Assembly (NCBI GenBank): GCA_019637805.1
Contig: JAHBVB010000001.1
Coordinates: 881,875-945,874, forward strand
Source: Anaerolineales bacterium
Lineage (GTDB): Bacteria > Chloroflexota > Anaerolineae > Anaerolineales > UBA11579
Direction of reading: 5' to 3'
Length of the DNA: 64,000 nucleotides
The position numbers and the translations under genes were made by a program. Of the stretch, positions 1 through 64,000 are shown one piece after another (position 1 is the first letter of the stretch; each line of letters begins with the position of its first letter). The notes below the pieces were generated by a model. The model searched no databases and was not told where the DNA came from. It saw only the letters and a list, made by a program, of their open reading frames with translations.

Positions 1-1
1 C

Positions 2-922
2 AAGCGTCCCATCCTGGTCACCGGCCTGCATCGCTCTGGCACTACCTGGGTGGGGCGCATGCTCAGCCTCAGCGGGCGCGTGGCTTATCTGAGTGAGCCT
101 TTCAATGTGCTCCACCGCCCTGGCGTGTTCGGCGTGTCTGTAGCCCACTGGTACACCTATATTTGCGAAGACAACGAAGACCTGTATTTATCGACCTTCC
201 ACCAAACCCTGCGGTTGGATTACAACGTTTGGCAGGAAATCCGCTCATTGCGCTCGCTCAAAGACGGGCTGCGCATGGCGCGCGACCTGGGTATTTTTTT
301 GCTGGGACGTTTGCGCCGCCAGCGAGTCTTGTTCAAAGATCCCTTCGCCGTATTTTCCGCTTCGTGGTTTGCCCGGCGACTGGATTGCCATGTTGTGATT
401 GTGCTGCGCCATCCGGCGGCTTTTGTCAGCAGCCTCAAGCGCCTGGGCTGGCCCTTCGACTTCAGTGATTTGCTGGCCCAACCGCTGCTGATGCGCGATT
501 GGCTGGAGCCCTTCCGAGCCGAAATGGAAGCTTCACTGAAGCATCCCGATGATGTGGTCGGCCAGGGCAGCCTGTTGTGGCGCATGATCTGCACCGTGGC
601 CCTTGAGCTGCAAAAGGAGCATCCAGAGATTCACATCGTGCGCCATGAAGATCTCTCGCGCCAGCCTATAGAGCTTTTCCAGGATCTGTACAATGAAATG
701 GAACTGCCTTTTACGGAAGGGGTCGAGGCCGGCATTCTGAGGGCCACAGAGGCTGGCAATCCACAGGAAGTTTCCCTGCGGTCGATCTACTCCACCCGCC
801 TGGACAGCGCCGCCAACCTGGAAAACTGGAAACAGCGCTTGTCTGCTGAGGAGATCGAGCGTATTCGCCAGCTCACCGCCAGCATCTCCGGTCACTACTA
901 CAACTCACAGGATTGGGACTGA
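2..922 (+). CDS. sulfotransferase family protein (5' truncated)
   Basis: This protein probably transfers sulfate from PAPS to a glycan or other acceptor. The reading frame is already open at the window edge, so the start lies upstream. The visible product begins with the 5'-phosphosulfate loop GLHRSGTTWVGRML at about visible residues 7-20. The 3'-phosphate segment VIVLRHPAAFVSSL follows, then the late RHEDL motif typical of sulfotransferase folds. The stop overlaps the next ATG by one base (TGATG), so it is co-translated with a glycosyltransferase of an exopolysaccharide cluster. The acceptor cannot be read from sequence. Fold assignment is confident; substrate is unknown. Confidence 0.8.
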   Translation, partial: KRPILVTGLHRSGTTWVGRMLSLSGRVAYLSEPFNVLHRPGVFGVSVAHWYTYICEDNEDLYLSTFHQTLRLDYNVWQEIRSLRSLKDGLRMARDLGIFLLGRLRRQRVLFKDPFAVFSASWFARRLDCHVVIVLRHPAAFVSSLKRLGWPFDFSDLLAQPLLMRDWLEPFRAEMEASLKHPDDVVGQGSLLWRMICTVALELQKEHPEIHIVRHEDLSRQPIELFQDLYNEMELPFTEGVEAGILRATEAGNPQEVSLRSIYSTRLDSAANLENWKQRLSAEEIERIRQLTASISGHYYNSQDWD

Positions 923-1698
923 TGGCCGCCGCGCCGCTTGTCACGATTGTGACGCCTTCGTTTAACCAAGCGGTCTATTTGCCGCAGACCATGCAGTCCG
1001 TTTTCGCCCAGAGCTATCCGCATATCGAATACATCGTGGTGGACGGCGGCTCGCAAGACGGCAGCCGCGAGATCATTGCCAGCCACGCCCAACGCCTGGC
1101 TTGGTGGGTGAGCGAGGCGGACCAGGGCCAGACCGATGCGATCAACAAAGGTTTTGCGCGCAGCACAGGCCGCTACCTGGCCTGGCTGAATGCCGACGAT
1201 GTGCTGCATCCCCACGCCGTGGCGGAGGCGGTTGCCTATTTGGAGGAGCATCCCCAAACCGGACTGGTGTACGGCGACGCAGAATACATTGACGCCGCCG
1301 GCCGCGCGGTCGGGCGTTTCCCCGCCGCGCAGACCGACTATGCCCGCCTGCGCCGCGGCTACGTGCACATCCCACAGCAGGCCGCCTTTTGGCGGGCCGA
1401 CCTATGGCGGCAGGTCGGCCCGCTGGATCCCTCATTCGTGTTCGCCATGGACTATGACTTGTGGGTGCGCCTGGCGAGAATCAGCCGGATACAATATCTG
1501 CCGCGCCTGTGGGCCCAGTTCCGCCTGCACACAGATTCCAAAACCATTCAGAATGATCAACGGGCTTGGGACGAAATGCTGCGGGTGCACTGGCGCGAAG
1601 GCGGCGGCTGGCTGGCCCCGATCGTGGCCAAATACTGGCTGCGCCGCCTGGTGGCTCCGCTGATCCATGCCCGGCGCCGGCGTATGCTGGCCAAGTAG
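922..1698 (+). CDS. family 2 glycosyltransferase
   Basis: This is a 258-residue GT-A fold glycosyltransferase that adds a sugar from a nucleotide-sugar donor in the cytoplasm. The N-terminal strand VTIVTPSFNQ (7-16), the nucleotide-binding DGGSQDGS (41-48) and the metal-binding NADD (90-93) are all present. The segment SEADQGQTDAINKGF is typical of the WcaA-like GT2 subgroup. No membrane segments are seen. I chose the ATG that overlaps the upstream sulfotransferase stop. The neighbours (sulfotransferase, Wzz-like, Wzy-like) indicate a role in building a sulfated surface or exopolysaccharide. The sugar specificity is not readable. Confidence 0.88.
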   Translation: MAAAPLVTIVTPSFNQAVYLPQTMQSVFAQSYPHIEYIVVDGGSQDGSREIIASHAQRLAWWVSEADQGQTDAINKGFARSTGRYLAWLNADDVLHPHAVAEAVAYLEEHPQTGLVYGDAEYIDAAGRAVGRFPAAQTDYARLRRGYVHIPQQAAFWRADLWRQVGPLDPSFVFAMDYDLWVRLARISRIQYLPRLWAQFRLHTDSKTIQNDQRAWDEMLRVHWREGGGWLAPIVAKYWLRRLVAPLIHARRRRMLAK

Positions 1699-1707
1699 AA
1701 GGAAATT

Positions 1708-2445
1708 ATGGCGAAATCTGGACGTCCTGCAAAACCTCAACGAGACTTGCTGGCCACCTGGCTGGAGGCTTGGCGTTTTTGGCTGTTGGGGGCTTTGCTT
1801 GGCGCCTTGCTGGGCTTTGCCGCTTATCAGCTCTTTCCGCCGCTGTACCGCGCCCAGGCCACCGTAGTGGTGGACCACAACCTGGAAGAGGCCTGGCCGG
1901 CAGCTGAGGATCGCGAATTGTTCCAATTCCTGGGCCGTGAGACCGAACGCCTGGAAGAGCTGGCCTGGTCCGATGCTGTGCTGGCTGCGGTCAGTGAGGC
2001 GGGCGGAATAAGCCTTGGGGAACTGCGTTCCGGCCGCTTGCAGCTCAGCCATCCCTCGGATGGCGGCTGGCACTTTTACGCACTGTCGGAACAGCCAGCG
2101 CTGGCTCAGGCACTGGCCAGCCATTGGGCAGAATCCTTCGTGGCTGCGGCGCGCGCCGCAGTGGCGGTCACCCCTGAGATGCAAATCCTGCGCACGCAAC
2201 TGAATAGCGAGGCCCAAAAAGCCGACCCGGATCTGGCGCGTTTGCGCGAACTGAAAGAAGAACTGGCCTACCTGGCAGAGCACACCAAAGGCATTTCGCC
2301 CTATGTGGAACTATACGCGGCACAGCTGGCCGATGCCCCGGCAGGGCGGGCCACCAGCCAGGGGCTGCACCTCTTTGTGGGTTCATTGGTGGGCGCCTTG
2401 TTGGCGCCGCTCTGGCTGACTTTGACCCCCAGACGCCCTTCATGA
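1708..2445 (+). CDS. Wzz-like chain-length determinant protein
   Basis: This 245-residue inner-membrane protein has a cytoplasmic basic N-terminus and a first transmembrane helix at about 24-46 followed by the LFPPLYRAQATVVV segment typical of Wzz/VpsN-type proteins. A helical extracytoplasmic region follows, then a second transmembrane helix at about 220-240. Family members control polysaccharide chain length and export. There is no C-terminal tyrosine-kinase domain. The ATG follows a GAAGGAAATT ribosome-binding region 9 bases after the glycosyltransferase stop. The stop overlaps the next gene by 4 bases, which supports one exopolysaccharide operon. It is short for the family. Confidence 0.7.
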   Translation: MAKSGRPAKPQRDLLATWLEAWRFWLLGALLGALLGFAAYQLFPPLYRAQATVVVDHNLEEAWPAAEDRELFQFLGRETERLEELAWSDAVLAAVSEAGGISLGELRSGRLQLSHPSDGGWHFYALSEQPALAQALASHWAESFVAAARAAVAVTPEMQILRTQLNSEAQKADPDLARLRELKEELAYLAEHTKGISPYVELYAAQLADAPAGRATSQGLHLFVGSLVGALLAPLWLTLTPRRPS

Positions 2446-3905
2446 TGGACAAGCTGTTCTCAATGCCCAATTTGCAGCGAATCTCGCGCTTGCTCTGGGG
2501 GCTGCTGTTGCTTGGTGTGCCGGTAACCAGCTTTCGTTCTATGCCAGATTTTCTGGGCGCCACTCTGGTGCGCCCTCTATCCTTCATCCCGTTGCTGGCG
2601 CTGCTGCCCGTGCTGCTGTTGATCTTTCTCAGAAATCGCCGGATGCCGCTACCCCTGAACTTCAACCTGCTGATGGCCTTTGTACTTTTCGGATTGGTCG
2701 CCAGCTTGATCGGTGTGTTGTTTGCCCCCATCCCCCTGCGCAATGCCATCTATGAAGAGCGTGTTTTGCGCGGTTGGTTTTCCTTTTTGATCGGGTTGGC
2801 CTTCTTTTTCACCGCTTTTTGGATGACGCGCAGCCAGTCAGATCTGAACACGGCGCTCAAATGGATCTATGCCGGCCTGGGTTTGACGGTCGCCTGGAGC
2901 CTGGTGCAGGCCTTGGCGCAGCACACAGACCTGATCCCCCGCAGCCTGATCAGTGACATTCAGTCGTACATCTCGATCCGGCCTCTGGTGCCGCGCCGGG
3001 TGAGCGGCTTCGCTTATGAGCCTTCCTGGCTGGGCGACCAGATCAATATCTTTTATATGCCCTGGCTGTTTGCTGCCTTGCTCAAAGGACGGTCTTTGTT
3101 TAAACAGAAATGGGTGGATTGGCTGCTGCTTGGCCTGACCTGGGCGGTGCTGGTTTTTTCCTACTCGCGCGGCGGCCTGATCATTGGCCTGGCCTCCACC
3201 GCCATAGTGGGCGTGATCATGGGGCGGGACCGGCTGGCATCTGCCTGGCAGTGGTTCCGCATCCCGCTGCGCCAGGGCAGCCTGGCAGCTGCCGGGCTGC
3301 GCCTGGGCTTGTTGCTGCTGGTCCTGGTGGCCCTCTTTTCCACCGTCAGCTTTTTGGCCGAGTATGATTACTTTGCCAGCCTGTGGGATTTCGCCAGCCG
3401 CGACAATCCTCTGGACTACATCATCAATATCAGCGCCGGCCCGCGCCTGGCATATGCCTTAGCGGGTTGGGAAGTTTTCTCCGCCCACCCGGTCAGCGGG
3501 GTCGGCCTGGGGGCGGCGGGCCTGTACCTGTTCCAGGAGTACCCTGATTGGGTGATCCATACGGCGGAAGTCGCCCGCCACATCGTCCCTGATTCCCATT
3601 TGATCCCTAACATCAAAAGCCTGTATGTGCGCTTGTTGGCTGAAACCGGCCTGCCCGGTTTCTGGCTGTTTATGCTCTTCTTTTTGTCCTTTTTTGCTTC
3701 TATGCGCCGCATGGCCATGTCTGGCGACAAATTTTTGCAATTTGTCGCCACAGCGGGCCTGTTTGCCTTGATCGCACTGAGCATGCGCAATACCACCCAG
3801 GATTCACTCACATTCCCAATCATGTGGATAACACTCGGCATGTTGGCTGGGTTAACTCCTGGAATCCAATCATTTGCCTGGAAGGCTCATCGTGAAAAGA
3901 ACTAA
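2442..3905 (+). CDS. O-antigen ligase/polymerase-like membrane protein
   Basis: This is a 487-residue polytopic membrane protein with about ten hydrophobic helices and a large periplasmic-type loop at roughly 290-380. The layout matches the Wzy_C/O-antigen ligase superfamily, which polymerises or ligates undecaprenyl-linked glycan repeats outside the membrane. The motif FSYSRGGLIIGL resembles the conserved SRG region of that superfamily, and HPVSGVGLGAAGLYLF resembles its HP..G.G motif. The ATG at 2442 overlaps the Wzz-like stop by 4 bases; another ATG three bases later is possible. Pairing with the Wzz-like gene suggests polymerase rather than ligase, which is inference. Confidence 0.72.
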   Translation: MMDKLFSMPNLQRISRLLWGLLLLGVPVTSFRSMPDFLGATLVRPLSFIPLLALLPVLLLIFLRNRRMPLPLNFNLLMAFVLFGLVASLIGVLFAPIPLRNAIYEERVLRGWFSFLIGLAFFFTAFWMTRSQSDLNTALKWIYAGLGLTVAWSLVQALAQHTDLIPRSLISDIQSYISIRPLVPRRVSGFAYEPSWLGDQINIFYMPWLFAALLKGRSLFKQKWVDWLLLGLTWAVLVFSYSRGGLIIGLASTAIVGVIMGRDRLASAWQWFRIPLRQGSLAAAGLRLGLLLLVLVALFSTVSFLAEYDYFASLWDFASRDNPLDYIINISAGPRLAYALAGWEVFSAHPVSGVGLGAAGLYLFQEYPDWVIHTAEVARHIVPDSHLIPNIKSLYVRLLAETGLPGFWLFMLFFLSFFASMRRMAMSGDKFLQFVATAGLFALIALSMRNTTQDSLTFPIMWITLGMLAGLTPGIQSFAWKAHREKN

Positions 3906-5865
3906 CTTTATCTTTCTCAGTATGTTGCTGGTTACCAGCCTCGCTTGCAACACCGTGACCAACTTTCTGGAAGAGTCCTCTACTTGGGCGGATGAATACT
4001 CCCCAGGCCCTGGAAGGCAATCGCCCACCGCGGCGCCGTTTGTAAACAGTGAGCCGCCCACGCATGAAACTTTGCTGACATTGCAAAACACGATTGTTCC
4101 CGAAAACAACCCGCTGGAGCTGGCCGATCGTTTGCTGGGCATCGAGGACATTCCTGAAACCATTCCCGCCCCGGCGCGCTATTACCAGGTGGGCGACAAG
4201 CGCAGCTTTTGGGTGAGCAACAACGATACCGATCAAACCTTTGAAGTCTCCGCCACCCTGCGTTATTTGGGCGATGAACTGTACTTCTTCATTGAAGATG
4301 GGGTTCGCTACAACGAAGCCGATCTGCTGCGCCTGGCCCAAACGTTTGAGAACCAAATGGTGCCCACCAACCGGGCTTTCTTCGGCGATGAGTGGATCCC
4401 CGGCATTGACAATGATCCGCACATCTATATCCTGTACGTGCGCGGCATCGGGTTTAACACCGCGGGCTACTTCTCCTCGGCTGATTCGGTCAACCCGTTG
4501 GCCCAAACCTACTCCAACGCGGCGGAGATGTTTGTCTTCAACGCCGACAACAGCCCGTTGGATGATGAATACACCTATGGCGTTTTGGCCCACGAATTCC
4601 AACACATGATCCACTGGTATCGGGATCGTAACGAGACCAGCTGGCTGAACGAAGGCATGTCCGAACTGGCCGCGCTGCTGAATGGCTATTTTCATGATGG
4701 CTTTATCTGGAACTACGTCAGCAATCCCGACTTGCAGTTGAACGATTGGCCCAATGATCCTTACAGCACCACTCCGCATTACGGAGCGGCTTTTATGTTC
4801 GTGACCTACTTCTTGGAGCGTTTCGGGGAGCAGGCCACCCAGGCATTGGTAGCCCACCCGGCCAATGGCCTGGACAGCGTAGATGCCGTGCTGGCGGACT
4901 TGAACGCCACGGACCCGCTCAGCGCCCAGCTTATCCAAGCCGATGATGTCGTCATGGACTGGGCAGTCGCCAATTATTTGGGGGACAGCGCCGTATTGGA
5001 CGGACGTTACGACTATCCGACCTATCCGCAAGTGCTGAATTTCCAACCGAGCGATACCGAGTACGTGAGCAACTGCACAACCGAGCTCAACCATCGGGAT
5101 GTGCGCCAATACGGGGTGGACTACATCCGCATCGGCTGTCGCGGCCAGGCAACCCTGCGTTTTGAAGGCGCCAACAGTGTGGCTTTGTTACCCGAGGATC
5201 CTTATTCCGGGAACTATGCTTTCTGGTCGAACAAAGGCGATGAGTCGGATATGACCCTCACCCGCGCCTTCGACTTCGGCGGCGTGAGCGGGCCAATCGA
5301 GCTCAGCTACCAGACATGGTATGACATTGAAGAGGATTGGGATTACCTCTATGTTCTGGCTTCCACCAATGGCGGCGATGATTGGGATTTCCTGCGCACG
5401 CCCAGCGGCACTAGCAGCAATCCGATGGGCAATAACTATGGTTATGCCTACACCGGCGTCTCGGACGGCTGGATCGAAGAGACGGTAGACCTTTCCCCTT
5501 ATGCTGGGCTGGAGGTTTTGCTGCGCTTTGAATACATTACCGATGCCGCCTTGAATGGCGAAGGCCTGCTGGTGGACGATATCGCCATCCCGGCCCTGGA
5601 GTACTTTGAAGACTTTGAGCAGGGGGATGGCGGTTGGCTGGCGGACGGCTTTGCCCGCGTGCAGAATGTGCTGCCGCAAACCTTCCGCCTGGCGCTGATC
5701 GCCTATGGCGACGAAGTGACTGTGACGAACTATGTTCTGGACGGCGTCAACAGCTTGAATATCCCCTTAGACTTTGACGCTGCGGACGAAGTGACCCTGG
5801 TGGTGATGGGCAGTACGCGCTTTACACGCACACCCGCGGCTTACAACTTCTCATTTGGTCAATAA
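3892..5865 (+). CDS. secreted zinc metalloprotease lipoprotein (HEFQH type)
   Basis: This is a probable 657-residue cell-surface protease. I chose GTG at 3892 because a GGAAGG site sits 7 bases upstream and the product then starts with a lipoprotein signal ending SLAC. The zinc motif HEFQH is at 234-238 and a downstream Glu (NEGMSE, 254) could be the third ligand, as in hyicolysin/immune-inhibitor-like metallopeptidases. Residues about 440-560 form a beta-rich domain like the immune inhibitor A C-terminal module. The start overlaps the upstream polymerase gene by 14 bases. It may act on exported or extracellular protein; the target is unknown. Confidence 0.78.
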   Translation: MKRTNFIFLSMLLVTSLACNTVTNFLEESSTWADEYSPGPGRQSPTAAPFVNSEPPTHETLLTLQNTIVPENNPLELADRLLGIEDIPETIPAPARYYQVGDKRSFWVSNNDTDQTFEVSATLRYLGDELYFFIEDGVRYNEADLLRLAQTFENQMVPTNRAFFGDEWIPGIDNDPHIYILYVRGIGFNTAGYFSSADSVNPLAQTYSNAAEMFVFNADNSPLDDEYTYGVLAHEFQHMIHWYRDRNETSWLNEGMSELAALLNGYFHDGFIWNYVSNPDLQLNDWPNDPYSTTPHYGAAFMFVTYFLERFGEQATQALVAHPANGLDSVDAVLADLNATDPLSAQLIQADDVVMDWAVANYLGDSAVLDGRYDYPTYPQVLNFQPSDTEYVSNCTTELNHRDVRQYGVDYIRIGCRGQATLRFEGANSVALLPEDPYSGNYAFWSNKGDESDMTLTRAFDFGGVSGPIELSYQTWYDIEEDWDYLYVLASTNGGDDWDFLRTPSGTSSNPMGNNYGYAYTGVSDGWIEETVDLSPYAGLEVLLRFEYITDAALNGEGLLVDDIAIPALEYFEDFEQGDGGWLADGFARVQNVLPQTFRLALIAYGDEVTVTNYVLDGVNSLNIPLDFDAADEVTLVVMGSTRFTRTPAAYNFSFGQ

Positions 5866-5870
5866 CAACA

Positions 5871-5900
5871 AAAAAGCCCCTGCTTCAGCAGGGGCTTTTT
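5871..5900. terminator. bidirectional intrinsic terminator
   Basis: The stem AAAAGCCCCTGC/GCAGGGGCTTTT has a TTCA loop and A- and T-runs on both sides. It ends the rightward polysaccharide/protease operon and the leftward YtxH gene. Confidence 0.9.
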
Positions 5901-5903
5901 AAG

Positions 5904-6140
5904 TTAGCGGTCTTCCAGCGGGATTTCCCGTCGGGGGTGGCGCATGGCTTCCAGCTGGCGCTCCAGTTCTTCGCGGCGTTCGTCTGCCGCACTCTGCAAC
6001 TCCTCACGGAAACGGCTGAAGCGCGTTTGGAAATCGCTGCGCAAGTCTTCGCCAGAGGTTGGCGCCAGCAAGATGGCGGTCGCCGCGCCCACCAGCGCGC
6101 CGCTCAGTAAGCCTAATACAAAAGTAAGCAATCGCCGCAT
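5904..6140 (-). CDS. YtxH domain protein
   Basis: This is a 78-residue protein with an N-terminal hydrophobic helix (LLTFVLGLLSGALVGAATAI) followed by LLAPTSGEDLR, the signature of the YtxH/gas-vesicle-like family. An amphipathic, charge-rich helix makes up the rest. Family members are small membrane-anchored, stress-associated proteins of poorly defined role. ATG at 6140 is chosen over the in-frame GTG two codons earlier because AAGGAGAG sits 6 bases before it. It is a single-gene unit convergent with the metalloprotease, sharing the terminator between them. Confidence 0.8.
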   Translation of the reverse strand: MRRLLTFVLGLLSGALVGAATAILLAPTSGEDLRSDFQTRFSRFREELQSAADERREELERQLEAMRHPRREIPLEDR

Positions 6141-6228
6141 CGTCACTCTCCTTAACTATGGTAACATGCCTACCTGACTTTTCGTTACTCCCCTGTTCTA
6201 TGAAAACTCTATTTCAAGGCATCCTTCT

Positions 6229-6951
6229 ATGATCATCCTGGCTGCGGGCATGCCGCGGGCCGGTTCCGGTTGGCATTACAACCTGACCCACGACATTGTG
6301 GTTGCCGCCGGAGGGCAGGACGCTCGTCAGATCCGCAAACGTTTCCTGCTGGCGCCGATCCTGACCGAAGTGAACTGCAACATTGGCAGCTTGAGTATCA
6401 AGCGTCTCGGGCCGGTACTGGTGCCTGCCATGCTGGGCAACACCTTCGCCATCAAGACCCATTCGCAGCCCAGCGCCATGGCTCGCCGTCTGATGGACAG
6501 CGGCCGCATGAAGGTCACCTATATTTACCGTGATCCGCGCGCGGCCTTGCTCTCCGCCTATGAATATGGGCAGCGAGCGCGCGCGGCCGGCCGCAGCAAT
6601 ACCTTCAGCCGTCTGGAAACCATCCAGCAGGCCATTGATTTCATGAAGTTGTATCTGCGCATATGGCGCAGCTGGGTGGCCATACCGGGCGTGCACATTA
6701 TGCGTTATGAGGACCTGCTGGAGGATTACGACACGCAGGCGGCAGGGCTGGCTCGTTTCCTCAAAGCTGACCCAGACGCCGCGGCGGTGCGCGAAGCGAT
6801 TGACTTCTACCGCTCCGAAAAAGGCGTAAAGGGCCAGCACTTTCAGTTCGGCCAGGCGGAACGTTTCCGCACGGAGCTCACGCCTGATCAGTTGGACACC
6901 ACCAACCTGGCCTTTGAGCCCTACTTGAAAGAAATGGGCTACACGCCTTAA
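6229..6951 (+). CDS. sulfotransferase domain protein
   Basis: This is a 240-residue, apparently complete, soluble sulfotransferase. The PAPS 5'-phosphosulfate loop is GMPRAGSGWHYNL at about 7-19. The 3'-phosphate-binding element YIYRDPRAALLSAYE is at about 99-113, and a MRYEDLLEDY motif follows. It differs from the sulfotransferase at the window start and is not an obvious recent duplicate. It stands alone between YtxH (divergent) and the pan operon promoter. An AAGG about 9 bases upstream is a weak ribosome-binding site. Acceptor unknown. Confidence 0.78.
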   Translation: MIILAAGMPRAGSGWHYNLTHDIVVAAGGQDARQIRKRFLLAPILTEVNCNIGSLSIKRLGPVLVPAMLGNTFAIKTHSQPSAMARRLMDSGRMKVTYIYRDPRAALLSAYEYGQRARAAGRSNTFSRLETIQQAIDFMKLYLRIWRSWVAIPGVHIMRYEDLLEDYDTQAAGLARFLKADPDAAAVREAIDFYRSEKGVKGQHFQFGQAERFRTELTPDQLDTTNLAFEPYLKEMGYTP

Positions 6952-6953
6952 CC

Positions 6954-6982
6954 TTGCTCAAAGCTTGTAACTAAGAGATAAT
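6954..6982 (+). promoter_or_regulatory. candidate promoter of the pan/CoA operon
   Basis: TTGCTC (6954-6959) and GATAAT (6977-6982) are separated by 17 bases. Transcription would start near 6989 and give a leader of about 120 nt before panB. The -35 match is weak and the -10 match is good. Confidence 0.45.
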
Positions 6983-7046
6983 TAACAAACTGCTTGGACT
7001 GCACCGCAGCCGAGACGGTTCATAGCTCGGGGCTTGCCCCAAACCG

Positions 7047-7073
7047 CCTCTCCAAGTGGAGAGGTTTTGTTTT
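7047..7073 (+). terminator. intrinsic terminator or attenuator in the panB leader
   Basis: A 7-bp stem CCTCTCC/GGAGAGG with AAGT loop is followed by TTTTGTTTT. It lies between the candidate promoter and panB. A second hairpin just upstream (CGGTT...AACCG around a GGGGC/GCCCC core, about 7016-7046) could act with it. If the promoter is right this is an attenuator; otherwise it ends the sulfotransferase transcript. Confidence 0.7.
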
Positions 7074-7107
7074 ACTTATACGAACTCTACCGATAGAGGA
7101 GGGTACC

Positions 7108-8007
7108 GTGTCTACACAAGCTCCCAAGACCCAAGACCATCAGGCGGCGCGCCCCAAAGTGACGGTGCGTGATTTCCGCCAAAAGAAGAAAGACGGCCAG
7201 CCGATCACGATGCTGACCGCTTATGACTATCCCACGGCCCTGGCGGTGGACCAGGCTGGCATTGATGCCATCCTGGTGGGTGATTCGCTGGGCATGGTGG
7301 TATTAGGCTACCCCAATACGCTGGCCGTCACCATGGACGACATGCTGCACCACTGCAGAGCCGTGGCGCGCGGCGCTCACTCCGCGCTGCTGGTGGGGGA
7401 CCTGCCCTTCATGTCGTACCAGGTCTCTGTGGAGCAAGCGGTGGCCAATGCCGGCCGCTTTTTGCAGGAGGCCGGCATGGACGCGGTCAAGCTGGAGGGC
7501 GGCCGCGAGCGCGCCGACGCTGTGCGCCAGATCGTGGCGGCCGGCATCCCTGTGATGGGCCATCTGGGCCTGACCCCGCAGAGCGTGAATACTCTGGGGG
7601 GGTTTCGCCCGCAGGCGCGTACCAGCTCGGCGGCAAAAAAGCTGATCGAGGACGCCTTGGCTTTGCAGAAAGCAGGCGCATTCAGCCTGGTGCTCGAATC
7701 GGTGCCAGCTCGCTTGGCGGAATGGATCTCCCAAGAGCTGACCATCCCCACCATAGGCATTGGCGCCGGTGTAAGTTGCGACGGCCAGGTGCTGGTGACG
7801 CATGACCTGCTGGGTCTGTTCGACCGCTTCACGCCCAAGTTTGTCAAAAAATATGCCAATATGCACGCTGTCATGGCGGATGCCTTTGCCGCTTACAAGG
7901 CTGAGGTGGAGCAGCGTAGCTTCCCTGGGGAAGAACACAGCGTATCCATCAAAGAAGAGCAGTGGCAAGCCCTGCTCAAAGACCTGAATGGCAAAAGTAA
8001 GTCCTGA
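7108..8007 (+). CDS. panB: 3-methyl-2-oxobutanoate hydroxymethyltransferase
   Basis: PanB converts 2-oxoisovalerate and 5,10-methylene-tetrahydrofolate to ketopantoate, the first committed step to pantothenate. The 299-residue product carries MLTAYDYPTALAVDQAGID, the metal-binding VGDSLGMV, the catalytic-region AVKLEGG, and GHLGLTPQSVNTLGGF. I chose GTG at 7108 because AGGAGGG (7097-7103) lies 4 bases upstream; the longer frame would translate through the leader hairpins. It opens an operon with panE, panC, coaX and coaBC, and its 3' end overlaps panE by 20 bases. No panD is visible here. Confidence 0.95.
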   Translation: MSTQAPKTQDHQAARPKVTVRDFRQKKKDGQPITMLTAYDYPTALAVDQAGIDAILVGDSLGMVVLGYPNTLAVTMDDMLHHCRAVARGAHSALLVGDLPFMSYQVSVEQAVANAGRFLQEAGMDAVKLEGGRERADAVRQIVAAGIPVMGHLGLTPQSVNTLGGFRPQARTSSAAKKLIEDALALQKAGAFSLVLESVPARLAEWISQELTIPTIGIGAGVSCDGQVLVTHDLLGLFDRFTPKFVKKYANMHAVMADAFAAYKAEVEQRSFPGEEHSVSIKEEQWQALLKDLNGKSKS

Positions 8008-8896
8008 CCCCATTCTGATCGTGGGCAGCGGCGCGTTGGGCTGCCTGTTTGCCGCCCGCCTGGCGCAAGCGGGCTATGCAGTGAACCTTCTGGGTTCCTG
8101 GGTCGAGGGGATAGACGCGCTCAATCTTGAGGGCGTGACCCTGCTGGAGGCTGACCGCCGGCAAAGCTGGCCGCTGCGCGCCAGCCATGAACCAGGCGAT
8201 TTCACCGGGGCAAAACTGGCCTTGGTGCTGGTCAAGGCCTGGCAAACTTCGCGGGCCGCGGCCCAGCTGCGAGAATGCCTGGCGCCAGACGGCCTCGCTC
8301 TGACCCTGCAGAACGGCCTGGGCAACCGCGAGACCTTGGCGGCGGCATTGGGTGAGGAGCGGGTGGCGTATGGTGTGATCACCGTGGGGGCCACATTGGT
8401 CGGACCGGGCCAGGTGCGTTGGGGCGGTGAAGGCTATATTTCTTTGACGGCGCATGAAGACCTGGCCCAACTCCTTCGCCAAGCCGGCTTTCAGGTGGAC
8501 TTGGCAGAAAATGTGACCGGACTAGCCTGGAGCAAATTGGTGATCAACGCGGCGATCAATCCCCTGAGCGCTCTGCTGAATGTACCCAACGGCGAACTGC
8601 TGGCGCGGCCCAGCGCTCGCCAGCTGTGCCGGCAGTTGGCACAGGAGGTGGCGGCCGTGGCCGCTGCGCAGGGCATTGCCTTGACCCACAGCGATCCGGC
8701 GGCCGCCGCAGAAGAGGTCGCCCAGCGCACTGCGGGCAACCTGTCCTCGATGCTGCAGGACGTGCGCCGCGGCGCCCCGACGGAAATTGATGCCATCTGC
8801 GGGGCGGTGGTGCGGGCTGCACGCGGGGTGGGACTGTCCGCCCCGGTCAACGAAACCATGTGGAAGTTGGTCTCTGCGCTGCAAGGAGCGACATGA
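7988..8896 (+). CDS. panE: 2-dehydropantoate 2-reductase
   Basis: This enzyme reduces ketopantoate to pantoate with NADPH. The 302-residue product has the Rossmann motif ILIVGSGALGCLFAARL near the N-terminus, LVKAWQT, LQNGLGN, and the C-terminal-domain motif KLVINAAINPLSALL, which includes the catalytic-Lys region. It ends with GAPTEIDAICGAV, typical of the family. The ATG lies inside the last 20 bases of panB, and the stop overlaps the panC ATG by 4 bases, so translation is probably coupled. Length matches the family. Confidence 0.93.
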   Translation: MAKVSPDPILIVGSGALGCLFAARLAQAGYAVNLLGSWVEGIDALNLEGVTLLEADRRQSWPLRASHEPGDFTGAKLALVLVKAWQTSRAAAQLRECLAPDGLALTLQNGLGNRETLAAALGEERVAYGVITVGATLVGPGQVRWGGEGYISLTAHEDLAQLLRQAGFQVDLAENVTGLAWSKLVINAAINPLSALLNVPNGELLARPSARQLCRQLAQEVAAVAAAQGIALTHSDPAAAAEEVAQRTAGNLSSMLQDVRRGAPTEIDAICGAVVRAARGVGLSAPVNETMWKLVSALQGAT

Positions 8897-9726
8897 AACA
8901 AGCCGTCACTATTGAAGAATTGCGCCAGGCACGGGCCGGAGTCAAAGGCCGGTTGGGGTTCGTGCCTACTATGGGGTTTCTGCATCAAGGTCACCTTTCT
9001 CTGGTGGCTCAGGCCAAGCAGGACTGCGATGTGGTTGCTGTCAGCATTTTTGTGAACCCGACCCAGTTTGCCCCCACTGAAGATCTGGATGCGTATCCCC
9101 GCGACACCCCGGTTGATTTGCAGAAACTGCAAGAGGCCGGGGTGGACCTGGTTTGGCTACCCACGCCTGAGGTCATCTATCCTGCCGGCTTCAACACCTG
9201 GGTGGATGTGGAAGGCGTCAGCGCTCCGCTGGAAGGGGCCATGCGCCCGGGGCACTTCCGCGGCGTTGCCACGGTGGTCGCCAAACTGTTCAATGCCGTG
9301 CAGCCTGATACGGCCTATTTCGGACAGAAGGATGCCCAGCAAGTCGCCGTGATTCGCCAGATGGTCGCCGACTTGAATATTCCGGTGGACATTGTGGTTG
9401 GCGCCACGGTGCGCGAGGCCGACGGGTTGGCCATGTCCAGCCGCAATGCTTACCTGAACACCGACCAGCGCATGGCCGCGGCTGTGCTGTTCCGTGCCTT
9501 GCAGGCGGCTGAAGCGGCCTACGAGGCCGGCGAGCGCAATGCTGAGGCTTTGCGCGGCTTGATGCGCGGCACGATTGAGGCGGAGCCGTTGGCGCGCATT
9601 CAATACGTCTCTTGCGCACACCCGCTTACCTTACAGGAACTGGAACATGTCGAGCAGGGCGCATTGCTCTCCATGGCGGTTCATATTGGCTCCACCCGTT
9701 TGATCGATAACCTGATCTTGGATTGA
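8893..9726 (+). CDS. panC: pantothenate synthetase
   Basis: PanC condenses pantoate and beta-alanine with ATP. The 277-residue product has VPTMGFLHQGHLSLV (HIGH-like nucleotidyl-transfer motif), SIFVNPTQF, YFGQKDAQQ and ADGLAMSSRNAYL. ATG 8893 overlaps the panE stop and gives the expected N-terminus; the longer in-frame extension lies inside panE. Beta-alanine must come from elsewhere because panD is not in the window. Confidence 0.95.
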   Translation: MKQAVTIEELRQARAGVKGRLGFVPTMGFLHQGHLSLVAQAKQDCDVVAVSIFVNPTQFAPTEDLDAYPRDTPVDLQKLQEAGVDLVWLPTPEVIYPAGFNTWVDVEGVSAPLEGAMRPGHFRGVATVVAKLFNAVQPDTAYFGQKDAQQVAVIRQMVADLNIPVDIVVGATVREADGLAMSSRNAYLNTDQRMAAAVLFRALQAAEAAYEAGERNAEALRGLMRGTIEAEPLARIQYVSCAHPLTLQELEHVEQGALLSMAVHIGSTRLIDNLILD

Positions 9727-9733
9727 GGACACT

Positions 9734-10498
9734 ATGCTTTTAGCTGTTGACGTGGGCAATACCAACGTTACTTTGGGGCTGTATGACGGCGATACGCTGG
9801 GAGCCCGCTGGCGGATTGCCACGGACCACCGCAGCATGCCCGATCAGTATGGTTTGCAGTTTGTGGGCATGCTTAACCATGCAGGCATAGATGTTGCCCA
9901 ATTGGGAGGCGTCTGTATGGCGTCGGTGGTGCCGCCGCTGACCGGCAAGATCGTGGAAGCCTGCCGCAATTATTTGCAGCACGACCCGCTCGTGGTGGAC
10001 GCTGGGGTTAAGACTGGCGTACGCGTGTTGTACGAGGATCCCCGCGCCGTAGGCGCAGACCGCATCGTGGACTGCGCCGCCGTGCAGCAACTATACGGCG
10101 GCCCGGCCTGCGTGGTGGACTTTGGCACGGGCACCACCTTTGACGCCATCACCGCCGACGGCGAATACCTGGGCGGGGCGATTGCTCCCGGCATTGGCAT
10201 CGCCGCCGAGGCGCTGTTTTCCGCCGGGGCCAAACTGAGCCGCGTGGATTTGCAAAGGCCGCCTTCGGCGGTGGGCCGCAACACTACCCACGCCCTGCAG
10301 TCAGGCCTGCTGTTTGGCTATGTGGGCCTGGTGGAAGGCTTGGTAGCCCGCTTCCGCGCCGAGCTGGGCGAGGGCATGAAAGTGATTGGCACGGGCGGCT
10401 TGGCCGAGCTGATCGCCAATGAGACCGACGTGATCGAGATCCTGGCGCCCTGGCTGACTCTGGACGGTTTGCGCATTGTATGGGGACTGAATCGCTGA
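9734..10498 (+). CDS. coaX: type III pantothenate kinase
   Basis: CoaX phosphorylates pantothenate, the first step of CoA synthesis, and unlike CoaA is usually not feedback-inhibited by CoA. The 254-residue product has the ASKHA phosphate-1 motif LAVDVGNTNVTLGL, the GADRIVD motif, VVDFGTGTTFDA and the GGAIAPG segment. It follows panC by 7 bases with GAGGA upstream. Its stop overlaps the start of the ATP-grasp gene by one base, so pantothenate synthesis and activation are made from one transcript. Confidence 0.95.
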   Translation: MLLAVDVGNTNVTLGLYDGDTLGARWRIATDHRSMPDQYGLQFVGMLNHAGIDVAQLGGVCMASVVPPLTGKIVEACRNYLQHDPLVVDAGVKTGVRVLYEDPRAVGADRIVDCAAVQQLYGGPACVVDFGTGTTFDAITADGEYLGGAIAPGIGIAAEALFSAGAKLSRVDLQRPPSAVGRNTTHALQSGLLFGYVGLVEGLVARFRAELGEGMKVIGTGGLAELIANETDVIEILAPWLTLDGLRIVWGLNR

Positions 10499-11370
10499 TG
10501 GCCCGAATTGCCTTTGCCACGGACAAGAGCTTTCCCAACCTGACGGATGGGGATGCCCTGGCAGCAGATGTTCTGCGCGAGCGCGACCAGCGTGTGGATG
10601 GCTGTTGCTGGGATGACCCGGCGGTGGATTGGGCAGCCTACGATCTGGTAGTGCTGCGCTCCACCTGGGATTACCACCTGCGCGCCGCAGAGTTCACCGC
10701 TTGGCTGGACAGGCTGGATGCCGCCAAGGTGCATGTGGCCAACCCCGTGGATGTGTTGCGTTGGAATATGGACAAGATGTATCTGAGCGACTTGCAAGAG
10801 GCAGGCGTGGCGGTGCTGCCCTCGGTCTGGCTGCCGCAGGGCGCGCAAGTCGATCTGTCAGCTTTGCTTGCCGAGAAAGGCTGGCAACAGGGTGTCATCA
10901 AACCGACGATCTCCGCTGCGGCTCATGAAACCCTGCGAGTAGACCCATCCACTGCAGTCGAGTTGCAGCCCAGGTTCGCCGAAATGCTGCGGGCTGGAGG
11001 CGTGATTGTGCAATCATTCGCCCCGGAAATTCAGAGCCAGGGTGAGTGGTCTTTGCTCTTCTTTGATCACCAGTTCAGCCATGCCGTGATCAAGCAGCCC
11101 CAGGCCGGCGATTTCCGCGTGCAACGTGATTTTGGCGGCCGCGCCGCGGCGGCAGAGGCTCCAGCCGCCCTGGTGGGGCAGGCGGCTGCCGTCTTGGAGG
11201 CCATTGAGGCAGACCTGCTCTATGCGCGCGTGGACGCCATTGAACGCCAGGGCAAACTGCTGCTGATGGAGCTGGAACTGATTGAGCCGTATCTGTTCCT
11301 CGAACTAGACCCAGGTGCGGCAGTCCGTTTGGCAGATGCGATTGTTACTCGTTTGGACGGGAGCGATTAG
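10498..11370 (+). CDS. ATP-grasp domain protein in the CoA operon
   Basis: This 290-residue protein has the layout of RimK/cyanophycin-like ATP-grasp enzymes: an N-terminal pre-ATP-grasp part (VVLRSTWDYH), an ATP-binding Lys region (QQGVIKPTISAAAHET), and a C-terminal metal-binding part (YARVDAIERQGKLLLMELELIEPYLFLE). The E-L-E-L-I-E-P ending is typical of a small family of uncharacterised ATP-grasp ligases. It would join a carboxylate to an amine or thiol. ATG 10498 overlaps the coaX stop by one base, and coaBC starts 3 bases after its stop. A role in CoA metabolism is inference from position. Confidence 0.75.
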   Translation: MARIAFATDKSFPNLTDGDALAADVLRERDQRVDGCCWDDPAVDWAAYDLVVLRSTWDYHLRAAEFTAWLDRLDAAKVHVANPVDVLRWNMDKMYLSDLQEAGVAVLPSVWLPQGAQVDLSALLAEKGWQQGVIKPTISAAAHETLRVDPSTAVELQPRFAEMLRAGGVIVQSFAPEIQSQGEWSLLFFDHQFSHAVIKQPQAGDFRVQRDFGGRAAAAEAPAALVGQAAAVLEAIEADLLYARVDAIERQGKLLLMELELIEPYLFLELDPGAAVRLADAIVTRLDGSD

Positions 11371-11373
11371 GGC

Positions 11374-12573
11374 ATGAGTGTGTTGACGGAAAAACGCATT
11401 GTTCTGGGGGTCACAGGCTCCATCGCCAGCTACAAAGCGGCGGACTTGGCCTCCAAGCTGACCCAGTTGGGCGCCGAGGTGGACGTGGTATTGACCGCCG
11501 CGGCCGCCCAGTTCATCACTCCGCTCACCTTCCAGTCTGTCACCGGACGGCGCGCCTATGTGGATGCCGACCTGTGGGGCAACGAAGGCCATGTGTTGCA
11601 TGTGCGCCTCGGCAAAGAGGCCAACTTGATCCTGGTGGCCCCGGCCACCGCCAATACCCTGGCAAAATTGGCCCAGGGGCGGGCAGATAACCTGCTGACC
11701 TTAGCCGCCCTTACCGGCCGCGCGCCCTGGGTGTTGGCTCCGGCCATGGATGGCGATATGTATACGAGCTCGGCCACGCAGGCTAACCTGGCCCAACTGG
11801 CTGAGCGCGGCGCCCATATTCTTGGCCCGCAGAGCGGCCATCTGGCTTCCGGTATGGTTGGTGTGGGCCGCATGGTGGAACCAGCGGCCATCGCCGGTCA
11901 GGCGCGTTATATCCTCACGCGGCACGGCCCGCTGGCGGGTCGCCGCATACTGGTGACCGCTGGCGGCACGCAGGAAGCGATAGACCCGGTGCGCGCCATT
12001 GCCAACCGTTCTTCAGGCAAGCAAGGCTACGCATTGGCCCAGGCGGCGTTGGATGCTGGCGCAGAGGTCACCCTGGTCTCCGGCCCCACTGCGCTGGCCG
12101 CTCCCACCGGCGCAGAGCTGCGCCCGGTGCGCAGCGCCGAGGAGATGCTGGCTGAAGTCCTCAAGCAGGCCAAAGACGCCGATGCGTTGCTGATGGCCGC
12201 CGCCGTGGCCGACTTCCGGCCCAAGACCAGTGCGGCCCAAAAGATCAAGCGCGCCGCAGGGGCGCCGCAAATTGAACTGGTTGCCAACCCGGATATTCTG
12301 GCGGCGGTGACCAAAACCCGCAGCCGGAAGCTCAAAACCATCATCGGTTTCGCCGCTGAAAGCCAGGACCTGCTTCAGAACGCACAGAAGAAGCTGGAGG
12401 CCAAGCAGGTCGACATGATTGTGGCTAACGACATCAGCGCCAGCGATGCCGGCTTTGAGGTGGACACCAACCGGGTCGTGCTGGTGAGCAAACAGGGCGC
12501 GGAGGAATTGCCGCTGATGAGCAAAGACGAAGTAGCCCGAACGGTGATAGGGAAATTGGCGGCGTTGATCTAA
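11374..12573 (+). CDS. coaBC: bifunctional PPC decarboxylase/phosphopantothenate-cysteine ligase
   Basis: CoaBC makes 4'-phosphopantetheine by ligating cysteine to phosphopantothenate and decarboxylating the product with FMN. The 399-residue length fits a full fusion. The CoaC half starts IVLGVTGSIASYKAADL and keeps His76 in the H(V/I)xL motif with VAPATANT. The CoaB half starts at about 190 (ILVTAGGTQEAIDPVRAI) and keeps NRSSGKQGYALA and MAAAVADFRP. Two CoaC active-site positions differ from the usual pattern: PAMN reads PAMD (Asp126) and LACG reads LASG (Ser159). It closes the pan operon and converges on a methyltransferase gene with a 4-base overlap. Confidence 0.92.
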   Translation: MSVLTEKRIVLGVTGSIASYKAADLASKLTQLGAEVDVVLTAAAAQFITPLTFQSVTGRRAYVDADLWGNEGHVLHVRLGKEANLILVAPATANTLAKLAQGRADNLLTLAALTGRAPWVLAPAMDGDMYTSSATQANLAQLAERGAHILGPQSGHLASGMVGVGRMVEPAAIAGQARYILTRHGPLAGRRILVTAGGTQEAIDPVRAIANRSSGKQGYALAQAALDAGAEVTLVSGPTALAAPTGAELRPVRSAEEMLAEVLKQAKDADALLMAAAVADFRPKTSAAQKIKRAAGAPQIELVANPDILAAVTKTRSRKLKTIIGFAAESQDLLQNAQKKLEAKQVDMIVANDISASDAGFEVDTNRVVLVSKQGAEELPLMSKDEVARTVIGKLAALI

Positions 12574-13502
12574 AGTTTGCTGGGACGATGAAACTGGACA
12601 ATGATCTCATCTGCGAAGTAATGCAAGAGAGATTTTCGGCTATGCGTGCTAAAAGTCCCATCAAGTTCTGGGTGTTTACCAAAAGCAAGCAAACCCTTTA
12701 CCAGAATCTTTTTGATCAAGTTCGGAAACGGAAAATTTATTCTAAAGAAATAACAACTTGAAATTTCCAGGTGATCCAAGCGGGAAGCAATTTCTTCAAA
12801 TTCTTCAATAGTACAAAAATGATGAGTACCGTAATTCTCAGAATTAGACCAATAGCCTTTGTGCCTGTATGTGCGCATAAACTTCTTGAATAAATACAGT
12901 TGCCGCGGGATGTAATGCGCAGGTTCCTGAGTGTATATCCTCCCGTCATCTTTGAGAAGAGAGCTTAGAAGGCTAAAGAGCCTTAGTCGATCAGGAATGT
13001 GATGAACCGCGCTGAGGAATACGATAGCGTCATATTTTTCCGTACCTAAATCGATCTCGTTTATGTCTCCAGCCAGCAACTTGTAAGAGAACTCTGGTTT
13101 ATCTTTTTGTGCCTTTGCAAGGCGAGGTTGCAGATAATCCAGAAAGGCTTTGTTAATGTCTACGGCAGTGTATTTTTCTACAGAGGGCGTTTGCACTATG
13201 TATTTGGTTAACTGTCCACTGCCAGGGCCAATCTCAAGAACGGAAGTTGGAGCGATATCCTGCAAAAACTCTTTAAAAGACTGAGTTTTTAAATCCAATG
13301 GTTCAGGGTCAACTGAATCATAGGAAGCCCCACCCTTGTATAAGGCAGGGTTTGCGTAGGTTGGGCGCTCCTGATTGTGCCTAGAGTTATTTTGGAGGAT
13401 AAGCTCTTTCTCCGTTGGCGACAAAGATCCCCAGACTTTGTCGTTTCTGCGAAGCAGGTAGAAGAAGAGACCTGCAGGTGAAATTAGCTTCAGTTTGATC
13501 AT
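12570..13502 (-). CDS. class I SAM-dependent methyltransferase
   Basis: The 310-residue protein has a methyltransferase core: motif I VLEIGPGSGQLTKYI, motif II around YTAVDINKAFLDYL, DAIVFLSAVHHIP for motif IV, and a post-motif DGRIYTQEPAHYI. This is the layout of Methyltransf_11/25-type enzymes acting on small molecules or glycans. Its base composition is clearly more AT-rich and its codon use differs from both neighbours, which suggests recent acquisition. It is encoded opposite to coaBC with 3' ends overlapping by 4 bases. Substrate unknown. Confidence 0.78.
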   Translation of the reverse strand: MIKLKLISPAGLFFYLLRRNDKVWGSLSPTEKELILQNNSRHNQERPTYANPALYKGGASYDSVDPEPLDLKTQSFKEFLQDIAPTSVLEIGPGSGQLTKYIVQTPSVEKYTAVDINKAFLDYLQPRLAKAQKDKPEFSYKLLAGDINEIDLGTEKYDAIVFLSAVHHIPDRLRLFSLLSSLLKDDGRIYTQEPAHYIPRQLYLFKKFMRTYRHKGYWSNSENYGTHHFCTIEEFEEIASRLDHLEISSCYFFRINFPFPNLIKKILVKGLLAFGKHPELDGTFSTHSRKSLLHYFADEIIVQFHRPSKL

Positions 13503-13519
13503 CGTTCTTGGGGTCTCGG

Positions 13520-14137
13520 TTATGCGGTGCGCAGACGCCGCGCAGTAAAGATCAAGAAGAGCAGCATAGCCGCCGCGGCAAGCAAACCCGGCACGCCGAC
13601 TTCATCGGCGAAGCCGCTCTGCGGCAGAGCGCTGGGCGTCACAGTGGCAGTGGGTGTCGCCGAAGCCTCTCCACTGGCCGCCTCGCCGGCTTCCGGCGTT
13701 CCGGCCACTGCTTCGGTCTGCGCCAGCGCCGCCTGGGTCAGCAGGGCATGCACAGTGGCGGTGGCATCATTTTCGGCGGCCTGTGCGGCACTGGTGAAGA
13801 TGGGCGTGATCTGAGTGGGCACCAGGGTTTCTGTGGCCGTGGGCCGCGGCGTGTTGGTGCTGCTCGGCTCAGGGGTGCCCGTGTTGGTCGGCTGGGCGCT
13901 GCCGGTTGCCTGGATCTCGGCAACAATTTGTGTTTCGGTTAGTTCGACGGCCGGGGTCGCCTGCGGCAGGGCGGCACGTTGCTGAGGCAAGACCACCATG
14001 GCGTAATAAACCATGGCCAGCAGGGCCAACAGCATCAAGCCGCCCATCACCGCTACGATGGTGATGAAACCGCGATTCGCAGGCTTTTTGGGCGGAGGTC
14101 CAGCTTCGGGGATATCCAGATCAAGATCGTCGAGCAT
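13520..14137 (-). CDS. Thr/Pro/Ala-rich surface protein with LPQSG-type tail
   Basis: This is a 205-residue membrane protein. A transmembrane helix is at about 24-50, followed by a low-complexity Thr/Pro/Ala/Glu-rich stretch of about 110 residues. The C-terminus has ALPQSGF, a hydrophobic helix and a basic RRLRTA tail, the layout of LPxTG-type sorting signals. The LPQSG pentad departs from the classic motif, so sortase processing is a guess. ATG 14137 is preceded by AAAGGA at a good distance. It is the last gene of the leftward membrane operon. Confidence 0.6.
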   Translation of the reverse strand: MLDDLDLDIPEAGPPPKKPANRGFITIVAVMGGLMLLALLAMVYYAMVVLPQQRAALPQATPAVELTETQIVAEIQATGSAQPTNTGTPEPSSTNTPRPTATETLVPTQITPIFTSAAQAAENDATATVHALLTQAALAQTEAVAGTPEAGEAASGEASATPTATVTPSALPQSGFADEVGVPGLLAAAAMLLFLIFTARRLRTA

Positions 14138-14155
14138 GCAGATCCTTTGGGGAAG

Positions 14156-15223
14156 TTACCCCAGAAGCTCCAAGTTTACCAGCGGTGCTCTGATCTGACT
14201 GCCATCCTCTAGTACTATTTCAGCGGCAGAGGCGCGTAAGCCGCTGGGCAAGGGCACCCCCGCCAGGGAAATGGATAGGATCTCGCCCAGCAAGCCCTTC
14301 TGTGGCCCTACCAGGACGCGCACCGATTGGCCTGCCCGGAAACTTTGCGGGGGCAGCGCCTCAGGCGGGATGCCTGCATCTTTGACAGGGATCAGCACTT
14401 CAGGCCGGTCACCAGTGGCCGGATCAGATTTTTGCGCGTTGAGCGTGGCCACTTCGTTCTCCAACTGGCTCAACAGGCGATAGGCTTCGCTATTCAGGGG
14501 CGTGGAGCCAAAGCCTTCTATCAAAATGAGTGGATAAGGCAGCTTGGCCGCCAGCGGGCCGAGGTGGGTGGCCAGGCTGCCCAGAATGAGCCCGCGGATC
14601 GGCACTTGGGCTGCCAGTTCCAAAGACTGGGCTTGTTCGCAGCGCCCGGCCACCAAAATGGCACCACGCAAGTTCATATCCACCTGGTCGGCAGTCAGCA
14701 GCTGTGTGCCGCCTTCGCCCACTATATGCAAGTAACCTTCTGCCAGTTGGCGGTTGCCCCACACACCCTGCACCCAGGCGCCGCGAAATTCAATGGTTGC
14801 GCCGTACCCCGGGTGTACGTCTACGATTTGCCCGGGAACTCGCGCGGGCAGGAATGAACGCTCGTCGTTGACCTGCAGCAGGATCTGGCCCTCGCTGATC
14901 GCCGCGATGGCGCCGGCCACGGGAGCGCGCAACTGCCGCGCCCCGACCTTGCGCTGTCCCGCCAGAATATCACCTGGTTCGACTTGCTCACCAGGCTGGC
15001 GCAGGATTTCTCGCTGGGCTCGTTCTGGCGGCAAGCCCAAAGCCCTGGTCGCGTCCAGCATCAGGTGCCCGCCCGCCAGGGTGCCGCGGGCAATCGGCTC
15101 GCCGGAGGCCACCGTCTGGCCCACACTGACCAGCACCTCGCCCTCGGTATCCAGGCGCCGGGTGCGGCGCAGCCGGATGAGGGGCTGCATGTAGCTGATG
15201 GGAGCTAAGGGACTGTTGGGCAT
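14156..15223 (-). CDS. uncharacterised protein with barrel-sandwich-like and KOW-like parts
   Basis: I cannot assign a function to this 355-residue soluble protein. The N-terminal half has two turns resembling lipoyl/barrel-sandwich hybrids (GEVLVSVGQTVASGEPIARG at about 28-47 and EQVEPGDILAG further on), without an obvious lipoylated Lys. Near the C-terminus, FRAGQSVRVLVGPQKGLLGE looks like a KOW-type loop. It starts one base after the glmL-like stop, with GAGGAG 5 bases before the ATG, so the two are translated together. No signal peptide or membrane helix is seen. Confidence 0.6.
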   Translation of the reverse strand: MPNSPLAPISYMQPLIRLRRTRRLDTEGEVLVSVGQTVASGEPIARGTLAGGHLMLDATRALGLPPERAQREILRQPGEQVEPGDILAGQRKVGARQLRAPVAGAIAAISEGQILLQVNDERSFLPARVPGQIVDVHPGYGATIEFRGAWVQGVWGNRQLAEGYLHIVGEGGTQLLTADQVDMNLRGAILVAGRCEQAQSLELAAQVPIRGLILGSLATHLGPLAAKLPYPLILIEGFGSTPLNSEAYRLLSQLENEVATLNAQKSDPATGDRPEVLIPVKDAGIPPEALPPQSFRAGQSVRVLVGPQKGLLGEILSISLAGVPLPSGLRASAAEIVLEDGSQIRAPLVNLELLG

Positions 15224-15224
15224 C

Positions 15225-16976
15225 TCAGCTCCTCAAAGCCTCTTGCCAGGCAAGCAGGGCTTCACGGCGTTGGTTGAATGCGCTGGGCACCTGAATGGGC
15301 CGGCCGCGCGCATCGATCACCAGGCCAAAGGCGCCGCCCACCACTCGGCGCACCCAACCGCCTCGGCCCGGCCCCAGGCCAATATTCACGTTTTGCAGAG
15401 GCTGCACATACAGGTCGGCCACCTGGCCCTGCGGCAGCGGGATGACGCGCAGGCCGCCTTCGTGCACATCCACTACGGGCTCTTTCTGCCCATTGCGCAC
15501 CACTTGAATGCGCAGCAGCGGCCCGCCGCGGCCGCGACCGACCGGCGAGATGACCGTGCCCAGGTTCATGAAGGCATTGCTTTCCAGCACCTGCACGGCA
15601 AGCAGCGCATCCAACCCGGCGGCTGCGCCTAAGGAGGCACCGAGGTTGTTCTGGTCAAGAATGATGGTGGCGATGCCTACGGGCTGCAGAGCATCCAGGA
15701 TCATCATCAAGCTCTGCTCCAGCCGCGGCGCCCGGCTGACCGCCGCTCCGCTGACCAGCACACGGTCAAACCAGGGCACGGTGCCAGGCAAAGGATAAAT
15801 CGCGTCTGGTGGCAGGAGCGCCAAGCTCTTGCCAATCGCCAGGCGCATCACCTGGCGCGCAGCAGCCTGTTCGATGGCGAGTTCCTCCAGCGAAGTGGGC
15901 AGACTGTTGGGGAAGAGTGGCTTGTTGTGCAAATAGTCCAAGACGGCTTCGTCGCTCAGATCGTAGGGAATCCAGCGCATGATCTGCGAAAGGTGTGTTT
16001 CTGCCAGCATGCCGCTCAGGCTGCCGCCAATGCCCAAGTCCGAAAAGACGCGTAAACGCTGGTCGCCGCCAAAAGCGGCCGCCACCGTGGTGTGAGCCGC
16101 ACCCAGGTCAACCCCCAGTACGCCCTTGGGCGGGTCCACCACCGTGCTGAAGAAGCGCACAATGCGGCCCAGGGCGGCGGCCGACGGATACAGTTCGCCT
16201 TCCGCCAGCCCTCGGAATTCCTGCAGGCCGGTCAGCCGTTTGGCTTGCACATCAAAAGCCAGTTCGCGTAATTTCTGTTCTGCGGGCGTCAGGTTTTCCT
16301 GGTCCAGGCTGGGGCGAATGTTGGGCGCATGGTGCACCCCGGTCAGCGCCCCCAGCAATTGGTCCAGCTCTTCAGCCAGGCTTTCGTTGCCGGCGAACAG
16401 TACCTGCGGACGGCTGCTTTCGGGGATCAGCTTGAGCGCCAGGGCAATGTAGTTGGCCAGGCGCACCACCGAGCGTGAGGCGCCGCGGTTGGTGCCGCCC
16501 GCCATCAGGATGATGTCCGGCAGGCTTTGGCAGATCGAATCAATAATGGCTTCAGGCTTGCGGCGATCATTCAGGTTAAAGCTGCCCACCACTTGGCAAT
16601 AGTTTGACCCCGCCAGCTTGTTGACGCTGTCCAGGGAAACGCCTTCGAGCAGGCCGACCGTCACCAGTTTGACCGGCTGCCCGGCGGAGAAGCTGGCGCT
16701 GACCGCATTGGCGCCTACTCCGCCTTCGTTGTCCGGAGAAATGTGCAGCCCTTCGCTGGAGACCAATGTGCGCCCAATCAGTTCCTGCAGGCGGTTGAGC
16801 GCCTCTAGCACACCCAGGTTGATGTCAAAGGCCGGCGCGCCGCCGGTGCTGGGCACTTCACCAGTGGCCAGGAAGCGATAGCGCCCTTCGACGACGTCAA
16901 AGAAGTGGGCGCGGGTGTTGGCGCTGCCCACATCAATGGCGATCAGGGATTGGCCGTGTTGCACAGGCTCGTTCAT
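15225..16976 (-). CDS. GlmL/MutL-family ASKHA ATPase (no partner mutase nearby)
   Basis: The 583-residue protein matches the glutamate mutase L (GlmL/MutL) family, an ASKHA-fold protein classically encoded between the two subunits of glutamate mutase. Phosphate-1 is IAIDVGSANTRAHFFD (13-28), and a second actin-like repeat is LGVDLGAAHTTVAAAF at about 290-305. VGANAVSASFSAGQPV and IILMAGGTNRGAS are also typical. No glutamate mutase S or E subunit is in the window. Instead it lies in a membrane-protein operon and overlaps the upstream 239-residue gene by 4 bases. The family call is firm; the role here is unknown. Confidence 0.85.
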   Translation of the reverse strand: MNEPVQHGQSLIAIDVGSANTRAHFFDVVEGRYRFLATGEVPSTGGAPAFDINLGVLEALNRLQELIGRTLVSSEGLHISPDNEGGVGANAVSASFSAGQPVKLVTVGLLEGVSLDSVNKLAGSNYCQVVGSFNLNDRRKPEAIIDSICQSLPDIILMAGGTNRGASRSVVRLANYIALALKLIPESSRPQVLFAGNESLAEELDQLLGALTGVHHAPNIRPSLDQENLTPAEQKLRELAFDVQAKRLTGLQEFRGLAEGELYPSAAALGRIVRFFSTVVDPPKGVLGVDLGAAHTTVAAAFGGDQRLRVFSDLGIGGSLSGMLAETHLSQIMRWIPYDLSDEAVLDYLHNKPLFPNSLPTSLEELAIEQAAARQVMRLAIGKSLALLPPDAIYPLPGTVPWFDRVLVSGAAVSRAPRLEQSLMMILDALQPVGIATIILDQNNLGASLGAAAGLDALLAVQVLESNAFMNLGTVISPVGRGRGGPLLRIQVVRNGQKEPVVDVHEGGLRVIPLPQGQVADLYVQPLQNVNIGLGPGRGGWVRRVVGGAFGLVIDARGRPIQVPSAFNQRREALLAWQEALRS

Positions 16977-17692
16977 GGCATCCCCAACAGCAGCCGCAGC
17001 GTGCTTTGCAAGAAGTCCAGGCGTTCCACCAACGCACCCAGCGCGGCCAGCAGCACACCGTGGAACAAGGCCGCCAGGGCGATGGCAATGAAGAAGCTGC
17101 CCAGCCAGGCCAGCGAATCAATCAGCAGGCTGCGCTGCGGCTCCTGCTTGCCGCGGCTTGTGGCGCCGAAATGGAAATAGGCCAGGGTGCTCACGCTGGC
17201 CAATACCAGCAGCAGGCCGCTGAAAATGACCTCCATCGCGTCCAGATAGTAGCCGCCTTGCAGGGCCAGTTGCAAGGTGGTCACGTCGAAAATGTTGCGA
17301 GTGGCCGCTACCTGGGGCAGGATAGTGCCCTGCGCCGCGCCGGCCACGGCCAGGGCGGCTCCCACCCCGGCCAGCAAGGCCGTGGCCGGATTGCCCAGAC
17401 GGGCGGTTTTGGGAAAGAGCTTGGCCAGCAGCAAAAGGGCCAGTGCCACACGGATACCCAACTCACCCAGGTCCAGGGTGGGTGTGCCGAACAGCTCATC
17501 CAGCACTGGGAAGACTAACTGGGGCAGGAGCACGTCCTGCACCACCACGGCGGCGGCATACCCCGCCGAGACACCAATGAACAGATACAGCACCACGCGG
17601 AAGAGCGGGTGCTCGCCAAAGACATAGGAGAGCGCCAACAGGCTGAGCACAGCCGCCAGCACCAGTCCGAAGAAATTCAGATCAAGCGCCAC
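16973..17692 (-). CDS. polytopic membrane protein (about 7 TM)
   Basis: This is a 239-residue very hydrophobic protein with about seven transmembrane helices and a short charged loop (GATSRGKQEPQRS) near residue 177. I do not recognise a family. It overlaps the following glmL-like gene by 4 bases and the preceding gene by 11 bases, so it is translated as part of the same operon. Lack of Cys or charged residues within helices argues against a redox or ion-pump role, but this is weak evidence. Confidence 0.65.
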   Translation of the reverse strand: MALDLNFFGLVLAAVLSLLALSYVFGEHPLFRVVLYLFIGVSAGYAAAVVVQDVLLPQLVFPVLDELFGTPTLDLGELGIRVALALLLLAKLFPKTARLGNPATALLAGVGAALAVAGAAQGTILPQVAATRNIFDVTTLQLALQGGYYLDAMEVIFSGLLLVLASVSTLAYFHFGATSRGKQEPQRSLLIDSLAWLGSFFIAIALAALFHGVLLAALGALVERLDFLQSTLRLLLGMP

Positions 17693-19364
17693 TTGGGGCT
17701 CCCGGCTTGGCAGGTTTGGGTTCTGTGGTTTGTGCCAGGCGGCTGTAGAGGCTGCCGAACAAGATCACCAGCACCATGGCGCCCAGCCCGTAGCTGTAGG
17801 CGTCCCAATAGTGGCGGCCCAGGCCCACATCGCCGCGCAACCGTTCGTAAATTACCGCTCCGGACACGCCGCTGACCAGCCCGCGCAGGCTGGGTGGGCT
17901 GCTCTGCAGATAAGTGCGCAGCAGGGGTTGGGCCTGGGCGCTGGTGATGGCGTACAAACCGGCGGGGAGTTCTGTGCCCGCTTGTTCGATCCAAACGCGC
18001 ACGCTGTCCCCATCGCTGGCGATCACCAGGATCATGGCGAAGTCACGCAGATGCTGGATGGATTGCAGCGCAGGCGTTTGCCAGGGGTCGCTGCGCCCCG
18101 GGCCGCTGAGAATTACCCCGCGCGGGTCGCTGGTCAGGCTGCGTAAGGCAGCACTGCCGCCGGCAAGATAGCCTAGATTGACATAGCTGCCGGTGGAAAC
18201 CAGAGGTGTATTGCCCAGATGCTCTGCCAGCAGGCGTTCTGCCAGTGCTGCGCCGCTTTCCTGCGTAGAGAGCAGGACCAGCCGGGCCTGCTTATCCAGC
18301 AAGTGACCCAATACCGCTGAAACCGCCGGGGCCACTTCGCCGTATTGCGCCGGTTGCAGGTCAAAGGCCACCAGTACCGGCGCACCCGCCGGGAGCACAT
18401 CAATGCTATTGAAAATATTGCGTACTTCAGGGGCCAGTGTAGAGTCTGGCCGGCCAGCGGACTGCGACCCAGTCACCAGAGGGATAAGCACCGCGGTTAT
18501 AAGCAAAAGGCTGCCCAGCAGCCCCAACAGCCGGTTGCCTAAAGGACGCTCCACGGGGTTAGCGGTGCGCTGCTCTTCGCTTTGCAGCAGTTCCTGCAAG
18601 ACGGCGGCGTGTTGCCGCTGGCTGCCGGTGACCTGCAGGCGGGTGGAGTACTCGACCGATTTGCCGATCTGGCCCACCAGGTGGCTGGTGGGCAGCACAT
18701 CACTCAGCCCTGCCAACGGGCCTTCCTGCTGCGGCCCTTCGGGCAGCATGGCGGCTGAACGGGCATCCTCATGGGGAAAATCTTCGATCGGGCGTAGAGA
18801 TTCCAGCCAGCCCCGCTCCGTTAGCAGGTCATCGGGGTCCTCGGAAAAAGCCGGTGTGCTGGGGAAAACTGCCTCATCGCTTTCATCAATGAAGGCGGGC
18901 GTCGCCGGCAGTTCAAGGTTGTCCTCTGCCAGCTCAGCCTCTTGGTTATCGTCATATAACTGCCGCGCTTCAGGTTCGGCCAATTCCAGGGCTTCATCCA
19001 CTGGTTCAATCTCAAGCGGTTCTTCAGCTTCAAAAGGCAGCCAGGGTTCGGGAGGTTCTGCCAGTTCTTCGGCTAGGGGTTCCCCTTCACCCTCGCGTTC
19101 CAGGCGCAGCGGCAGCTGAGGCTGGGTGTCTTGCAGCGCGGGGGCCGGCGCTTCTTCTGACGGTCCCACGGTGGGTTCCTGCGACTCAGCTTTGGTTGCC
19201 CCCGGGCGGTAGCGCTGCCGGATCTCTTGCAGCCAGTCCGGCTCCTCAGCCGGGTCGGGCGCCGCGGCGGGCTCCGACTGGCCGGCTTGCTCTTCCTGCT
19301 GGCGGCGCAGGGCGCGCAGCCACTCCGGCAGGTTGTCTTCAGGGTCGTGGTGGCCGTGGCTCAT
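17682..19364 (-). CDS. membrane protein with long acidic disordered N-terminus
   Basis: This 560-residue protein begins with about 270 residues of acidic, Pro/Glu/Ala-rich, probably disordered sequence. A transmembrane helix (LLGLLGSLLLITAVLIPLV) is at about 280-300. An extracytoplasmic domain of about 215 residues follows, then a second helix near 517-537 and a basic C-terminus. The domain between helices (VLPAGAPVLVAFDLQPAQYG, LIVIASD-like core) has an alpha/beta look but no catalytic motif I recognise. It sits between two multi-TM genes of the same operon, suggesting a membrane complex with them. Confidence 0.6.
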   Translation of the reverse strand: MSHGHHDPEDNLPEWLRALRRQQEEQAGQSEPAAAPDPAEEPDWLQEIRQRYRPGATKAESQEPTVGPSEEAPAPALQDTQPQLPLRLEREGEGEPLAEELAEPPEPWLPFEAEEPLEIEPVDEALELAEPEARQLYDDNQEAELAEDNLELPATPAFIDESDEAVFPSTPAFSEDPDDLLTERGWLESLRPIEDFPHEDARSAAMLPEGPQQEGPLAGLSDVLPTSHLVGQIGKSVEYSTRLQVTGSQRQHAAVLQELLQSEEQRTANPVERPLGNRLLGLLGSLLLITAVLIPLVTGSQSAGRPDSTLAPEVRNIFNSIDVLPAGAPVLVAFDLQPAQYGEVAPAVSAVLGHLLDKQARLVLLSTQESGAALAERLLAEHLGNTPLVSTGSYVNLGYLAGGSAALRSLTSDPRGVILSGPGRSDPWQTPALQSIQHLRDFAMILVIASDGDSVRVWIEQAGTELPAGLYAITSAQAQPLLRTYLQSSPPSLRGLVSGVSGAVIYERLRGDVGLGRHYWDAYSYGLGAMVLVILFGSLYSRLAQTTEPKPAKPGAPSGA

Positions 19365-19370
19365 GCGCGC

Positions 19371-19991
19371 TTAACCACCGTAGGGCCGGTCGGCGCCGAT
19401 CAGCACCCGCAGGCCGGTGAGCATGCTGCCCAACGCCACGCCGATCAGCAGACCGCGCATGGCCCCGGTAGCCAGGAAGTTGTTGATGGTCGGCGCTACT
19501 CTTTGGGTCAAAAAGGGGATTTCTTGCCCAAAAAGTGGGCCGCTGCCCAATAGCAGAATAAATAGCGTGACCAAAAACGTATAGCCCAGCGGCGTATTGC
19601 GCCGTTGCACCAGGCGGGCGGCCGCCAATGTCAGACTGGCGGCCAAGCCGGCCATCAGGCTGGTTTCAATGGGCAGTTGAATGTGGCTAAATATCCACAT
19701 GGGGATTTCCGCCCGGCTGCCCTCCCATAGGGTAATGCCGAAGGTGGCCAGCATGGCAGCAAGCAGCACCGTGCTGTAGAAGCGTTGGTCGCCCTCTCGA
19801 ATTTTTTGCCAGTGCACCTGAAACAGGTTGGCCAAGCCGAGCAGCAGCGCCAAGGCCGCCAAAAGCACCGCCCAGTTCAGCACGCGGCTGTGCATTTCCT
19901 CCAGGCCTGGCATCAGCAGACTGACCAGGACAAAGCCGCCGCCCAGCACTGCCACGGCCGCGGCGATCGGCAGGCTAAACCGCCGGGTCAC
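19371..19991 (-). CDS. polytopic membrane protein (about 6 TM)
   Basis: This is a 206-residue integral membrane protein with six likely helices and one short basic loop (FQVHWQKIREGDQRF) at about 61-75. No enzyme motif is seen. It overlaps the DUF6754-like gene upstream by 4 bases and is followed 6 bases later by the 560-residue gene, so it is an internal member of the operon. Family unknown. Confidence 0.6.
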   Translation of the reverse strand: MTRRFSLPIAAAVAVLGGGFVLVSLLMPGLEEMHSRVLNWAVLLAALALLLGLANLFQVHWQKIREGDQRFYSTVLLAAMLATFGITLWEGSRAEIPMWIFSHIQLPIETSLMAGLAASLTLAAARLVQRRNTPLGYTFLVTLFILLLGSGPLFGQEIPFLTQRVAPTINNFLATGAMRGLLIGVALGSMLTGLRVLIGADRPYGG

Positions 19992-20731
19992 AGCAGGCTC
20001 TCCAGCAGGGGCAGCCCGGCGCTGATCAGAATGGCGATGATGATCACCCAGCGCAGCACATCTTGGGCTCGCAGGCTGGCCTGGTGGGCCGGCCCGGCTT
20101 GCGAGTAGGCGCCGGCCGCGTACAGCTCTTCGCCCAGCAGCGGCTCCTCCGCGCTGGCATAGAGCAGCGCCTGCCCGCTCAGGTCTGGGCTGCCGCCCAG
20201 CACGAAAGCGCCGCGCAGCTGGCTGGCGCTGCTGATCAGGCCGGCTTCCTGGCCGTGGTGGCCCACCAGCGCACTGGCGGACACGGAGCCGTCCAGGATC
20301 AATGCCAGGCTGCCGGCGGCGTAGGAGAACGGCGTCAGCCCGGTCACTCGGCCCAGGTGGGGATGGTACTGTTCCGGCAGTTTGAGCCGCCAGTAAGCGT
20401 GGCGCAGCGTATCCTGCGCCAGCAGCATCAGCGTGGCGTCACCGCCGGTGGCGATGGGCGGCTGATCGCTGTCTGCAGCGGTGTCCGCCATCTGGTTAAG
20501 CAGGGTCAGGCCGGCAAAGGCGGCCGCACTGTGCGGCCCCAACAGGCCGCCGTGACCCAGGCTGATCTGCAGTTGGGAGCCATCTTCCACGGAGAGCTGG
20601 ATGGTGCGGCGCAGTTCTTTAAAGGCGGGGATGGAACGAAAGGCGCGTTTGGGGTTGTCTCTTCCCACAAAGGAGAGCAGCAACAACAAGAATAAAGCCA
20701 GAGCCACCAAATGCTCAGCCGAGAAAGTCAT
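19988..20731 (-). CDS. DUF6754-like membrane-anchored protein
   Basis: This is a 247-residue protein with an N-terminal helix (LVALALFLLLLLSFV) and a C-terminal helix (VLRWVIIIAILISAGLPLL) flanking a globular part. The stretch RRTIQLSVEDGSQLQISLGHG and the Gly/Ala-rich core with SVSASALVGHHGQEAGLISS recall DUF6754 proteins; I make that link from memory with moderate certainty. The role is unknown. It overlaps its neighbours on both sides by 4 bases (upstream 20728-20731, downstream 19988-19991). Confidence 0.55.
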   Translation of the reverse strand: MTFSAEHLVALALFLLLLLSFVGRDNPKRAFRSIPAFKELRRTIQLSVEDGSQLQISLGHGGLLGPHSAAAFAGLTLLNQMADTAADSDQPPIATGGDATLMLLAQDTLRHAYWRLKLPEQYHPHLGRVTGLTPFSYAAGSLALILDGSVSASALVGHHGQEAGLISSASQLRGAFVLGGSPDLSGQALLYASAEEPLLGEELYAAGAYSQAGPAHQASLRAQDVLRWVIIIAILISAGLPLLESLL

Positions 20732-21105
20732 TCAGATTCGTCCTGCAGCCATTGAATAAAAGCGGCGGTCTGCTCGGGTTCTTCCAAAAGTTGCGCCAAG
20801 TCACCCAACGCCTGTTTGGAGAGCCAGGGGCTGGCCAGGGGTTGGGTGATGTAGAGCGCCTGCGCCGCCAACGGCGTCAGGGCACGCCCGGCCTGCAAAC
20901 AGGCGGCCGCCAGCCGCCCCAGGCCAAACGCCTTGAGACGTTGGGCCCATGCTTTGGACTGGTTGGGTGAGGGGTTGGCCGGAGGATGCAGCAAAGACAC
21001 ATGCGAATTGTATATGGGCGCATAGTCAGGGTCAAGCTGAAGCGCCTTCGCATCCCTCCAGCGGGCCAATTTGCCGTCTTTTGGATTAACATAACGGAGT
21101 TCAAT
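20728..21105 (-). CDS. small uncharacterised protein, first gene of the membrane operon
   Basis: The product is about 125 residues, soluble and helical, with IELRYVNPKDGKLARWRDAK near its N-terminus. No family is recognised. The start is unresolved. An ATT at 21105 has AAGGA 6 bases upstream and keeps the conserved-looking N-terminus; a TTG at 21069 is the first standard alternative. The frame stays open further upstream, but that stretch lies inside the opposite gene. With the ATT start the gene is head-to-head with the plus-strand PH-like gene with almost no spacer. Confidence 0.5.
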   Translation of the reverse strand: MELRYVNPKDGKLARWRDAKALQLDPDYAPIYNSHVSLLHPPANPSPNQSKAWAQRLKAFGLGRLAAACLQAGRALTPLAAQALYITQPLASPWLSKQALGDLAQLLEEPEQTAAFIQWLQDESE

Positions 21106-22033
21106 GGACGTTCCTTCGAGCGGAAACTGGGTCTTGTTCTCGCCGCCACGCCGCCGTGGTCTGTTGCTGCACGGCGCGGCGGCTTTGCTGGCCACCAGCA
21201 TTTTAGTGGTCTGCCTGAGCGCGGCGCTGGACCAGCCGCCTGGGCTGGGTGTCATCCTGCTGGTGGTGGTGGCCTTACTTTGCGCGCTGCCGTTGCCCAT
21301 TCTGTTCTATCGCCTCTATGGCTTGCTGCAGTCGGCCTATTGGTTGGGGCGTGACGGCCTGCGCCTCAGTTGGGGGCTGCGCCAACTGGATTTGCCCTAT
21401 GCGCATATCGTCGACGTGGCCCGGGCGGAGGAGCTGGAGAGTTCTCTGACGCCGCCCGGCTGGCCGTGGTCTGGCGTGCTGATGGGCCAATATAGCGATG
21501 CCGAGCTGGGCACGGTGGAGTTTATGGCCGCTGATCCCCAAAAGCTGGTATTGCTGGGCACCAAGGATGGCGTGGTGGTTATCTCGCCTGAGGATCCCGC
21601 CGCCTTCGTGGCCACCTACAAGCGCCAGTCCGAACGCGGCAGCCTGCGCCCGCTGGCGGCGTATTCGGTGATGCCTTCTTTTGTGCTGGCAGAGGCTTGG
21701 GCGCAGCGCTTGCCGCGTGGTCTGCTGGTGTCCGGTGCAGTTGCTGCGGTGGTGGTGCTGATCTTGGTGGGTGCCCTGGCTCCCATGGTGGTGGGCGCCT
21801 CTTTGGGCTTCACACCAGACGGCCAGGCCTTACCAATGGTCAACCGCATGCAGCTTTTCCTGCTGCCCATGCTCAATTTGTTCTTTTACATCGGCAATCT
21901 GGTGCTGGGGTTGCTGTTTTACCGCGAAAAGCAGGGCAGTGTGCTGGCGCCCGTGTTGTGGGGCGCCAGCCTGGTCACCAGCCTGCTTTTCTTCGTGGCG
22001 GTGCTGTTTAGCCTGGTTACCCACGTGACGTAG
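21104..22033 (+). CDS. membrane protein with bacterial PH-like domain
   Basis: This is a 309-residue protein with two N-terminal transmembrane helices (about 22-45 and 50-70) and a beta-rich segment at about 75-175. The latter begins YWLGRDGLRLSWGLRQLDLPYAH split by a turn and ends VVVISPEDPAAFV, the pattern of bPH_5-type domains. Three to four helices follow. PH-like membrane proteins are usually of unknown role. GGAG lies 4 bases before the ATG. It diverges from the glmL operon and its stop is 47 bases before the DUF92 gene. Confidence 0.65.
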   Translation: MDVPSSGNWVLFSPPRRRGLLLHGAAALLATSILVVCLSAALDQPPGLGVILLVVVALLCALPLPILFYRLYGLLQSAYWLGRDGLRLSWGLRQLDLPYAHIVDVARAEELESSLTPPGWPWSGVLMGQYSDAELGTVEFMAADPQKLVLLGTKDGVVVISPEDPAAFVATYKRQSERGSLRPLAAYSVMPSFVLAEAWAQRLPRGLLVSGAVAAVVVLILVGALAPMVVGASLGFTPDGQALPMVNRMQLFLLPMLNLFFYIGNLVLGLLFYREKQGSVLAPVLWGASLVTSLLFFVAVLFSLVTHVT

Positions 22034-22037
22034 GCAG

Positions 22038-22067
22038 TTATCCACAGGATGGCGACACTTATCCACA
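22038..22067 (+). promoter_or_regulatory. two perfect DnaA boxes
   Basis: TTATCCACA occurs at 22038-22046 and 22059-22067 in the same orientation, 21 bp apart start to start (two helical turns). Both fall in the 46-base gap between the PH-like gene and the DUF92 gene. The second overlaps the AGGAG used by the DUF92 gene. Confidence 0.7.
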
Positions 22068-22079
22068 GGAGCAGTACGA

Positions 22080-22910
22080 ATGTTGGACGTGCAATTCGGT
22101 TTTGACACCACCCAGATCCTGATTGGCAGCGGTTTGGCGGCAATCATTGCCCTGGCAGGCTGGCGATTGGGTGCGCTCAACCTCAGCGGGGCCGTGGCTG
22201 CCACGGCGCTGGGCGGGCTGACCTATGGATTGGGCGGGCTGCCGGCCGCCATGCTGCTTGTGGCCTTTTTTGCTTCATCCAGCGGCCTATCACGCGCTTT
22301 TAACCGCCATAAAAAGGCGGTGTCGGAGGACTTTTCCAAGACGGGTCAGCGAGATTGGGTGCAGGTACTGGCCAATGGCGGAGCGGCCTTGCTGGCGTTG
22401 CTGGCCGGGGCTATGGGCTGGCTGAGCCAGCCGGTTGCCTGGCTGGCCTTTGCCGCTGCCCTGGCCACAGCCAATGCCGACACCTGGGCCACCGAACTGG
22501 GCGTGCTCAGCCGCACCCCGCCGCGTCTGGTGACGACTGGTGCGCCGGCGCCCACCGGAGCCTCCGGGGCGGTCAGCGCGTTGGGCACCCTGGTAGGCCT
22601 GGCGGCGGGGCTGCTGATCGGCGTGTTGGCTGGCTGGCTGCTGGGCCGGGATTTGACGCTGGTGGTTTTGGTGGTGGGTTTCTCTGGCCTGCTGGGCAGC
22701 TTGATCGATTCCTATTTGGGCGCCACCGTGCAAGCGGGCTACTATTGCCCCAAATGCAAGAAAGAGACCGAACGCCACCCGCAACACACTTGCGGCGCCA
22801 CGACGCAGCTGCGCCGGGGCTTGCCCTGGTTTTCCAATGACTGGGTCAACCTCCTCAGCACCTTTTGCGGAGCCTTCTTGGCGTCCGGCGCAGCCACGTT
22901 ATGGCTGTGA
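22080..22910 (+). CDS. DUF92/TMEM19 family membrane protein
   Basis: This is a 276-residue polytopic membrane protein of the DUF92 family, related to TMEM19 and to plant VTE6 phytyl-phosphate kinase, so a prenyl-phosphate kinase-like role is possible. Signatures are NADTWATELGVLS (about 136-148), the Gly-rich VSALGTLVGLAAG, and GSLIDSYLGATVQ. A short zinc-binding-type loop YYCPKCKKETERHPQHTCG follows, a common variation in the family. Length is typical. The start is preceded by AGGAG within the second DnaA box. Confidence 0.82.
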   Translation: MLDVQFGFDTTQILIGSGLAAIIALAGWRLGALNLSGAVAATALGGLTYGLGGLPAAMLLVAFFASSSGLSRAFNRHKKAVSEDFSKTGQRDWVQVLANGGAALLALLAGAMGWLSQPVAWLAFAAALATANADTWATELGVLSRTPPRLVTTGAPAPTGASGAVSALGTLVGLAAGLLIGVLAGWLLGRDLTLVVLVVGFSGLLGSLIDSYLGATVQAGYYCPKCKKETERHPQHTCGATTQLRRGLPWFSNDWVNLLSTFCGAFLASGAATLWL

Positions 22911-22945
22911 GATAATCCCAGGCCGAGGCGAATTTGAGCGATACA

Positions 22946-24112
22946 ATGCGCGTCCCCATGTCCAGTCCCAGTATTGGCCCGGCAGAGCAACAAGCTGTAG
23001 CCGAGGTGCTGGCGACGCCCGTGCTGAGCATGGGCGAGCAAACCACCGCCTTTGAAGAGGCGGTGCGCCATTTTTCAGGCGCCAAACACGCCATTTCGGT
23101 CAATTCCGGCACGGCCGGCCTGCACCTGTGCGTGCGCGCCGCCGGCATCGGCCCCGGCGACCTGGTGCTGACCACGCCGTTCTCCTTTGTCTCTTCCAGC
23201 AATGTCATGCTTTTTGAGCAAGCTGTGCCGGTGTTTGTGGATGTGGACCCGCTCACCGGCAACCTGGATCCTCAAGCTCTGGCGCAGGCCGCCGCCGACT
23301 TGACCGCTGGCGGCGCTGCGGCGCAGCGCTGGCTGCCGCGGCGCGGCGTGCGGGGCGGACAGCTCAAAGCCATTTTGGCCGTGGACATTTTTGGCCAGCC
23401 GGCGGACTTCACTTCCATTCGGCAGACCGCCGACCAATACGGCCTGCCGCTCATCGAGGATTCCTGCGAGGCGCTGGGCGCAGAGTACCGCGGCCAGTTG
23501 GCTGGGCGCCTGGGTGACATGGGCGTGTATGCCTTTTACCCCAACAAGCAAATCACCACTGGCGAAGGCGGCGTGATCATTACCGATGATGACCGGGCCG
23601 CTGATTTCATGCGGGCGCTGCGCAACCAGGGCCGCGCCCCCGGCGACACTTGGCTGCAGCACACCCATCTGGGCTACAACTACCGCATCACCGAACTGAG
23701 TGCCGCGCTGGGCCGCGTGCAAATGGGCCGCCTGGAAGAGCTGCTGCGCATGCGTGAGCAGGTGGCCGCCTGGTACCAGACGCGCCTGCAGCACCAACCG
23801 GGCGTCGAGCTGCAGTACGTCGCCCCGGACACGACCCGTATGAGTTGGTTTGTGTACGCTGTGCGTGTCGCCCCCGGTGTGGACCGTGACCAGCTGGTGC
23901 AGCATTTGCTGGCTGCCCGCATCCCCAGCCGCCCGTACTTTGCGCCGATCCACCTGCAGCCCTTCATGATCGAGCGTTTTGGCTATCAGGCCGGCGATTT
24001 CCCCATCACCGAAGACCTCGGCAACCGCGGCCTGGCCATTCCCTTCTCCGGCGTCATGACCGAAGAGGAAGTGGATATTGTTTGCCAGGAACTGGCCCGC
24101 GCCCTGGCCTGA
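22946..24112 (+). CDS. DegT/DnrJ/EryC1-family PLP aminotransferase
   Basis: This is a 388-residue sugar-aminotransferase-type enzyme. The N-terminal VPMSSPSIGPAEQQAV, NSGTAGLHLCVRA (PLP phosphate contact), IEDSCEALGAEYRG and FYPNKQITTGEGG with the Schiff-base Lys are all present. LGYNYRITELSAALG follows, then the C-terminal SRPYFAPIHLQPF. Family members transfer an amino group to keto-sugars for surface glycans. ATG 22946 is preferred to the TTG four codons earlier because it aligns with the usual start. A terminator follows. No nucleotide-sugar genes lie next to it, so the substrate is open. Confidence 0.88.
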   Translation: MRVPMSSPSIGPAEQQAVAEVLATPVLSMGEQTTAFEEAVRHFSGAKHAISVNSGTAGLHLCVRAAGIGPGDLVLTTPFSFVSSSNVMLFEQAVPVFVDVDPLTGNLDPQALAQAAADLTAGGAAAQRWLPRRGVRGGQLKAILAVDIFGQPADFTSIRQTADQYGLPLIEDSCEALGAEYRGQLAGRLGDMGVYAFYPNKQITTGEGGVIITDDDRAADFMRALRNQGRAPGDTWLQHTHLGYNYRITELSAALGRVQMGRLEELLRMREQVAAWYQTRLQHQPGVELQYVAPDTTRMSWFVYAVRVAPGVDRDQLVQHLLAARIPSRPYFAPIHLQPFMIERFGYQAGDFPITEDLGNRGLAIPFSGVMTEEEVDIVCQELARALA

Positions 24113-24126
24113 CCGGCGACCTCATC

Positions 24127-24160
24127 AAAAAAGGCGGCCTATTAGGCCGCCTTTTTATTT
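24127..24160. terminator. intrinsic terminator between convergent genes
   Basis: The stem AAAAAGGCGGCCT/AGGCCGCCTTTTT with a short ATT loop has A- and T-runs on both flanks. It can stop both the aminotransferase and the convergent envelope-protein transcript. Confidence 0.9.
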
Positions 24161-24175
24161 TGTGGGGATGCGCCG

Positions 24176-24838
24176 CTAGGGCAGTTTGCTGAAGTTGATC
24201 ATGATCAGGTTCTCTTCGCAGCTGGCCGCTGTGCTGAAGCTGTGCGCGGCGGAGATGGGCTGGCCCTCGGCGTTCAGCAGGGTGGCCTGCAGGGTGTTTT
24301 CCGAAGCGATCGGCTGGCTGCCTAGCTGCACTTCGTAGTATTGCCCAAAGCCGTATTGGGTGGCAGCGCCGGTCAGGCCGATTTTGTCGATAGGCTCGCC
24401 GTTGAGGCTGCCGGTAATGTGCACTTGCAGACCAGCCACCGGGCCGTTGTCGAATACCTGGCCGGTGACAGCCATGAAGTTGCATCCCAGTTCTGGATAG
24501 AAGATGGTGGAGTTCATGCGGCTGGGATTGTCGCCCGCCTGCAGAACGTAGCTGATCACTGGCTGGGGAGTCGCCGTAGCCGTGGGTTCCGGGGTACTGG
24601 TGGGCTCATCCGGCGGCGTGGTCGGCTGTGCCGGGGGCTGGGTGGGCAGCGCAGTAGGCGCCACGACCACGGGAGGGAGCGGGTTCAGATCACTGAACGG
24701 GTTTAGGAAAATTGCCGCATAAAAGCCAATCAGGGCCAGTGCGCCCAGGGTTAGGAATAACGTGGCGCAGTTAAGCAGCGCGACGCCCAAGCGGAAGGGC
24801 GTCTTTTCGGGGGTCTCTTTGAAATCAAACTCGTCCAT
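24176..24838 (-). CDS. membrane-anchored protein with Pro/Thr linker and beta domain
   Basis: This is a 220-residue envelope protein: a cytoplasmic N-terminus, one transmembrane helix at about 22-47, a Pro/Thr-rich linker at about 53-95, and a C-terminal domain with two Cys (about 118 and 207). The domain segment VTGQVFDNGPVAGLQVHITG has the look of carboxypeptidase-regulatory-like/Ig folds. Such domains usually bind partners rather than catalyse. It may be in one unit with the PPIase gene upstream (38-base gap). Function unknown. Confidence 0.65.
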   Translation of the reverse strand: MDEFDFKETPEKTPFRLGVALLNCATLFLTLGALALIGFYAAIFLNPFSDLNPLPPVVVAPTALPTQPPAQPTTPPDEPTSTPEPTATATPQPVISYVLQAGDNPSRMNSTIFYPELGCNFMAVTGQVFDNGPVAGLQVHITGSLNGEPIDKIGLTGAATQYGFGQYYEVQLGSQPIASENTLQATLLNAEGQPISAAHSFSTAASCEENLIMINFSKLP

Positions 24839-24876
24839 GTTTGCTCCGTTCCCCCAATTCTAGACTGAAGGCCGAA

Positions 24877-25761
24877 TCAGGGTAGCAAAATCTCCACACG
24901 GGTCTGGCCGCGCTGGCTGGCCAGCCAGTCCTGCAGGGCCAGGCTTTGCAGCGCCTGGCGGGCCCGTGGCGTCAGCGGGCGGTTGGCCTGGCGGTCCAGC
25001 ACCTCGATCAGGTGGAACCCCAGCGGGCTCTCCACCACCAGGCTGACTTGGCCGGGCTGCAGGCCAAAGGCGGCCTCCTCCACAGCAGGCTGCAGCAGGT
25101 AACCCCGCGGGAACCAGCCCAGGTAGCCCAGCCCCAGGCCATCGTTATTGTTAACGATCTGCTGGAAGCTGGTGCCGCCGCTGAGCTGCGACAGCAGGCG
25201 GTCGGCCGAGAACTGGTCGGCCAGCAGCACCTGGCGAGCCAACACCTGTTCCGCGCTGTGTGGCACGGCGTTGGTGATCTGCTCGCGCATCCAACCCGCT
25301 TCGATCTCCAGCGCCAGTTCCTGGCGGAAGAGGTCAGCGGTGTAGCCTTGCTCGGCCAGCCAGGCCTCAAAGGCATCAGGGCCGCCTGCGGCTTCCACTG
25401 CCGCATCCAAGCGTTGCTGCAGCGTGGCTTCCTCCAGCACATAGCCCTGGGCGCGGGCGCCTTGGGCCAATAGCATGCGGCTGATCAGGTCATCCAGTAC
25501 AGCCTGTGGTACATCCCCTTTTGCCAGAAGTGTGCCAAAGTCGGCTTGGGCGGCCTGATACTGAGCCAGGTGCAGGTTGTAGCTGTCGCTGGAAATAGCC
25601 TCGTCATTAACCCGCGCTACCGGCGCGGATACGGTGGGCGTGAGGGTGGCTTGTTCTGGGGCGGGCAGGCTGGCTTCAGCTGCCGGACCGGCTGCCGGAG
25701 AGCCACAGGCCGCCAGGAACACGGCGGAGCAGAGCAGAAGAGTGAGGGAAGGAGAAAACAT
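24877..25761 (-). CDS. parvulin/SurA-like peptidyl-prolyl isomerase lipoprotein
   Basis: The 294-residue product starts with a lipoprotein signal ending LAAC (about residue 18) and continues with a SurA-N-like helical chaperone region (VARVNDEAISSDSYNLHL...). The C-terminal parvulin core reads FSADRLLSQLSGGTSFQQIV ... GLGYLGWFPRG ... GQVSLVVESPLGFHLIEVLDR. It would help fold exported proteins outside the membrane. I chose ATG 25761 because it begins the signal peptide; longer in-frame starts would add unrelated sequence. The ribosome-binding site is weak. Confidence 0.82.
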   Translation of the reverse strand: MFSPSLTLLLCSAVFLAACGSPAAGPAAEASLPAPEQATLTPTVSAPVARVNDEAISSDSYNLHLAQYQAAQADFGTLLAKGDVPQAVLDDLISRMLLAQGARAQGYVLEEATLQQRLDAAVEAAGGPDAFEAWLAEQGYTADLFRQELALEIEAGWMREQITNAVPHSAEQVLARQVLLADQFSADRLLSQLSGGTSFQQIVNNNDGLGLGYLGWFPRGYLLQPAVEEAAFGLQPGQVSLVVESPLGFHLIEVLDRQANRPLTPRARQALQSLALQDWLASQRGQTRVEILLP

Positions 25762-25864
25762 ATATTGATGAATTTCTGGCGGGTGTTTAATCAAATTTGA
25801 CAGCATTTTTCTGCTGCCAGCGGGGATTATACAGGAAGCCTTTGCGCTTTGGGTAATGGGCTGC

Positions 25865-25892
25865 TTGACACCACTTATCTTTTGCGGATAAT
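25865..25892 (+). promoter_or_regulatory. promoter of the pheST T-box transcript
   Basis: A perfect TTGACA (25865-25870) and GATAAT (25887-25892) are 16 bases apart, placing the start near 25899, just before the T-box stem I sequence. Confidence 0.8.
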
Positions 25893-25897
25893 TGCAG

Positions 25898-26190
25898 ATA
25901 CAGGCTAAGACAGAGGAAAGTACGCCGCTGAAAGCTGCCAGGGAGGCGGGGGCCGGAAGTCCGGACTGCAACCCCCGCTCTGTGGAAAGCCGCTGAAGTT
26001 CCCTCTCGAGCCGCCCGGGTCAATTACTGCACACGCAGTTTAGTAGCCCCGGCCGTATGTCCGCCGTTACCCGGACTGCCAAATCGCCGCAAGGCTGTTG
26101 GCCAGAGAGGTCGCCAATATGGCGCTCAAGTTGGGTGGTACCGCGGGAGCTGCGCTCTCGTCCCGAGTTTGGGACGGGAGTTTTTGTTTT
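25898..26190 (+). promoter_or_regulatory. T-box leader riboswitch (Phe) with terminator
   Basis: This leader senses uncharged tRNA and controls pheST. The T-box core TTGGGTGGTACCGCGGGA lies at 26131-26148. The terminator is a 10-bp stem (26155-26164 with 26171-26180) followed by TTTTTGTTTT. Upstream, AGAGGAAAGTA and GGGAGGC elements fit stem I, and a TTC at 25999-26001 is the best candidate Phe specifier codon. Uncharged tRNA-Phe would pair with TTC and with the GGTA bulge of the T-box to form the antiterminator. The specifier position is inferred without folding software. Confidence 0.9.
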
Positions 26191-26223
26191 AATCAGCCGT
26201 TCACGTATCGACAGGAGAGAAGG

Positions 26224-27279
26224 ATGCTTGCAGAACTAGACAAAATTCACAATGAGGCCCTAACCGCGGCCACCCAAGTGAACGACCAGGCTGGCCTGGA
26301 GGAATGGCGTAGTCAGTATTTGGGGAAGAACGCTGTGCTGACCCAAAGCCTGAAGCAGCTGGGCGGCTTGAGCGCTGAAGAGCGCCCTCAGGCGGGCCAA
26401 AAGATCAACCAGGTCAAGCAGGCCCTGGAGGCCGCTTTTGAAGAGCGTAAAGCCGCCTTACAGGCCGAGAAGTTGCAGCAGGCCCTGGATACGGAGCGCC
26501 TGGACGTGACCCTGCCCGGTCGCGCCCTGCCCCTGGGGCGCCTGCACCCCATCACACAAACCCTGCGGCGCATCAATGCCATCTTCGCCGAGATGGGCTT
26601 CCAGGTCTACCGCTCGCGCGATGTGGAAACCGATGAATACAACTTCCTGCTGCTCAACTTTCCGCCCAATCACCCGGCGCGGGAGATGCAGGATTCCTTC
26701 TATGTGGAGGGCGGCAGCGCAGACAATCCACTGCTGATGCGTACGCATACCTCTGCTGGGCAGATCCACGCCATGCGAGAGTTCTCGGCGGAGAGCCCGG
26801 ACAATCCACCGCCGGTGCGCATCGTGTTGCCGGGCATGTGTTACCGCTATGAGCAGGTCAGCGCCCGCTCGGAAGTGCAGTTTACCCAGGTCGAGGGCCT
26901 GGCAGTGGGCGAAGACATCACCTTCGGCGACCTGAAGGGCACGCTGACCGACTTCGCTCGGCGCTTTTTCAACGTTGATGTGCGCACGCGCTTCCGCGCC
27001 TCGCATTTCCCCTTCACCGAGCCCAGCGCCGAGATGGATGTGGAGTGCTTCGTCTGTGGCGGCAAAGGCTGCTCGGTGTGCAAGCACAGCGGCTGGCTGG
27101 AGATCCTGGGCAGCGGCATGGTGCACCCCAATGTGCTGCGCAATGGCGGCTACGACCCGGAACGCTACAGCGGCTTTGCCTTCGGGATGGGGCCAGAGCG
27201 TCTGACTATGCTGCGATACCGCATCGAAGACATCCGCTATTTCTGGCGCAACGACCTGCGCTTTTTGGAGCAGTTCTAA
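26224..27279 (+). CDS. pheS: phenylalanine-tRNA ligase alpha subunit
   Basis: PheS carries the catalytic core that charges tRNA-Phe. The 351-residue product has an N-terminal coiled-coil (about 1-85), motif 2 PGMCYRYEQVSARSEVQFTQ, SHFPFTEPSAEMDVEC and the C-terminal motif 3 GFAFGMGPERLTMLRY. A zinc-type CFVCGGKGCSVC insertion is seen in many bacterial PheS. ATG 26224 follows GGAGAGAAGG and lies 34 bases after the T-box terminator; the longer frame would translate the riboswitch. The stop overlaps the pheT ATG by one base. Confidence 0.96.
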   Translation: MLAELDKIHNEALTAATQVNDQAGLEEWRSQYLGKNAVLTQSLKQLGGLSAEERPQAGQKINQVKQALEAAFEERKAALQAEKLQQALDTERLDVTLPGRALPLGRLHPITQTLRRINAIFAEMGFQVYRSRDVETDEYNFLLLNFPPNHPAREMQDSFYVEGGSADNPLLMRTHTSAGQIHAMREFSAESPDNPPPVRIVLPGMCYRYEQVSARSEVQFTQVEGLAVGEDITFGDLKGTLTDFARRFFNVDVRTRFRASHFPFTEPSAEMDVECFVCGGKGCSVCKHSGWLEILGSGMVHPNVLRNGGYDPERYSGFAFGMGPERLTMLRYRIEDIRYFWRNDLRFLEQF

Positions 27280-29810
27280 TGAAAGTACCAATTTCCTGGC
27301 TCAAAGACTTCGTTGACCTCGAGGGTGTTTCCATCGAGGACCTGGCCCATACGCTGACCATGGCCGGGTTGGAGGTGGAAGAGATTCGCTTTGTCGGCCT
27401 GCCAATCCCCAGCGGCCAGCAGCTGGCCAAGCTCAGCGGCCTGGCCTGGGACCGCGAGAAGATCGTGGTGGGCGAGATCCGCGAGGTCGGCCCGCACCCG
27501 GATGCTGACCGTTTGGTGCTCTGCCGTCTGTTCGACGGTGAGAAAGAGCACAGCGTGCTGACCGGCGCGCCCAACTTGTTCGAATACAAAGGCCAAGGCG
27601 AGCTTAAGCCGCCGTTGAAGGTGGCTTATGCCAAAGAAGGCGCCGAGTTGTATGACGGTCACCAGGCCGGCTTGAACAAGATGACCCTCAAGCGCACCAA
27701 GATCCGCGGTGTGGAGTCATATTCGATGGTCTGTTCCGAGAAAGAACTGGGTATCTCCGAAGAGCACGAAGGCATTTTGTTCCTGGATGCGGATGCCGTA
27801 GCTGGCACGCCGTTGGCCGATGTGCTGGGCGATGCGGTTTTTGATATTGCCATCACGCCCAACATTGCCCGCGACGCCAATATCTATGGCGTGGCCCGTG
27901 AGGTGAGCGCCTTGCTGCAACGCCCACTGAAGCCCATGCCAACCGAAGTGCAGGCTGATGGCCCTAAGATCGAGGGTGCGGCCCGCATTGAGATCAGCGA
28001 GCCACAGCTCAATCCGCGCTTTGTGCTGGGTCTGATCCGCGACATCGAGATCAAACCCAGCCCGGAATGGGTGCGCCGCCGGCTGACCCTGGCGGGCATG
28101 CGCCCGATCAACAACGTGGTGGACGCAACAAACTACGCCATGCTCGAATTGGGCGAGCCGCTGCACGCCTTTGATTACGACGTGCTGGTGCAGCGCTCTG
28201 GCGGCCAGCCGCCGGTGATCAGCACCCGCCGTGCCAAGAGCGGCGAGACGCTGACCACCCTGGATGGCGTGGACCGCAAGCTAGACGACTTCACTGTGCT
28301 GGTATGTGACACGGCTGGCTCGCTCTCGCTGGGCGGCGTGATGGGCGGACTGGAGAGCGAAGTCACCGAGAGCACTCGCAACGTGCTGCTGGAAGGCGCT
28401 GCCTGGAACTTTATCAACATCCGCAAGACCCTGAATGCCCAACGTCTGAGTTCTGAGGCGGGCTACCGTTTTTCACGCGGCGTGCACCCGGCCATGGCGC
28501 CGCGCGGCGTCAGCCGCGGGTTGGAACTGATGCGCCAATGGGCCGGCGGCCAGGTAGCCGCGGGTCTGGTGGATGAATATCCCTTGCCGCCGCAGCCCAG
28601 CGTGGTGCAGATCAGCCCGCAGGATGCGCGGCGCTGGCTGGGCGTGGACCTTTCTACCGACCAACTCAGTGATATTTTGCAACGGTTGGGTTTTGAAGTC
28701 AAAACCCAGAGCGAAACCTTGACCGTAACTTCCCCTGACCACCGTCTCGACATTGGCGAAGGCGTGATCGGCAAGGCTGACCTGATGGAAGAAGTGGCCC
28801 GCATCTACGGCTACGACAACATCCCGGCCACGCGCCTGGGCGACGACCTGCCCCCGCAGCGCGCCAATCACACCCTGGAGATCGAAGAGCGCATCCGTGA
28901 TCTGCTGGCGCGCCAGGGCTTGCAGGAAGTGGCCACTTATCGCCTGACCAGCCCGGAGCAGGAGGCCCGGCGCCTGCCCGCCGGCACCCCACCGGATGAT
29001 AAACCCTACACCCGACTGAGCAACCCGATTTCGCAAGAACGCACCGTGCTGCGCAAGAGCTTGCTGGCCTCCGTGTTGGAGATCGTCGAGCGCAACGCCA
29101 ATATTCGAGAGCGGCTGGCCTTCTTTGAGATCGGCCCGGTCTTCCGTGCCTCCGAAAACGGTCCGTTGCCGGATGAGCTGCCCCGCCTGGTGCTGGCCCT
29201 GCGCGGCCCGCGCCAGCCGGCGCACTGGCAGGGCGGCGACGGTGACGCCCAGGATTTCTATGACATCAAGGGCGCAGTGAGTACTTTGCTCAACGGCCTG
29301 GGTTTGCGCGAGCTGCAGTTCGAGCCTGCCGCACACCCCGCCTTCCACCCGGGCAAATGCGCCCGAGTACTGGCGGACGGCCAGCCTCTGGGCGTATTCG
29401 GCGAATTGCATCCGCAAGTGCAAACTGAATACGACCTGGGCGGCGACCCGGTACAGGCGGCCGCGCTCGATCTGGACACCATCTACAGCCTCGTGCCGGA
29501 ACGTTTTGACAGCCAGAGTGTGCCTGCCTATCCACCGGTGTTGGAAGATCTGGCGCTGGTGGTCGACGAAAGCCTGCCGGCGGGCCAGGTGGAAGCCTTG
29601 ATCCGCCAGACGGGCGGCAAGCTGCTGACCGGTTTGGCGCTTTTCGATGTCTTCCGCGGTGAGCAGATCGGTGCAGGCAAGAAGAGCCTGGCTTACCAAC
29701 TCACCTACCAAAACGCCGAGCGCACCCTGACGGATGAAGACGTGGCTAAGCTGCGCCAACGCATCATCCGCCGCCTGGAACAGGAGCTGGGTGCGCAGTT
29801 GCGGGCCTAG
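27279..29810 (+). CDS. pheT: phenylalanine-tRNA ligase beta subunit
   Basis: This is the 843-residue beta subunit, which completes the alpha2-beta2 enzyme and carries the editing site. In order: an N-terminal MKVPISWLKDFVDL segment, an OB-fold tRNA-binding domain with an extended loop (about 60-185), the B3/B4 editing domain (RPINNVVDATNYAMLELGEPLHAFDYD split across about 270-300), and B5. The catalytic-like fold has RVSAEAGYRFSRG-type sequence, and an anticodon-binding FDX-ACB domain lies at the C-terminus (YPPVLEDLALVVDE...). ATG 27279 overlaps the pheS stop; a terminator follows. Confidence 0.96.
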   Translation: MKVPISWLKDFVDLEGVSIEDLAHTLTMAGLEVEEIRFVGLPIPSGQQLAKLSGLAWDREKIVVGEIREVGPHPDADRLVLCRLFDGEKEHSVLTGAPNLFEYKGQGELKPPLKVAYAKEGAELYDGHQAGLNKMTLKRTKIRGVESYSMVCSEKELGISEEHEGILFLDADAVAGTPLADVLGDAVFDIAITPNIARDANIYGVAREVSALLQRPLKPMPTEVQADGPKIEGAARIEISEPQLNPRFVLGLIRDIEIKPSPEWVRRRLTLAGMRPINNVVDATNYAMLELGEPLHAFDYDVLVQRSGGQPPVISTRRAKSGETLTTLDGVDRKLDDFTVLVCDTAGSLSLGGVMGGLESEVTESTRNVLLEGAAWNFINIRKTLNAQRLSSEAGYRFSRGVHPAMAPRGVSRGLELMRQWAGGQVAAGLVDEYPLPPQPSVVQISPQDARRWLGVDLSTDQLSDILQRLGFEVKTQSETLTVTSPDHRLDIGEGVIGKADLMEEVARIYGYDNIPATRLGDDLPPQRANHTLEIEERIRDLLARQGLQEVATYRLTSPEQEARRLPAGTPPDDKPYTRLSNPISQERTVLRKSLLASVLEIVERNANIRERLAFFEIGPVFRASENGPLPDELPRLVLALRGPRQPAHWQGGDGDAQDFYDIKGAVSTLLNGLGLRELQFEPAAHPAFHPGKCARVLADGQPLGVFGELHPQVQTEYDLGGDPVQAAALDLDTIYSLVPERFDSQSVPAYPPVLEDLALVVDESLPAGQVEALIRQTGGKLLTGLALFDVFRGEQIGAGKKSLAYQLTYQNAERTLTDEDVAKLRQRIIRRLEQELGAQLRA

Positions 29811-29819
29811 GTGTTTGGA

Positions 29820-29853
29820 CTAAAAGCGGAGCCAGTACTGGCTCCGCTTTTAG
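29820..29853. terminator. bidirectional terminator, 15-bp perfect stem
   Basis: CTAAAAGCGGAGCCA and TGGCTCCGCTTTTAG pair perfectly around GTAC. It ends pheT and overlaps the last codon region of the convergent aldo/keto reductase gene. Confidence 0.85.
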
Positions 29854-30797
29854 CTTAGGATTGTCTCAATGCGTTCCAGCACGCTGTCGTCCAGCTTGCT
29901 GACCGCTTCAGACGCCTTAAGGTTGTCTTGCAGCTGCTCCAACTTGGTGGCGCCGGTGATCACGCTGCTGACCTCTTTGCGCCGCAGGATCCAGGCGATG
30001 GCCAGCTGGGCCATGCTGATGCCCAGGTCGCCGGCCACTTCATCCAGCTGCTTGAGCTTCTCGACGCCGCCCTCCTGAACACGGTCAGTCACCCAGCCCA
30101 TGCCTTCTAGGGTCGCCCGGCTGCCGGCGGGGATGCCCTGGTTGTACTTGCCTGAGAGCACGCCCGAGGCCAGCGGGCTGAAAGTGGTCAGGCCGATGCC
30201 GAGGCTCTCGCAGACCGGGGCTAGGTCCTTCTCCACCTGGTGGCGGTGCAGCATGTGGTACTGCGGCTGCTCCATGCTGGGCGGGATCAGCCCATACTGC
30301 CGGGCAATACCGTGCGCTTCGCTGATCTGCGCGCCGCTCCACTCTGAGGTGCCCCAATAGAGCAGCTTGCCCTGCTGGATCAGCGTGTTCATGGTAAAGA
30401 CCACTTCTTCCACCGGCGTTTCGGGGTCAAAGCGGTGGCAGAAATACAGGTCGACGTAGTCCATTTCCAGTCGCTTGAGCGAGGCATGGATCGATTCGGT
30501 GATGTGCTTGCGCGAGAGGCCGCGGCCGTTGGGGCCGGGCATGGTCGGCCAGAAGACCTTGCTGGAGATGACCAGCGCCTCACGCGGCAGGCCGCGGATG
30601 GCCTTAGCCATGGTCTTCTCGGCCTCACCTTTGGCGTACACATCGGCATTGTCAAAAAAGTTGACGCCTTGTTCGTAGGCGTAATGGATCAGGGTGTCGG
30701 CAGTTTTGTCTTCGATCTGCGAGCCGAAGGTCACCCAGGCACCGAAAGAAAGTTCACTGACTTTAAGGCCCGAACGGCCCAAGCGGCGAGTTTCCAT
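29850..30797 (-). CDS. aldo/keto reductase (potassium-channel beta-subunit-like)
   Basis: This is a 315-residue NADPH-dependent oxidoreductase of the AKR superfamily. The catalytic tetrad is visible as Asp49 (FFDNADVY), Tyr54, Lys80 (ISSKVF) and His121 (YFCHRF). RRLGRSGLKVSELSFG is at the N-terminus, and the cofactor-binding C-terminal segment is SSVITGATKLEQLQDNL. The GPNGRGLSRKHI loop places it with the Kv-beta/YghZ-like group. The 8-base gap to the homocysteine methyltransferase gene suggests co-transcription, but no functional link is evident. Substrate unknown. Confidence 0.88.
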   Translation of the reverse strand: METRRLGRSGLKVSELSFGAWVTFGSQIEDKTADTLIHYAYEQGVNFFDNADVYAKGEAEKTMAKAIRGLPREALVISSKVFWPTMPGPNGRGLSRKHITESIHASLKRLEMDYVDLYFCHRFDPETPVEEVVFTMNTLIQQGKLLYWGTSEWSGAQISEAHGIARQYGLIPPSMEQPQYHMLHRHQVEKDLAPVCESLGIGLTTFSPLASGVLSGKYNQGIPAGSRATLEGMGWVTDRVQEGGVEKLKQLDEVAGDLGISMAQLAIAWILRRKEVSSVITGATKLEQLQDNLKASEAVSKLDDSVLERIETILS

Positions 30798-30805
30798 GCT
30801 TCTCC

Positions 30806-32644
30806 TTAACTGATCGACTCTAAGATCTGAGCTGCCAGGTCAAAACGGTTGAAGGCGGGCATTAGGTAGACGCCGGCGCCCCAGGCCCGGATCTGCTCGA
30901 TGAGTTCGATGGCAATCCGCACGCCCTCTTGCGGGCCTTGGCTGCCCGCGGCTTCCATACGCCGGCGGATCTCAGCCGGGATGATGATGCCGGGGACTTC
31001 GTTGTGCAGAAAGTTGGCATGGCGCACGCCGAACAGCGGCAGGATGCCAACCAGCAGCGGCTTTTCCAGGCTTTCGGCGTGCTGCTCCAAAAACTGGCGC
31101 GCCTGGGCCGGGTCGTAGACCGGCTGTGTGAGGAAGAAATCAGCCCCATTGCGCAGCTTGCGTGCCAACAGCTTGGCTTCCCGCTCTGCGTCCGGCGGGG
31201 CCAGGTTAAGCGCCGCGCCGACATGAAAGGCGGTGGGCTGGCCGATCTCTGCCCCAGCATGGTCGCGCCCCGTGTTGAACTGCTGCTTGATTAGCTTGAT
31301 CAGACCCGTGGGCGCCAGGTCATAGTTGTCCATCGCATCGGGGTAATCGCCAATCGAGGTCGGGTCGCCCATAACCACGAAGACATTGCGCACACCCAGC
31401 GCATGGGCGGCCAGCAGGTCGCCCTGCACGCGCAGCAGGTTGCGGCCGCGGGTGGGGAAGTGCAGTGTGGTCTCCACGCCCACATGACGCTGGATCAGGT
31501 CGCAGACCGCCCAGGGGCTCATGCGCATACGCGCCATGGGGCTGTCGGCGACGTTGATCACGTCCACGCCCGATTCGGCCAACAGGTCCGCCCCGGCTTG
31601 CAGTTTGTAGGTGGACAGCCCGCGCGGTGGGTCCATTTCCACCGCGGAGACAAACTTGCCCGCGGCGATCTTCTCCGCCAGCTGCGAGCCTTTGTCCGGC
31701 CCGGCCAGCGGTTCACGCTGCTCGACCACGCTGATCTGCCCGTTGGCCAGAGCGCTGATGGCCCCCGGGTTGTCCAGCGCATGGCGCATGGCTTGGATGT
31801 GTTCCGGGGTAGTGCCGCAGCAGCCACCGATGAGGGCCGCGCCCGCCTGGCGGAAGGCGACGGCGTACTGGCCGAAATACTCCGGCCCGGCGGGGTAGCG
31901 GATGCGCCCACCGGCCTGCTCCGGCCAGCCGGCATTGGGCATCACGGAGAACTGCGCATCCGGCACGGCGGCGCGCATCTGTTTGAGGATGCGCAGCAGT
32001 TGGGCCGGTCCGCCGGAGCAGTTGATACCGATCACATCGGCCCCAGCTTCATGCAGCTTTCGGGCGACTTTGGCGGGCGTGTCGCCCAGCAACGTGCGGT
32101 CGTCGCGGGTGAAGGTCATCGAGACCACCACCGGCAGCTCGCTGAGCGCTTTGGCCGCCTTGAGCGCTTCACGCGCCTCGTGCAGGTCGGTCATCGTCTC
32201 GATGATGACCAGGTCTGGCTTGCCAGCCAACAAGCCGCCCAGCTGTTCCTCGAAGGCGGCGCGGGCCTCGTCAGGGTCTACGCGGCCAAAGGGCGCCAGG
32301 CGCACACCCAGCGGACCGACATCCGCTGCCACCAGGGCGTCTTTGCCGTAAGCGGCCACAGCCTGGCGGGCCAGCTGCACGCCGGCCCGGCTGATCTCGG
32401 CCGCCTTGTCTTGCAGGCCGTGCTCCGCCAAGCGGAAGCGGTTGCTGCCGAAGGTGTTGCTCATGATGATCTGGGCGCCGGCCGCCAAGTAGGTGGCGTG
32501 GATCTGCTGCACCAGCTCAGGCTGGGAGAGATTGAGTTCGTCGAAGCAACGCGTGAAATCCACGCCTTGCTCGTGCAGCACGGTGCCCATAGCGCCGTCG
32601 GCGAGCAGGGTGGATTCGTTTAGGGTATCCAGAAGATTAGTCAT
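30806..32644 (-). CDS. homocysteine S-methyltransferase/methylenetetrahydrofolate reductase fusion
   Basis: The 612-residue protein joins two methionine-cycle enzymes, like Bacillus YitJ. Residues about 1-290 are a homocysteine-binding domain with zinc-ligand Cys in GINCSGG and GGCCGTTPEH. Residues about 320-612 are a MTHFR barrel (FVSAEMDPPRG, VMGDPTSIGDYP, FLTQPVYDP). The fusion could supply methyl-THF to the neighbouring methionine synthase and bind homocysteine. ATG 32644 is used; eight more in-frame codons exist upstream. It follows the methionine synthase gene by 41 bases and is probably under the same SAM riboswitch. Confidence 0.92.
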   Translation of the reverse strand: MTNLLDTLNESTLLADGAMGTVLHEQGVDFTRCFDELNLSQPELVQQIHATYLAAGAQIIMSNTFGSNRFRLAEHGLQDKAAEISRAGVQLARQAVAAYGKDALVAADVGPLGVRLAPFGRVDPDEARAAFEEQLGGLLAGKPDLVIIETMTDLHEAREALKAAKALSELPVVVSMTFTRDDRTLLGDTPAKVARKLHEAGADVIGINCSGGPAQLLRILKQMRAAVPDAQFSVMPNAGWPEQAGGRIRYPAGPEYFGQYAVAFRQAGAALIGGCCGTTPEHIQAMRHALDNPGAISALANGQISVVEQREPLAGPDKGSQLAEKIAAGKFVSAVEMDPPRGLSTYKLQAGADLLAESGVDVINVADSPMARMRMSPWAVCDLIQRHVGVETTLHFPTRGRNLLRVQGDLLAAHALGVRNVFVVMGDPTSIGDYPDAMDNYDLAPTGLIKLIKQQFNTGRDHAGAEIGQPTAFHVGAALNLAPPDAEREAKLLARKLRNGADFFLTQPVYDPAQARQFLEQHAESLEKPLLVGILPLFGVRHANFLHNEVPGIIIPAEIRRRMEAAGSQGPQEGVRIAIELIEQIRAWGAGVYLMPAFNRFDLAAQILESIS

Positions 32645-32685
32645 CAAAGTTCTTGTTTCTCGGGGCACACATCACCCTACAAAGG

Positions 32686-35600
32686 TCAGGCCCGCATCAA
32701 TTGTTCCACGCGGCTTTCGCCCACGCTGTAGTACTTGGCCTCGGGGTGGTGGACGATGATCGCCGCGGTGGACTGCTCCGGGACCAGCTGGTAGGACTCG
32801 GTGAGCGACACGCCCAGTTCCTTTTCGGCGGGCAGCAGGTTCCACACTTTGGCGTGGTCTTCCAGTTCCGGGATGGCCGGGTAGCCCCAGGAGTAGCGCT
32901 TGCCGCGCTTGGCGTCCAGCCCCAACTCGCGGCGGATGTGGCGGTGCAGGTACTCTGCAGTGGCCTCGGCGGTTTGCACTGCCAGGCCGTGCAGGAAATA
33001 GCCTTCGGTGTAATCGTTGGCGGCCTGCAGCGCCTCAAAGCGCTCGCTGGCTTCCTGGCCTACGGTGACGACCTGGAAGGCGACGGTGTCCATGCGCCCG
33101 CTCTCTACGGGGGCGAAGTAGTCCGCCAGGCAGAGCAGGTCGCCGCTCTCTTGACGCGGAAATTCGAAGCGGGTCAACTCGCGCGGTTTGCTGCCGTCCA
33201 GGCTGGCCGGATCGTAGACGATCAGGCTGTCGCCTTCCGCCTGGGCGGGCCAGTAACCATACACGGCTTGCGGTTTCAGCCACCCGGTTTGGCGGGCTTC
33301 CTTCTGCATGCGGGCCAGGCGGGCCTCAAACTCGGCTTCGATCTGCTTCCATTCCTCGCCCTGTTTGTTCTTGGCGCCCCAGGAGAGGCGGAAAAGCTCG
33401 TTCTTGTACAGACACTCGAAGACAGTCTCCAGCGGCATCTGCGGCACCAGGTGCACGCCCCATTTGGGCGGCGTGGGGATTTGCTCGGCGGGACCCACTG
33501 CCGAGCGGCCGCCGACCGCTGCCGTACGGCGCGGCTTGGATTCGCGGGTCAGCTCGCGGGCAGCCTTGGTGAAGATATCTTCCATTAACAACTCGCGGCG
33601 CGGGCCATCGATCAGTTGGTCCATGGTTTCCAGGCCTTCGAAGGCGTCCTGACAGTAAAAGACGCCGGAGTGGTAGGGCTTCTGGTCTTCGGTGTAGAGG
33701 ATGCGCCAACCGAAGCGGCGGTTGATCGCCGCGCCGCCGATCAGCACCGGGTAGTCCAGGCCGCGGCGGTGCAGCTCGTTGATGATCAGCGGCATCTGCT
33801 TGCTGGTGCTGACCAGCAGGGCGCTGAGGCCGATGGCGGTGGCCTTGACCTCCTCCGCCTTGCTGATGATTGTCTCGGCCGGCACTTGTTTGCCCAGATC
33901 GAAAACTTCGTAGCCGTTGTTGACCAGAATGGTCTTGACCAGGTTCTTGCCGATGTCGTGCACGTCGCCGTAGACGGTGGCCAGGACCACTTTGCCCTTG
34001 CTGATGCCCTCGACCTTCTCCAGATAATTCTCCAGGTGGGCGACGGTCTTCTTCATCACTTCGGCGGACTGCAGCACGAACGGCAGGATCAGCTCGCCGG
34101 CGCCGAACTTGTCACCGACTTCTTTCATGCCCGGCAGCAAGGTGTTGTTCAGCAGGTGTACCGCGGCCTCATGGTCGTTGGGAAATTCCTTGCGGGCGAT
34201 GACTTCGTCGATGGCCGCTTCCACACCGTCTTTGTGGCGGTGCAAGATGCTCCAATGCAGGCGTTCCTCGGGGGTCATGCCTTCCATTGGGTTGGCTTTG
34301 GTCTCCTCTTCCACCGGGGCGCGTTGTTCGTAATACTCAATGACCTTTTGCAGCGCATCTGGACGCTTGTTGAAGATCAGGTCTTCCATCAGCTGGCGCT
34401 CTTCTGCCGGAATTTCGGCGTAGGGCTTGACCTTCTCCGCATGGACGATAGCCATGTCCAACCCGGCCTGCACGCAGAAGTGCAGCATCATGCTGTTCAG
34501 CGTTGCGCGGGCCTGGGGTGTCAGGCCGAAGCTGACATTGCTGACGCCCAGCGAGGTCATCACGCCTGGCAGCTCGGCCTTGATCTGGCGGATGGCGTTG
34601 ATCGTCTCCACGGCGCTGTTGTTGAATTCGGTGTCGCCGGTGCTGAGCGGGAAGGTGAGCACGTCGAAGACCAGGTCTTGCGGGCGGAAGCCGAATTCGT
34701 CCACGGCGATGTCGTGGATGCGCTTGGCGATCTCGAACTTGCGCTCGGCCGTCTTGGCCATGCCGGTTTCGTCGATGGTCAGGCACAGCACGGTGGCGTT
34801 GTGTTCTTTGGCGATGCTCAGCACGCGGTCCATCTTGGGCCGCCCGGCTTCCAGGTGGGTCGAGTTGAGCATGCAGCGGCCGGGGGCCAGCTTGAGGGCG
34901 GCTTCCATCACTTCCGGCTCGGTGGTGTCGATCACCAGCGGGGCCTCGACGCCCATGGCCAGCTTCTTGACCACCCTGGACATCAAATATTCCTCGTCTG
35001 GGCGCTCGGTGAGCGCCACGCTGACGTCCAACGTATGGGCGCCGCCAGCGATCTGCTCGCGGGCCATCTCAAGGATGCCGTCGAAGTCCTCGGCCATCAA
35101 TAGTCGTTTGAACTTGCGGCTGCCGGTGCCGTTGAGGCGCTCGCCGATCAGCAGCGGCGGCGGCTCCTGCTGCATGTCGACCGCCTGAATGGAGGAGGAC
35201 ATGCGCACCGGACCCTGTGTGGGCCGCGGCGGTGTGGGGTGGTTGTGGATCTTCTCAACCAGCAGGCGCAAATGCTCCGGCGTGGTGCCGCAGCAGCCGC
35301 CCACGATGGCGACATTGTGCTTGTGCACGAATTCGGCCATCGCCTCGGCGTAGGGTTCCGGTTCCAGCGGATAGACCGCCTCGCCGTCGACATTCAGCGG
35401 CAGACCGGCGTTGGGGATGGCTGAGACTGGCAGGCGGCTGTGCTCGCCCAGGTAGCTGACCGGTTGGCGCATGTGCTCCGGCCCGGTGGAGCAGTTGAGA
35501 CCGATGGCGTCGATCGGCAGCCCGTCCAGAATGGTCAGGGCGGTGGCGATGTCAGTGCCCAGCAGCATACGGCCGGTGGTGTCCAGCGTTACCTGGCACT

Positions 35601-36216
35601 GCACCGGGATGACTTCACCGGTCTCGTCGAAGGCGAGCTGGATGCCCTGGATGGCGGCTTTGACTTCCAAAATGTCCTGCGAGGTTTCGATCAGCAGGAC
35701 GTCCACGCCGCCGGTGATCAGACCCACGGCCTGCTCGCGGAAGAGGTCGACCAATTGGTCGTAGGTGATGTCGGAGAGGGTCGGGTCGTCGGCGCTGGGC
35801 AGTTTGCCGCTGGGGCCGATGGAGCCGGCCACGAAGCGCGGGTGCTCCGCCGTGCTGAACTCGTCAGCGGCCGCCCGCGCCAGGCGGGCGGCCGCCTGGT
35901 TGATCTCGATGGTGCGCTCGCCCAAGCCGTATTCGCCCAGCGTCAGGCGGTTGCTGCGGAAGGTGTTGGTCTCCACCACGTCCACACCGACTTCCAGGAA
36001 GGAACGGTGCACCACAGCCGGCGCCTCGGGATAGGTGATGTTGAGGTAGTCCGGGCAGCCGTTGTACTTTTCGCCGCCGTAGTGTTCAGCGGTCAGGTTC
36101 ATAGTTTGCAGGCTGGTGCCCATGGCCCCGTCGTAGATCAGGACGCGTTTTTCCAGCGCATCCAGGAAGGCGCGGCGGGTGTGGGGGCGGTAGGGGCTAA
36201 TTGGTTTTTCGGTCAC
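32686..36216 (-). CDS. metH: cobalamin-dependent methionine synthase
   Basis: MetH transfers methyl from methyl-THF to homocysteine through cob(I)alamin. The 1176-residue product has all modules. The homocysteine domain (about 20-335) has zinc Cys in GLNCSTGP and GGCCGTTPEH, and the pterin domain spans about 355-620 (LLIGERLNGTGSRKF). A helical cap follows, then the B12 domain with GDVHDIGKNLV (His ligand) and GGAAINRRF at about 745-880. The SAM-dependent reactivation domain has RYSWGYPAIPELEDH near 1110-1130. Start is GTG 36216 after GTGAGAG. A SAM-I riboswitch precedes it. The RYSWGYP form resembles the mycobacterial type. Confidence 0.96.
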   Translation of the reverse strand: MTEKPISPYRPHTRRAFLDALEKRVLIYDGAMGTSLQTMNLTAEHYGGEKYNGCPDYLNITYPEAPAVVHRSFLEVGVDVVETNTFRSNRLTLGEYGLGERTIEINQAAARLARAAADEFSTAEHPRFVAGSIGPSGKLPSADDPTLSDITYDQLVDLFREQAVGLITGGVDVLLIETSQDILEVKAAIQGIQLAFDETGEVIPVQCQVTLDTTGRMLLGTDIATALTILDGLPIDAIGLNCSTGPEHMRQPVSYLGEHSRLPVSAIPNAGLPLNVDGEAVYPLEPEPYAEAMAEFVHKHNVAIVGGCCGTTPEHLRLLVEKIHNHPTPPRPTQGPVRMSSSIQAVDMQQEPPPLLIGERLNGTGSRKFKRLLMAEDFDGILEMAREQIAGGAHTLDVSVALTERPDEEYLMSRVVKKLAMGVEAPLVIDTTEPEVMEAALKLAPGRCMLNSTHLEAGRPKMDRVLSIAKEHNATVLCLTIDETGMAKTAERKFEIAKRIHDIAVDEFGFRPQDLVFDVLTFPLSTGDTEFNNSAVETINAIRQIKAELPGVMTSLGVSNVSFGLTPQARATLNSMMLHFCVQAGLDMAIVHAEKVKPYAEIPAEERQLMEDLIFNKRPDALQKVIEYYEQRAPVEEETKANPMEGMTPEERLHWSILHRHKDGVEAAIDEVIARKEFPNDHEAAVHLLNNTLLPGMKEVGDKFGAGELILPFVLQSAEVMKKTVAHLENYLEKVEGISKGKVVLATVYGDVHDIGKNLVKTILVNNGYEVFDLGKQVPAETIISKAEEVKATAIGLSALLVSTSKQMPLIINELHRRGLDYPVLIGGAAINRRFGWRILYTEDQKPYHSGVFYCQDAFEGLETMDQLIDGPRRELLMEDIFTKAARELTRESKPRRTAAVGGRSAVGPAEQIPTPPKWGVHLVPQMPLETVFECLYKNELFRLSWGAKNKQGEEWKQIEAEFEARLARMQKEARQTGWLKPQAVYGYWPAQAEGDSLIVYDPASLDGSKPRELTRFEFPRQESGDLLCLADYFAPVESGRMDTVAFQVVTVGQEASERFEALQAANDYTEGYFLHGLAVQTAEATAEYLHRHIRRELGLDAKRGKRYSWGYPAIPELEDHAKVWNLLPAEKELGVSLTESYQLVPEQSTAAIIVHHPEAKYYSVGESRVEQLMRA

Positions 36217-36235
36217 GGTCTCTCACTTAAGCGAA

Positions 36236-36378
36236 GTCGCCTCTCATGTTGAGAGGCGACCAGTAGTACGGAACTTATCGCCTCATCTCTCAGAACAATC
36301 TGCCGGAATTGGCACCTGCCGCAATTGCGGCGGTTGCCGAGGCTTCAAAGGGCCGGTCCCTCCACCTCTCTGGATGAG
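36236..36378 (-). promoter_or_regulatory. SAM-I (S-box) riboswitch of metH
   Basis: This leader turns methionine-cycle genes down when SAM is high. Read on the minus strand from 36378, P1 CTCATC pairs with GATGAG near 36282. Between them are AGAGAGGTGGAGGGACCGG, CCCTTTGAAGCC, GGCAACC and GGTGCCAATTCC, all canonical S-box blocks. Downstream, a 10-bp hairpin (36236-36260, loop AACAT) is the OFF structure. Its 5' arm TCGCCTC can instead pair with GAGGCGA at the P1 3' strand, giving the ON structure. No U-run follows the hairpin, so control may be translational. The phage recombinase frame ends inside this aptamer. Confidence 0.95.
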
Positions 36379-37889
36379 TTGCCTATAGACACATCAATAG
36401 GCCAAACGTATTTAATTCTTGCGATTATACCGTCTCTTGAGCGGGATACAGCAACCTGGTGCACCAGGTTGCGGATGATGTGTTTGTTTTGCTGGGGATT
36501 GGCCAGGAGCTTGGATTTGAGCTCTTGGCTCAGGGCCGGGATGTTGATCTGAGCCAGACCATCGGCGGATTGGAGCCTGCCTTTCTCCTGGCGGATCTGT
36601 TCCTGCAGCTGGGGTAAATGGGTTTCCAGCTGGCGGACCTCGTCGAGCATGGCGGTGCTGTGGCCCAGCTCTGCGATCGCTTTTACCAGGTTGGCGAGGC
36701 GGTTTTTGGTTGTTTGCAGATCTTTCCGCAGGCGGTTGAGGTGATGTTCGTCCTTGCCGGCGGCCAGCTTTTGGCCGACACGTGCGGTGATCTCACTGAG
36801 GTTGGCTGGCGCCAGGATCTCGTCGACGAGGGTGGAGAGAACGGCCTGCTCGAGCAGATCTGCCCGGATCATGCGGCAGCCAGGGCCGGCGACGCGGTTT
36901 TTGTTGGCCTGGCAGCGATAGTAGGAGTAGCCCTGGCTGTGATCATGGCGGTTACGACTGCGCGAGCCGACCATGCTGGTCTGGCAGTCCAGGCAGAACA
37001 CCAGGCCGGAGAGGATCAGGGAGCTGCCGAGGATGCGCGGGTGGGTGCGGTTTTTGACCCGGTCGCTGGCTAGATGGCTGATTGCTTGCACGGCGTCCCA
37101 GGTTGCCTGGTCAACGATGGGGTCGCAGTAGTTTTCCACGATGGTTTGGTTGGCGCCTTTGCCGATCACGAGGTGGCCAATGTAGAGCTGGCGGCGAAAC
37201 ATCTTTGAATAGCCATTGCGTGAGGTGTGCAGCTGCAATTTTTTGTGGATCGATTTGATGGTGGCGCCAGCGGCGCGCATGCGAAAGGCCTCGGCAACCA
37301 GGGGTGCGGTGTTTGGATCGATCACCGGCCGGTAGCCTGTGTGTTGGCTGCCGTCGCGGCGCTGGCCGACATTGACCAGCTCGCGGCGAAAGCCGATGGG
37401 GGCGCGATGCCCGGGGAGGATGCCGTATTCCCGGGCAACAAAGTGCAGACCGCGGCGAATGTCGGCGGAAAGATCCTCGCGGAAGCGCTGGCTCATCCAG
37501 TCAATGGCGGCCTCGAAGAGGCGGCCGTCGGCCCCCTCTGGGATGCTGTCGTTGAGGGAATGGATGGAGTAGCCGCGCCGGCGCAGGTCCGCTTTATAAA
37601 ATTGGGCGTCGTCGAAATCGCGGGCGAAGCGGTTGAACCTCCAGAGCACCAGACCGTGGTCTGTGCAGTCGGGCGATCGCAAATGTTGGAGCATGGCCTC
37701 AAAGGCCGCCCGGCCGACAGTGGAGCCACCAGACACGGCCTCGTCGCGAAAGATGGCGGTGAGCTGGTGGCCGCGCTGGTCGCACCATTCGCGAATGGCG
37801 GCCTCTTGCTGCTCGAGGGAGAGATCTTGTTCTGTGCCGCCGCTGTCACGCAGGTAGGCGACCAGGCGTGCGCGAGGCGGCAGGCTCAT
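36345..37889 (-). CDS. large serine recombinase (phage integrase)
   Basis: This 514-residue enzyme would integrate and excise the prophage. The resolvase domain (about 8-150) has catalytic Ser16 in YLRDSGGTEQ with the SLEQQ helix and Arg in LVLWRFNRFARD. A recombinase domain (about 165-270) follows, then a zinc ribbon (VFCLDCQTS ... YYRCQANKN ... GPGC) and a coiled coil (about 380-450). The last ten or so residues (SREVEGPAL) are translated from the host SAM-I aptamer and the stop is the aptamer's TGA. The native C-terminus in free phage is therefore probably different. It starts 4 bases after the small membrane gene. Confidence 0.93.
   Translation of the reverse strand: MSLPPRARLVAYLRDSGGTEQDLSLEQQEAAIREWCDQRGHQLTAIFRDEAVSGGSTVGRAAFEAMLQHLRSPDCTDHGLVLWRFNRFARDFDDAQFYKADLRRRGYSIHSLNDSIPEGADGRLFEAAIDWMSQRFREDLSADIRRGLHFVAREYGILPGHRAPIGFRRELVNVGQRRDGSQHTGYRPVIDPNTAPLVAEAFRMRAAGATIKSIHKKLQLHTSRNGYSKMFRRQLYIGHLVIGKGANQTIVENYCDPIVDQATWDAVQAISHLASDRVKNRTHPRILGSSLILSGLVFCLDCQTSMVGSRSRNRHDHSQGYSYYRCQANKNRVAGPGCRMIRADLLEQAVLSTLVDEILAPANLSEITARVGQKLAAGKDEHHLNRLRKDLQTTKNRLANLVKAIAELGHSTAMLDEVRQLETHLPQLQEQIRQEKGRLQSADGLAQINIPALSQELKSKLLANPQQNKHIIRNLVHQVAVSRSRDGIIARIKYVWPIDVSIGNSSREVEGPAL
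36424..36454 (-). promoter_or_regulatory. candidate promoter reading into the metH riboswitch
   Basis: A perfect TATAAT (36429 down to 36424) lies about 45 bases upstream of the SAM-I aptamer. A TTGCTG (36454-36449) is 19 bases further up. The start would be near 36417. The site lies inside the 3' end of the serine recombinase gene, so the prophage side of the junction may supply it. Confidence 0.4.
36451..36472. repeat. 22-bp perfect palindrome in integrase 3' end
   Basis: GCAACCTGGTG and CACCAGGTTGC form a gapless perfect inverted repeat about 75 bp inside the prophage end. It is within coding sequence for RNLVHQV. It could be part of attP arm sequence or an operator next to the metH-directed promoter. 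Confidence 0.75.
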
Positions 37890-37893
37890 GGCG

Positions 37894-38310
37894 CTAGTGG
37901 CAGTTGGCCAGGATGGCCAGAGCGGCGTAGTTCTGGGATAGCTGGATGACCTGGGCGCCGAAGATGGCCTCGTTGGCCATTAAGTTTTGCTGGTTGATGT
38001 TCTCGGCTCGTGTGTAGACCCCGGTTTGATAGAGGTTCTCCAGGCTGGTGATCCGACTGTTGCCCTGAAGGATCATGCTTTGGGCGGCTTCGATGGTGTC
38101 CTGGCAGGCTTCACTGGGTTTTTCGAAGACCGGCAGATACAAGCCGACTGCAATGGCGGCGAGCAGCAGGATGACGAGCACTCGATAGATTTTGTCTGAC
38201 AAGGGTTTCCTCCGCTTAGGTTTCATGTTGTGCAACAGTTCGCTGCGGTCTGCAGGATGGGTTTCCGCCCAAATGGTTGCCCAGCGCTCCCGCATCTCCG
38301 CCCGCTTCAT
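37894..38310 (-). CDS. small single-pass membrane protein in the integrase operon
   Basis: This is a 138-residue protein with a basic N-terminal third, one transmembrane helix (VLVILLLAAIAVGLYLPVF, about 44-62) and a helical C-terminal region of about 75 residues with one Cys pair (68 and 137). No family is recognised. It precedes the recombinase by 4 bases, so both come from the same SOS-type promoter. It could be a superinfection or regulatory membrane protein; that is only a guess. ATG 38310 is used; a later ATG at 38226 would leave the helix intact. Confidence 0.6.
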   Translation of the reverse strand: MKRAEMRERWATIWAETHPADRSELLHNMKPKRRKPLSDKIYRVLVILLLAAIAVGLYLPVFEKPSEACQDTIEAAQSMILQGNSRITSLENLYQTGVYTRAENINQQNLMANEAIFGAQVIQLSQNYAALAILANCH

Positions 38311-38315
38311 GCTCG

Positions 38316-38345
38316 CAGTTTAGAACGAGTGTTCTAAACTGTCAA
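38316..38345 (-). promoter_or_regulatory. integrase-operon promoter with LexA-like operator
   Basis: On the minus strand TTGACA (38345-38340) and TAAACT (38322-38317) are 17 bases apart. An 11-bp inverted repeat, CAGTTTAGAAC/GTTCTAAACTG around a 4-base centre (38316-38341), overlaps the whole promoter. Its core GAAC-N4-GTTC is the Gram-positive-type LexA/SOS box. Binding would block transcription of the membrane gene and recombinase. Confidence 0.7.
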
Positions 38346-38353
38346 GAGGGCTG

Positions 38354-38758
38354 TCATGGGGTTGATTTGCCTTTGCGTTTCTCGCGCAGGCGGGCCAGCT
38401 CTAGTTCTGCGCGCTCCAGGAGCTCAGCGCGCTCTTCGTCGCTGGCAGCCTGGTCAAAGATGTGCAGCCATTGGCGCTCGTCGTCGCTGATCTCGCCGCG
38501 GGCCGGCAGGACGCCGGCTTTGTCAAATACGAGCTCGGGCGGCACATCGAAGGCGCGGGCGATCTCTTTTAGGGCCTCGGGGCCAGGTCTGCGCAGTCCG
38601 GAGAGCAGCCTTGAAATATGTGTCTGGGAGATTTGTGTGCGCCTGGCCAGGTAGACAGCAGTCCAACCACGCTCGGAGAGCTGGGCCTGAAGCCAAGTGG
38701 AGAAAGACCGGTCGGTTGCCATAAGGTGAGAGAAAGATACCTGCAGGTTAGTTGCCAT
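38354..38758 (-). CDS. XRE-family repressor (CI-like)
   Basis: This is a 134-residue protein with a helix-turn-helix of the XRE/CI type (WTAVYLARRTQISQTHISRL with LLSGLRRPGPEALKEIA) at about 30-70, followed by a short acidic helical tail. It is divergent from a Cro-sized gene across a 76-bp region with palindromes, the layout of a lysogeny switch. There is no peptidase domain, so it could not self-cleave in an SOS response. The start is probably ATG 38758; a minus-strand TATATT 10-15 bases upstream implies a very short or absent leader. Confidence 0.8.
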   Translation of the reverse strand: MATNLQVSFSHLMATDRSFSTWLQAQLSERGWTAVYLARRTQISQTHISRLLSGLRRPGPEALKEIARAFDVPPELVFDKAGVLPARGEISDDERQWLHIFDQAASDEERAELLERAELELARLREKRKGKSTP

Positions 38759-38767
38759 GGGGTTTCT

Positions 38768-38821
38768 AATATATGCCTATTGACATATTTTGCCGGGTAA
38801 TGTATATTGCCAATTGGCAAT
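38768..38821. promoter_or_regulatory. divergent lysogeny-switch promoters and operators
   Basis: The rightward promoter is TTGACA (38780-38785), 17 bases, TATATT (38803-38808). A 16-bp perfect palindrome ATTGCCAATTGGCAAT (38806-38821) covers its -10 and start. A degenerate copy ATGCCTATTGACAT (38773-38786), 10 of 14 positions shared with the palindrome core, covers the rightward -35 and the leftward -10 (minus TATATT, 38773-38768). Repressor and Cro would compete here. Confidence 0.75.
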
Positions 38822-38834
38822 AGGAGAAGACCAC

Positions 38835-39080
38835 ATGGCATATGGACAACAAGCAAAAGCTGCCTTGGTTGAGTGGGCAGAAGCGAACGGCGTAACGCCG
38901 GCCGAATTCCGTGAGAAGACGGGCTGTAGCTACATGCATGCGTGGAAGCTCCTTCGCGGTAACAAGTTCCCTACTAAAGACACAGTCGCCCGCCTGTTGG
39001 CGGCGTATGGCCCGGCGCCGGCGCAGCTGGTGTCTGATGCGCTACAGGGCGTTGGGCCGGCCGTGCAGCAAAAACCCTAG
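38835..39080 (+). CDS. Cro-like small DNA-binding protein
   Basis: This is an 81-residue protein with a helix-turn-helix-like core (TPAEFREKTGCSYMHAWKLL with RGNKFPTKDTVARLLAAYG) at about 20-60. It is the first gene of the rightward early transcript, with AGGAGAAG 6 bases before ATG 38835, directly behind the operator-covered promoter. Size and position fit a Cro-type repressor opposing the divergent CI-like protein. A weak terminator follows, so expression of downstream genes may need read-through. Confidence 0.7.
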   Translation: MAYGQQAKAALVEWAEANGVTPAEFREKTGCSYMHAWKLLRGNKFPTKDTVARLLAAYGPAPAQLVSDALQGVGPAVQQKP

Positions 39081-39085
39081 CACGG

Positions 39086-39108
39086 AACTCTCAATCGTTG
39101 GAGTTTTT
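39086..39108 (+). terminator. weak intrinsic terminator after the Cro-like gene
   Basis: AACTC-T-CAA pairs with TTG-GAGTT around TCG with one bulged base, followed by TTTT. This is the place where an early antiterminator would act. Confidence 0.5.
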
Positions 39109-39130
39109 AGCCGTAAGGCGAGGAGGAATG

Positions 39131-39529
39131 ATGTCTAGCAGTACGCAGACCCCTATCTACACGACCCCATTGGAGCAGTTGATCAGGACCCGAATTGAGG
39201 AAAAACGGGAGAACCGAACAGTGGGGGCGCAAGTCGGCCGCAGTGAGCTGACCATGGCAGTGATTGCCTGGTTCGAGGTGGAGCTGGGCGTGAGCCTAAC
39301 CCCTGGGCTGACGCTGAGGTTGATCGGCGCCGATTTGGACATGTTCCATGTGGAGATCCATCTAGGTCCGGGCGCACTGGTGCGCAGTGAGCATTGTTAT
39401 CGCTACTCGGGCGGCGGCATGGGTGCCGCGTCCCAAATTCGATGGATCGGCATCTCGACCCAATACGGCCGCGGCTTGTTCGGCGATTTCGTCGATGCGG
39501 CCGCGTTTGCGATGGCGGGAGTGCGATGA
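39131..39529 (+). CDS. uncharacterised phage early protein
   Basis: The product is 132 residues with no recognised domain. An N-terminal helix (TPLEQLIRTRIEEKRENRTVG) is followed by a beta-rich part with LTLRLIGADLDMFHVEIHLG. Ribosome-binding AGGAGG (39121-39126) is 4 bases from ATG 39131; the ATG at 39128 is too close. The stop overlaps the tyrosine recombinase ATG, suggesting coupled expression. Function unknown. Confidence 0.6.
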   Translation: MSSSTQTPIYTTPLEQLIRTRIEEKRENRTVGAQVGRSELTMAVIAWFEVELGVSLTPGLTLRLIGADLDMFHVEIHLGPGALVRSEHCYRYSGGGMGAASQIRWIGISTQYGRGLFGDFVDAAAFAMAGVR

Positions 39530-40440
39530 GCCCGGCCTGGAGTATTGACTTTGCCGCGTTCCTGCGGGAGCGTGAGGACCGGAGCGAGCGCACATTGGCG
39601 GCGTACTGCGGTGCGCTGCGGATCTTCGCCGCCTGGTTTGAGGCAGCGTACGGCCGGCCGTTTGCGCCGGCCGAGCTGACGGCCCGCGATGTGCGGGCCT
39701 ATCGCCACGAGTTGCAAGAGGTGCGCGGCCTGGCCGCCTCGACGATCAACGTGGCCCTGGCAGCGCTGAGAGCGCTGGCGCGCTGGGCGATGGCCAGCGG
39801 CGCCTTGACGAGCAACCCGGCGGCCAGTGTGGCCTTTGTGGAGCCGCCGCCGGCGGAGCCGCGCTGGATGACGCGCGGGGAGCTGAGCCGGCTGTTGGCC
39901 GAGTATGAGCGGGCGATCCATGATGCGGCGGCCCGCGGCGCCCAGGAGCGGCAGAGCCAGGCGACGCGTGACCTGGCGGCGGTGGCCTTGATGGCCGGGG
40001 CCGGCCTGCGGGTATCTGAGGCCTGCGCCCTGGACCTGAGCGATGTGCAGCTGGGCGAGCGCAGCGGCCAGGCGATGGTGCGTTTTGGCAAGGGGCGCCG
40101 GCAACGCCGCGTGCCGCTGAGTGCCGAGGTGCGCCAGGCGCTGGACAGTTGGATCCAGCTGCGCGGGGATGCGGATGGGCCGTTGTTGCTGGCCCAGCGT
40201 GGCGGCCGCCTGGGCCCGCGTCAGGTGGAGCGGGTGTTCGAGGAGCGCGCCCGGCGGGCGCGGCTGGAGGGCTATACACCTCACTCGCTGAGGCATACGT
40301 TTGTCAAGCGGGTGGTGGAGGCCAGCGACCTGGCCACGGCCAAAGAACTGGCCGGCCACCGGCAGATCCGCACGACGGCGCGCTATGCGGCGCCGAGCAA
40401 GCAGGAGCTGGCGGCGGCGGCTGAGGGGGTGCTGCTGTGA
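39526..40440 (+). CDS. tyrosine recombinase (XerC/D-like)
   Basis: This is a 304-residue site-specific recombinase with an N-terminal SAM-like core-binding domain (about 5-95) and a C-terminal catalytic domain. The full catalytic set is visible: Arg162 (GLRVSEA), Lys189 (FGKGRR), His253 and Arg256 (HSLRH), His278 (GHRQ) and nucleophile Tyr287 (TARYAAPS). GGGAG lies before ATG 39526. Because the prophage already has a serine integrase, this enzyme may resolve multimers or act in replication rather than integrate the phage; that is inference. Confidence 0.9.
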   Translation: MSPAWSIDFAAFLREREDRSERTLAAYCGALRIFAAWFEAAYGRPFAPAELTARDVRAYRHELQEVRGLAASTINVALAALRALARWAMASGALTSNPAASVAFVEPPPAEPRWMTRGELSRLLAEYERAIHDAAARGAQERQSQATRDLAAVALMAGAGLRVSEACALDLSDVQLGERSGQAMVRFGKGRRQRRVPLSAEVRQALDSWIQLRGDADGPLLLAQRGGRLGPRQVERVFEERARRARLEGYTPHSLRHTFVKRVVEASDLATAKELAGHRQIRTTARYAAPSKQELAAAAEGVLL

Positions 40441-40802
40441 GTCGCTGGAGCGGGCTGCACCCGCATGCCCGGCACGCCCGCCGGCGAGCCAAGCAGCGCT
40501 ATGGCGCCAGCGCGGCGGATGTGAGAACGCTGGAGGGCTGCATCCACATGGAGGCGGGGATCGTGCGCCGCCTGCAGCAGAGCCACAACCGGATGCTGTA
40601 CGAGATCCGGGCGCTGGGGCGCAGCTGGTATGCAATCTATTCGCGGCGCAGCCAGCTGATCGTGACGCTGCTGGCGCCGCAGGATGGCGAGCGGCTGTTT
40701 GCGCGGGCGGAGGAGACCCCGCGCTGTGAGATCTGCGGGTGCATGCTGGCCAATGTGCGCAATAAGCGCTGGTGCACGGTGTGCTGGCAGGAGCGCCGGT
40801 GA
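40437..40802 (+). CDS. small Cys-rich protein (CxxC zinc-binding type)
   Basis: This is a 121-residue basic protein whose last 30 residues contain CEICGC and CTVCW, a four-Cys zinc-ribbon-like arrangement. The N-terminal part is Arg/His-rich and helical, compatible with nucleic-acid binding. GTG 40437 overlaps the recombinase stop by 4 bases. It opens a run of small translation-coupled genes. No family recognised. Confidence 0.6.
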   Translation: MSRWSGLHPHARHARRRAKQRYGASAADVRTLEGCIHMEAGIVRRLQQSHNRMLYEIRALGRSWYAIYSRRSQLIVTLLAPQDGERLFARAEETPRCEICGCMLANVRNKRWCTVCWQERR

Positions 40803-40975
40803 GCCGAGTGCTGGAGTTCGACCTGGTGGTGGAAGTGCTGCCGCTGCCGGCGGAGCGGACGGCCGCCTGGGAGGCGGCGATGCAGGCGCTGGCGGAGTTG
40901 ATCGTAACGGCGGCGATGGCGGCCGGGGAGCAACCGGATGGCGAGACCGTCGAACCAGCGCACGCGGCGGCGTGA
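40799..40975 (+). CDS. small coupled ORF, 58 residues
   Basis: A 58-residue helical, acidic, Ala-rich product starts at GTG within the upstream stop (GTGA overlap) and overlaps the next ATG by 38 bases. It begins VSRVLEFDLVVEVLPLP. The tight coupling on both sides supports it being translated; no domain is recognised. Confidence 0.4.
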   Translation: MSRVLEFDLVVEVLPLPAERTAAWEAAMQALAELIVTAAMAAGEQPDGETVEPAHAAA

Positions 40976-41168
40976 CCGCATCGAGGAGGTGCGCTTCGCG
41001 CTGGGCACCCTGGCCGGCCATTTGCGGATGGTGCGCCTGCGGCTGGAGCAGGCCCGCCGGGTGCCGGGGTTGAGCGCGGTGCTGGGGCCGGGCTTGGATG
41101 CGGCCGACAAGATGGATGCGGCGCTGGCCCGGGCCGGAGCGGCGCTTAAGAAGTTGGAGCAGGAATAG
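40938..41168 (+). CDS. small helical protein, 76 residues
   Basis: A basic N-terminus (MARPSNQRTRRRDRIEEV) and a predicted coiled-coil/helical remainder make up 76 residues. GGAG lies 7 bases before the ATG. It overlaps the preceding ORF out of frame. It could be a DNA-associated accessory protein; no family is recognised. Confidence 0.5.
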   Translation: MARPSNQRTRRRDRIEEVRFALGTLAGHLRMVRLRLEQARRVPGLSAVLGPGLDAADKMDAALARAGAALKKLEQE

Positions 41169-41270
41169 GTGCTGGGTAGTCGGCCGGCCATCAGCCCGGA
41201 GTTGCGCCGAGGCTGGGTTGGTGGTTGGCCGACTGTGCGGCACAGGCTGCACAGAGGACAGGAGGCTGAG

Positions 41271-41624
41271 ATGCAGGTGATCGAGGCGACAGCGCGGCTG
41301 ACCAGTGAGCGGCATGCGCAGGTGCTGAGCCCGGAAGGCCGGTTGTTGGGCTACCGGGCGCGCATTGATTGGGCGGCCGGCCCGCGGCTGAGCCGGCGCA
41401 AGTTCAGCCGGGCGCGGGCGGCGGCGCTGTACCAGCGCCAGTTGCTGGTGCGCTATGAGGATCTGCGGGCCGCGGCGGGGCTGGGCGCGTTCAAGGTCTA
41501 CCTGGTGTGGGGCAGCGGCTACCGCTTGCTGCGCCGGCGGATGCGCTCGCGGGCGGAGGCCGAGCAGTACAGCTGGGCAGTGCCGTTGCGGTTGGGGCGG
41601 CTGAAGGCGGTGGCTGAGCCATGA
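41271..41624 (+). CDS. uncharacterised small basic protein
   Basis: This is a 117-residue basic protein with many Arg, helical in the middle (SRRKFSRARAAALYQRQLLV). ATG 41271 has AGGAGG 5 bases upstream; a GTG at 41169 would lengthen it through a stretch with no coding signal. Its stop overlaps the next ATG (ATGA). Function unknown. Confidence 0.5.
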   Translation: MQVIEATARLTSERHAQVLSPEGRLLGYRARIDWAAGPRLSRRKFSRARAAALYQRQLLVRYEDLRAAAGLGAFKVYLVWGSGYRLLRRRMRSRAEAEQYSWAVPLRLGRLKAVAEP

Positions 41625-42052
41625 TCTGCGAGTATTGCGGCCGGCGGCCAACCCGCCAGGAGCAGGAGTTCTGCCGAGGCTGCGGTGCGCCGGTGGTGGC
41701 GGCTGAGCTGCGCGTAGAGGTCCGCCAGAGTAGGGAGTACCTGGTCTGGTCCGTTGAGCGTCTGGCGGCGTTGATGGTCGAGCCGGTGGGTCCCGACTCC
41801 ATTGGCCAAGAAGCTCTTATGTACAAAGGCCGACTAATGAGCGAGCTGAGCAAGGAAGAGTTGCGCAGTGCGTTCGAGTCGCCAGATCGGCCAGCATTCA
41901 TTCTCCCTCCCGATGCTTATCGGTTTGTGAAGGAGATCGAGCGCCAGCTGGAGAGAGGCGAGGCGGAGCAAGGGCCGCCCATTGGAGTGATCACGTACTC
42001 GCTGCCCAGGTCCCTTTGGCAGCGGTTTTGGGATTGGCTGAGGGGTTGGTAA
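41621..42052 (+). CDS. zinc-ribbon protein with C-terminal amphipathic tail
   Basis: The 143-residue protein starts with CEYCGRRPTRQEQEFCRGCG, a compact zinc ribbon of the type found in small nucleic-acid or membrane-associated bacterial proteins. A helical region and a C-terminal Trp-rich helix (SLWQRFWDWLRGW) follow, which could bind a membrane. ATG overlaps the previous stop by 4 bases. Role unknown. Confidence 0.55.
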   Translation: MICEYCGRRPTRQEQEFCRGCGAPVVAAELRVEVRQSREYLVWSVERLAALMVEPVGPDSIGQEALMYKGRLMSELSKEELRSAFESPDRPAFILPPDAYRFVKEIERQLERGEAEQGPPIGVITYSLPRSLWQRFWDWLRGW

Positions 42053-42124
42053 GCGCCAGGCCAAAAAACTGGAACCCCCAGTCGACCTGGGACTGGAAAC
42101 ACCCCTAGAAACGAGGTCAGAAAC

Positions 42125-42646
42125 ATGTCAGAAATTGTTGTGCAGGGCAAACCCTCATCGCCCTACCGGGCCTATAAAGAACTGGCCCCCCAGGCCCCAT
42201 TTGCCCTTAGGGAGCTGATCGCCGCGCTGGGCTATCCGGTGGAGGAGAAGGCGGGTGGGGCGGTGTACGTTGCTGTGGAAACGCTGGGCCAGATCGCCGA
42301 GGAGTTGAGCGAGATGGTGGGCCAGAGCCCAGCTTGGGGTTGGCGCTATTTGCATGGAGTGCTGAATCAGAAGCAGGCGGCCTCGGCCAAGCTGACCCAG
42401 GCGATCTTCGCCTGGGGGGCGGTGGTGGACGGGATGCCGGCGGTGATGGCCAATACGCAGGATGTGGTGGTGCGGGCCCAGCCCGGGCAGCTGCACCCGG
42501 GGGCGGTGGTGCTGGCGGCCAGCCGGCGCTGCCGGACCTGCCGGGTGGCGTTTGTGCCGCGGGTGCCGTGGCAGCGGTGGTGCACGTCGAAGTGCAGAGG
42601 CAGGTCAGAGGGCGGAGGTGTGAAGTTGGAGGTGGGCGGTGGCTGA
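42125..42646 (+). CDS. uncharacterised phage protein with C-terminal CxxC zinc motif
   Basis: This is a 173-residue protein with a helical N-terminal two thirds and a C-terminal CRTCRVAFVPRVPWQRWCTSKC, a treble-clef or HNH-like zinc site without a visible HNH catalytic triad. A GAGG site lies upstream of ATG 42125. The 72-base gap before it has two ACTGGAA direct repeats (about 42068 and 42104 region). It may be DNA-binding; no firm family. Confidence 0.5.
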   Translation: MSEIVVQGKPSSPYRAYKELAPQAPFALRELIAALGYPVEEKAGGAVYVAVETLGQIAEELSEMVGQSPAWGWRYLHGVLNQKQAASAKLTQAIFAWGAVVDGMPAVMANTQDVVVRAQPGQLHPGAVVLAASRRCRTCRVAFVPRVPWQRWCTSKCRGRSEGGGVKLEVGGG

Positions 42647-42914
42647 GGCATTTACGGACGCTGAATTGGTTGATGCTGAGCTGAAGTCGCGGCTTTCCCC
42701 GAGCACCTACGATCTGGTGTGCAAATGGCGGAATGAGGCGGAGCGCTGGCCCAGCGTGTGGGCGAGGAGAACAAGGCTTTTTGCTTGCGGCTGCAGCAGC
42801 ACGCGGATTGAGGTTTACCGACTGCGGGAAGATTTGGCGCTGTGCCCCGCTCATCAGTCGCCGCTGGTTAGCGCTTCGGAGCATAAAGAATATGGGCAAG
42901 GCGGGCCAAGGTGA
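42639..42914 (+). CDS. small phage protein, 91 residues
   Basis: This is a 91-residue product starting at GTG with GGAGG 7 bases upstream, overlapping the previous stop by 8 bases. It contains three Cys (FACGCSS and LCPAHQ). The N-terminal part is acidic and helical. Function not recognised; kept because of the ribosome-binding site and coupling. Confidence 0.45.
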   Translation: MAEAFTDAELVDAELKSRLSPSTYDLVCKWRNEAERWPSVWARRTRLFACGCSSTRIEVYRLREDLALCPAHQSPLVSASEHKEYGQGGPR

Positions 42915-42976
42915 CCCGGCGCCGGCTGTTCGCTATCGGCTTCACCATCGGGCTGGGGCAGTTGTATGGCTCCTGA
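42911..42976 (+). CDS. possible 21-residue coupled micro-ORF
   Basis: GTG within the upstream stop (GTGA) opens a 21-codon frame encoding a basic then hydrophobic peptide (RRRLFAIGFTIGLGQLYGS). Its stop lies 11 bases inside the next gene, whose own ribosome-binding site is poor. It could exist to couple translation. Weak evidence. Confidence 0.25.
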   Translation: MTRRRLFAIGFTIGLGQLYGS

Positions 42977-43385
42977 GTTGGTGCCGGCGCCGCTGGCCGG
43001 GTTGGAGATCCGCTTCTCCCGCGAGCAGCAGCGCTATTACCTGGCCAATCGTTGGGTGATCGGCCGCCATGTGTATGGCGGTGCCTATTCACAGAGCTGG
43101 ACGGAGGCGGACAGGCGCGCCTGGCTGGAGGGATTGCTGGCCATGTGCCTGTTTGACGTGCGCGCAGATCTCTATCGGCTGCAGCCAGTGGTCAGCGATC
43201 TGGCGTTCCGGGCCGTGGTGGCTTCCCTGGGCTCCCTGCTGCATAAGACGACAATCACGGTGATGCTGGCGGAGCTGGAGGCGCAGGTGGCCTTGTGGTG
43301 CCAGTTGGAGTATGCCGACTTGAAGCTGGCGGACCTGTCGGTGTTCAGTCCCTGGCACGGCGTGGATAAAGGACGGGGCGCATGA
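42966..43385 (+). CDS. uncharacterised phage protein, 139 residues
   Basis: This protein is helical and mostly hydrophobic-amphipathic, with YYLANRWVIGRHVYGG near residue 24 and no Cys motif or membrane helix. It ends the run of small coupled genes before a 292-base structured gap. No family recognised. Confidence 0.5.
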   Translation: MAPELVPAPLAGLEIRFSREQQRYYLANRWVIGRHVYGGAYSQSWTEADRRAWLEGLLAMCLFDVRADLYRLQPVVSDLAFRAVVASLGSLLHKTTITVMLAELEAQVALWCQLEYADLKLADLSVFSPWHGVDKGRGA

Positions 43386-43677
43386 CTCCGGCCGAGCCGC
43401 CGCCGGAGCGATAGGCCGGCGCGCCGCCATCCACCGCCCTGCGGCCCGGAAGTGATTCGCCGCCGCTGGTGGGTAGGAAGTCAGTAGCAGGGAAATTCCC
43501 AACCTACCCCATATCCCCCCTGGCGGGGTCGACGTGGGGGAAAACGCGTTTCGGCGGGGGTTCCCCCTGGGGATGGGATAGGTCGCACAAATGCTTTTGT
43601 GCGACGTTTATTGGCGGGCGGCACGGCTGGGCAACGGCCGGGCGGCCCGAATAAGAGGCAGGAATTAGGTCGCATAA
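43386..43677 (+). promoter_or_regulatory. structured gap upstream of the primase-helicase gene
   Basis: This 292-base gap has several inverted repeats: GGGTAGG (43471-43477) with CCTACCC (43503-43509) enclosing GGGAAATTCCC, G/C-block pairs at 43512-43577, and a 10-bp hairpin GTCGCACAAA/TTTGTGCGAC (43582-43605). The 15-base TAGGTCGCAYAAATG occurs twice, at 43579-43593 and at 43666-43680, the second copy containing the primase start codon. This suits an operator for autoregulation or an origin-linked region. Confidence 0.55.
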
Positions 43678-46425
43678 ATGACGAACGCGGTAGACATCGA
43701 GGCCATCAAACAAGCCAACCGGATCGAGGACCTGGTGGAGGAAGCCGGCTTCCGGCTGGAGGGGCGGGGCCGCTATCGGCGCTGGAGCCAGCACGGCTCG
43801 TTTGTGGTGGATACGGGCAATCAGTCTTTCCACGACAACCACAACCAAGTGGGCGCCGGCCTGCCTGACCGTGGCGATATTGTGGACTGGGTGTGTTGGT
43901 GGAAGAAGGTGCAGTTCAAAGACGCCATCGAGTTCCTGGCGCGGCGGGCGGGCATGGAGTTGCCCGACCGCTGGGCCGGGGACAACGAGGTGCGGCTGGC
44001 GGCCCGGGCTAAGGAGGACGCGCTGACGGTGATCTGCCGGCGCTATGTGCAGCGCCTGTGGCGGACGCACGCGGCGCTGACGTATGCCCGGGGGCGGGCC
44101 TGGGACGATGAGGCGATCAAGGCGGCCGGGCTGGGATACACGGGCTCGGGCGACCGTGAGGAGGCCGACGAGCTGCGCAAGGACCTGGAGGCCAACCTGG
44201 TGGACCCGGAGAGCCCGGGGGCGGTGTCGCTGCTGGGCTATACGGGCGACGTGGCGGCCTGGGGGCGCAAGCACCAGGTGGAGGTGGACCCGGCCTGGGT
44301 GCAGGCGGGGCGGATCCCCGGGGCGCCGAAGGGGATGCTGGTCTACCCGCACGTGGCTGGCGGGCGGGTGGTGTACGTGAGCTTCCGGGGCATCAGGGAG
44401 AAGCGGCACCACAACCTGCCGGCGGCGCTGGCTGGACCCAAGCAAGCCTATCGCAATGCGGTCTGGGCGCCACAGGCGGAGAGCGTGGTGGTGGTGGAGG
44501 GGCAGGCGGACGCAGTGAGCCTGGGCGCCATGGGCCAGGCAGCGGTGGCGCTGGCCGGCAGCCACGTGAGCGAGGATCTGCTGCGCCAGCTGCGGGGCCA
44601 CGAGACGGTGTACCTGGGCCTGGACGTGGACACAGAGGGCGGGGCGGTGGCGGCCAAGGCCGGCGCCCAGCTGGCAGCGGCCCTGGGGCCGCTGGTGCGC
44701 CTGGTGCGCTGGCCGCAGGGCAACGACGCCAACGCCTGGCATCAGGCGTTGGCGGGGGAGCAGGTTGCGGTTGAAGCGCAAGCGGCCGCGCTGCGGTCGA
44801 CGCTGCTCAAATCGCCAACACTCGTGGAGGATTTGGCCGCTCAGGTGGGGGCGATGGATGGAGCGGAGCGAGCCAAAGCTATGAAGGATGTGATGGCGAT
44901 GGTAGCCCAGCTGGACGGTAGCGACCGAGCGCAGCTGCGGTCCAAGCTCGCAAAATTTCTGGGCGTAAATGTGCGGGATTTTGGCCACATGCTGGCTGAG
45001 ACCGAGAAGCTGCTGCTGGCCAGCGTCGATGAGGGCGAGGAAGGCGAGGTGGAGACGGCCGGCGGCTATATCAAGGGCTGGCTGGTGGACCTGCTTTACG
45101 ATCCAGAAAAGCAGCGCACATTTTTTGCCTACCGGGATCCGGACGGGAAGATCGACACGGCGACTCAGCTGGAGATTGAGGGAACCACTTACAAGCCGCT
45201 TTTGCCCGACGATCTACTGCTGAAAGGTGTGGTGGTGCTGCCCTCGGCGCTGGGTGGTGGGCTGAGTGAGAGCGAGCTGGTGGCCAGGATTGTGGCGCTG
45301 GTGCTGCGCTACTACCTGATCGATGAGTTCTACGCTCGGCTGCTGGCTTATTACGTGATGTTCACCTATCACTTCGACAGTTTCCGCTCACTGGTCTACC
45401 TGCGAGTGCTGGGTGACTTCGGCAGCGGCAAAAGCCGCCTTCTGTGGATGGTGGGCTATTTGAGCCGGCGGCTAATCAAGTTAACCGGTGCCACCACGGA
45501 AGCATCCCTATTCCGGATTATGGACCGCTACAAGGGGACCCTGGTGATCGACGAAGCCGACCAGGCAGAGTCTGACCTAGAAGATACGCGCACGAAGTTG
45601 ATGAACCAGGGGAACCAGCGGGATCTGATGGTTGTACGCCAGCAAGACGATGGGCGGGGTGGCTATAAAAGCGTGGCCTTTGATGTGTATGGGCCGAAGA
45701 TTTTGGCCACGCGGCGGCGCTTTCAGGACGAGGCCCTGGAAAGCCGCTGCCTGACGTTGGAGACGATCAAGCACAGTAGCGCTGAGCTCAAATCTCGGGG
45801 GATCCCTTTCGAGCTGAATCGGGCGTTTGACTCAGCGTGCGCCGAGCTGCGTAACGAGCTGCTGCTGTTCCGCTTGAAAACCTGGCTGCCTGACCGTGAG
45901 GTGGCGCCCGACCTGGCGGATGAGCACGTACAGGCGCGGCTGAACCAGGTGATGATGCCTGTCAAAGAGATTATCTCGGACCCCGTTGTGCGCGAGGAGA
46001 TCACCCAGCTGACGCGGCGCTACCAGCAACGCATGGTGACCGAGCGCAGCATGGAGGTGGAGGCCAAGGTGCTGCAGGCGATCGTGGAGATCTGGCAGGC
46101 CGGCCCGGTGACCGAGAAAGAGGGCAAGGCAATCGAACCCTACTACGATCTGAGCATGGGCAACATCGCCAAGATGGCCAACCGGGTGATTGACCAGGAG
46201 AATGCCGACCCGGATGAGGAGGGAGAGGACGGCGAGGAAGGCGGGGGCAACCCAAACCGAAAAAAGCTGACTTCGCGGGGTGTGGGGTCGTATCTGAAAA
46301 ACAATTTGAACCTGCAGTCGGAGAAGGCCAAGAACGGCCCGTTGAAAAGTAAGTACGTGCTGGTGTGGGAAGAGGAGCGCATCCGAGGGCTGTGCGCCGA
46401 ATACGGCGTGGAGATTGACGGGTGA
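43678..46425 (+). CDS. phage primase-helicase fusion protein
   Basis: The 915-residue protein combines a primase and an AAA-type ATPase. The first about 100 residues align with a DnaG CHC2 zinc domain (RGDIVDWVCWW) but the zinc Cys/His are missing. A TOPRIM fold follows with the catalytic Glu in VVVVEGQADA (about 270) and YLGLDVDTEG for the acidic pair. The ATPase half has Walker A GDFGSGKS (about 579) and Walker B LVIDEAD (about 622). A helical C-terminal region follows. It would prime and unwind phage DNA. Repeats in front of the gene and iterons behind it fit a replication module. Confidence 0.85.
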   Translation: MTNAVDIEAIKQANRIEDLVEEAGFRLEGRGRYRRWSQHGSFVVDTGNQSFHDNHNQVGAGLPDRGDIVDWVCWWKKVQFKDAIEFLARRAGMELPDRWAGDNEVRLAARAKEDALTVICRRYVQRLWRTHAALTYARGRAWDDEAIKAAGLGYTGSGDREEADELRKDLEANLVDPESPGAVSLLGYTGDVAAWGRKHQVEVDPAWVQAGRIPGAPKGMLVYPHVAGGRVVYVSFRGIREKRHHNLPAALAGPKQAYRNAVWAPQAESVVVVEGQADAVSLGAMGQAAVALAGSHVSEDLLRQLRGHETVYLGLDVDTEGGAVAAKAGAQLAAALGPLVRLVRWPQGNDANAWHQALAGEQVAVEAQAAALRSTLLKSPTLVEDLAAQVGAMDGAERAKAMKDVMAMVAQLDGSDRAQLRSKLAKFLGVNVRDFGHMLAETEKLLLASVDEGEEGEVETAGGYIKGWLVDLLYDPEKQRTFFAYRDPDGKIDTATQLEIEGTTYKPLLPDDLLLKGVVVLPSALGGGLSESELVARIVALVLRYYLIDEFYARLLAYYVMFTYHFDSFRSLVYLRVLGDFGSGKSRLLWMVGYLSRRLIKLTGATTEASLFRIMDRYKGTLVIDEADQAESDLEDTRTKLMNQGNQRDLMVVRQQDDGRGGYKSVAFDVYGPKILATRRRFQDEALESRCLTLETIKHSSAELKSRGIPFELNRAFDSACAELRNELLLFRLKTWLPDREVAPDLADEHVQARLNQVMMPVKEIISDPVVREEITQLTRRYQQRMVTERSMEVEAKVLQAIVEIWQAGPVTEKEGKAIEPYYDLSMGNIAKMANRVIDQENADPDEEGEDGEEGGGNPNRKKLTSRGVGSYLKNNLNLQSEKAKNGPLKSKYVLVWEEERIRGLCAEYGVEIDG

Positions 46426-46985
46426 ACAGGCCGGTGGACGTGGTGGATGTAGTGGACGTTGGCCGATTTTACGGCGCCGGACTACTGCTGGCTGATGCAG
46501 GGGCACGGCGGAGGCGGAATTTACCCGTAATTGGTGGAGGTAGTGGACGTAGTGGACGTCCATGCGGGGATGATGGATATGTTTTGTCGTCGCGGAGAGA
46601 GGCCCATTTACGGGTAATTGCAAGCATCTGCGCCGGTGGATGTGTAGCACTTAGTGTCTGTTTAACCGCGAAAGACGAAAAAAAGGGCCTTGGCGACGTG
46701 GCTCCTGCTGCTTCTGGTGGACGTCGCGCGCGCGACGTCCACCGAATCGACCGCGACGTCCACCGCGCGGGGGATTCGAGGCGCGATTCGGGACCAGGCG
46801 GGGCGAGCGGCGCGACGCTGGGAATGGCAAACGCGCGCGATTTAGATAAAGGGCTGCGCCCAAGAAGGACGCGGCTATGCGCAAATCAAACAGGGGCTGG
46901 GGGTATGTACGTCCCCTACGTCCCCTATGTCCACCGCGGGCGGTTGTTCGCGGGATATGGCACAAGCGAAAGGCAGGGTTGAGTT
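46426..46985. repeat. iteron and palindrome region (candidate phage origin)
   Basis: No convincing gene fills these 560 bases. Three triplets of a 9-bp unit related to GTGGACGTA occur: forward at 46434-46460, forward at 46534-46560, and inverted at 46908-46934. A single inverted GTGGACGT lies at 46756-46763. A 28-bp perfect palindrome at 46716-46743 carries the unit in both orientations. TTACCCGTAA (near 46521) and its reverse complement TTACGGGTAA (near 46609) form a further pair. An open frame from 46422 crosses it, but the triplets fall in different frames, so selection acts on DNA. Confidence 0.75.
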
Positions 46986-47426
46986 ATGGCGGATGAGCGT
47001 GTGAAAACCGGAGAGGTTGGCTTTTGCCCGCACTGCGGTGAGGTAGCGGATGTGGTGGTGCCGGCGGGGGACCGGCTGCAGGCGCGATTGCTGGCGGCGA
47101 ATGCCCGGCTTTGGTCCCGAATGCCGCCCGTGCCAGGTTTCAGCGGCACGGGAACTGCACGTGTGGGCCGCACCAGGCTGGCTGGAGCAATCGCGATCCT
47201 GGGGGGAGCGAGCGAGAACGCTGTGAAGATTATCAGGAAGGCGGGCTACCGGCCCCTGTGTAGCTCGGAACTGGAGGCCCTGTGTATGTGTCTGAGCGAA
47301 ATGCAGGCCGAGCTGGTCGAGGCAGAGGAAGCCCTGCGGGAGTTGCTGGGCGAGCCGGTGGACCTACTCCGACTGGCGACAGAGTGCCGAGAGTCGACGT
47401 TTGCAGGTGAGGGTGGCGATGACTGA
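46986..47426 (+). CDS. small protein with N-terminal CPHC zinc motif
   Basis: This is a 146-residue protein with CPHCG near residue 14, a basic middle part and an acidic helical C-terminus (SEMQAELVEAEEALRELLG). The second Cys pair of a full zinc ribbon is not obvious. The stop overlaps the next ATG. It may regulate or load replication proteins, but no family is recognised. Confidence 0.5.
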   Translation: MADERVKTGEVGFCPHCGEVADVVVPAGDRLQARLLAANARLWSRMPPVPGFSGTGTARVGRTRLAGAIAILGGASENAVKIIRKAGYRPLCSSELEALCMCLSEMQAELVEAEEALRELLGEPVDLLRLATECRESTFAGEGGDD

Positions 47427-47823
47427 GCGCGTGCTGCCGCTGCTAGATGGTGTGGGGATCTCCGCCGAGGCGGCCCGACTGCTGCCGCTGGAGGTGACCT
47501 GGGCGGTGGAGGAGGAGATCTATGGCGAGGCGGATTACCGCGGCTGGGAAGACATGTCGCCGGCGGGCCTGGCCGGTGGCCGGCTGCAGCTGGCGTACCT
47601 GGGCGGCAAAGCGATCGAGACGGTTGAAGCGGCCCGGGGTGAGCATGTGACCGTGAACCAGGTTAGCCGCAGCGGCCTGTGCCAGCTGCGGGTCGTGCGG
47701 CTGGGGCGGCCGGTGGATGCGGAGCACTACCTGGGGCTGGCGCCAGCGAATGCGCAGGCCTGGGCCTGGGTGGACCGGCGCAGCGGGCAGGACGTGCACA
47801 CCCTGTGGCTGTTATGGAACTGA
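47419..47823 (+). CDS. uncharacterised phage protein, 134 residues
   Basis: ATG 47419 overlaps the previous stop by 8 bases. The product is acidic and mixed alpha/beta with an ending of alternating aromatic residues (AQAWAWVDRRSGQDVHTLWL). No catalytic motif is visible. It is co-transcribed with the ParB-like gene. Function unknown. Confidence 0.5.
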   Translation: MTERVLPLLDGVGISAEAARLLPLEVTWAVEEEIYGEADYRGWEDMSPAGLAGGRLQLAYLGGKAIETVEAARGEHVTVNQVSRSGLCQLRVVRLGRPVDAEHYLGLAPANAQAWAWVDRRSGQDVHTLWLLWN

Positions 47824-47835
47824 GTGGAGGTTGGA

Positions 47836-48237
47836 ATGTTTGATTTGGACGGGCACCCGGCGCTGACCGATAACTTGCGCTACCGCTATGCCTCGACTTG
47901 GAGTGGCAAGGCGGACGCGGTGTGCCAGGTGCGCATCTTTGCGCCCGCGGGCAAGCCCTCGGTAGTGGTGGTCAGTGAGTTGGCCGAGAACACCGGCACC
48001 AGCGTGACGAATGCCTGCGAACGTCTTGTGGCTGAGCTGCAGAAAGCGTTTGAGCTGCCGGCGGACACGGTTTGGGTGGAGCACTGGCGCGAGGATGGAC
48101 GTATGCCGAGATCCGCATGGGGGACAGGAGAGAGCTTTGACGTGATCGAGCTACTGGGATTGCCAGGCGTACGTCGTTGGAGGCGGTTGTCGCCGGAGAA
48201 GATGGCAGCGTTGCTGGAGGCCGGCGATGGAGACTGA
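47836..48237 (+). CDS. uncharacterised phage protein, 133 residues
   Basis: ATG 47836 is used because GGAGG lies 5 bases upstream; a GTG 12 bases earlier is less likely. The product has a beta-rich first half (RIFAPAGKPSVVVVSELAEN) and a helix (VTNACERLVAELQKAFELP). Its end overlaps the next gene by 11 bases. No family is recognised. Confidence 0.5.
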   Translation: MFDLDGHPALTDNLRYRYASTWSGKADAVCQVRIFAPAGKPSVVVVSELAENTGTSVTNACERLVAELQKAFELPADTVWVEHWREDGRMPRSAWGTGESFDVIELLGLPGVRRWRRLSPEKMAALLEAGDGD

Positions 48238-48517
48238 TGGGCGGCCGGCGCGGTGGACCTGCAAGTGTGGGTACACGCTGGGGCTGGTGCCGGAGCGGCC
48301 GCGAAAGGTACGCAGCCTGGTGCTGCTGCCGCGGGCGTGGCCGCCGACCGACTGGCCGCCGAAGACGTTGGTGGAGGCCAGCCTGGTGACGCTGACGGGC
48401 AAGGCGGTGGTGCGCTGCAGCCGCTGCGGACGCACGCGCACCTGGCATGCGGCGGCGTATGCGACGCAGGATTTTTTGGAGCGCCGAGCGGCGCGGAAGG
48501 AGCAAAGCGATGGGTGA
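48227..48517 (+). CDS. zinc-ribbon protein upstream of ParB-like gene
   Basis: This is a 96-residue protein with two CxC/CxxC knuckles, CKCG near residue 12 and CSRCGRTRTWH near 64, forming a likely zinc ribbon. GGAGG lies 6 bases before the ATG. Its last 8 bases overlap the ParB-like gene. It may bind nucleic acid together with ParB; that is inference from position. Confidence 0.55.
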   Translation: METDGRPARWTCKCGYTLGLVPERPRKVRSLVLLPRAWPPTDWPPKTLVEASLVTLTGKAVVRCSRCGRTRTWHAAAYATQDFLERRAARKEQSDG

Positions 48518-50048
48518 GCAAGTGATGGTGGATTTGAAGTTGATCGACCCAAACCCGTACCAGATGCGGCAGGCAGAGGACCCGGCCGCGGTGGCGGAGC
48601 TGGCGGCGAGCATCCAGCGCAGCGGGCTGCTGGAGCGGCCCTCGGCGCGGCGGGCCGGCGACCGCTGGCAGCTGGTGTTCGGGCATACGCGGCTGGCCGC
48701 CTTCCGACTGTTGGCCAAGCAAGACAGCCAGTATGCGCAGATGCCGCTGGAGGTGGTGGGCGAGCTGGACGACCGGCAGATGTTTGAGCTGGGGCTGGCT
48801 GAGAACCTGAAGCGCCGGCAGCTGAACGCGATCGAGGTGGCGCATGCGCTGAAGACCTACATGGAGCAGTTCGAGGCGACCAGCGAGGAGGCCGGCGAAC
48901 TGTTCGGCCTGCAGGCGAGCACGGTGCGCGGGAAGGTGCGGCTGCTGGAGTTGCCGAAACCGGTGCAGGAGAAGCTGGCGGGCGGGGAACTGAGCGAGGG
49001 GAATGCGAGGGTTTTAGTGTCGCTTTTGAAAGTCGGATTTGATGACCAGGAGCTGCAGGCCGTGCTTCAGAAGGCGGATAGTTGGCACGATGGCAACATC
49101 GAGACTTCTGCTGAATCAGCTCTCAGACAAAAGACTATCCTGCTTGCGAGAGAGTCCGAGAAAAAAGTTAGAAAGGGCCGTTGGAAGCTCGACCTCAAGG
49201 CAGGGGGATTTGGCCAATTCCCCCTGGTGGAGGAAGGGCAGTTTGATCCTGAGGTAGCGGAGCACCTGAAGTCTCCACCTGCCTGCTCAGGCTGCAAATT
49301 CCGGGTGACATTGCGGCGCAATCAATATTGCGGCCTGGCGGCTTGCTACGATCAAAAAAGCAATGCCTGGTTTGGAATGCTTTTAGCACAGGCCAGCAAG
49401 AAAACTGGAGTTCCACCTTATCAAAAAGGAGATGGCAAATATGCAATGGTTGGCTATGGCGATAGCTGGGAAAAAATATTGGAGAAAAAAGATTTTGCCG
49501 AAGTGCGCTTGTTGGTAAACGATGATACATGGCGAGAGTTTAAAGGCCTCCCCAACAACATCGTGCCGGTTTTGGTGGGTGGGGCGCTGAAGGCGGCGGG
49601 GCAGCAATACGGGTCGCCGTATGGAGAAGCTGATCGCAAAGCCCGGCTGCGCTCACGGCGGAAGCCGGCGGTAAAGGCTTTTTTGCGAACGGTGGCCGGC
49701 GAGCACTTCGCCGACCGATTGGAGGGCGTACCTCAGCAGGTCCTGAAGGATTATATGGACGAGGCAAGGCCCTATGATTTGCCGTCCACATGGGGGAAGA
49801 GCTTTAAGTCGGAGCAGCGCCGGGAAATGGTTGCGTGGTATACGCTTTGGCGACACATGCCTGAGCCGACGTTGGATGGGGATAGTTACTGGCAAAAGAT
49901 AGCCACCTATCTGGAGGGGCAGGCCAAGTTTTGGGGTTTCGAGTTGCCAAATGATGTTCGGCAAGCTGCTGAGCGCGAGCATAAGGCCGTTGCTGCGGAA
50001 ACGGCCGCCAAGAAAGCCAAAGGCAAGGCGAGGAAGAAGGTAAAATAA
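48510..50048 (+). CDS. ParB/RepB/Spo0J-family partition or nuclease-like protein
   Basis: The 512-residue protein begins with a ParB N-terminal domain: VDLKLIDPNPYQMRQ, IQRSGLLERPSARR and GHTRLAAFRLL. ELGLAENLKRRQLNAIEVAHAL and an HTH region (about 115-180) follow. The remaining 330 residues form a large extension with four Cys (SPPACSGCKF ... QYCGLAACYD), absent from chromosomal ParB. The 3' half is clearly more AT-rich than the 5' half, suggesting fusion or replacement. No ParA is nearby, so a replication or transcription role is as likely as partition. AAGGAG lies 7 bases before ATG 48510. Confidence 0.8.
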   Translation: MGEQVMVDLKLIDPNPYQMRQAEDPAAVAELAASIQRSGLLERPSARRAGDRWQLVFGHTRLAAFRLLAKQDSQYAQMPLEVVGELDDRQMFELGLAENLKRRQLNAIEVAHALKTYMEQFEATSEEAGELFGLQASTVRGKVRLLELPKPVQEKLAGGELSEGNARVLVSLLKVGFDDQELQAVLQKADSWHDGNIETSAESALRQKTILLARESEKKVRKGRWKLDLKAGGFGQFPLVEEGQFDPEVAEHLKSPPACSGCKFRVTLRRNQYCGLAACYDQKSNAWFGMLLAQASKKTGVPPYQKGDGKYAMVGYGDSWEKILEKKDFAEVRLLVNDDTWREFKGLPNNIVPVLVGGALKAAGQQYGSPYGEADRKARLRSRRKPAVKAFLRTVAGEHFADRLEGVPQQVLKDYMDEARPYDLPSTWGKSFKSEQRREMVAWYTLWRHMPEPTLDGDSYWQKIATYLEGQAKFWGFELPNDVRQAAEREHKAVAAETAAKKAKGKARKKVK

Positions 50049-50064
50049 CAAACGGAGGGGAGTT

Positions 50065-50538
50065 ATGAGATTCTTGCGTGAAGAGTTGAGCACAGGTGAC
50101 TACAGGAATTTTGTTTTTCAAAATGCTGTGGGGGCTGAGGTAAGGGTGCATGTATCTGGAACCCTGCAGGCATTAAGGTCTTTGCATGTGGACAGGCCTT
50201 TATACGGCGAGCTTGGGCTGCGTGCAATTGCTGCAAATGCAGCCGAACGCCATCCTGATAGGGAGCAAGGTGTTGTCCCTTTGCAGACCGATAATGTCGA
50301 CGAATTTCTGCCGATTGTGTTGCAGATTGGGGGGTGGATGAATGGTTGGGTACTGAAGCAGGGCAGTCATTTTGCCTACGACACCCAACCTATTCCTGAT
50401 CACCTGCCTGCCTTCAGGGTTGGCCGGGATGAACGGGTTCGGTTTGAGACAGCCTCCGAGTGCCTGGAGCATCTGATCGCCCAAGCAGCCGAGGAGTATC
50501 AGCAAGAAATTGCTTTGCGACTAGGTGCCTTAGAATAA
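50065..50538 (+). CDS. uncharacterised phage protein, 157 residues
   Basis: AACGGAGGGGAG precedes the ATG at 50065. The product is a soluble alpha/beta protein with a helical C-terminus (ECLEHLIAQAAEEYQQEIAL). Its gene shares the lower GC of the end of the ParB-like gene and of the next gene, so the three may have arrived together. No domain is recognised. Confidence 0.55.
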   Translation: MRFLREELSTGDYRNFVFQNAVGAEVRVHVSGTLQALRSLHVDRPLYGELGLRAIAANAAERHPDREQGVVPLQTDNVDEFLPIVLQIGGWMNGWVLKQGSHFAYDTQPIPDHLPAFRVGRDERVRFETASECLEHLIAQAAEEYQQEIALRLGALE

Positions 50539-50557
50539 GTTCTTCGGAGAGGATATT

Positions 50558-50986
50558 GTGGCGAGGTTTCTCAAAGTTCTGCATCCTAGTAAGTTCAGCA
50601 TTCAAGCCAGACCAACCGACTGGAGGCGTCTTACCCCGTTTCAATATTGGACTTTCCCATACAACACAGGCTCGCCACTGCCCTTTGAGCTGGAGGTGAC
50701 CGATGTTCCCTATGAGCTCAACATTGTTTTTCTTTCGCAGCTTGATCTCTACATAAGGACAAGGCAAGACGAAGTGAGAGAATTTCCGCATTTTGAAAAC
50801 ATTCAAGCTTTCAAAGCAGAATATCGGTTTTCAGTGCAGGGCGAAGAAAATTTTGAGCTTTGGTCAGGCAAACCTGATGCCCCAGGCTCACGAATGCTTA
50901 TTTTTGCGGACCAAGTAAACCCTACCACAATTATTTGGAGCCTGATTTCAGTTATTTTCGGCGCGATCCTGGGATGGTTGCTGTGA
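50558..50986 (+). CDS. C-terminally anchored membrane protein
   Basis: This is a 142-residue protein with a beta-rich soluble part and a single C-terminal transmembrane helix (IIWSLISVIFGAILGWLL), a tail-anchored layout. GGAGAGG lies upstream of the GTG start. The gene is AT-rich compared with the phage average. Function unknown; it might act at the cell membrane during infection. Confidence 0.55.
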   Translation: MARFLKVLHPSKFSIQARPTDWRRLTPFQYWTFPYNTGSPLPFELEVTDVPYELNIVFLSQLDLYIRTRQDEVREFPHFENIQAFKAEYRFSVQGEENFELWSGKPDAPGSRMLIFADQVNPTTIIWSLISVIFGAILGWLL

Positions 50987-50994
50987 AAATGACC

Positions 50995-51246
50995 TTATCT
51001 TTTCACTAACTGATTGATCATCTTTTGCTGCTCGATGAGGATGGCCAGGAGGACTTTCTCCAGGGGGATGACCAGGGGCAATTGGTCCATGAGCTTGAGG
51101 TTCTCGGCCGCAGCCAGGTAGAGCTGGTCGAAAGCTTGCTGGTCGGCCTGGCGGAGGGTGTTGCGGAAAGCCAGCAGCTCCGCCGGCATGGAATGGGGGC
51201 TAATTTCGCTCATTTTGGGCGCCAACTGCTTGACAAGACTTATCAT
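50995..51246 (-). CDS. small helical protein related to the 51809-52060 product
   Basis: This is an 83-residue helical protein on the minus strand. Its C-terminal half (PLEKVLLAILIEQQKMINQL) aligns with the plus-strand protein at 51809-52060 (PFEMVLLAMQLEQQKQLDEL), also 83 residues. The match supports it as a real gene although a plus-strand frame overlaps it. It is the only leftward gene in the replication module. The start may be ATG 51246 or a later ATG. Confidence 0.55.
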   Translation of the reverse strand: MISLVKQLAPKMSEISPHSMPAELLAFRNTLRQADQQAFDQLYLAAAENLKLMDQLPLVIPLEKVLLAILIEQQKMINQLVKR

Positions 51247-51275
51247 AGCACAGGTGTTCTGTTAGAGTCCAGCGC

Positions 51276-51809
51276 ATGGATCTGATGCGCTTGATGGCCC
51301 CAGGCCGGCCGCTGTTTGCGGTGCTGGTTGGCCCGCACCCCCAACGGGAAGCATTGCTGGACCTGATCGCAGCCCTGGCATTTGCCGGCCCGGTGCACGT
51401 GCTGGATGGCGGCAACCACTTCGACCCGATCCGGATCGCCTATCGAATACGAGCCCATACCCCTGACCTGATGACCTACGCGGACCGTATCCGGGTGGTG
51501 CGAGCCTTCACCTGTGTGGAGGTGCTGCGAGCCCTGCAGGCCCAGGAGGCTGGCCCTCCGCTGATCATCATGGACATGCTGGCCACCTTCTACGACGAGG
51601 CGGTGAGCCACCGCCGCAGCGGCTTGCTGGTGGCGGAGTGCCTGCAGGAGATCCGCCGGCTGAAAGCCCCAGTGCTGGCCAGCGTGCGCAACGGCCAGCC
51701 GGCCGATGGGCCGCGGGCGCACTTGTTGCAGGCGCTGGTCGATGCCGCCGACCTGGTGGATGAGCCGAGCGAACGGCTGGCCGCGCCGGCAGAACTGAGG
51801 CTGTTCTGA
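51276..51809 (+). CDS. RecA/KaiC-like ATPase-fold protein with degenerate P-loop
   Basis: This is a 177-residue protein with the order of a RecA-fold core: strand LFAVLVG, a loop GPHPQREALLDLI where a Walker A would sit but without GK(S/T), VHVLDGGNHFDP, and a Walker-B-like strand PPLIIMDML. The missing Lys suggests it does not hydrolyse ATP or is a structural partner. It lies directly before the polymerase gene with two one- to four-base overlaps between them, so it may be a replication accessory factor. Fold assignment is moderate. Confidence 0.5.
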   Translation: MDLMRLMAPGRPLFAVLVGPHPQREALLDLIAALAFAGPVHVLDGGNHFDPIRIAYRIRAHTPDLMTYADRIRVVRAFTCVEVLRALQAQEAGPPLIIMDMLATFYDEAVSHRRSGLLVAECLQEIRRLKAPVLASVRNGQPADGPRAHLLQALVDAADLVDEPSERLAAPAELRLF

Positions 51810-52060
51810 TGGGGCGCACGACGCAGACCGTGACCGACTTCATCCGCCAGATGGAGAGCCAGCTGGGGCCGGTGGGCAAGGCGCTCACGCCAGAGGAGCG
51901 CATGATCCTGCGGCGGCTGTTCAGCGGCGCCCGGCGGCACATTGCAGCGATCACGATGAGCGGGCACCTGCTGCCCTTCGAGATGGTGCTGCTGGCGATG
52001 CAGCTGGAGCAGCAAAAACAGCTGGACGAGCTGCGGGCGCAACTGGAGGGCGGAGAGTGA
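51809..52060 (+). CDS. small helical protein before DNA polymerase
   Basis: This is an 83-residue helical protein whose ATG overlaps the upstream stop by one base and whose stop overlaps the polymerase GTG by 4 bases. Its C-terminal PFEMVLLAMQLEQQKQLDEL matches the minus-strand protein at 50995-51246. It could be a polymerase accessory or a dimerising regulator; no family recognised. Confidence 0.6.
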   Translation: MGRTTQTVTDFIRQMESQLGPVGKALTPEERMILRRLFSGARRHIAAITMSGHLLPFEMVLLAMQLEQQKQLDELRAQLEGGE

Positions 52061-54327
52061 GCACAGAGATCGGCTGGCTGTTGGACCTGTATGCCGACGA
52101 GCGCCGGCGCGGCCTGGTGCTGTGGCTGGCCTGCAAAGACGGCCGGCGGCTGCAGCTGCAGCAGGCATTCCCGATCACGTTCTATGCCACGGGCGACTTC
52201 GCCGTGCTGCGCCAGCTGTGGGATTACCTGCGCAAGCAGCCGGTGCACACGCTGCGCGAACGAACCAGCAGGCAAGACTCGACCGGGCAGGTTTTTGATG
52301 TGATGGCGATCACGGTGTTGAACCCAGCCCTGCAGCCGCGGCTGTTCCGGGAGGTGGAGGAGCGCTTTCCGCAGCTGACCTATTTCGACTGCGATCTGAG
52401 CGTGTCGCTGCGCTATGCGGCCGCCTTCGATGTTTTCCCGATGAGCCTGTGCGAAGTGGATATCGAGGATGGCTGGGTAAAGGCAATACGGCCGCTGAAC
52501 AGCCGCTGGGAGGTCTTCCCGGAGGAGCCCAGCCTGCGGTTGCTGCGCATTTTCCCGGACACGGACCCGCTGCATGAGCGGCCGCGGGTGCTGCACCTGC
52601 AGAGCGAGCAGCGTCAGCACCAGATCCCGCTGAGCTCTGCGCGGCTGCTGATCAGTGGGATGAACAGCTTGTTGGCGTTGGAGGACCCTGACCTGATCCT
52701 GGCTGAGCGAGGCGACACCTGGTTGTTCCCCTTGCTGCGGCGGGCGGCCAAGAAGGCCGGCATGGAATTCAACCCCAATCGGGACAAGAGCCGGCCGCCC
52801 CGGGAGATCCGGGAGAACAGCTATTTCTCCTATGGGCGGGTGATCTACCGCGGGCAGCAGACCCACCTGTTCGGGCGCTGGCACATCGACGGGAAGAACG
52901 CCACGACCTACAGCCACTATGGGGTGCAGGGCGCCATCGAGCAGGCCCAGGTGAGTGCGATGCCGGTGCAGGAGATGGCACGCAAATCGCCCGGGTCCGG
53001 CATCACGGCGATGTTCACGCTGACCACGCTGCGGCGCGGCCACCTGGTGCCGTATGAGAAGCTGCGGGTGGAAAGCCCAAAGACGCTGCGGCAGCTGTAT
53101 GCGGCCGACAAGGGCGGGCTGATCTACCAACCTACACTGGGCCTGCATTGCCACGTGGTGCAGATCGATTACTCCTCGATGTATCCCTCGATCATGGCGC
53201 TGTGGAACGTCTCGCCCGAGACGGTGGGGGTGGCCAGCGAGGTGGTCAAGAAGGTGCCGGAGATCGACCTGGTGATCGACCAGACCCGGCGGGGCGTGGT
53301 GGCGGAGACGCTGGCGCCGTTGCTGGAGAAACGCCTGGCGATCAAAGCGATGCTGGCCGAGATGGCGAAGGACAGCCTGGAGTACCAGGCGCTGGAGGCA
53401 CGCAATACGGCGCTGAAGTGGTTGCTGGTGGTGTGCTTTGGCTACCAGGGCTATAAGAATTTCCGGGAAGGCAAGGTTGAGGCGCATGAGGCGATCACGG
53501 CGTTCAGCCGGGACGCCTTGCTGCGGACCATGCGCATTGTCGAAGAGCTGGGCTTTGAGGTGCTGCACATGTACGTGGACTCGCTGTGGATCAAGCGGGC
53601 CGATGAGCGGCCGATCAGCCAGGAGGAGGTGCGGCGCGTGCTGGACAAGGTGGAGAAGGATATCGGCCTGCCGATCTCGGTGGAGGCGCGCTACAAGTTC
53701 GTGGCGTTCCTGCCGGCACGCGGCAACGCAGAGGTGCCAGTGCCGAACCGCTACTTTGGCCAACTGGAGGATGGCAGCTGGAAGGTGCGCGGCACACCCA
53801 GCCGGCGGCACGATACACCGCGGCTGGTGAGCGAGCTGGAACAGGAATTGCTGGAGTGCCTGGGCGGGAGCGGCCACCCAGCCGGCCGGGTGCAGGATGT
53901 GGTGACCTTGCTGCGGCAGCGGGTGGATGAGATGCGCAGCGGCGGGGTGCCGCTGGAGAAGCTGGTGGCCAGTGTGAACATCAGCAAACCACCGGGGGAC
54001 TATCGGGTGCGGTCCAGCGCGGCGACGGCCGGGCTGCAGATGGAGGCGGCCGGTCGGCCGGTGCGGGCCGGCCAGCTGGTGCGCTTTGTGTATGTGCGCG
54101 GCGAGCCGCGGGTGCATGCCTGGGAAGGCGGGGGCGGCTTGCGCGGCAAGCAGATAGACACCAGCCGCTATGTGGACCTGATCTTGCGGATGGCGGTGAC
54201 CTTCCTGCAGCCGTTGGGGGTCAGCGAGACGATGCTGCGGGCGTGGGTGGTGGAGCGGGCCTGGTATGGACCGGGGCCGGAGGAGTTTGCGCTGGGCGAG
54301 CGGCTGGAGATGCCATCGCTGAGGTAA
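52057..54327 (+). CDS. family B DNA polymerase (proofreading motifs degenerate)
   Basis: This 756-residue enzyme would replicate phage DNA. Polymerase motif A is DYSSMYPS (Asp371). Motif B is around LKWLLVVCFGYQGYKN (Lys454) with the usual NSxYG changed to VCFGYQG. Motif C is MYVDSLW (Asp508), where the first Asp of the usual DTDS is replaced by Tyr506. Exo I survives as YFDCDLS (111-113), but Exo II and Exo III acidic residues are absent in the aligned segments. Start is GTG 52057 overlapping the previous stop. Catalysis by Asp371/Asp508 still looks possible. Confidence 0.85.
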   Translation: MSTEIGWLLDLYADERRRGLVLWLACKDGRRLQLQQAFPITFYATGDFAVLRQLWDYLRKQPVHTLRERTSRQDSTGQVFDVMAITVLNPALQPRLFREVEERFPQLTYFDCDLSVSLRYAAAFDVFPMSLCEVDIEDGWVKAIRPLNSRWEVFPEEPSLRLLRIFPDTDPLHERPRVLHLQSEQRQHQIPLSSARLLISGMNSLLALEDPDLILAERGDTWLFPLLRRAAKKAGMEFNPNRDKSRPPREIRENSYFSYGRVIYRGQQTHLFGRWHIDGKNATTYSHYGVQGAIEQAQVSAMPVQEMARKSPGSGITAMFTLTTLRRGHLVPYEKLRVESPKTLRQLYAADKGGLIYQPTLGLHCHVVQIDYSSMYPSIMALWNVSPETVGVASEVVKKVPEIDLVIDQTRRGVVAETLAPLLEKRLAIKAMLAEMAKDSLEYQALEARNTALKWLLVVCFGYQGYKNFREGKVEAHEAITAFSRDALLRTMRIVEELGFEVLHMYVDSLWIKRADERPISQEEVRRVLDKVEKDIGLPISVEARYKFVAFLPARGNAEVPVPNRYFGQLEDGSWKVRGTPSRRHDTPRLVSELEQELLECLGGSGHPAGRVQDVVTLLRQRVDEMRSGGVPLEKLVASVNISKPPGDYRVRSSAATAGLQMEAAGRPVRAGQLVRFVYVRGEPRVHAWEGGGGLRGKQIDTSRYVDLILRMAVTFLQPLGVSETMLRAWVVERAWYGPGPEEFALGERLEMPSLR

Positions 54328-54665
54328 AAAAGACTCAGAAGAAAAAAAATAAAAATTGTTTATTACTTGAGTTTGTTCTAAGGTTTTTGTTTAAGTTAGA
54401 TTTGAATTCCGTAAGGCAAACAAGTTTTTAAGGTCGTCGTGTGAAAAGCTACAGTATTATGTGTCAGGAGCAAGAATTTGTTCCCTGATGAAAGCAAACC
54501 GCCACGAGCTAGCACTCGCGGCGGTTGCGGGAAACGGTGCATTTTCTGCACGGTGTACGACAATAATAAGGCTGTGTGCTTAGGATTGTCAAGTTTTTCA
54601 ATAGGATACACCATTCCCGCCGCTTTCTGATGTTTCTTCTTGAGACAACAGAAAGGAGGGCAATC
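54328..54665 (+). other. AT-rich gap with several hairpins
   Basis: The first about 140 bases are strongly AT-rich, unlike the rest of the phage. Then come hairpins: CAGGAGCAA...TTGTTCCCTG (about 54462-54486), AACCGCC...GGCGGTT (about 54498-54527) and GTGCA/TGCAC (about 54536-54550). No convincing gene is seen on either strand. It may hold a promoter, an unwinding element or a structured RNA. Confidence 0.45.
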
Positions 54666-54749
54666 ATGGGTTTGGAACCCTTTGCCGTAGCGGTTCTTGC
54701 CGGACTATTCGTTTTGCTGGTAGAACGAGTATTGATGGCTAAACCCTAG
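54666..54749 (+). CDS. 27-residue hydrophobic peptide (holin-like or type I toxin-like)
   Basis: ATG 54666 has AAAGGAGGG 7 bases upstream, the strongest ribosome-binding site of the phage region. The 27-residue product is one transmembrane helix (AVAVLAGLFVLLVERVLM) with a short basic end, and an intrinsic terminator follows at once. This is the layout of small phage membrane peptides and of type I toxins. No antisense RNA promoter is clear. Function is inference. Confidence 0.6.
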   Translation: MGLEPFAVAVLAGLFVLLVERVLMAKP

Positions 54750-54785
54750 AAAAAAAGGCCGCCGGAGCCCTCCGGCGGCCTTTTT
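54750..54785. terminator. intrinsic terminator
   Basis: AAAAAAAGGCCGCCGGA and TCCGGCGGCCTTTTT form a 10-bp GC stem around GCCC with A- and T-runs, right after the 27-residue gene. Confidence 0.92.
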
Positions 54786-54787
54786 GA

Positions 54788-54815
54788 TTGACATTGCATT
54801 TGTTAGCGTGATAAG
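54788..54815 (+). promoter_or_regulatory. promoter before leader RNA copy 1 (terminase unit)
   Basis: A perfect TTGACA (54788-54793) is followed 16 bases later by GATAAG (54810-54815). The start near 54822 is about 10 bases before the conserved RNA element. Confidence 0.65.
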
Positions 54816-54830
54816 CTGACGGCTGACAAG

Positions 54831-54929
54831 AGAGCTACTTCCCGGTAATCCATGGGAAGTCCGGCGGAAGATGAGCGCCCGCCACTAGATTCCAAAAAAC
54901 GGAGTCTGGTGGCGGGCGTTTTTTTTGTT
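54831..54929 (+). ncRNA. repeated phage leader RNA with attenuator, copy 1
   Basis: This 99-base element recurs at 60245-60343 with two differences. It contains a hairpin ACTTCCC/GGGAAGT with a 10-base loop, a spacer GGCGGAAGATGAGCG, and a terminator whose 18-bp stem (two to three G-U pairs, loop AAAAAAC) is followed by eight T. GGCGG in the spacer can pair with CCGCC of the terminator 5' arm, giving an alternative structure. It ends 13 bases before the terminase small-subunit start, so read-through decides expression of the packaging genes. Confidence 0.8.
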
Positions 54930-54942
54930 TGGGAGGCCCAGG

Positions 54943-55656
54943 GTGCCGATCGAGAACAAGGACATGACCTACACCCAGCTGGGGCTGGGGGCGGAGTTTG
55001 ATGCGCTGGAGGACGACGGGGCACCCAGCGCACAGGACGCGGCGGATATCAGCGCGGCAGCTCGAGAGGCCCTGATGTTGTTGGTGCGGGGCGATAGGCG
55101 AGCCTGGGCCGCAAAGGACGGCGCGTCGCTGCCGCATGAGCTGCCAAAGTGGCTGGACAGTTTTGTGTGGCTGCTGGGCCGCGGCTGGCCGTGGCGGCAG
55201 GCGACTTTTATCGCCTGGCTGGCCAGCCCGCGCAAAAACCGCTGGCCACCGACGCAGGAAGAGCTGGCCACGCAGGTGCTGGGGCTGAGCAGCGACCGGA
55301 GGCTGAGCGTGTGGCGACAGAAGAACCCCATGATCGAGACGACGGTGGGGATGCTGCAATCGGCCGAGCTGTACCATGCGCGGGCAGATGTGTTGGCGGC
55401 ACTTAAAGAAGTGGCGGCTGAGGCAGATTACAAGGCGCACCCGGACCGCAAGATGTTCCTGGAAATGACGGGGGACTATGTGCCGATCAGCCAGCTGAAG
55501 GCGATGCTGCTGAAGGGTGATTTCAAAACCAAGCGTGGGGTTGAGGACCTGAGCGATGAGGAACTGATCCAGCTGAGCCAGGGCGACTGGGGCGTGCTGG
55601 CCAAAGAAGGGGAGCCGAACGGCAGTGATGCTGAGCCAACCAAACACGCTGGTTAG
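54943..55656 (+). CDS. terminase small subunit candidate
   Basis: This is a 237-residue protein with a helix-turn-helix of the phage terminase small-subunit type (WPPTQEELATQVLGLSSDRR ... VWRQKNPMIETTV, about 95-130) and a helical multimerisation region (LAALKEVAAEADY). It would recognise phage DNA and recruit the large terminase. GTG 54943 is chosen because GGGAGG lies 6 bases upstream; ATG 54964 is the alternative. It directly follows the attenuator RNA and overlaps the large terminase by 29 bases. Confidence 0.7.
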   Translation: MPIENKDMTYTQLGLGAEFDALEDDGAPSAQDAADISAAAREALMLLVRGDRRAWAAKDGASLPHELPKWLDSFVWLLGRGWPWRQATFIAWLASPRKNRWPPTQEELATQVLGLSSDRRLSVWRQKNPMIETTVGMLQSAELYHARADVLAALKEVAAEADYKAHPDRKMFLEMTGDYVPISQLKAMLLKGDFKTKRGVEDLSDEELIQLSQGDWGVLAKEGEPNGSDAEPTKHAG

Positions 55657-57175
55657 CCCGACGGACGCCAAGCGCGAGCTGGCGCGGCGCGAGCTGGGCC
55701 GGCGGCGGCTGACCGCGGCCACAGAGTACCTGCTGCCCTGGTACGAGACGCAGCGATTCCACCGGCTGATCGACCATGCCCTGGAGGACGCCGAGCGCTA
55801 TGTGCGCACGCGCGGCCGGGAGGGCTACGGGCGGCACATCGTCCTGACCCCACCGCGCTACGGCAAGAGCGAAAAGGTGTCCAAGGTGTTCCCGGCCTGG
55901 TTCCTGGGGAAGAACCCGGACATGCGGGTGATCCTGGCGTCTTACGGCGCCGACCTGGCGCACGGCAATTCGCGGGCGGTGCGCGACATTATTCTCTCGG
56001 AGCAGTATGCCGGCATCTTTGGCCAAAAGGCGCTGGTGGATGAGCCGGTGGGGTTGGACCCGGACAGCCGGGCGGTGAGCGGCTGGGAGCTGGCGGTTCC
56101 GCACCGCGGCGGCCTGGCGGCGGCAGGCGTGGGCGGGCCGTTGACCGGCAAGGGCGCGCACCTGATGGTGATCGATGATCCGTATAAAGACCGCGAGCAG
56201 GCCGAGAGCGCGGCCTACCGGCAAAAGGTGATCGATTGGTGGAGCTCGGTGGCTTACCAGCGGCTGGAGGACTTTGCGGCGGTGGTGCTGGTGCAGACGC
56301 GCTGGCACCCAAACGACCTGGCCGGATACCTGATGAGAGAGATGCTGCACAACCCGGATGCGGACCAGTGGCGGGTGCTGAGCCTGCCGACGGTGGCCCC
56401 GGAGGAAAGCGAATACGCCAAGGATGAGAGCGAGCAGCGGTCGGCCCTGGCCCAAGGCATTTATTTGAACTTGAAAGACCCGTTAGACCGGCAGCCTGGC
56501 GAGGTGCTGTGGCCGGGCAAGTACGGACCAGAGCAGGTGCGCCAGATCCGGGCGAACACGGCGGCGCACGACTGGCTGGCGCTGCACATGCAAACACCGC
56601 GGCCGCGCACGGGCGGTTTTTTTGCGAAGGAATGGCAGATGGTAGACCGGGCGCCGGAGAACTTGCGCTGGTTCCGGGTGTGGGACCTGGCGACCAGCGA
56701 GAGCGCCAAGGCCGACTACACCTGCGGGGCGGCGATCGCGTTTGACCCGGATGGGGTGCTGTACATCCGCGACCTGCGGCGTTGGCGGGCGGCCTGGCCG
56801 GAGAGCCGGCGGCGGCTGGTGGAGATCTCCGGGGAGGTGCCGGCCGGCGAGATCTGGGGGCTGGAGAATGTGGCCTTCCAGCTGGCAGCGATCCAGGACT
56901 TGCGGGCGGAGCTGCAGAGCCGACCGATCTATGCGGTGAAACCTGAGGCGGGCAAGGAAGAGATGGCTTTGCCGCTGCAGACGCTGAACGACCTGGGGCG
57001 GGTCTGCCTGGTGCGCGGGCCGTGGAACCGGGACTTTGTGGAGGAGGCCAGCGTCTTCCCGCGGCCGGGTGAGAAGGACGACCAGATCGACACAATCACC
57101 AAGGGCATGCAGCTGGCCCGCGAGTACGAGAAGAAGCACGGGATCAGCGGCGCGAAGCTAGTGGGTTTCGCGTAA
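55628..57175 (+). CDS. phage terminase large subunit
   Basis: This is the 515-residue packaging motor. The ATPase half has Walker A TPPRYGKSEK (about 75-83) and Walker B LMVIDDPYKD (about 180). The RNase H-like nuclease half has RVWDLATSESAKADYT (about 360), GLENVAF and the late acidic motif KDDQIDTITKGM. ATG 55628 overlaps the small subunit gene; a GTG one codon earlier is possible. The portal gene follows after 13 bases. Confidence 0.93.
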   Translation: MLSQPNTLVSPTDAKRELARRELGRRRLTAATEYLLPWYETQRFHRLIDHALEDAERYVRTRGREGYGRHIVLTPPRYGKSEKVSKVFPAWFLGKNPDMRVILASYGADLAHGNSRAVRDIILSEQYAGIFGQKALVDEPVGLDPDSRAVSGWELAVPHRGGLAAAGVGGPLTGKGAHLMVIDDPYKDREQAESAAYRQKVIDWWSSVAYQRLEDFAAVVLVQTRWHPNDLAGYLMREMLHNPDADQWRVLSLPTVAPEESEYAKDESEQRSALAQGIYLNLKDPLDRQPGEVLWPGKYGPEQVRQIRANTAAHDWLALHMQTPRPRTGGFFAKEWQMVDRAPENLRWFRVWDLATSESAKADYTCGAAIAFDPDGVLYIRDLRRWRAAWPESRRRLVEISGEVPAGEIWGLENVAFQLAAIQDLRAELQSRPIYAVKPEAGKEEMALPLQTLNDLGRVCLVRGPWNRDFVEEASVFPRPGEKDDQIDTITKGMQLAREYEKKHGISGAKLVGFA

Positions 57176-57188
57176 ACGAGGAGCAGGC

Positions 57189-58694
57189 ATGGGCATATTT
57201 GACAAGTTAGGGCTGGGGCTGGGCAGCGTACTGGGCAATGTGGCGGGCGGGGCGGTGGGCGCCTACCGGCAGGCGGTGGGGGCACCGGCCAAAGCGACGG
57301 TGCCTGGGCCAGCGTTGGTGAGTGGAGACCGCGAGCGAGCGATGCCCAGCCTGGCGGTGGCCTACAACCAGCAGGACCTGTACCAAAGGCTGGCGTGGGT
57401 AAGCATGGCGATCTCGGCCGTGGCGCAGCAGGCGGCCGGCGGCTTGTTTAACGTGGTGCAGCTGGAGGGCGAGGAGGCGCGCGATATTCCTAACCATCCC
57501 TACGAGCTGCTGCACCGGCGGCCAAACCCGCTGTGGGCCGGTTTCGAGTTCTGGCGGGCGTTCTTTTCGTACCAACTGTTAACCGGCAACGCCTACGCCT
57601 GGCTAAACAAAGCGCATGCCACGGCGCCAATCCAGGAGATGTGGCTGGTGCCGAGCCACAAAATACAGCCGGTGCCGGACGGCAGGCAGGGGATCCGCGG
57701 CTACAAGTACGATCCGGGCGGCGGCGCCCCAGTCGTTTATCTGGATCCCTGGGAGGTGCTGCACACGCGCGAATTCCATTCGATGAATATGTACGTGGGG
57801 CTGTCGCGGATCTCGCAACTGGCGATCGTGGCGCAGGGCGACCTAGCGATGCAGAAGCACAACACGAGTTATTTTCACGACCAGGGCGGACGGGTGCCCG
57901 GGCTGCTGGCTTTCCCTGATCCGATCGGCGATGAGGAGTGGGCGGAGCTGAAGGCCCAGGTGAAGCAGGCGGACAAAGAGCAGCGGATGATGATGCTGCG
58001 TAATGTGGGGGTTGGCGGCGTGAACTGGGTGGCGACCTCGATGACGCGCAAGGACATGGAATTCCTGGCCGGTCGCGAGGCCAACCAGGAGGAGATCTTC
58101 AACTGGCTGGCGCCGGGGCTGAACAGCTGGCTGGCGGTGAACAGCACAGAGGCCAATTCAAAGAGCGGCCGGGACGCTTTTTACGAACTGAGCGTGTGGC
58201 CGCTGCACAAATTGTTGGGCGAGAAAGTCACCAGCCAGCTGCTGCCGAGCTACGGCAAGAACCTGCTGGGCAACTTTGAGGATGTGCGGCCGAGGGACAC
58301 CGAGCTGCGCCTGCGGGAGCAACTGGCCTACGAGCGCACACACACGGTGGACGAGGTGCGCAAGAAGTACTACAGCGAAGCTCCACTGCCCGGAGGACGG
58401 GGCGGGCAGCTGGCGCGGGATATGGGCGGTGACCTGGAACGGCTGGACACGAACACGGCTCTGCCGGCCGAAAAGGCAGTGCGCCGGCCGGGCGCTGAGA
58501 AGGAGCGAGAGCAGTTCCGCCGCTATGCCCAGAAGCGGTTGGAGGAAGGCAAACCGGAGAAGGTGGGCGAATTCCGGTTTGAGACCTTGGACGAGGCTGA
58601 GCAAACGGAGTTGAAGGCCGAGGTGCTGGGCGGAGACTGGGCGCTGAAACAGCGTTTGCAAGACCTGATCGATGAGGTGAGAGAAGATGCTTGA
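57189..58694 (+). CDS. HK97-family portal protein
   Basis: This 501-residue protein forms the dodecameric ring through which DNA enters the capsid. Typical portal segments are visible: YQRLAWVSMAISAVAQQAAG (about 60-80), LLHRRPNPLWAGFEFWRAFF, LLTGNAYAWLNK, PIQEMWLVPSHKIQPVPD and VLHTREFHSMNMYVGLSRIS. GAGGAG precedes the ATG. It overlaps the HicB-like gene by 8 bases. Confidence 0.92.
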   Translation: MGIFDKLGLGLGSVLGNVAGGAVGAYRQAVGAPAKATVPGPALVSGDRERAMPSLAVAYNQQDLYQRLAWVSMAISAVAQQAAGGLFNVVQLEGEEARDIPNHPYELLHRRPNPLWAGFEFWRAFFSYQLLTGNAYAWLNKAHATAPIQEMWLVPSHKIQPVPDGRQGIRGYKYDPGGGAPVVYLDPWEVLHTREFHSMNMYVGLSRISQLAIVAQGDLAMQKHNTSYFHDQGGRVPGLLAFPDPIGDEEWAELKAQVKQADKEQRMMMLRNVGVGGVNWVATSMTRKDMEFLAGREANQEEIFNWLAPGLNSWLAVNSTEANSKSGRDAFYELSVWPLHKLLGEKVTSQLLPSYGKNLLGNFEDVRPRDTELRLREQLAYERTHTVDEVRKKYYSEAPLPGGRGGQLARDMGGDLERLDTNTALPAEKAVRRPGAEKEREQFRRYAQKRLEEGKPEKVGEFRFETLDEAEQTELKAEVLGGDWALKQRLQDLIDEVREDA

Positions 58695-58890
58695 CCCCAA
58701 AGAGGTGACTGTTGAGATACGGCGAGACGGCAAGGGCTACCAGGCACACAGCCCGCAGGTGGGCGGCTGCAGAGGCTGGGGCATGACCCGGGTGGATGCG
58801 CTGCGCAACCTGGAGGACGCCCTAGCCGTCGAAGCGGCCACACGGCGGAATGGCCGCCGGCCACCCCCCGACGCGTTGTATGTTGGATAG
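58687..58890 (+). CDS. HicB-like fold small protein
   Basis: This is a 67-residue protein with the HicB/partial-RNase H-like antitoxin pattern (VEIRRDGKGYQAHSPQVGGC and DALRNLEDALAVEA). No HicA toxin is adjacent and no HTH tail is present, so it is probably a domain homologue recruited into the head operon. It overlaps both neighbours. Confidence 0.55.
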   Translation: MLDPKEVTVEIRRDGKGYQAHSPQVGGCRGWGMTRVDALRNLEDALAVEAATRRNGRRPPPDALYVG

Positions 58891-59704
58891 CTACCGGCAG
58901 ATCGACCAGGCCGCGGATGCGCTGGCGGCGCGGGGCGTGGAGTTGGACGCGGCCTACAAGCGGCGCGACCGGCGCGAGCCGGGCCGGGCGCAGAAGGAGC
59001 GGCTGGAGGACCGCCTGGCGAAGGCGGTGCGGCAGCTGTTCGCGGCGCAGCAAGCGGCGGTGCTGTATTTTGCTGAGGGTCTTCGACCCTCAGCAAAATC
59101 TGACCTGTGGCTGCAGCTGGGGGAGCTGGGCTTGAGCGATGAGGAGGCTGAGGCGGCGATCTTGCTGGTGCTGAGCGAGGCCGGCGCCCATGCGACGGAG
59201 CTGTTCGCCCAGCAGGCCTCGATCGGGCTGGACCTGGCGCTGTATCAAACCCTGGCCACGGGCCATGTGCGCAGCCAGTTCGGGGAGCTGATCACGAACA
59301 TCAACCAGGCGACGCTGCGAGCGGTGCAGGAGGCGGTGGCGCTGTATTTGGAGACGCCGGGCATGCGGCTGCGCGACCTGGTGGAGATGCTGCCGTTCGG
59401 CAAAGAGCGGGCGATCCTGGTGGCCCGCACGGAGATCACCCAGGCGTATGGGGAGATCAACCGGCTGGCCGGCGAGCAGCTGGCCAGAGATTTCCCGGAC
59501 GTGGAGGTGGTGGAGACCTGGTTTACCAACCGGGCGCCGAATGTGTGCCCGGTGTGCCAGGGCTTGGATGGGGTCTCGCGGCGGCCCGGCGAGCCATTCG
59601 TGCACCGGAGCAGCGGCCAAAAATACCACAGCCCGCGCGATACGCACCCGGGCTGCGGTTGCTGGACGCATGTGCGCACGGCGATCCTGGAGGAGGCGAG
59701 ATGA
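58880..59704 (+). CDS. Mu F-like minor head protein
   Basis: This is a 274-residue head morphogenesis protein. The C-terminal third has the Mu F-like pattern: ILVARTEITQAYGEINRLAG, CPVCQGLDG and a final HPGCGCW zinc-like motif. The N-terminal part is helical. Such proteins sit at the portal and help assembly or DNA ejection. ATG 58880 overlaps the HicB-like gene by 11 bases; the ribosome-binding site is weak. Confidence 0.82.
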   Translation: MLDSYRQIDQAADALAARGVELDAAYKRRDRREPGRAQKERLEDRLAKAVRQLFAAQQAAVLYFAEGLRPSAKSDLWLQLGELGLSDEEAEAAILLVLSEAGAHATELFAQQASIGLDLALYQTLATGHVRSQFGELITNINQATLRAVQEAVALYLETPGMRLRDLVEMLPFGKERAILVARTEITQAYGEINRLAGEQLARDFPDVEVVETWFTNRAPNVCPVCQGLDGVSRRPGEPFVHRSSGQKYHSPRDTHPGCGCWTHVRTAILEEAR

Positions 59705-60165
59705 CGGAGATCCACATCCGGATCGAAGGCGGCCCGGAGGTGCAGGCGATGTTGAGGGCCTTGCCGCCGCAATTGGAGCGCTCGGCCGAGGCAGCCGGCA
59801 AGGAATTTGCCGGCGTGGTGCTGGAGCAGGATGGTGTGCTGGCCTACCCACCGACCGGGCCGGGCAGCCAACCCCCGGCGCCCTATTACCAGCGCGGGGT
59901 GGGCATGCAATACAGCAACGGGTACAACGATCTGCGCTCGGAGCGTTACGGCGCCAGCTTCAGCGTGTCGGCGCGGGGCTACCGCACGGAGGTGGGCAAT
60001 GCGGCGAGCTACGCGGAGCACCTGGGCGGCGTGAAGCAGGCGCGGCATATGGCCGCGCTGGGCTGGAGGCGCTTGATCGATGCGGCGCGCAGCAAGCTGG
60101 GCGAGGGCCGGCGGATCTATGTGCGCTGGATCGAGCACGGGCTGCAGCGGCTGGGGTTGAAATAG
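59701..60165 (+). CDS. HK97 gp10-like head-tail connector protein
   Basis: This is a 154-residue protein with IHIRIEGGPEVQAMLRALPP at the N-terminus and an interior YPPTGPGSQPPAPYYQRG segment, resembling gp10/neck-type proteins. Position after the minor head protein fits a connector or tail-completion role. ATG 59701 overlaps the previous stop by 4 bases, with GGAGGAGG upstream. Moderate certainty. Confidence 0.6.
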   Translation: MTEIHIRIEGGPEVQAMLRALPPQLERSAEAAGKEFAGVVLEQDGVLAYPPTGPGSQPPAPYYQRGVGMQYSNGYNDLRSERYGASFSVSARGYRTEVGNAASYAEHLGGVKQARHMAALGWRRLIDAARSKLGEGRRIYVRWIEHGLQRLGLK

Positions 60166-60175
60166 AGCGCCGCGC

Positions 60176-60205
60176 TTGACAGGCGCCGAGGTTTTGCAGT
60201 AAGGT
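60176..60205 (+). promoter_or_regulatory. promoter before leader RNA copy 2 (capsid unit)
   Basis: A perfect TTGACA (60176-60181) is followed 18 bases later by TAAGGT (60200-60205). The -10 is weak. The start near 60212 lies before the second copy of the RNA element. Confidence 0.5.
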
Positions 60206-60244
60206 TGCGCATGTCGCCGGGCTGAGGCCTTGGCGGCGGACAAT

Positions 60245-60343
60245 AGAGCTACTTCCCGGTAACCCATGGGAAGTCAGGCGGAAGATGAGCGCCCGCCACT
60301 AGATTCCAAAAAACGGAGTCTGGTGGCGGGCGTTTTTTTTGTT
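60245..60343 (+). ncRNA. repeated phage leader RNA with attenuator, copy 2
   Basis: This is the second copy of the 99-base element at 54831, differing only at two positions: T to C in the loop of the first hairpin (near 60263) and C to A just after that hairpin (near 60276). Neither change breaks a stem. It ends 26 bases before the protease-capsid gene. Sequences before and after the element are unrelated between the copies, apart from TTGACA about 43-70 bases upstream. Confidence 0.8.
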
Positions 60344-60369
60344 GTTTTGGCTCGTGGGAGGAGCCGGGC

Positions 60370-62526
60370 ATGGAGAGATACCGGATCGATGCAGCGATGA
60401 AGGTCAAGGCCCTGGACGACATGGTGCTGGAGGTGCTGGGAATGCCCTACGGCGGGCCATTCGATGGGCGCGATGCAGACGGCCAGTATTTCTCACCGCG
60501 CACCAACCGACGCGAAGAGTTTTTCCCAGAGCCAGTGGCGGTGTACTACCACGGTTATCGAGAGGATGGGCGTGGGCCAGACGGCGAGCCCAAATACGTG
60601 GGCCGCACGGTGAGCTCAGAGGAGCGCAGCGACGGAGTGTGGTACCGCATCCTGCTGGACCAAACCAGCGCTTTGGCGCGGCGCCTATGGGAGGCAGCGC
60701 GCGAAGGAATGCTTAGGGCCTCATCTGGCTCGGTGAACCACCTGGTGCGGGTCGATGAGGATGGGCATATCCGCGAATGGCCGGTGGCCGAGATCAGCCT
60801 GCTGGATCTGTCACTGGGGCAGGCGCCGGCCAACCCATATGCGGTGGCGCTGCCGGTTTTGAAGAGCATTTACAAGCAGGCGGGCATCGACCTGCCTGAG
60901 GGGCTGGAGACCAAACCAGAGGCCGCGGAGGTCCGGGGCAAGGAAGCTCCTGGGCGCGGCGGAGCAGGGGCCAGCCAGACCAACCAACCCAACCAATCCA
61001 AAGGAGTGAAAGCGATGGAACCTGAAATTAGCCAAGCGCAGCTGGAGGCTGCGCGCCTGGAGGGCCGCAAGGCGCTGCAGGCCGAGCTGGACGCCGAGGC
61101 AAAGCGCCAAAAGGAAATCGAGGACGCCAAGGACGCGGCGGTTAAGGCGGCCCAGGCGGCCTGGGAGGAAGAGAAGAAAACGCTGGAAGAGTCGGCCACC
61201 AAAGGCCGCCGGCTGCCAGACAACCCCGACGAGCTTCCCGACCTGCTGAAGTATGCGGAAACGGCCAAGTACGACAACCTGGACGATGGCGCCCTGGCGC
61301 TGACCATCGGTGTGTTGAGTGCGGCCAAGGCCGGCGGACGCTCCCGTGGCGGAGCGAGCGATGGGGCGTTGAAGGCCCTGGCGATCCGCACAGTGGAAGC
61401 CAAGGCCGAGGTGCAGCGCCGGCAGAACAGCCGGGTGCTGCGGGCGATGAAGGCGGCTGGGATGCCGCTGAAAGCCAATGAACTGAACCAGACCACGCTC
61501 GCTGATTATGGCGATGAGTGGGTGGGCGAAGCCTACTCGAATGACCTGTGGCGTCGGATCGTTGAGGAGGGCAGCATTGCCGGCAAGATCCCTGCCGTCG
61601 AAGTGCCGCATGGGGTGGAGGCGATCAACATCCCCCTCGAGGGCGCCCCGCCGAGTTTCTACAAAGTGGCCCAGGCAGCTGACCTGGAGGACGGGGCGCT
61701 GAGCCGCCCGGAAGTGACGGTGCCGGCATCGCGGCGCGGCACCGGCAAGCGCCAGCTGACGATGGGCAAGATCGGCGCCCGCACGGTTTACGCGGGCGAG
61801 CTGGAGGAGCAGAGCTTCGTGCCGTGGGCAGAAGAGCTGCGCGCTTCGATCGTGCAGGAGGGCAAGGAGGTGATCGATCACATCGCGATCGATGGCGACA
61901 AGACCACCACCGCAAGCACCAACATCAACGATATCGCCGGTACGCCGGCTGGGAACGAGGCCTTCCTGATCGCGGACGGCTTCCGGAAATTGGCCTTGCT
62001 GGGTGGGTCAGGCAGCAATGCGCGGGATGCCGGCGAGACCTTTGACGCCAGCGATTTCCTGGAGACGGTGAAGTTGATGGGCCTGGGCGGCCGCAATGCA
62101 GGCAACAAGGACAAGGTCGAATTCATCCTTGACATGTGGACGCACTGGGCAAGCCTGGGCCTGGCCGAGGTGAAAACGCGTGATGTGTTTGCGGCGCCGA
62201 CAATCGAGGCAGGCACCCTGACGAGCATCTGGGGCTACCAGGTCCAGGCGACCGGCAACATGCATCGGGTCAACCAGGACGCGAGCTATGGCCTGAAGGC
62301 CAATGCGGCAGGCAAGATCGACCTGGACACAGTGACCAACAACACGCGCGGCGCGATCCTGGCAGTGCGCTACGACCAATGGCGCCTGGGCTACTGGCGC
62401 CGGATGACGATCGAGGTGACGCGCTACCCCTCCAGCGACGCGAACGAGATCGTGGCGCTGGCGATGCTGGGCCTGATCAACCGCGACGCAGAAGCCGCAG
62501 CAATCTCCTACAACGTCAAGGTCTAA
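60370..62526 (+). CDS. prohead protease-major capsid protein fusion
   Basis: This is a 718-residue polyprotein for head assembly. Residues about 1-165 match a U35-type prohead protease with His61 (YYHGY) and Ser118/119 (LRASSGSVNH). A Gln/Asn/Lys linker leads to a coiled-coil scaffold-like delta region (about 216-290), then an HK97-fold major capsid protein (about 330-718) ending TIEVTRYPSSDANEIVAL. An internal ATG at 61015 (residue 216) has AAAGGAGT 7 bases upstream and could make a separate 503-residue scaffold-capsid protein. GGAGGAG precedes the main ATG. Confidence 0.87.
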   Translation: MERYRIDAAMKVKALDDMVLEVLGMPYGGPFDGRDADGQYFSPRTNRREEFFPEPVAVYYHGYREDGRGPDGEPKYVGRTVSSEERSDGVWYRILLDQTSALARRLWEAAREGMLRASSGSVNHLVRVDEDGHIREWPVAEISLLDLSLGQAPANPYAVALPVLKSIYKQAGIDLPEGLETKPEAAEVRGKEAPGRGGAGASQTNQPNQSKGVKAMEPEISQAQLEAARLEGRKALQAELDAEAKRQKEIEDAKDAAVKAAQAAWEEEKKTLEESATKGRRLPDNPDELPDLLKYAETAKYDNLDDGALALTIGVLSAAKAGGRSRGGASDGALKALAIRTVEAKAEVQRRQNSRVLRAMKAAGMPLKANELNQTTLADYGDEWVGEAYSNDLWRRIVEEGSIAGKIPAVEVPHGVEAINIPLEGAPPSFYKVAQAADLEDGALSRPEVTVPASRRGTGKRQLTMGKIGARTVYAGELEEQSFVPWAEELRASIVQEGKEVIDHIAIDGDKTTTASTNINDIAGTPAGNEAFLIADGFRKLALLGGSGSNARDAGETFDASDFLETVKLMGLGGRNAGNKDKVEFILDMWTHWASLGLAEVKTRDVFAAPTIEAGTLTSIWGYQVQATGNMHRVNQDASYGLKANAAGKIDLDTVTNNTRGAILAVRYDQWRLGYWRRMTIEVTRYPSSDANEIVALAMLGLINRDAEAAAISYNVKV

Positions 62527-62540
62527 AACCGCAAATCAAA

Positions 62541-62567
62541 GTGGGCTGGCCTGACCGGCCAGCCCAC
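62541..62567 (+). other. 11-bp hairpin between capsid and beta-helix genes
   Basis: GTGGGCTGGCC and GGCCAGCCCAC pair around TGACC. No T-run follows, and the next gene's GAGGAGG begins 2 bases later. It may stabilise the capsid mRNA or weaken read-through rather than terminate. Confidence 0.7.
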
Positions 62568-62580
62568 TGAGGAGGAAATT

Positions 62581-63558
62581 ATGTTGCAACAACTACACAG
62601 GGGCAGCGCCCGATTGAGTGACCTGGTGGATGGCCAGTTGGCGAAGGGCCTGCTGGCGCAGGGCGGCGGCCTGGCGTTTTACCTGGACCCGGAGCGCGGC
62701 AATGATGCCGATGATGGGCTGAGCCCGGAGACGGCGTTCCGCACGCTACCGGCAGCTTACGCGGCGCTGCGCGACGGCCGGCAGGATGTGCTGTTCTACA
62801 TCGCCGGGGCGGGCAGCGTGAAGCTGGAGGCGAGCTTCACCTGGAGCAAATCCTACGCCCACCTGGTGGGGGTTTGTGCCCCGACCCAGGCCGGGCAGCG
62901 GGCGCGCATCTTCCAGGCGGAGGCCGCGGAGGATGTGAGCCCACTGATCACAATCAGCGGGCAGGGCTGTGTGTTTGCCAACCTGTACATCTTCCAGGGA
63001 GTGGATGATGACGGCAGCCTGGTGAATGTGCGGGTGAGCGGCCAGCGCAACTTTTTCGAAAACGTACATTTCGCCGGCGGCGGGCACGCCAGCCAGGCGA
63101 TCGATGGCGGGGCCAGCCTGCAGATCTCGGGCGGCAGCGAGAACACCTTTGTGCGCTGCACGATCGGTGTGGACACGATCGCGGCCGGGGCTGGCATGGC
63201 GGCCCTGGTGTTCGCGGCCACGGGCGGCGCGGCGCGCAATCGTTTTGTTGATTGCGATTTCACGCTACAGGCCGGCCATGCCGGGGCGATCTTCGTCGAA
63301 CTGCTGGGCAATGCTGGCCTGGACCGTTACCAGCTATTCCGCGATTGCGCGTTCATCAACCTGGCCAGCACGGCGCTGACCCAGGCGTTTGCGGTGGCCG
63401 GCGGCCTGGACCCAGCAAACAAGCGCATCCTGCTGAAGGACTGCGTGATGGTGGGTGCGGCCAAGTGGGACAACGGCGACAGCGGCCTGGTGTACGGAAA
63501 CATGGGCGCGGTGGTGGCGGATGACCTGGGCGGGGCCCTGGTGGCGCTGCAGGAATAG
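62581..63558 (+). CDS. parallel beta-helix phage structural protein
   Basis: This is a 325-residue protein with pectin-lyase-like beta-helix repeats: FYLDPERGNDADDGLSPETA near the start, then VFANLYIFQGV, NFFENVHFAGGG, NTFVRCTIG, RFVDCDF and YQLFRDCAF, each adding a coil. Such proteins serve as capsid decoration, tailspike or fibre. Direct position after the capsid gene favours a head decoration or turret protein. GAGGAGG lies upstream. Confidence 0.7.
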   Translation: MLQQLHRGSARLSDLVDGQLAKGLLAQGGGLAFYLDPERGNDADDGLSPETAFRTLPAAYAALRDGRQDVLFYIAGAGSVKLEASFTWSKSYAHLVGVCAPTQAGQRARIFQAEAAEDVSPLITISGQGCVFANLYIFQGVDDDGSLVNVRVSGQRNFFENVHFAGGGHASQAIDGGASLQISGGSENTFVRCTIGVDTIAAGAGMAALVFAATGGAARNRFVDCDFTLQAGHAGAIFVELLGNAGLDRYQLFRDCAFINLASTALTQAFAVAGGLDPANKRILLKDCVMVGAAKWDNGDSGLVYGNMGAVVADDLGGALVALQE

Positions 63559-63566
63559 CCTAAGCT

Positions 63567-63595
63567 GCGGGGCGGGCCAATAAGGCCCGCCCCGT
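63567..63595 (+). other. 10- to 12-bp GC hairpin after beta-helix gene
   Basis: GGGGCGGGCC and GGCCCGCCCC pair around AATAA, without a T-run. It resembles the hairpin before the beta-helix gene in position and stability but not in sequence. Confidence 0.7.
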
Positions 63596-63616
63596 GAGCA
63601 CTGAAAGGAAAGCTAG

Positions 63617-64000
63617 ATGCGAATCGAGATCTTGAACGGCTACCGCGGCCGGCGCAGCAATGAGTTTTACCTGGCGCCTGGGATGGTGGTGGAGGCCGGC
63701 GAGGAGGACGCCAAGCACTTGATCGAGACGGGGCATGCGGCGCCGAGCTCGCGGAAAGCGACCTACAGCCTGAAGCGCGGCCCGCTGCGCAAGGGCGAGG
63801 GCCGGCCTGAGCCGGATGAAATCGCCCAAGACCGAGCCGAGAAGATCTTGAGCGTCCGGGAGTCTGAGCTGGCCAGGATGAGCAAGGACCAGCTGAGGCA
63901 GCTGTTGGCCGAGCTGGGTGTGCAACCGGGGCCAATTGCCCGCTTTAACCACAAGAGCCTGGTGGCGGAAGTTTTGAAGGCGGAGGCGGCTGACACCGCC
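63617..64000 (+). CDS. small phage head/tail-region protein (3' truncated)
   Basis: The frame is open for 128 codons to the window edge. AAAGGAAAG lies upstream of ATG 63617. The N-terminus (MRIEILNGYRGRRSNEFYL) is beta-rich. The C-terminal part, MSKDQLRQLLAELGVQPGP and KSLVAEVLKAE, resembles SAP/Rho-N-like helical motifs seen in small proteins that follow phage capsid genes. The end lies outside the window. Confidence 0.6.
   Translation, partial: MRIEILNGYRGRRSNEFYLAPGMVVEAGEEDAKHLIETGHAAPSSRKATYSLKRGPLRKGEGRPEPDEIAQDRAEKILSVRESELARMSKDQLRQLLAELGVQPGPIARFNHKSLVAEVLKAEAADTA

Follow-up and report, generated by a model that had tools for sequence, protein, structure and literature searches.

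Does a phage that integrates into a riboswitch have to destroy it, and what then transcribes the gene behind it? The question is raised by a window (the whole stretch of DNA that was analysed, 64,000 nucleotides) from a Chloroflexota genome of the order Anaerolineales, 2.34 Mb in an incomplete assembly of five contigs. Here the reading frame of a large serine integrase ends within the leader of metH, the gene for cobalamin-dependent methionine synthase. The features discussed below are collected in Table 1.

Table 1. Features around the left junction, with their coordinates in the window
Feature	Position	Strand	Basis
metH, cobalamin-dependent methionine synthase, intact	32686..36216	-	Pfam domains
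Expression-platform hairpin GTCGCCTCTCAACATGAGAGGCGAC	36236..36260	-	sequence and fold
metH SAM-I aptamer, almost certainly rebuilt at attL	36280..36380	-	RF00162 score and fold
attL common core, 21 nt, same as attR, CCTCCACCTCTCTGGATGAGT on the + strand	36359..36379		own-genome comparison
Prophage body in the window, extending 11.1 kb beyond the window end to attR	36370..64000		phage genes
attP outer arm GTGTCTAT, phage half	36385..36392	-	joined attP
Candidate replacement promoter TATAATCGCAAGAATTAAATA, resembling the host metH -10/start region	36409..36429	-	motif scans and shuffles
Large serine integrase, 514 aa	36345..37889	-	ORF, Pfam, PHROG
Small ORF 5' of int, without family assignment	37894..38310	-	domain search
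Promoter-like TTGACA-17-TAAACT 5' of the small ORF and int	38317..38345	-	promoter scan, 10/12 matches
Phage repressor (HTH)	38354..38758	-	domain/PHROG match
Tyrosine recombinase	39394-40440		Pfam Phage_integrase, 106.9 bits

A prophage in the metH leader

The original prediction placed a prophage in the metH leader and expected an attR at its right end. Both junctions can indeed be read from the sequence. When the junction region is searched against its own genome, the 21 nt of attL (ACTCATCCAGAGAGGTGGAGG on the metH strand) recur identically at C1:956944-956964, on the same 1.16-Mb contig and 38.7 kb to the right, which gives the element a length of 38,711 bp between the att cores. Between these sites lie genes for the repressor, two recombinases, a primase, a ParB-like protein, a family B DNA polymerase (PolB), the large terminase (TerL), a portal protein, head morphogenesis, a head-tail adaptor and an endolysin; judged from its genes alone, the element has the structural, packaging, replication, lysis and repressor functions of a temperate phage.

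Once the outer flanks are joined, the resulting leader aligns with that of each of the ten relatives in the genus, all of them prophage-free; a host gene upstream of metH and divergent from it also aligns in several of them. The sequence at 36380-36450, assigned to the phage by the original prediction, stands upstream of metH in none of the ten. On this reading of the sequence, we regard a prophage junction in the metH leader as near certain.

The core is not peculiar to this genome. A 20-mer within it occurs in 64 of 400 sampled genomes of the order, as a single copy in each, and only the source genome has two copies. Thirty core-bearing loci were read: metH adjoins in 29, and the rest of the SAM-I aptamer is present at 28 by a simple motif test. 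Given the single copy and this context, the target is a site conserved widely and present once per genome. No second lysogen of the same type was found among the other sampled genomes (400 sampled, none with two core copies), and an exact 17-mer of the core is absent from the viral contigs searched for phages that share it. A looser search for the SAM-I 5' core in viral contigs gave 93 stretches, of which 80 were fetched. All except one of these are chance matches without the remaining aptamer (79/80); the last is a real SAM-I riboswitch adjoining an IS30-like transposase, hence no phage junction.

The riboswitch and the end of the integrase

The aptamer at attL (36380..36280, minus strand) belongs to the SAM-I family by its covariance-model match to Rfam RF00162, which is full length (model positions 1-108) and scores 88.4 bits against a gathering threshold of 44.4 (E 1.2e-19). 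It is read as intact across the junction: its 3' part is host DNA and the 5' strand of P1 is phage DNA, supplied exactly by the phage half of attP. P1 and P2 are kept in the predicted fold of the attL transcript, and folding of the two leaders, attL and attB, gives an identical aptamer, preceded in each by a hairpin immediately 5' of P1. The rebuilding of the aptamer at attL is, in our opinion, near certain. In the model the left arm of the platform hairpin can also pair with the 3' strand of P1 (GAGGCGA), from which we infer riboswitch switching. The 1176-aa product of metH contains every MetH domain and is 98% identical to its counterpart in G010. A further SAM-I riboswitch of the same genome (L006:1337-1441) precedes an apparent metK and is unlike the att core at three of the 21 places.

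The integrase stop codon had been predicted to lie inside the riboswitch, and it does: the TGA is at 36347..36345, within CCCTTTGAAGCC. The accompanying claim of at least ten terminal residues from the host goes too far. Beyond the 21-nt core there are just four residues (GPAL) and the stop codon; with strand exchange at the dyad centre, the host share would come to about seven to eight residues. The predicted dependence of the integrase C-terminus on the state of the element stands: the protein ends in ...REVEGPAL* when integrated and, judged from the joined attP, would end in ...REVEAHTHTFRIVK* when excised, a swap of four residues against ten. We considered this as a functional switch and rejected it. 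The altered residues lie past the part that is conserved in relatives, thus the change probably has no effect. Phage BPs of mycobacteria offers a likeness, since there too attP lies within a phage gene and integration alters a protein C-terminus; loss of an ssrA-like tag then activates the repressor, which makes immunity integration-dependent (PMC9262239). Unlike in the BPs repressor, what changes here is four versus ten unconserved residues of an integrase.

The native promoter is stranded

In the relatives a TTGACA and a TATACT 17 nt apart are followed, after a short gap, by the aptamer and metH, and this promoter is conserved in all ten. The original prediction expected it at the far end of the prophage, parted from metH. 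TTGACA-17-TATACT is found exactly there, left at attR, 38.7 kb from metH and directed into the prophage. That integration has displaced the metH promoter is near certain as far as comparison with the relatives can tell. RNA from the stranded promoter would, after about 100 nt, reach an 11-bp GC-rich terminator-like hairpin followed by U residues, which we infer to act as a terminator. The same hairpin sits 3' of int in the circular phage. Integration deprives int of it, and the metH leader occupies its place. The element thus separates a gene from its promoter, in the manner of phage regulatory switches of the SpyCI type.

A candidate promoter within int

A TATAAT shortly before the aptamer had been noticed on the phage side, with the suggestion that it replaces the lost promoter. 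It is present at 36429..36424 (minus strand), inside the 3' coding end of int, with a gap of 44 nt to the aptamer, and the suggestion gains independent support from a match to the genus metH promoter motif (TATACTCGC, a few nt, AATTGAATA). A -10/start weight matrix, built from the ten relatives only with the source genome left out, gives 30.3 bits to the phage site, 34.8 to the native one and 17.4 to the runner-up among 163,002 positions. No dinucleotide shuffle of the local sequence (5000 made) attains the score of the phage site; when int is reshuffled among synonymous codons, one run in 20,000 does. Patterns modelled on the two sites have no other match in the 2.34 Mb (reversed control, 0); they were written after both sites were seen, and the relatives-only matrix is the fairer test. 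From -10 to the aptamer core there are 53 nt at the phage site versus 45 at the native one. The -35 of the phage site is poor (TTGCTG, 19-nt spacer), and a promoter scan leaves the site unlisted. Many different sequences may be acceptable at the end of the integrase, in which case selection need not have produced the motif. An argument from the Ala codon in the mimic, as breaking an invariant Gly, holds among the closest relatives, but was dropped since Ala stands in 7 of the 78 rows of a wider set (the row of the window included).

The match itself is read from the sequence. We regard TATAATCGCAAGAATTAAATA as a probable replacement promoter, and the motif comparison makes it rather likely that this mimic is the active promoter of metH in the lysogen.

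The proposed mechanism and its alternatives

We propose the following scheme. The 5' part of the metH SAM-I riboswitch (the 5' strand of P1, J1/2 and the start of P2) would serve as attB. As attP bears the identical 21 nt, recombination would keep the aptamer whole, much as tRNAs are rebuilt by tRNA-targeting integrases. Integration would part the native promoter from metH by 38.7 kb and aim it into the terminator-like hairpin of the phage, while the metH leader would replace the integrase's own terminator, so that metH would become the downstream gene of the repressor-int block. The promoter in the last int codons, which appears to imitate the host -10/start region, would most likely drive SAM-regulated metH in the lysogen. 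The proposal as a whole (a serine-integrase phage in the metH riboswitch, a rebuilt aptamer and a promoter mimic borne by int) seems likely to us.

It may be objected that the TATAAT-like site is a coincidence and that metH in the lysogen is read through attL from the repressor/int operon. Indeed int, the repressor gene and metH are co-oriented, integration removes the terminator of int, the small ORF and int have a promoter-like site (10 of 12 matches) in front of them, and the mimic has a poor -35. However, coincidence would have to account for a genus-motif match that far exceeds the shuffles, and the upstream site may itself be shut in the lysogen, given the perfect inverted repeat (AGTTTAGAAC-N4-GTTCTAAACT) that covers its spacer and -10. 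We find this explanation rather unlikely. The repeat seems not to mark a wide regulon: AGAACN4GTTCT has three sites in the genome. The small ORF has a 57% identical counterpart in the nearest relative.

The two routes might also be combined: the mimic would yield metH mRNA whose leader is under SAM control as usual, and the int operon of the phage would yield further metH transcripts. To us this is a decidedly minor possibility, though with consequences: ribosomes finishing int would traverse the 5' half of the aptamer up to the TGA, SAM control would be overridden during int expression, and phage induction would be coupled to methionine synthesis.

A different outcome would be that the lysogen has metH practically switched off and depends on MetE, and that excision restores metH, as in a regulatory switch like that of SpyCI and mutL. 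The removal of the native promoter would fit this, and so would the SpyCI precedent (PMC3430984). The genome does encode a MetE homologue, thus metH expression need not persist. On the contrary, the aptamer, the platform hairpin and the metH frame are all intact and a promoter mimic is present, and we consider silencing very unlikely.

Which recombinase integrates the element?

The protein encoded at the junction has the Pfam domains Resolvase, Recombinase and Zn_ribbon_recom and matches phrog_95 (integrase); its catalytic serine region reads LRDSG, with S16 invariant in a 14-row alignment, as expected of a large serine recombinase. The joined attP reads GTGTCTAT-29-ATACACAC, the partner ATACACAC being located at attR, and its inverted arms flank the exchange site, again as in large serine recombinases. 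Among 13 distinct related phages the arms are RTGYCTAT-29-ATAGRCAY or near to it. This common arm type and spacing points to the serine integrase, which very probably catalysed the integration.

The element also encodes a tyrosine recombinase with a Phage_integrase match of 106.9 bits. Should this be the integrase instead, the 21-nt core would be typical; it is long for serine integrases, the figure for mycobacterial Int-S being as few as 3 bp (PMC9262239). Yet the gene at the junction is that of the serine integrase, the joined attP shares its arms and 29-nt spacing with phages of the serine integrase family, and related serine-integrase phages also carry a tyrosine enzyme, which fits another role such as dimer resolution. 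The tyrosine enzyme as integrase is, in our opinion, scarcely probable. As for an assembly artefact or a chance resemblance, suggested by the incompleteness of the five-contig assembly, its probability is negligible given both junctions on one contig, joined flanks that form a leader conserved in ten genomes, and a full set of phage genes.

We collected seventy-odd relatives of the integrase. Some lysogenic ones adjoin tRNA-Arg(CCT) (L039, L040 and L278) and others tRNA-Glu (L222, L261, L262 and L263), and in some of the tRNA-adjoining relatives the integrase stop codon lies inside the tRNA. In the tree the integrase of the window is nearest to L038 and L254, at whose junctions no RNA gene was seen. 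Riboswitches beside other family members were sought and none was found, only tRNAs and one distant SRP RNA. From these comparisons the enzyme appears to be a serine integrase that targets RNA genes, in this case a riboswitch. The serine-integrase phages of mycobacteria do not use tRNA genes according to a review (PMC9262239), hence a tRNA-adjoining clade of such integrases is itself unusual.

Many related phages have a homologue of the tyrosine recombinase in the neighbourhood of the serine integrase. In L192, an ORF for a related serine integrase apparently runs in frame into MPRLGILTGGGDAPGLNAVIRA at the end of a viral contig; this sequence resembles the start of 6-phosphofructokinase.

Relation to known systems and implications

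In phages that use tRNA genes through tyrosine integrases, mycobacteriophages among them, attP restores the 3' end of the tRNA (PMC9262239). The present case is alike in that a conserved structured RNA is targeted and an identical stretch in attP keeps it functional, and unlike in that the enzyme is a large serine integrase and the target a riboswitch. The SpyCI islands part mutL from its promoter in Streptococcus pyogenes, and in strain Manfredo a cryptic promoter inside a decayed int rescues mutL (PMC3430984). There too a host gene is cut from its promoter, and the Manfredo promoter has its counterpart in our candidate promoter within int; in SpyCI, however, the target codes for a protein and the integrase has decayed, whereas here there are a riboswitch, an intact integrase and a host-like candidate promoter. 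Islands and prophages associated with dusA take over the 5' end of the gene they enter and may carry promoter elements in with them (PMC4482086). They share with our element the replaced 5' end and possible new promoter elements, but swap a coding 5' end, whereas here only an RNA leader and promoter are exchanged.

In the literature searched, a coverage that leaves most subscription journals outside, we came across no riboswitch described as an attB. Riboswitch cores are highly conserved like tRNA ends, and so should make good attachment sites; on our reading, a phage here uses one without breaking the riboswitch. The case suggests further that a phage encodes a copy of a host promoter within its integrase gene, and it adds large serine integrases located in tRNA genes. 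It raises the testable question of whether such mimicry lets the lysogen retain host metabolic RNA control, and the question of whether prophage junctions lie unnoticed in further riboswitch leaders.

Further observations

In a distant integrase clade (L264-L275), TATAAT or TATACT stands at the place homologous to the mimic in 6 of 12 members, through different codons; outward promoters at the 3' ends of int genes may recur. A perfect 22-bp palindrome (GCAACCTGGTGCACCAGGTTGC, 36451-36472) lies in int just upstream of the candidate promoter. Further copies that could be phage operators were not found at up to three mismatches, nor is there a second in the window, and palindromes at the homologous place in relatives are enriched only slightly. 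The family B DNA polymerase (52057-54327) is carried by a phage as small as 38.7 kb. Other perfect palindromes measure 28 bp (46716-46743) and 34 bp (29820-29853). The latter lies between a plus-strand ORF ending at 29810 and a minus-strand ORF ending at 29850, and is likely a bidirectional terminator.

Follow-up and report, generated by a model that had tools for sequence, protein, structure and literature searches.

The satellite P4 requires both ori and crr, and the latter (4291-4590), which lies beside the alpha gene (4636-6969), carries just beyond that gene the type 1 repeats, annotated as GTGAACAG and arranged in 9-bp tandem. The alpha helicase belongs to SF3 (PMC9611036). PICIs, which are satellites as well, have their origin immediately past the 3' end of the initiator gene, with two iteron sets in it, and the function of pri-rep-ori has been tested in plasmids (PMC6092414). 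Replication of pRN1 depends on a region 3' of its primase-helicase gene (PMC4234260), and iteron plasmids have multiple direct repeats of about 20-22 bp near the gene of their initiator Rep.

The window, i.e. the whole 64-kb stretch of DNA that was analysed, contains a prophage with a serine integrase, an HTH repressor, a tyrosine integrase, a primase-helicase, a ParB-like protein, a family B polymerase, a terminase, a portal and a head protein. Between the stop codon of the primase-helicase gene and the next gene, which starts at 46986, lie 560 bases (46426-46985). They hold nine exact copies of the unit GTGGAYGT, along with near-units, and both strands are used. The P4 type 1 repeats are the closest characterised parallel, as they share the 8-bp units, the 9-bp tandem spacing, the occurrence on both strands and the position directly past the 3' end of a primase-helicase gene. 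The region would work in the manner of a P4-type origin, and the replication origin of the prophage is most likely to be sought in it.

The likeness has its limits. The AAA+ domain encoded in the window is structurally closest to MCM, whereas alpha is an SF3 helicase, a comparison of the primase-helicase family profile (A2) with P4 alpha by hhalign aligned the primase half only (probability 18%), and the C-terminal domains of the two proteins have no detectable sequence similarity. P4 needs two sites, whereas the genome of the window has exact tandem units at a single place, and the element, with its terminase, portal and PolB, is a complete phage and not a satellite. Because neither the helicase nor the two-site arrangement has a match, the region is not filed in the P4 family. 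With the pri-rep-ori of PICIs and SaPIs it shares the position immediately 3' of the initiator gene and the sets of iterons, a likeness that concerns the layout; there the iterons flank an AT-rich stretch, whereas the AT-richer middle of the region reaches only about 52% AT. Like in the pRN1 orf904 replicon, a noncoding region follows the primase-helicase gene directly, but that of pRN1 works as a stem-loop and has no iterons. Multiple direct repeats near an initiator gene are also found in iteron plasmids, but in the window the repeats are roughly half as long and half as widely spaced, and the initiator would be a primase-helicase.

The repeat region and the primase-helicase

The features are given below, where G007 is the corresponding prophage of a sister genome.

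43678-46425, + strand: primase-helicase of 915 amino acids, with a Zn/Toprim primase (about 1-440), an AAA+ domain (about 519-793) and a C-terminal winged-helix-like domain
46057-46404, + strand: codons of this C-terminal domain (residues about 794-909), the proposed repeat reader
46433-46459, + strand: forward iteron triplet 1, GGTGGACGT GGTGGATGT AGTGGACGT, beginning 8 bp past the primase stop codon
46533-46559, + strand: forward iteron triplet 2, GGTGGAGGT AGTGGACGT AGTGGACGT, with a counterpart in G007
46600-46700, no strand: AT-richest stretch (AT at most 0.52 in 50-bp windows), a putative melting zone
46635-46643, + strand: single forward unit GGTGGATGT; the aligned place in G007 reads GGTGAACAA
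46667-46677: CGCGAAAGACG within the AT-richest stretch, conserved in G007
46716-46743, no strand: perfect 28-bp palindrome (14+14, 100%) with one unit per strand; in G007 a near-palindrome that carries the other word
46756-46764, - strand: single inverted unit GGTGGACGT
46909-46935, - strand: inverted degenerate iteron triplet, GGTGGACAT AGGGGACGT AGGGGACGT, two units of which read GGGGACGT
48447-50048: ParB-like protein (ParB_N and HTH_ParB domains), 1.5 kb downstream of the repeat region

The basic unit is GTGGACGT, and neighbouring units inside the triplets are spaced by 9 bp. The two forward triplets, the inverted triplet, the single inverted unit and the palindrome had all been recognised in a first-pass annotation of the sequence and were confirmed; the single forward unit at 46635 was missing from that list. 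The same annotation had regarded a 9-bp period as unusual for iterons, but since the P4 type 1 repeats have this period, it is not unprecedented. Triplet 2 is flanked by ATTTACCCGTAATTG (46519-46533) and ATTTACGGGTAATTG (46606-46620), the former of which is partly kept in G007.

With up to three mismatches allowed, GTGGACGTNGTGGACGT, a tandem pair of units, has nine matches in the window, seven of them in 46426-46985. Chance would give 0.40 in the window, and none of 100 shuffled sequences reached nine. All exact matches of GTGGAYGTNGTGGAYGT in the 2.3-Mb genome are in the region, exact tandem copies occur nowhere else, and the region holds 9 of the 17 exact GTGGAYGT units of the 64 kb. The DNA secondary structure of 46426-46985 is not unusual (z -1.6), and Rfam and tRNA scans gave no matches.

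The primase-helicase is recognised by Pfam (Toprim_2, 1.1e-9) and by a profile match to the DnaG structure 2au3 (E 2.6e-42), and its structure model matches DnaG with a Z of 24.7 and MCM-like AAA+ proteins with a Z of about 11, with D5-like helicases ranking lower than MCM for the AAA+ domain. Judged from the model, a DnaG-type primase and an AAA+ domain closest to MCM thus appear to be joined in one protein. The C-terminal domain, modelled separately (pTM 0.77), is predicted to consist of helices plus a beta wing and finds weak structural matches (Z 6-7) among the winged helices of ORC/Cdc6 and MarR. The structure of the P4 origin-binding domain is absent among the matches listed for this domain, and a profile of the C-terminal domain gave nothing significant against PDB sequences.

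The prophage G007 has a primase that is 58% identical and a matching downstream layout. Its units read GTGAAC or GTGAAT where the window has GTGGAC or GTGGAT, which applies to the two forward arrays as well as to the opposite strand, i.e. the repeat word changed in concert between the two prophages, and GTGAAC is also part of the P4 word. The comparison with related phages that had been proposed as a check came out in favour of repeats that are kept in layout and altered together in word. Searches of viral contigs by single protein or pair profile, as well as a first scan of genome contigs, yielded no close relatives of the primase.

Other parts of the prophage are kept to differing degrees. 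The large serine integrase (36345-37889) and the tyrosine integrase (39394-40440) bracket the HTH repressor, and both are kept in G007 and in a close prophage of a third genome of the genus (G014, L309/L310; TerL 87% identical). The family B DNA polymerase (52057-54327) has no homologue in G007, though primase, repeats and ParB are kept there. The third prophage is devoid of the whole replication module: the flanks of 41033-54806 align, and only about 230 bp lie between them.

Arrays and words in related elements

Relatives were collected by protein alone, disregarding repeats, and were then tested for tandem periodicity; an array was accepted when its 9-bp period was stronger than in Markov shuffles (p<0.05). 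By this measure, 25 of 38 non-redundant relatives have a 9-bp tandem array in the 150 bp that follow the stop codon of the primase. Upstream, 2/39 qualify, and within the gene 2/44. The commonest best period after the stop codon is 9; about a third of the relatives have no clear array by this test. The words vary among elements (ACCGTTCAT/ACCCTACAT, ACTGACCAT, GTTTGACTG, TGTCACAGT, GTGACGGCT and others). The closest full-length relatives have regions of 365-645 bp with related words on both strands, and one of them (L247) has 14 copies of GTGTACTT.

It is the C-terminal domain of the primase with which the word varies. In 32 relatives with three different words, protein similarity was compared between same-word and different-word pairs in windows of 40 columns. 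The last about 70 residues separate the words with an AUC of 0.99, which is a descriptive value and not a formal test, because the word groups came from pattern rules that we set up ourselves for the arrays and were in part filled in manually afterwards, and because the sequences are related by descent. Other windows gave 0.41-0.67, the permutation maximum at the C-terminus was 0.61, and the leap from 0.65 to 0.99 occurs between adjacent 40-residue windows at the domain boundary. Five columns (843, 848, 849, 853 and 854 in L256) account for 90% or more of the information on the word, and all of them are in or beside the beta wing hairpin of the winged-helix-like domain. The co-variation was measured in more distant relatives; the subfamily of the window comprises only a handful of elements. 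The C-terminal domain of the window aligns with the one used for this analysis.

As the array starts within about 60 bp of the codons of the C-terminal domain, word and domain might co-vary merely as DNA neighbours that recombine as one block. This is unlikely, given that similarity jumps at the domain boundary and the informative residues cluster in the wing, and the DNA 250-1450 bp after the primase stop has an AUC for the word of only 0.52, which speaks against simple linkage. A recognition of the words by the C-terminal domain fits these observations better.

A comparable arrangement was met in another primase family. When viral contigs were scanned blindly for triplets of GTGRAYGT, 41 loci resulted. 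Raw pattern counts in such contigs are no evidence, and separation is by the two-strand criterion only: in 21 of the 41 loci, clusters of 6-14 units occupy both strands, versus 3 of the 120 matches listed for a reversed-pattern control. In the examined loci, the clusters overlap or closely follow the 3' end of a DUF7146-Toprim gene or, in L097, of an NrS-1-like gene, and the word homogeneity per phage is 0.93, versus 0.54 when words are shuffled among phages. In the DUF7146-Toprim primases (L062-L102) the repeats sit inside the coding 3' end, and the protein tail is therefore written in repeat words, in several frames. The A2 profile does not match the DUF7146-Toprim family and hence gives no grounds for relating the two primase families to each other.

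Operator, partition site or origin

Initiators often autoregulate, and the arrays sit in a run of + strand genes. The repeats could thus form an operator array at which the primase-helicase or another phage regulator binds and autoregulates the early operon, with replication starting elsewhere. However, most arrays of the relatives come after the primase gene and not before its promoter, units spread over about 500 bp on both strands are unusual for an operator, and the parallels in P4 and PICIs are origins, so that there is little to be expected from this explanation. Still less probable is a parS-like partition site for the ParB-like protein of the prophage. The ParB_N and HTH_ParB domains are encoded nearby and the 28-bp palindrome is parS-like in form, but of the 61 related primase loci, most of which have arrays, only L244 has a ParB relative in its 5-kb flanks; the cognate gene is thus not kept with the site, and the word co-varies with the primase C-terminus. 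Of the binders that had been suggested in the first-pass annotation, the primase-helicase fits, whereas binding by ParB or the zinc-ribbon protein is disfavoured, as these were not found beside the arrays of the relatives.

The only long open reading frame over the region (46422-46982, 186 codons) overlaps the primase stop codon. Compared with its G007 homologue, mismatches by codon position are.39/.44/.45, versus.31/.27/.50 in the primase, and gaps are not multiples of three; because of both, the frame is unsupported as a conserved protein, a candidate rejected on this basis. The frame is also open and about equally long in G007, where it has no codon-position signal either. The earlier statements that the 560 bases have no convincing gene and that the triplets are in different frames of this reading frame are borne out. 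That the repeats are the coding sequence of a repeat-bearing small protein is hardly conceivable: the frame is open across the whole region in both prophages and triplet 1 reads VDVVDVVDV in frame, but besides the missing codon bias and the frame-breaking gaps, units occupy different frames and strands, no Pfam match was found, and the arrays of other relatives have quite different words.

The remaining reading is that of an origin. The region is quite probably the replication origin of the prophage or a crr-like essential origin element, the words of which would be read by the C-terminal domain of the primase-helicase itself, as judged from sequence comparisons. The initial proposal of a candidate phage replication origin has gained support from the array in G007, the arrays after most primases of the relatives, the co-variation of word and C-terminus, and the P4 anatomy. 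The arrays of the DUF7146-Toprim family and the position of the PICI and pRN1 elements count in its favour too. Against it speak that the AT-richest stretch has only about 52% AT, that the GC skew is positive throughout 40-64 kb with no switch at the repeats, and that a second site was not found in the genome-wide search for exact tandem units.

As an origin, the region may function as follows. Copies of the primase-helicase would bind the 8-bp words through their winged-helix-like domains, and through the 9-bp tandem spacing and the opposite orientation of the arrays, an oligomer would form to either side of the palindrome and the AT-richer middle. Loading and DNA opening at this place would be the task of the AAA+ domain, after which synthesis may be started by the primase domain.

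A possible class of modular replicons in Anaerolineae

Seen together with its relatives, the locus may represent a class of modular replicons that is widespread in phages and mobile elements of Anaerolineae and so far undescribed, although the chances of this are about even. In these replicons, a DnaG primase would be fused to an MCM-like helicase, and an interchangeable C-terminal wing would read the 9-bp iteron word that follows its own gene directly and is specific to the element. The identity of the replicon would then be set by a few residues of the wing. As a probable origin, the region would extend the P4/PICI-style origin, with an initiator gene followed by short iterons, to phages and elements of a poorly studied phylum and to a different helicase. 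The paired words and wing sequences would be a natural set for the direct testing of a protein-DNA recognition code, and a simple rule for finding origins would follow, which is to seek 9-bp tandem repeats just past a primase-helicase gene.

Follow-up and report, generated by a model that had tools for sequence, protein, structure and literature searches.

What a prophage gains from carrying the same short element twice, each time between a promoter and a block of virion genes, is the question raised by this locus, which lies in a 64,000-nt stretch of Anaerolineales DNA (hereafter the window). The near-identical repeat reported in the first-pass annotation is confirmed, as 54831-54929 and 60245-60343 share 97 of 99 positions, neither of the two substitutions falling in a stem (one is at offset 18, in the hairpin-1 loop, the other at offset 31, in the bulge between hairpin 1 and GGC), and a whole-genome search of the host found these two copies and no others. 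The flanks, described as unrelated, are at background only beyond a short extension, since likeness runs 14 nt further 5' (54817-54929 versus 60231-60343, 95.6%). Other parts of that description hold: a TTGACA box stands ahead of each copy (at 54788 and 60176, with the -10-like TAAGCT and TAAGGT, respectively), each copy ends in a terminator (a stem of about 19 bp, given earlier as 18 bp, followed by U8; -38.9 kcal/mol), and a gene starts 13 nt (GTG 54943) or 26 nt (ATG 60370) downstream of the element. Folding z-scores are -7.9 for one copy and -9.5 for the other. Their parts are laid out as follows.

54788..54816, + strand: copy 1 promoter (TTGACA 54788-54793, 17-nt spacer, TAAGCT-like -10; from sequence)
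54826..54926, + strand: copy 1 leader RNA (ACAA..GAGCU, then hairpin 1, then P2/terminator)
54837..54860, + strand: copy 1 hairpin 1 (ACUUCCCG/UGGGAAGU; compensatory changes)
54863..54883, + strand: copy 1 predicted antiterminator hairpin P2 (covariation)
54875..54926, + strand: copy 1 intrinsic terminator (5' arm includes the CCGCC of P2; U8 54919-54926)
60176..60205, + strand: copy 2 promoter (TTGACA 60176-60181, 18-nt spacer, TAAGGT; from sequence)
60240..60340, + strand: copy 2 leader RNA (near-identity to copy 1, folding)
60277..60297, + strand: copy 2 predicted antiterminator hairpin P2 (loop 60283-60292; covariation)
60289..60340, + strand: copy 2 intrinsic terminator (U8 60333-60340)

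Within copy 1, P2 consists of GGCGG (54863-54867), a single A, the loop AGAUGAGCGC (54869-54878) and CCGCC (54879-54883). A separate strong terminator at 54750-54785, 5' of copy 1, divides it from the upstream operon, and the leader terminator of copy 1 is therefore not required to stop upstream transcription.

The genes behind the two copies point to DNA packaging and head formation, with names of unequal standing.

54943..55656, + strand: first gene after copy 1, presumed terminase small subunit (GTG start; directly 5' of the terminase large subunit)
55625..57175, + strand: terminase large subunit (PHROG phrog_38, E 1.3e-88)
57189..58694, + strand: portal protein (Phage_portal, E 1.4e-38)
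60370..62526, + strand: first gene after copy 2, presumed head protein, 718 aa (position; kept in sister prophages)

For the terminase small subunit, gene position agrees with the name given earlier, while a family match of its own is absent from Pfam and PHROG. The protease-capsid fusion read at 60370 is not established: the 718-aa product has no match in Pfam or PHROG, position is the sole basis for its naming, and no similarity was found to the annotated capsid or protease of GenBank Virus Rctr41k. The product is kept in two sister prophages, at 80% and 57%.

These sister prophages, found in two other genomes of the genus (one of them JAHCIH010) and carrying terminases 87% and 64% identical to that of the window, hold the same two leader copies in the same places, 5.4 kb apart. 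Across the six copies of the three prophages the core GGCGGAAGAUGAGCGCCCGCCAC is unchanged and the promoter spacers are unlike one another, while hairpin 1 shifts by compensation (ACUUCCC/GGGAAGU, AUCUCCG/CGGAGAU, UGCUCCC/GGGAGCG), a covariation that is understated in the six-copy alignment made with default settings, where the rows of one prophage (G002) are off by one base. Leader sequence is homogenised within each phage in G000 and G002. The sister prophage in G003 keeps both leaders, lacks the zinc-ribbon gene discussed below and has its replication module deleted; it may be defective. Among the matches listed, no trans antisense RNA against the core was common to the three prophages.

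A search with a covariance model built from the six copies extended the set to other families of the order; in two cases the contig also carries homologous terminase or head genes. Neither exact patterns for hairpin 1 and the core in IMG/VR nor BLASTN in phage records gave a match; the family surfaced only once the core had been fixed from the sister prophages and variation in the terminator was permitted. The resulting pattern, AGATGAGCGCC-N20-50-GGCGYTTT, matched 69 IMG/VR contigs, about 55 of them with the full architecture. Copies in related phages, on which the earlier reading had been made to depend, thus exist in about 55 IMG/VR contigs, in prophages of the same order and in GenBank Virus Rctr41k. 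Of 400 Chloroflexota genomes, only the one that holds the window contains the pattern, which is therefore a phage feature and not a host-wide repeat. Downstream genes start right after the terminator, the commonest families among them being terminase large subunit, portal, major head protein, head maturation (prohead) protease and endolysin, which upholds the proposed placement ahead of late phage genes. Two leader copies also occur in several other phages (L111, L113, L140, L159, G331, G347 and G370), and the duplication in the window is therefore not exceptional. A core match in Conexibacter is likely due to chance, being GC-rich and without a U-run after the core in the part examined, and R1 matches in G287 and G297 were left out of the counts for want of the architecture. 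No Rfam model scored above its gathering threshold in the window and 16 leader loci (best, ctRNA_pGA1, 28.6 of 45 bits), and a search of non-subscription literature found neither the loop AGAUGAGCGC as an RNA nor Chloroflexi, prophage and antitermination treated together. On this comparative sequence evidence, the leader belongs to an undescribed phage RNA family that stands ahead of virion genes in dozens of diverse phages.

The anatomy of the leaders carries the central part of the argument. Their common order is promoter, hairpin 1, a 5-bp P2 stem (strands X5 and X5') with the nearly invariant 10-nt loop, and a terminator whose 5' arm includes the 3' strand of P2. Promoters score at least 9 of 12 in 29 of 50 leaders against 8.8% of shuffles, the distance from the -10 to the loop ranges from 38 to 99 nt, and hairpin 1, with loops of 4-13 nt that vary in sequence, precedes P2 in most or nearly all of the diverse leaders, commonly 3 nt away. 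The P2 loop remains near-invariant while the P2 stem and hairpin 1 change, and 33 distinct X5 sequences occur among 49 leaders (X5/X5' examples are GAUGG/CCAUC, GACGG/CCGUC, GGAAG/CUUCC, GUCAG/CUGGC and GAGCG/CGCUC). In alignment A5 the share of cells with P2 pairing is 87.6%; double changes number 63 where shuffles average 18, and 0 of 500 shuffles attain that number. When P2 is slid by one to three columns, pairing drops to background. For the 49 leaders, pre-selected for a terminator and at least four P2 pairs, X5:X5' pairing reaches 93.5% (shuffled 57%, maximum 69%) and pairing of X5' with the terminator 3' arm 98.8%; before selection, at least four P2 pairs were present in 59 of 64 core matches with a terminator versus 4 of 34 without one. 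Because X5' pairs with both, X5 resembles the terminator 3' arm (80% identity, 49% by chance). Where ACUC or GCUC replaces GCGC in the loop, the terminator arm is altered to match, and the 3' four bases of the loop are therefore held by the terminator; the part open to recognition would be chiefly AGA(U/C)(G/A)(A/G). Predicted energies (medians of -4.1 kcal/mol for P2 and -28.6 for the terminator) set a weak hairpin against a strong one, from which it follows that termination is the resting state and that P2 needs help. The proposed competition between GGCGG and the terminator arm is upheld by this three-strand covariation in 49 diverse leaders, together with the late-gene placement; that part of the proposed switch stands, and what changes is the key element, namely the 10-nt loop on its 5-bp stem and not the upstream hairpin 1. 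The RNA switch itself, with P2 and the terminator as mutually exclusive predicted folds, is well supported by the comparison.

Equally important is the identity of the factor that would provide this help, for which clustering of the proteins from leader-bearing contigs supplied a candidate.

48227..48517, + strand: candidate cognate antiterminator, 96-aa zinc-ribbon protein (profile co-occurrence)

The family to which this protein belongs, as its sole copy in the host genome, has the ribbon motif W-x-C-x-x-(G/C)-(H/C)-x-L-G ... V-x-C-x-x-C-G-x-x-R-x-W, and the AlphaFold2 model (pLDDT 81.5) shows a zinc ribbon and a C-terminal helix. The family received no assignment in Pfam, PHROG, NCBIfam or PDB, and a PDB fold search and a second look with the ribbon model gave no clear solved relative. 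A profile built from leader-bearing contigs matched 30 of 46 leader-bearing virus records and 0 of 48 controls, the latter mostly not host-matched and made up of 32 contigs picked by terminase similarity and 16 with a chance pattern match. Among records of at least 20 kb the counts were 22 of 28 and 0 of 20 (Fisher 1.6e-8), no ribbon being recognisable in the other 6 leader-bearing records, and part of this association could reflect shared phage ancestry. Within leader loci all profile matches lie upstream on the same strand, and many ribbon genes end 23-200 nt 5' of the loop, right before the late promoter. The association also proved predictive, as a ribbon-only search led to GenBank Virus Rctr41k (homologue confirmed), where a leader was then found at about 15578-15705, 5' of packaging genes, with promoter, hairpin 1, GACG-AGAUAAGCGC-CGUC and terminator. 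The same search led to new IMG/VR leaders (L183, L185, L188, L189 and L194, with a variant in L191/L192) and to leaders in four host genomes (G274, G370, G211 and G317); in about half of the records found through the ribbon the leader is not recognisable. Of the terminase-homologous phages carried by genomes of the order, four have both leader and ribbon, one the leader only and four neither, L029, L031 and L032 having given no leader match. Two early proteins of 173 and 76 aa were considered as antiterminators and rejected, as neither recurs among leader-bearing phages. The zinc-ribbon protein is probably the trigger of the switch; that it binds P2 is inferred, as are read-through in consequence of such binding and the timing within the phage cycle.

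Taken together, the leader of the two late units (packaging and head) is best read as a protein-dependent antitermination switch whose P2 loop would be bound by the ribbon protein, a reading to which we assign a probability of roughly 0.68. RNA polymerase would start at the sigma-70-like promoter and make an RNA of about 100 nt, and by default the terminator (about -39 kcal/mol in the window) would form and leave the head genes off, as in a lysogen or early infection. Hairpin 1 and then P2 (GGCGG-A-AGAUGAGCGC-CCGCC, -7.3 kcal/mol) would fold before the terminator 3' arm exists, and the P2 loop, perhaps with hairpin 1, would be held by a phage factor, for which the zinc-ribbon protein of 48227-48517 is the likeliest candidate; with CCGCC kept from the terminator, polymerase would enter the terminase or head operon. 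Two copies would let one factor switch two operons together.

Comparison with described systems places the leaders close to a familiar type of switch. They have the strand shared by antiterminator and terminator that characterises protein-dependent switches in general, and both pairings covary. In mode of action they come nearest to antitermination of the ANTAR or LicT type, in place of the HK022 put analogy drawn at first. ANTAR RNAs (EutV, NasR, AmiR) have hexanucleotide loops with A1 and G4 in both hairpins, and their conserved terminal-loop residues are bound by a dedicated protein, termination being the default (PMC3369931). What the leaders share with them is a pair of small hairpins of which the second overlaps an intrinsic terminator; they differ in a P2 loop of 10 nt, in A1/G4 being present in only 1 of 8 hairpin-1 hexaloops, in phage late genes as targets and in a candidate protein that is a zinc ribbon without an ANTAR match; a Pfam scan of 30 prophage proteins showed no ANTAR-domain protein (PF03861). 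With the RAT elements of BglG/LicT they share an antiterminator hairpin that cannot coexist with the terminator it overlaps and, if the inferred role of the protein is correct, its stabilisation by protein. The RNA is unlike, however (Rfam RF03530, bglG-cis-reg, gives 15.9 bits where the gathering score is 80), and no CAT/PRD protein occurs among the prophage proteins scanned. Mu Com and similar small zinc-ribbon RNA regulators resemble the candidate in being small phage proteins with two zinc knuckles; the ribbon protein is not placed in the Mu Com family because an assignment in Pfam, PHROG, NCBIfam or PDB is absent. HK022 put RNA is protein-free and acts on RNA polymerase in early operons to overcome termination, across distant terminators (PMC9378689). 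It is likewise a phage leader RNA with two stem-loops near a promoter and two copies per phage, whereas in the present leaders one strand of the second hairpin also belongs to the terminator, and the element usually occurs together with a protein gene.

Of the competing explanations, the one that deserves most attention accepts the RNA switch as real and gives the part of trigger to a different protein, of phage or host, to a small molecule or, in a put-like manner, to RNA polymerase, the ribbon merely travelling in the same lineages. The G003 prophage with leaders and no ribbon gene, the ribbon-less long leader contigs and controls drawn partly from different host groups all lend it some weight; it is nonetheless unlikely in view of a ribbon gene that lies strictly upstream on the same strand, frequently adjoins the promoter, predicted leaders in further contigs and is distributed with the leader as described among the terminase-homologous phages of the order. 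Less likely again is processive antitermination of the lambda Q/nut type, in which the leader would load on RNA polymerase a factor that carries it past this terminator and those that follow, the leader terminator being the first obstacle only. Lambda Q, AlpA and GafZ load via promoter DNA sites (PMC11150451), and the leaders recall lambda pR'-tR' and the AlpA and GafZ systems in their constitutive-looking promoter, short leader and terminator before virion genes, often with the factor gene just upstream, as with Q; the copy 2 terminator, moreover, lies within the late region, where polymerase modified at copy 1 would profit. Yet the DNA element that forms Q-type sites in the promoter spacer has no conserved counterpart in the leaders, where the promoter spacer is unconserved and the promoter distance variable; the conserved part is an RNA structure overlapping the terminator, and P2-terminator complementarity would be needless for such a mechanism.

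Two simpler readings fare considerably worse. An unregulated terminator or insulator copied by recombination, or a mobile repeat, would agree with two near-identical copies and with homogenisation within phages, and is very improbable given that copy 1 already has a strong terminator upstream, that the element sits between promoter and gene, that an invariant unpaired loop with a P2 stem covarying with the terminator would be unexpected, and that there are only two copies per genome. Attenuation by a leader peptide, in which a ribosome starting at the AUG within AGAUGAGCGC would cover the terminator arm, draws on the AUG of the window loop and the GGCGGAAG before it (MSARH-stop); the loops AGAUAAGCGC, AGACGAGCGC, AGUUGAGCGC and AGACGGACUC contain no AUG, and this reading, contradicted by such variants, was rejected as scarcely credible.

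Beyond this locus, and with somewhat less assurance than the protein-dependent switch itself, the balance inclines towards a two-part system, formed by an AGAUGA(GCGC)-loop RNA family and an undescribed zinc-ribbon RNA-binding protein, through which many phages would switch their late genes in lytic growth, in lieu of late regulators of the Q, N or sigma type, so far in prophages of the order Anaerolineales and in uncultured viruses. What is new is the RNA family and, probably, the protein family; the type of switch is already known. Late-gene switching is understood in few model phages only. The leaders offer a recognisable, widespread element, with a candidate protein trigger, in phages whose hosts are barely cultivable, so that annotation of the switch from sequence, and its testing in common laboratory reporters, become feasible. 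If the reading is true, the RNA-binding antiterminators, a short list so far, would gain one more protein family, and controlled read-through of transcription would gain a compact device of two parts.

Gene content was compared between the window prophage and two sister prophages, related elements with the leader pair at the same places. The serine and tyrosine recombinase genes occur together in the window prophage and are kept in both sisters (2/2); the family-B DNA polymerase gene was found in neither of the two.

36280-36380, minus: SAM riboswitch (RF00162, 88 bits)
36345-37889, minus: serine recombinase (serine integrase) gene
39394-40440, plus: tyrosine recombinase gene
52057-54327, plus: family-B DNA polymerase gene

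The riboswitch is located where the serine integrase gene has its downstream end, towards the left of the prophage, and this region is possibly the attachment-site neighbourhood. Just 5' of the first leader, one sister prophage (G003; L033/L026) lacks the genes for primase, ParB, DNA polymerase B and the ribbon, a candidate antiterminator zinc-ribbon protein; at the junction, a 90-aa ORF in which the beginning of an early gene is fused to the final part of a different one points to an internal deletion.

The surroundings of the two leader copies also differ. An extra short hairpin stands 5' of the second copy in the window (60208-60237, GTCGCCG...CGGCGGAC) and in each sister prophage, and is absent from the first copies. 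Directly 5' of the terminator preceding copy 1 lies a small ORF.

54666-54749, plus: 27-aa ORF, membrane-peptide-like, good ribosome site

A terminase-homologous phage from the same order as the window host (L029, genome G198) carries almost identical terminators at 5416-5452 and 18313-18347, separated by 13 kb and sharing AACCCCGGTTTGCAG..., the first a short distance 3' of a TTGACA promoter; the AGAUGAGCGC leader was not found in this phage. Phage contig L048 (IMGVR_UViG_3300044953_000862), without the window-type leader motif, holds its own near-identical leader-terminator pair at 4328-4373 and 4856-4901 (GGCUCAUUUUGGAAAGCCC ... GGGCUUUUU), one member preceded by a TTGACA-TATAAT promoter. 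From this pair, duplicated leaders of another type may be common.
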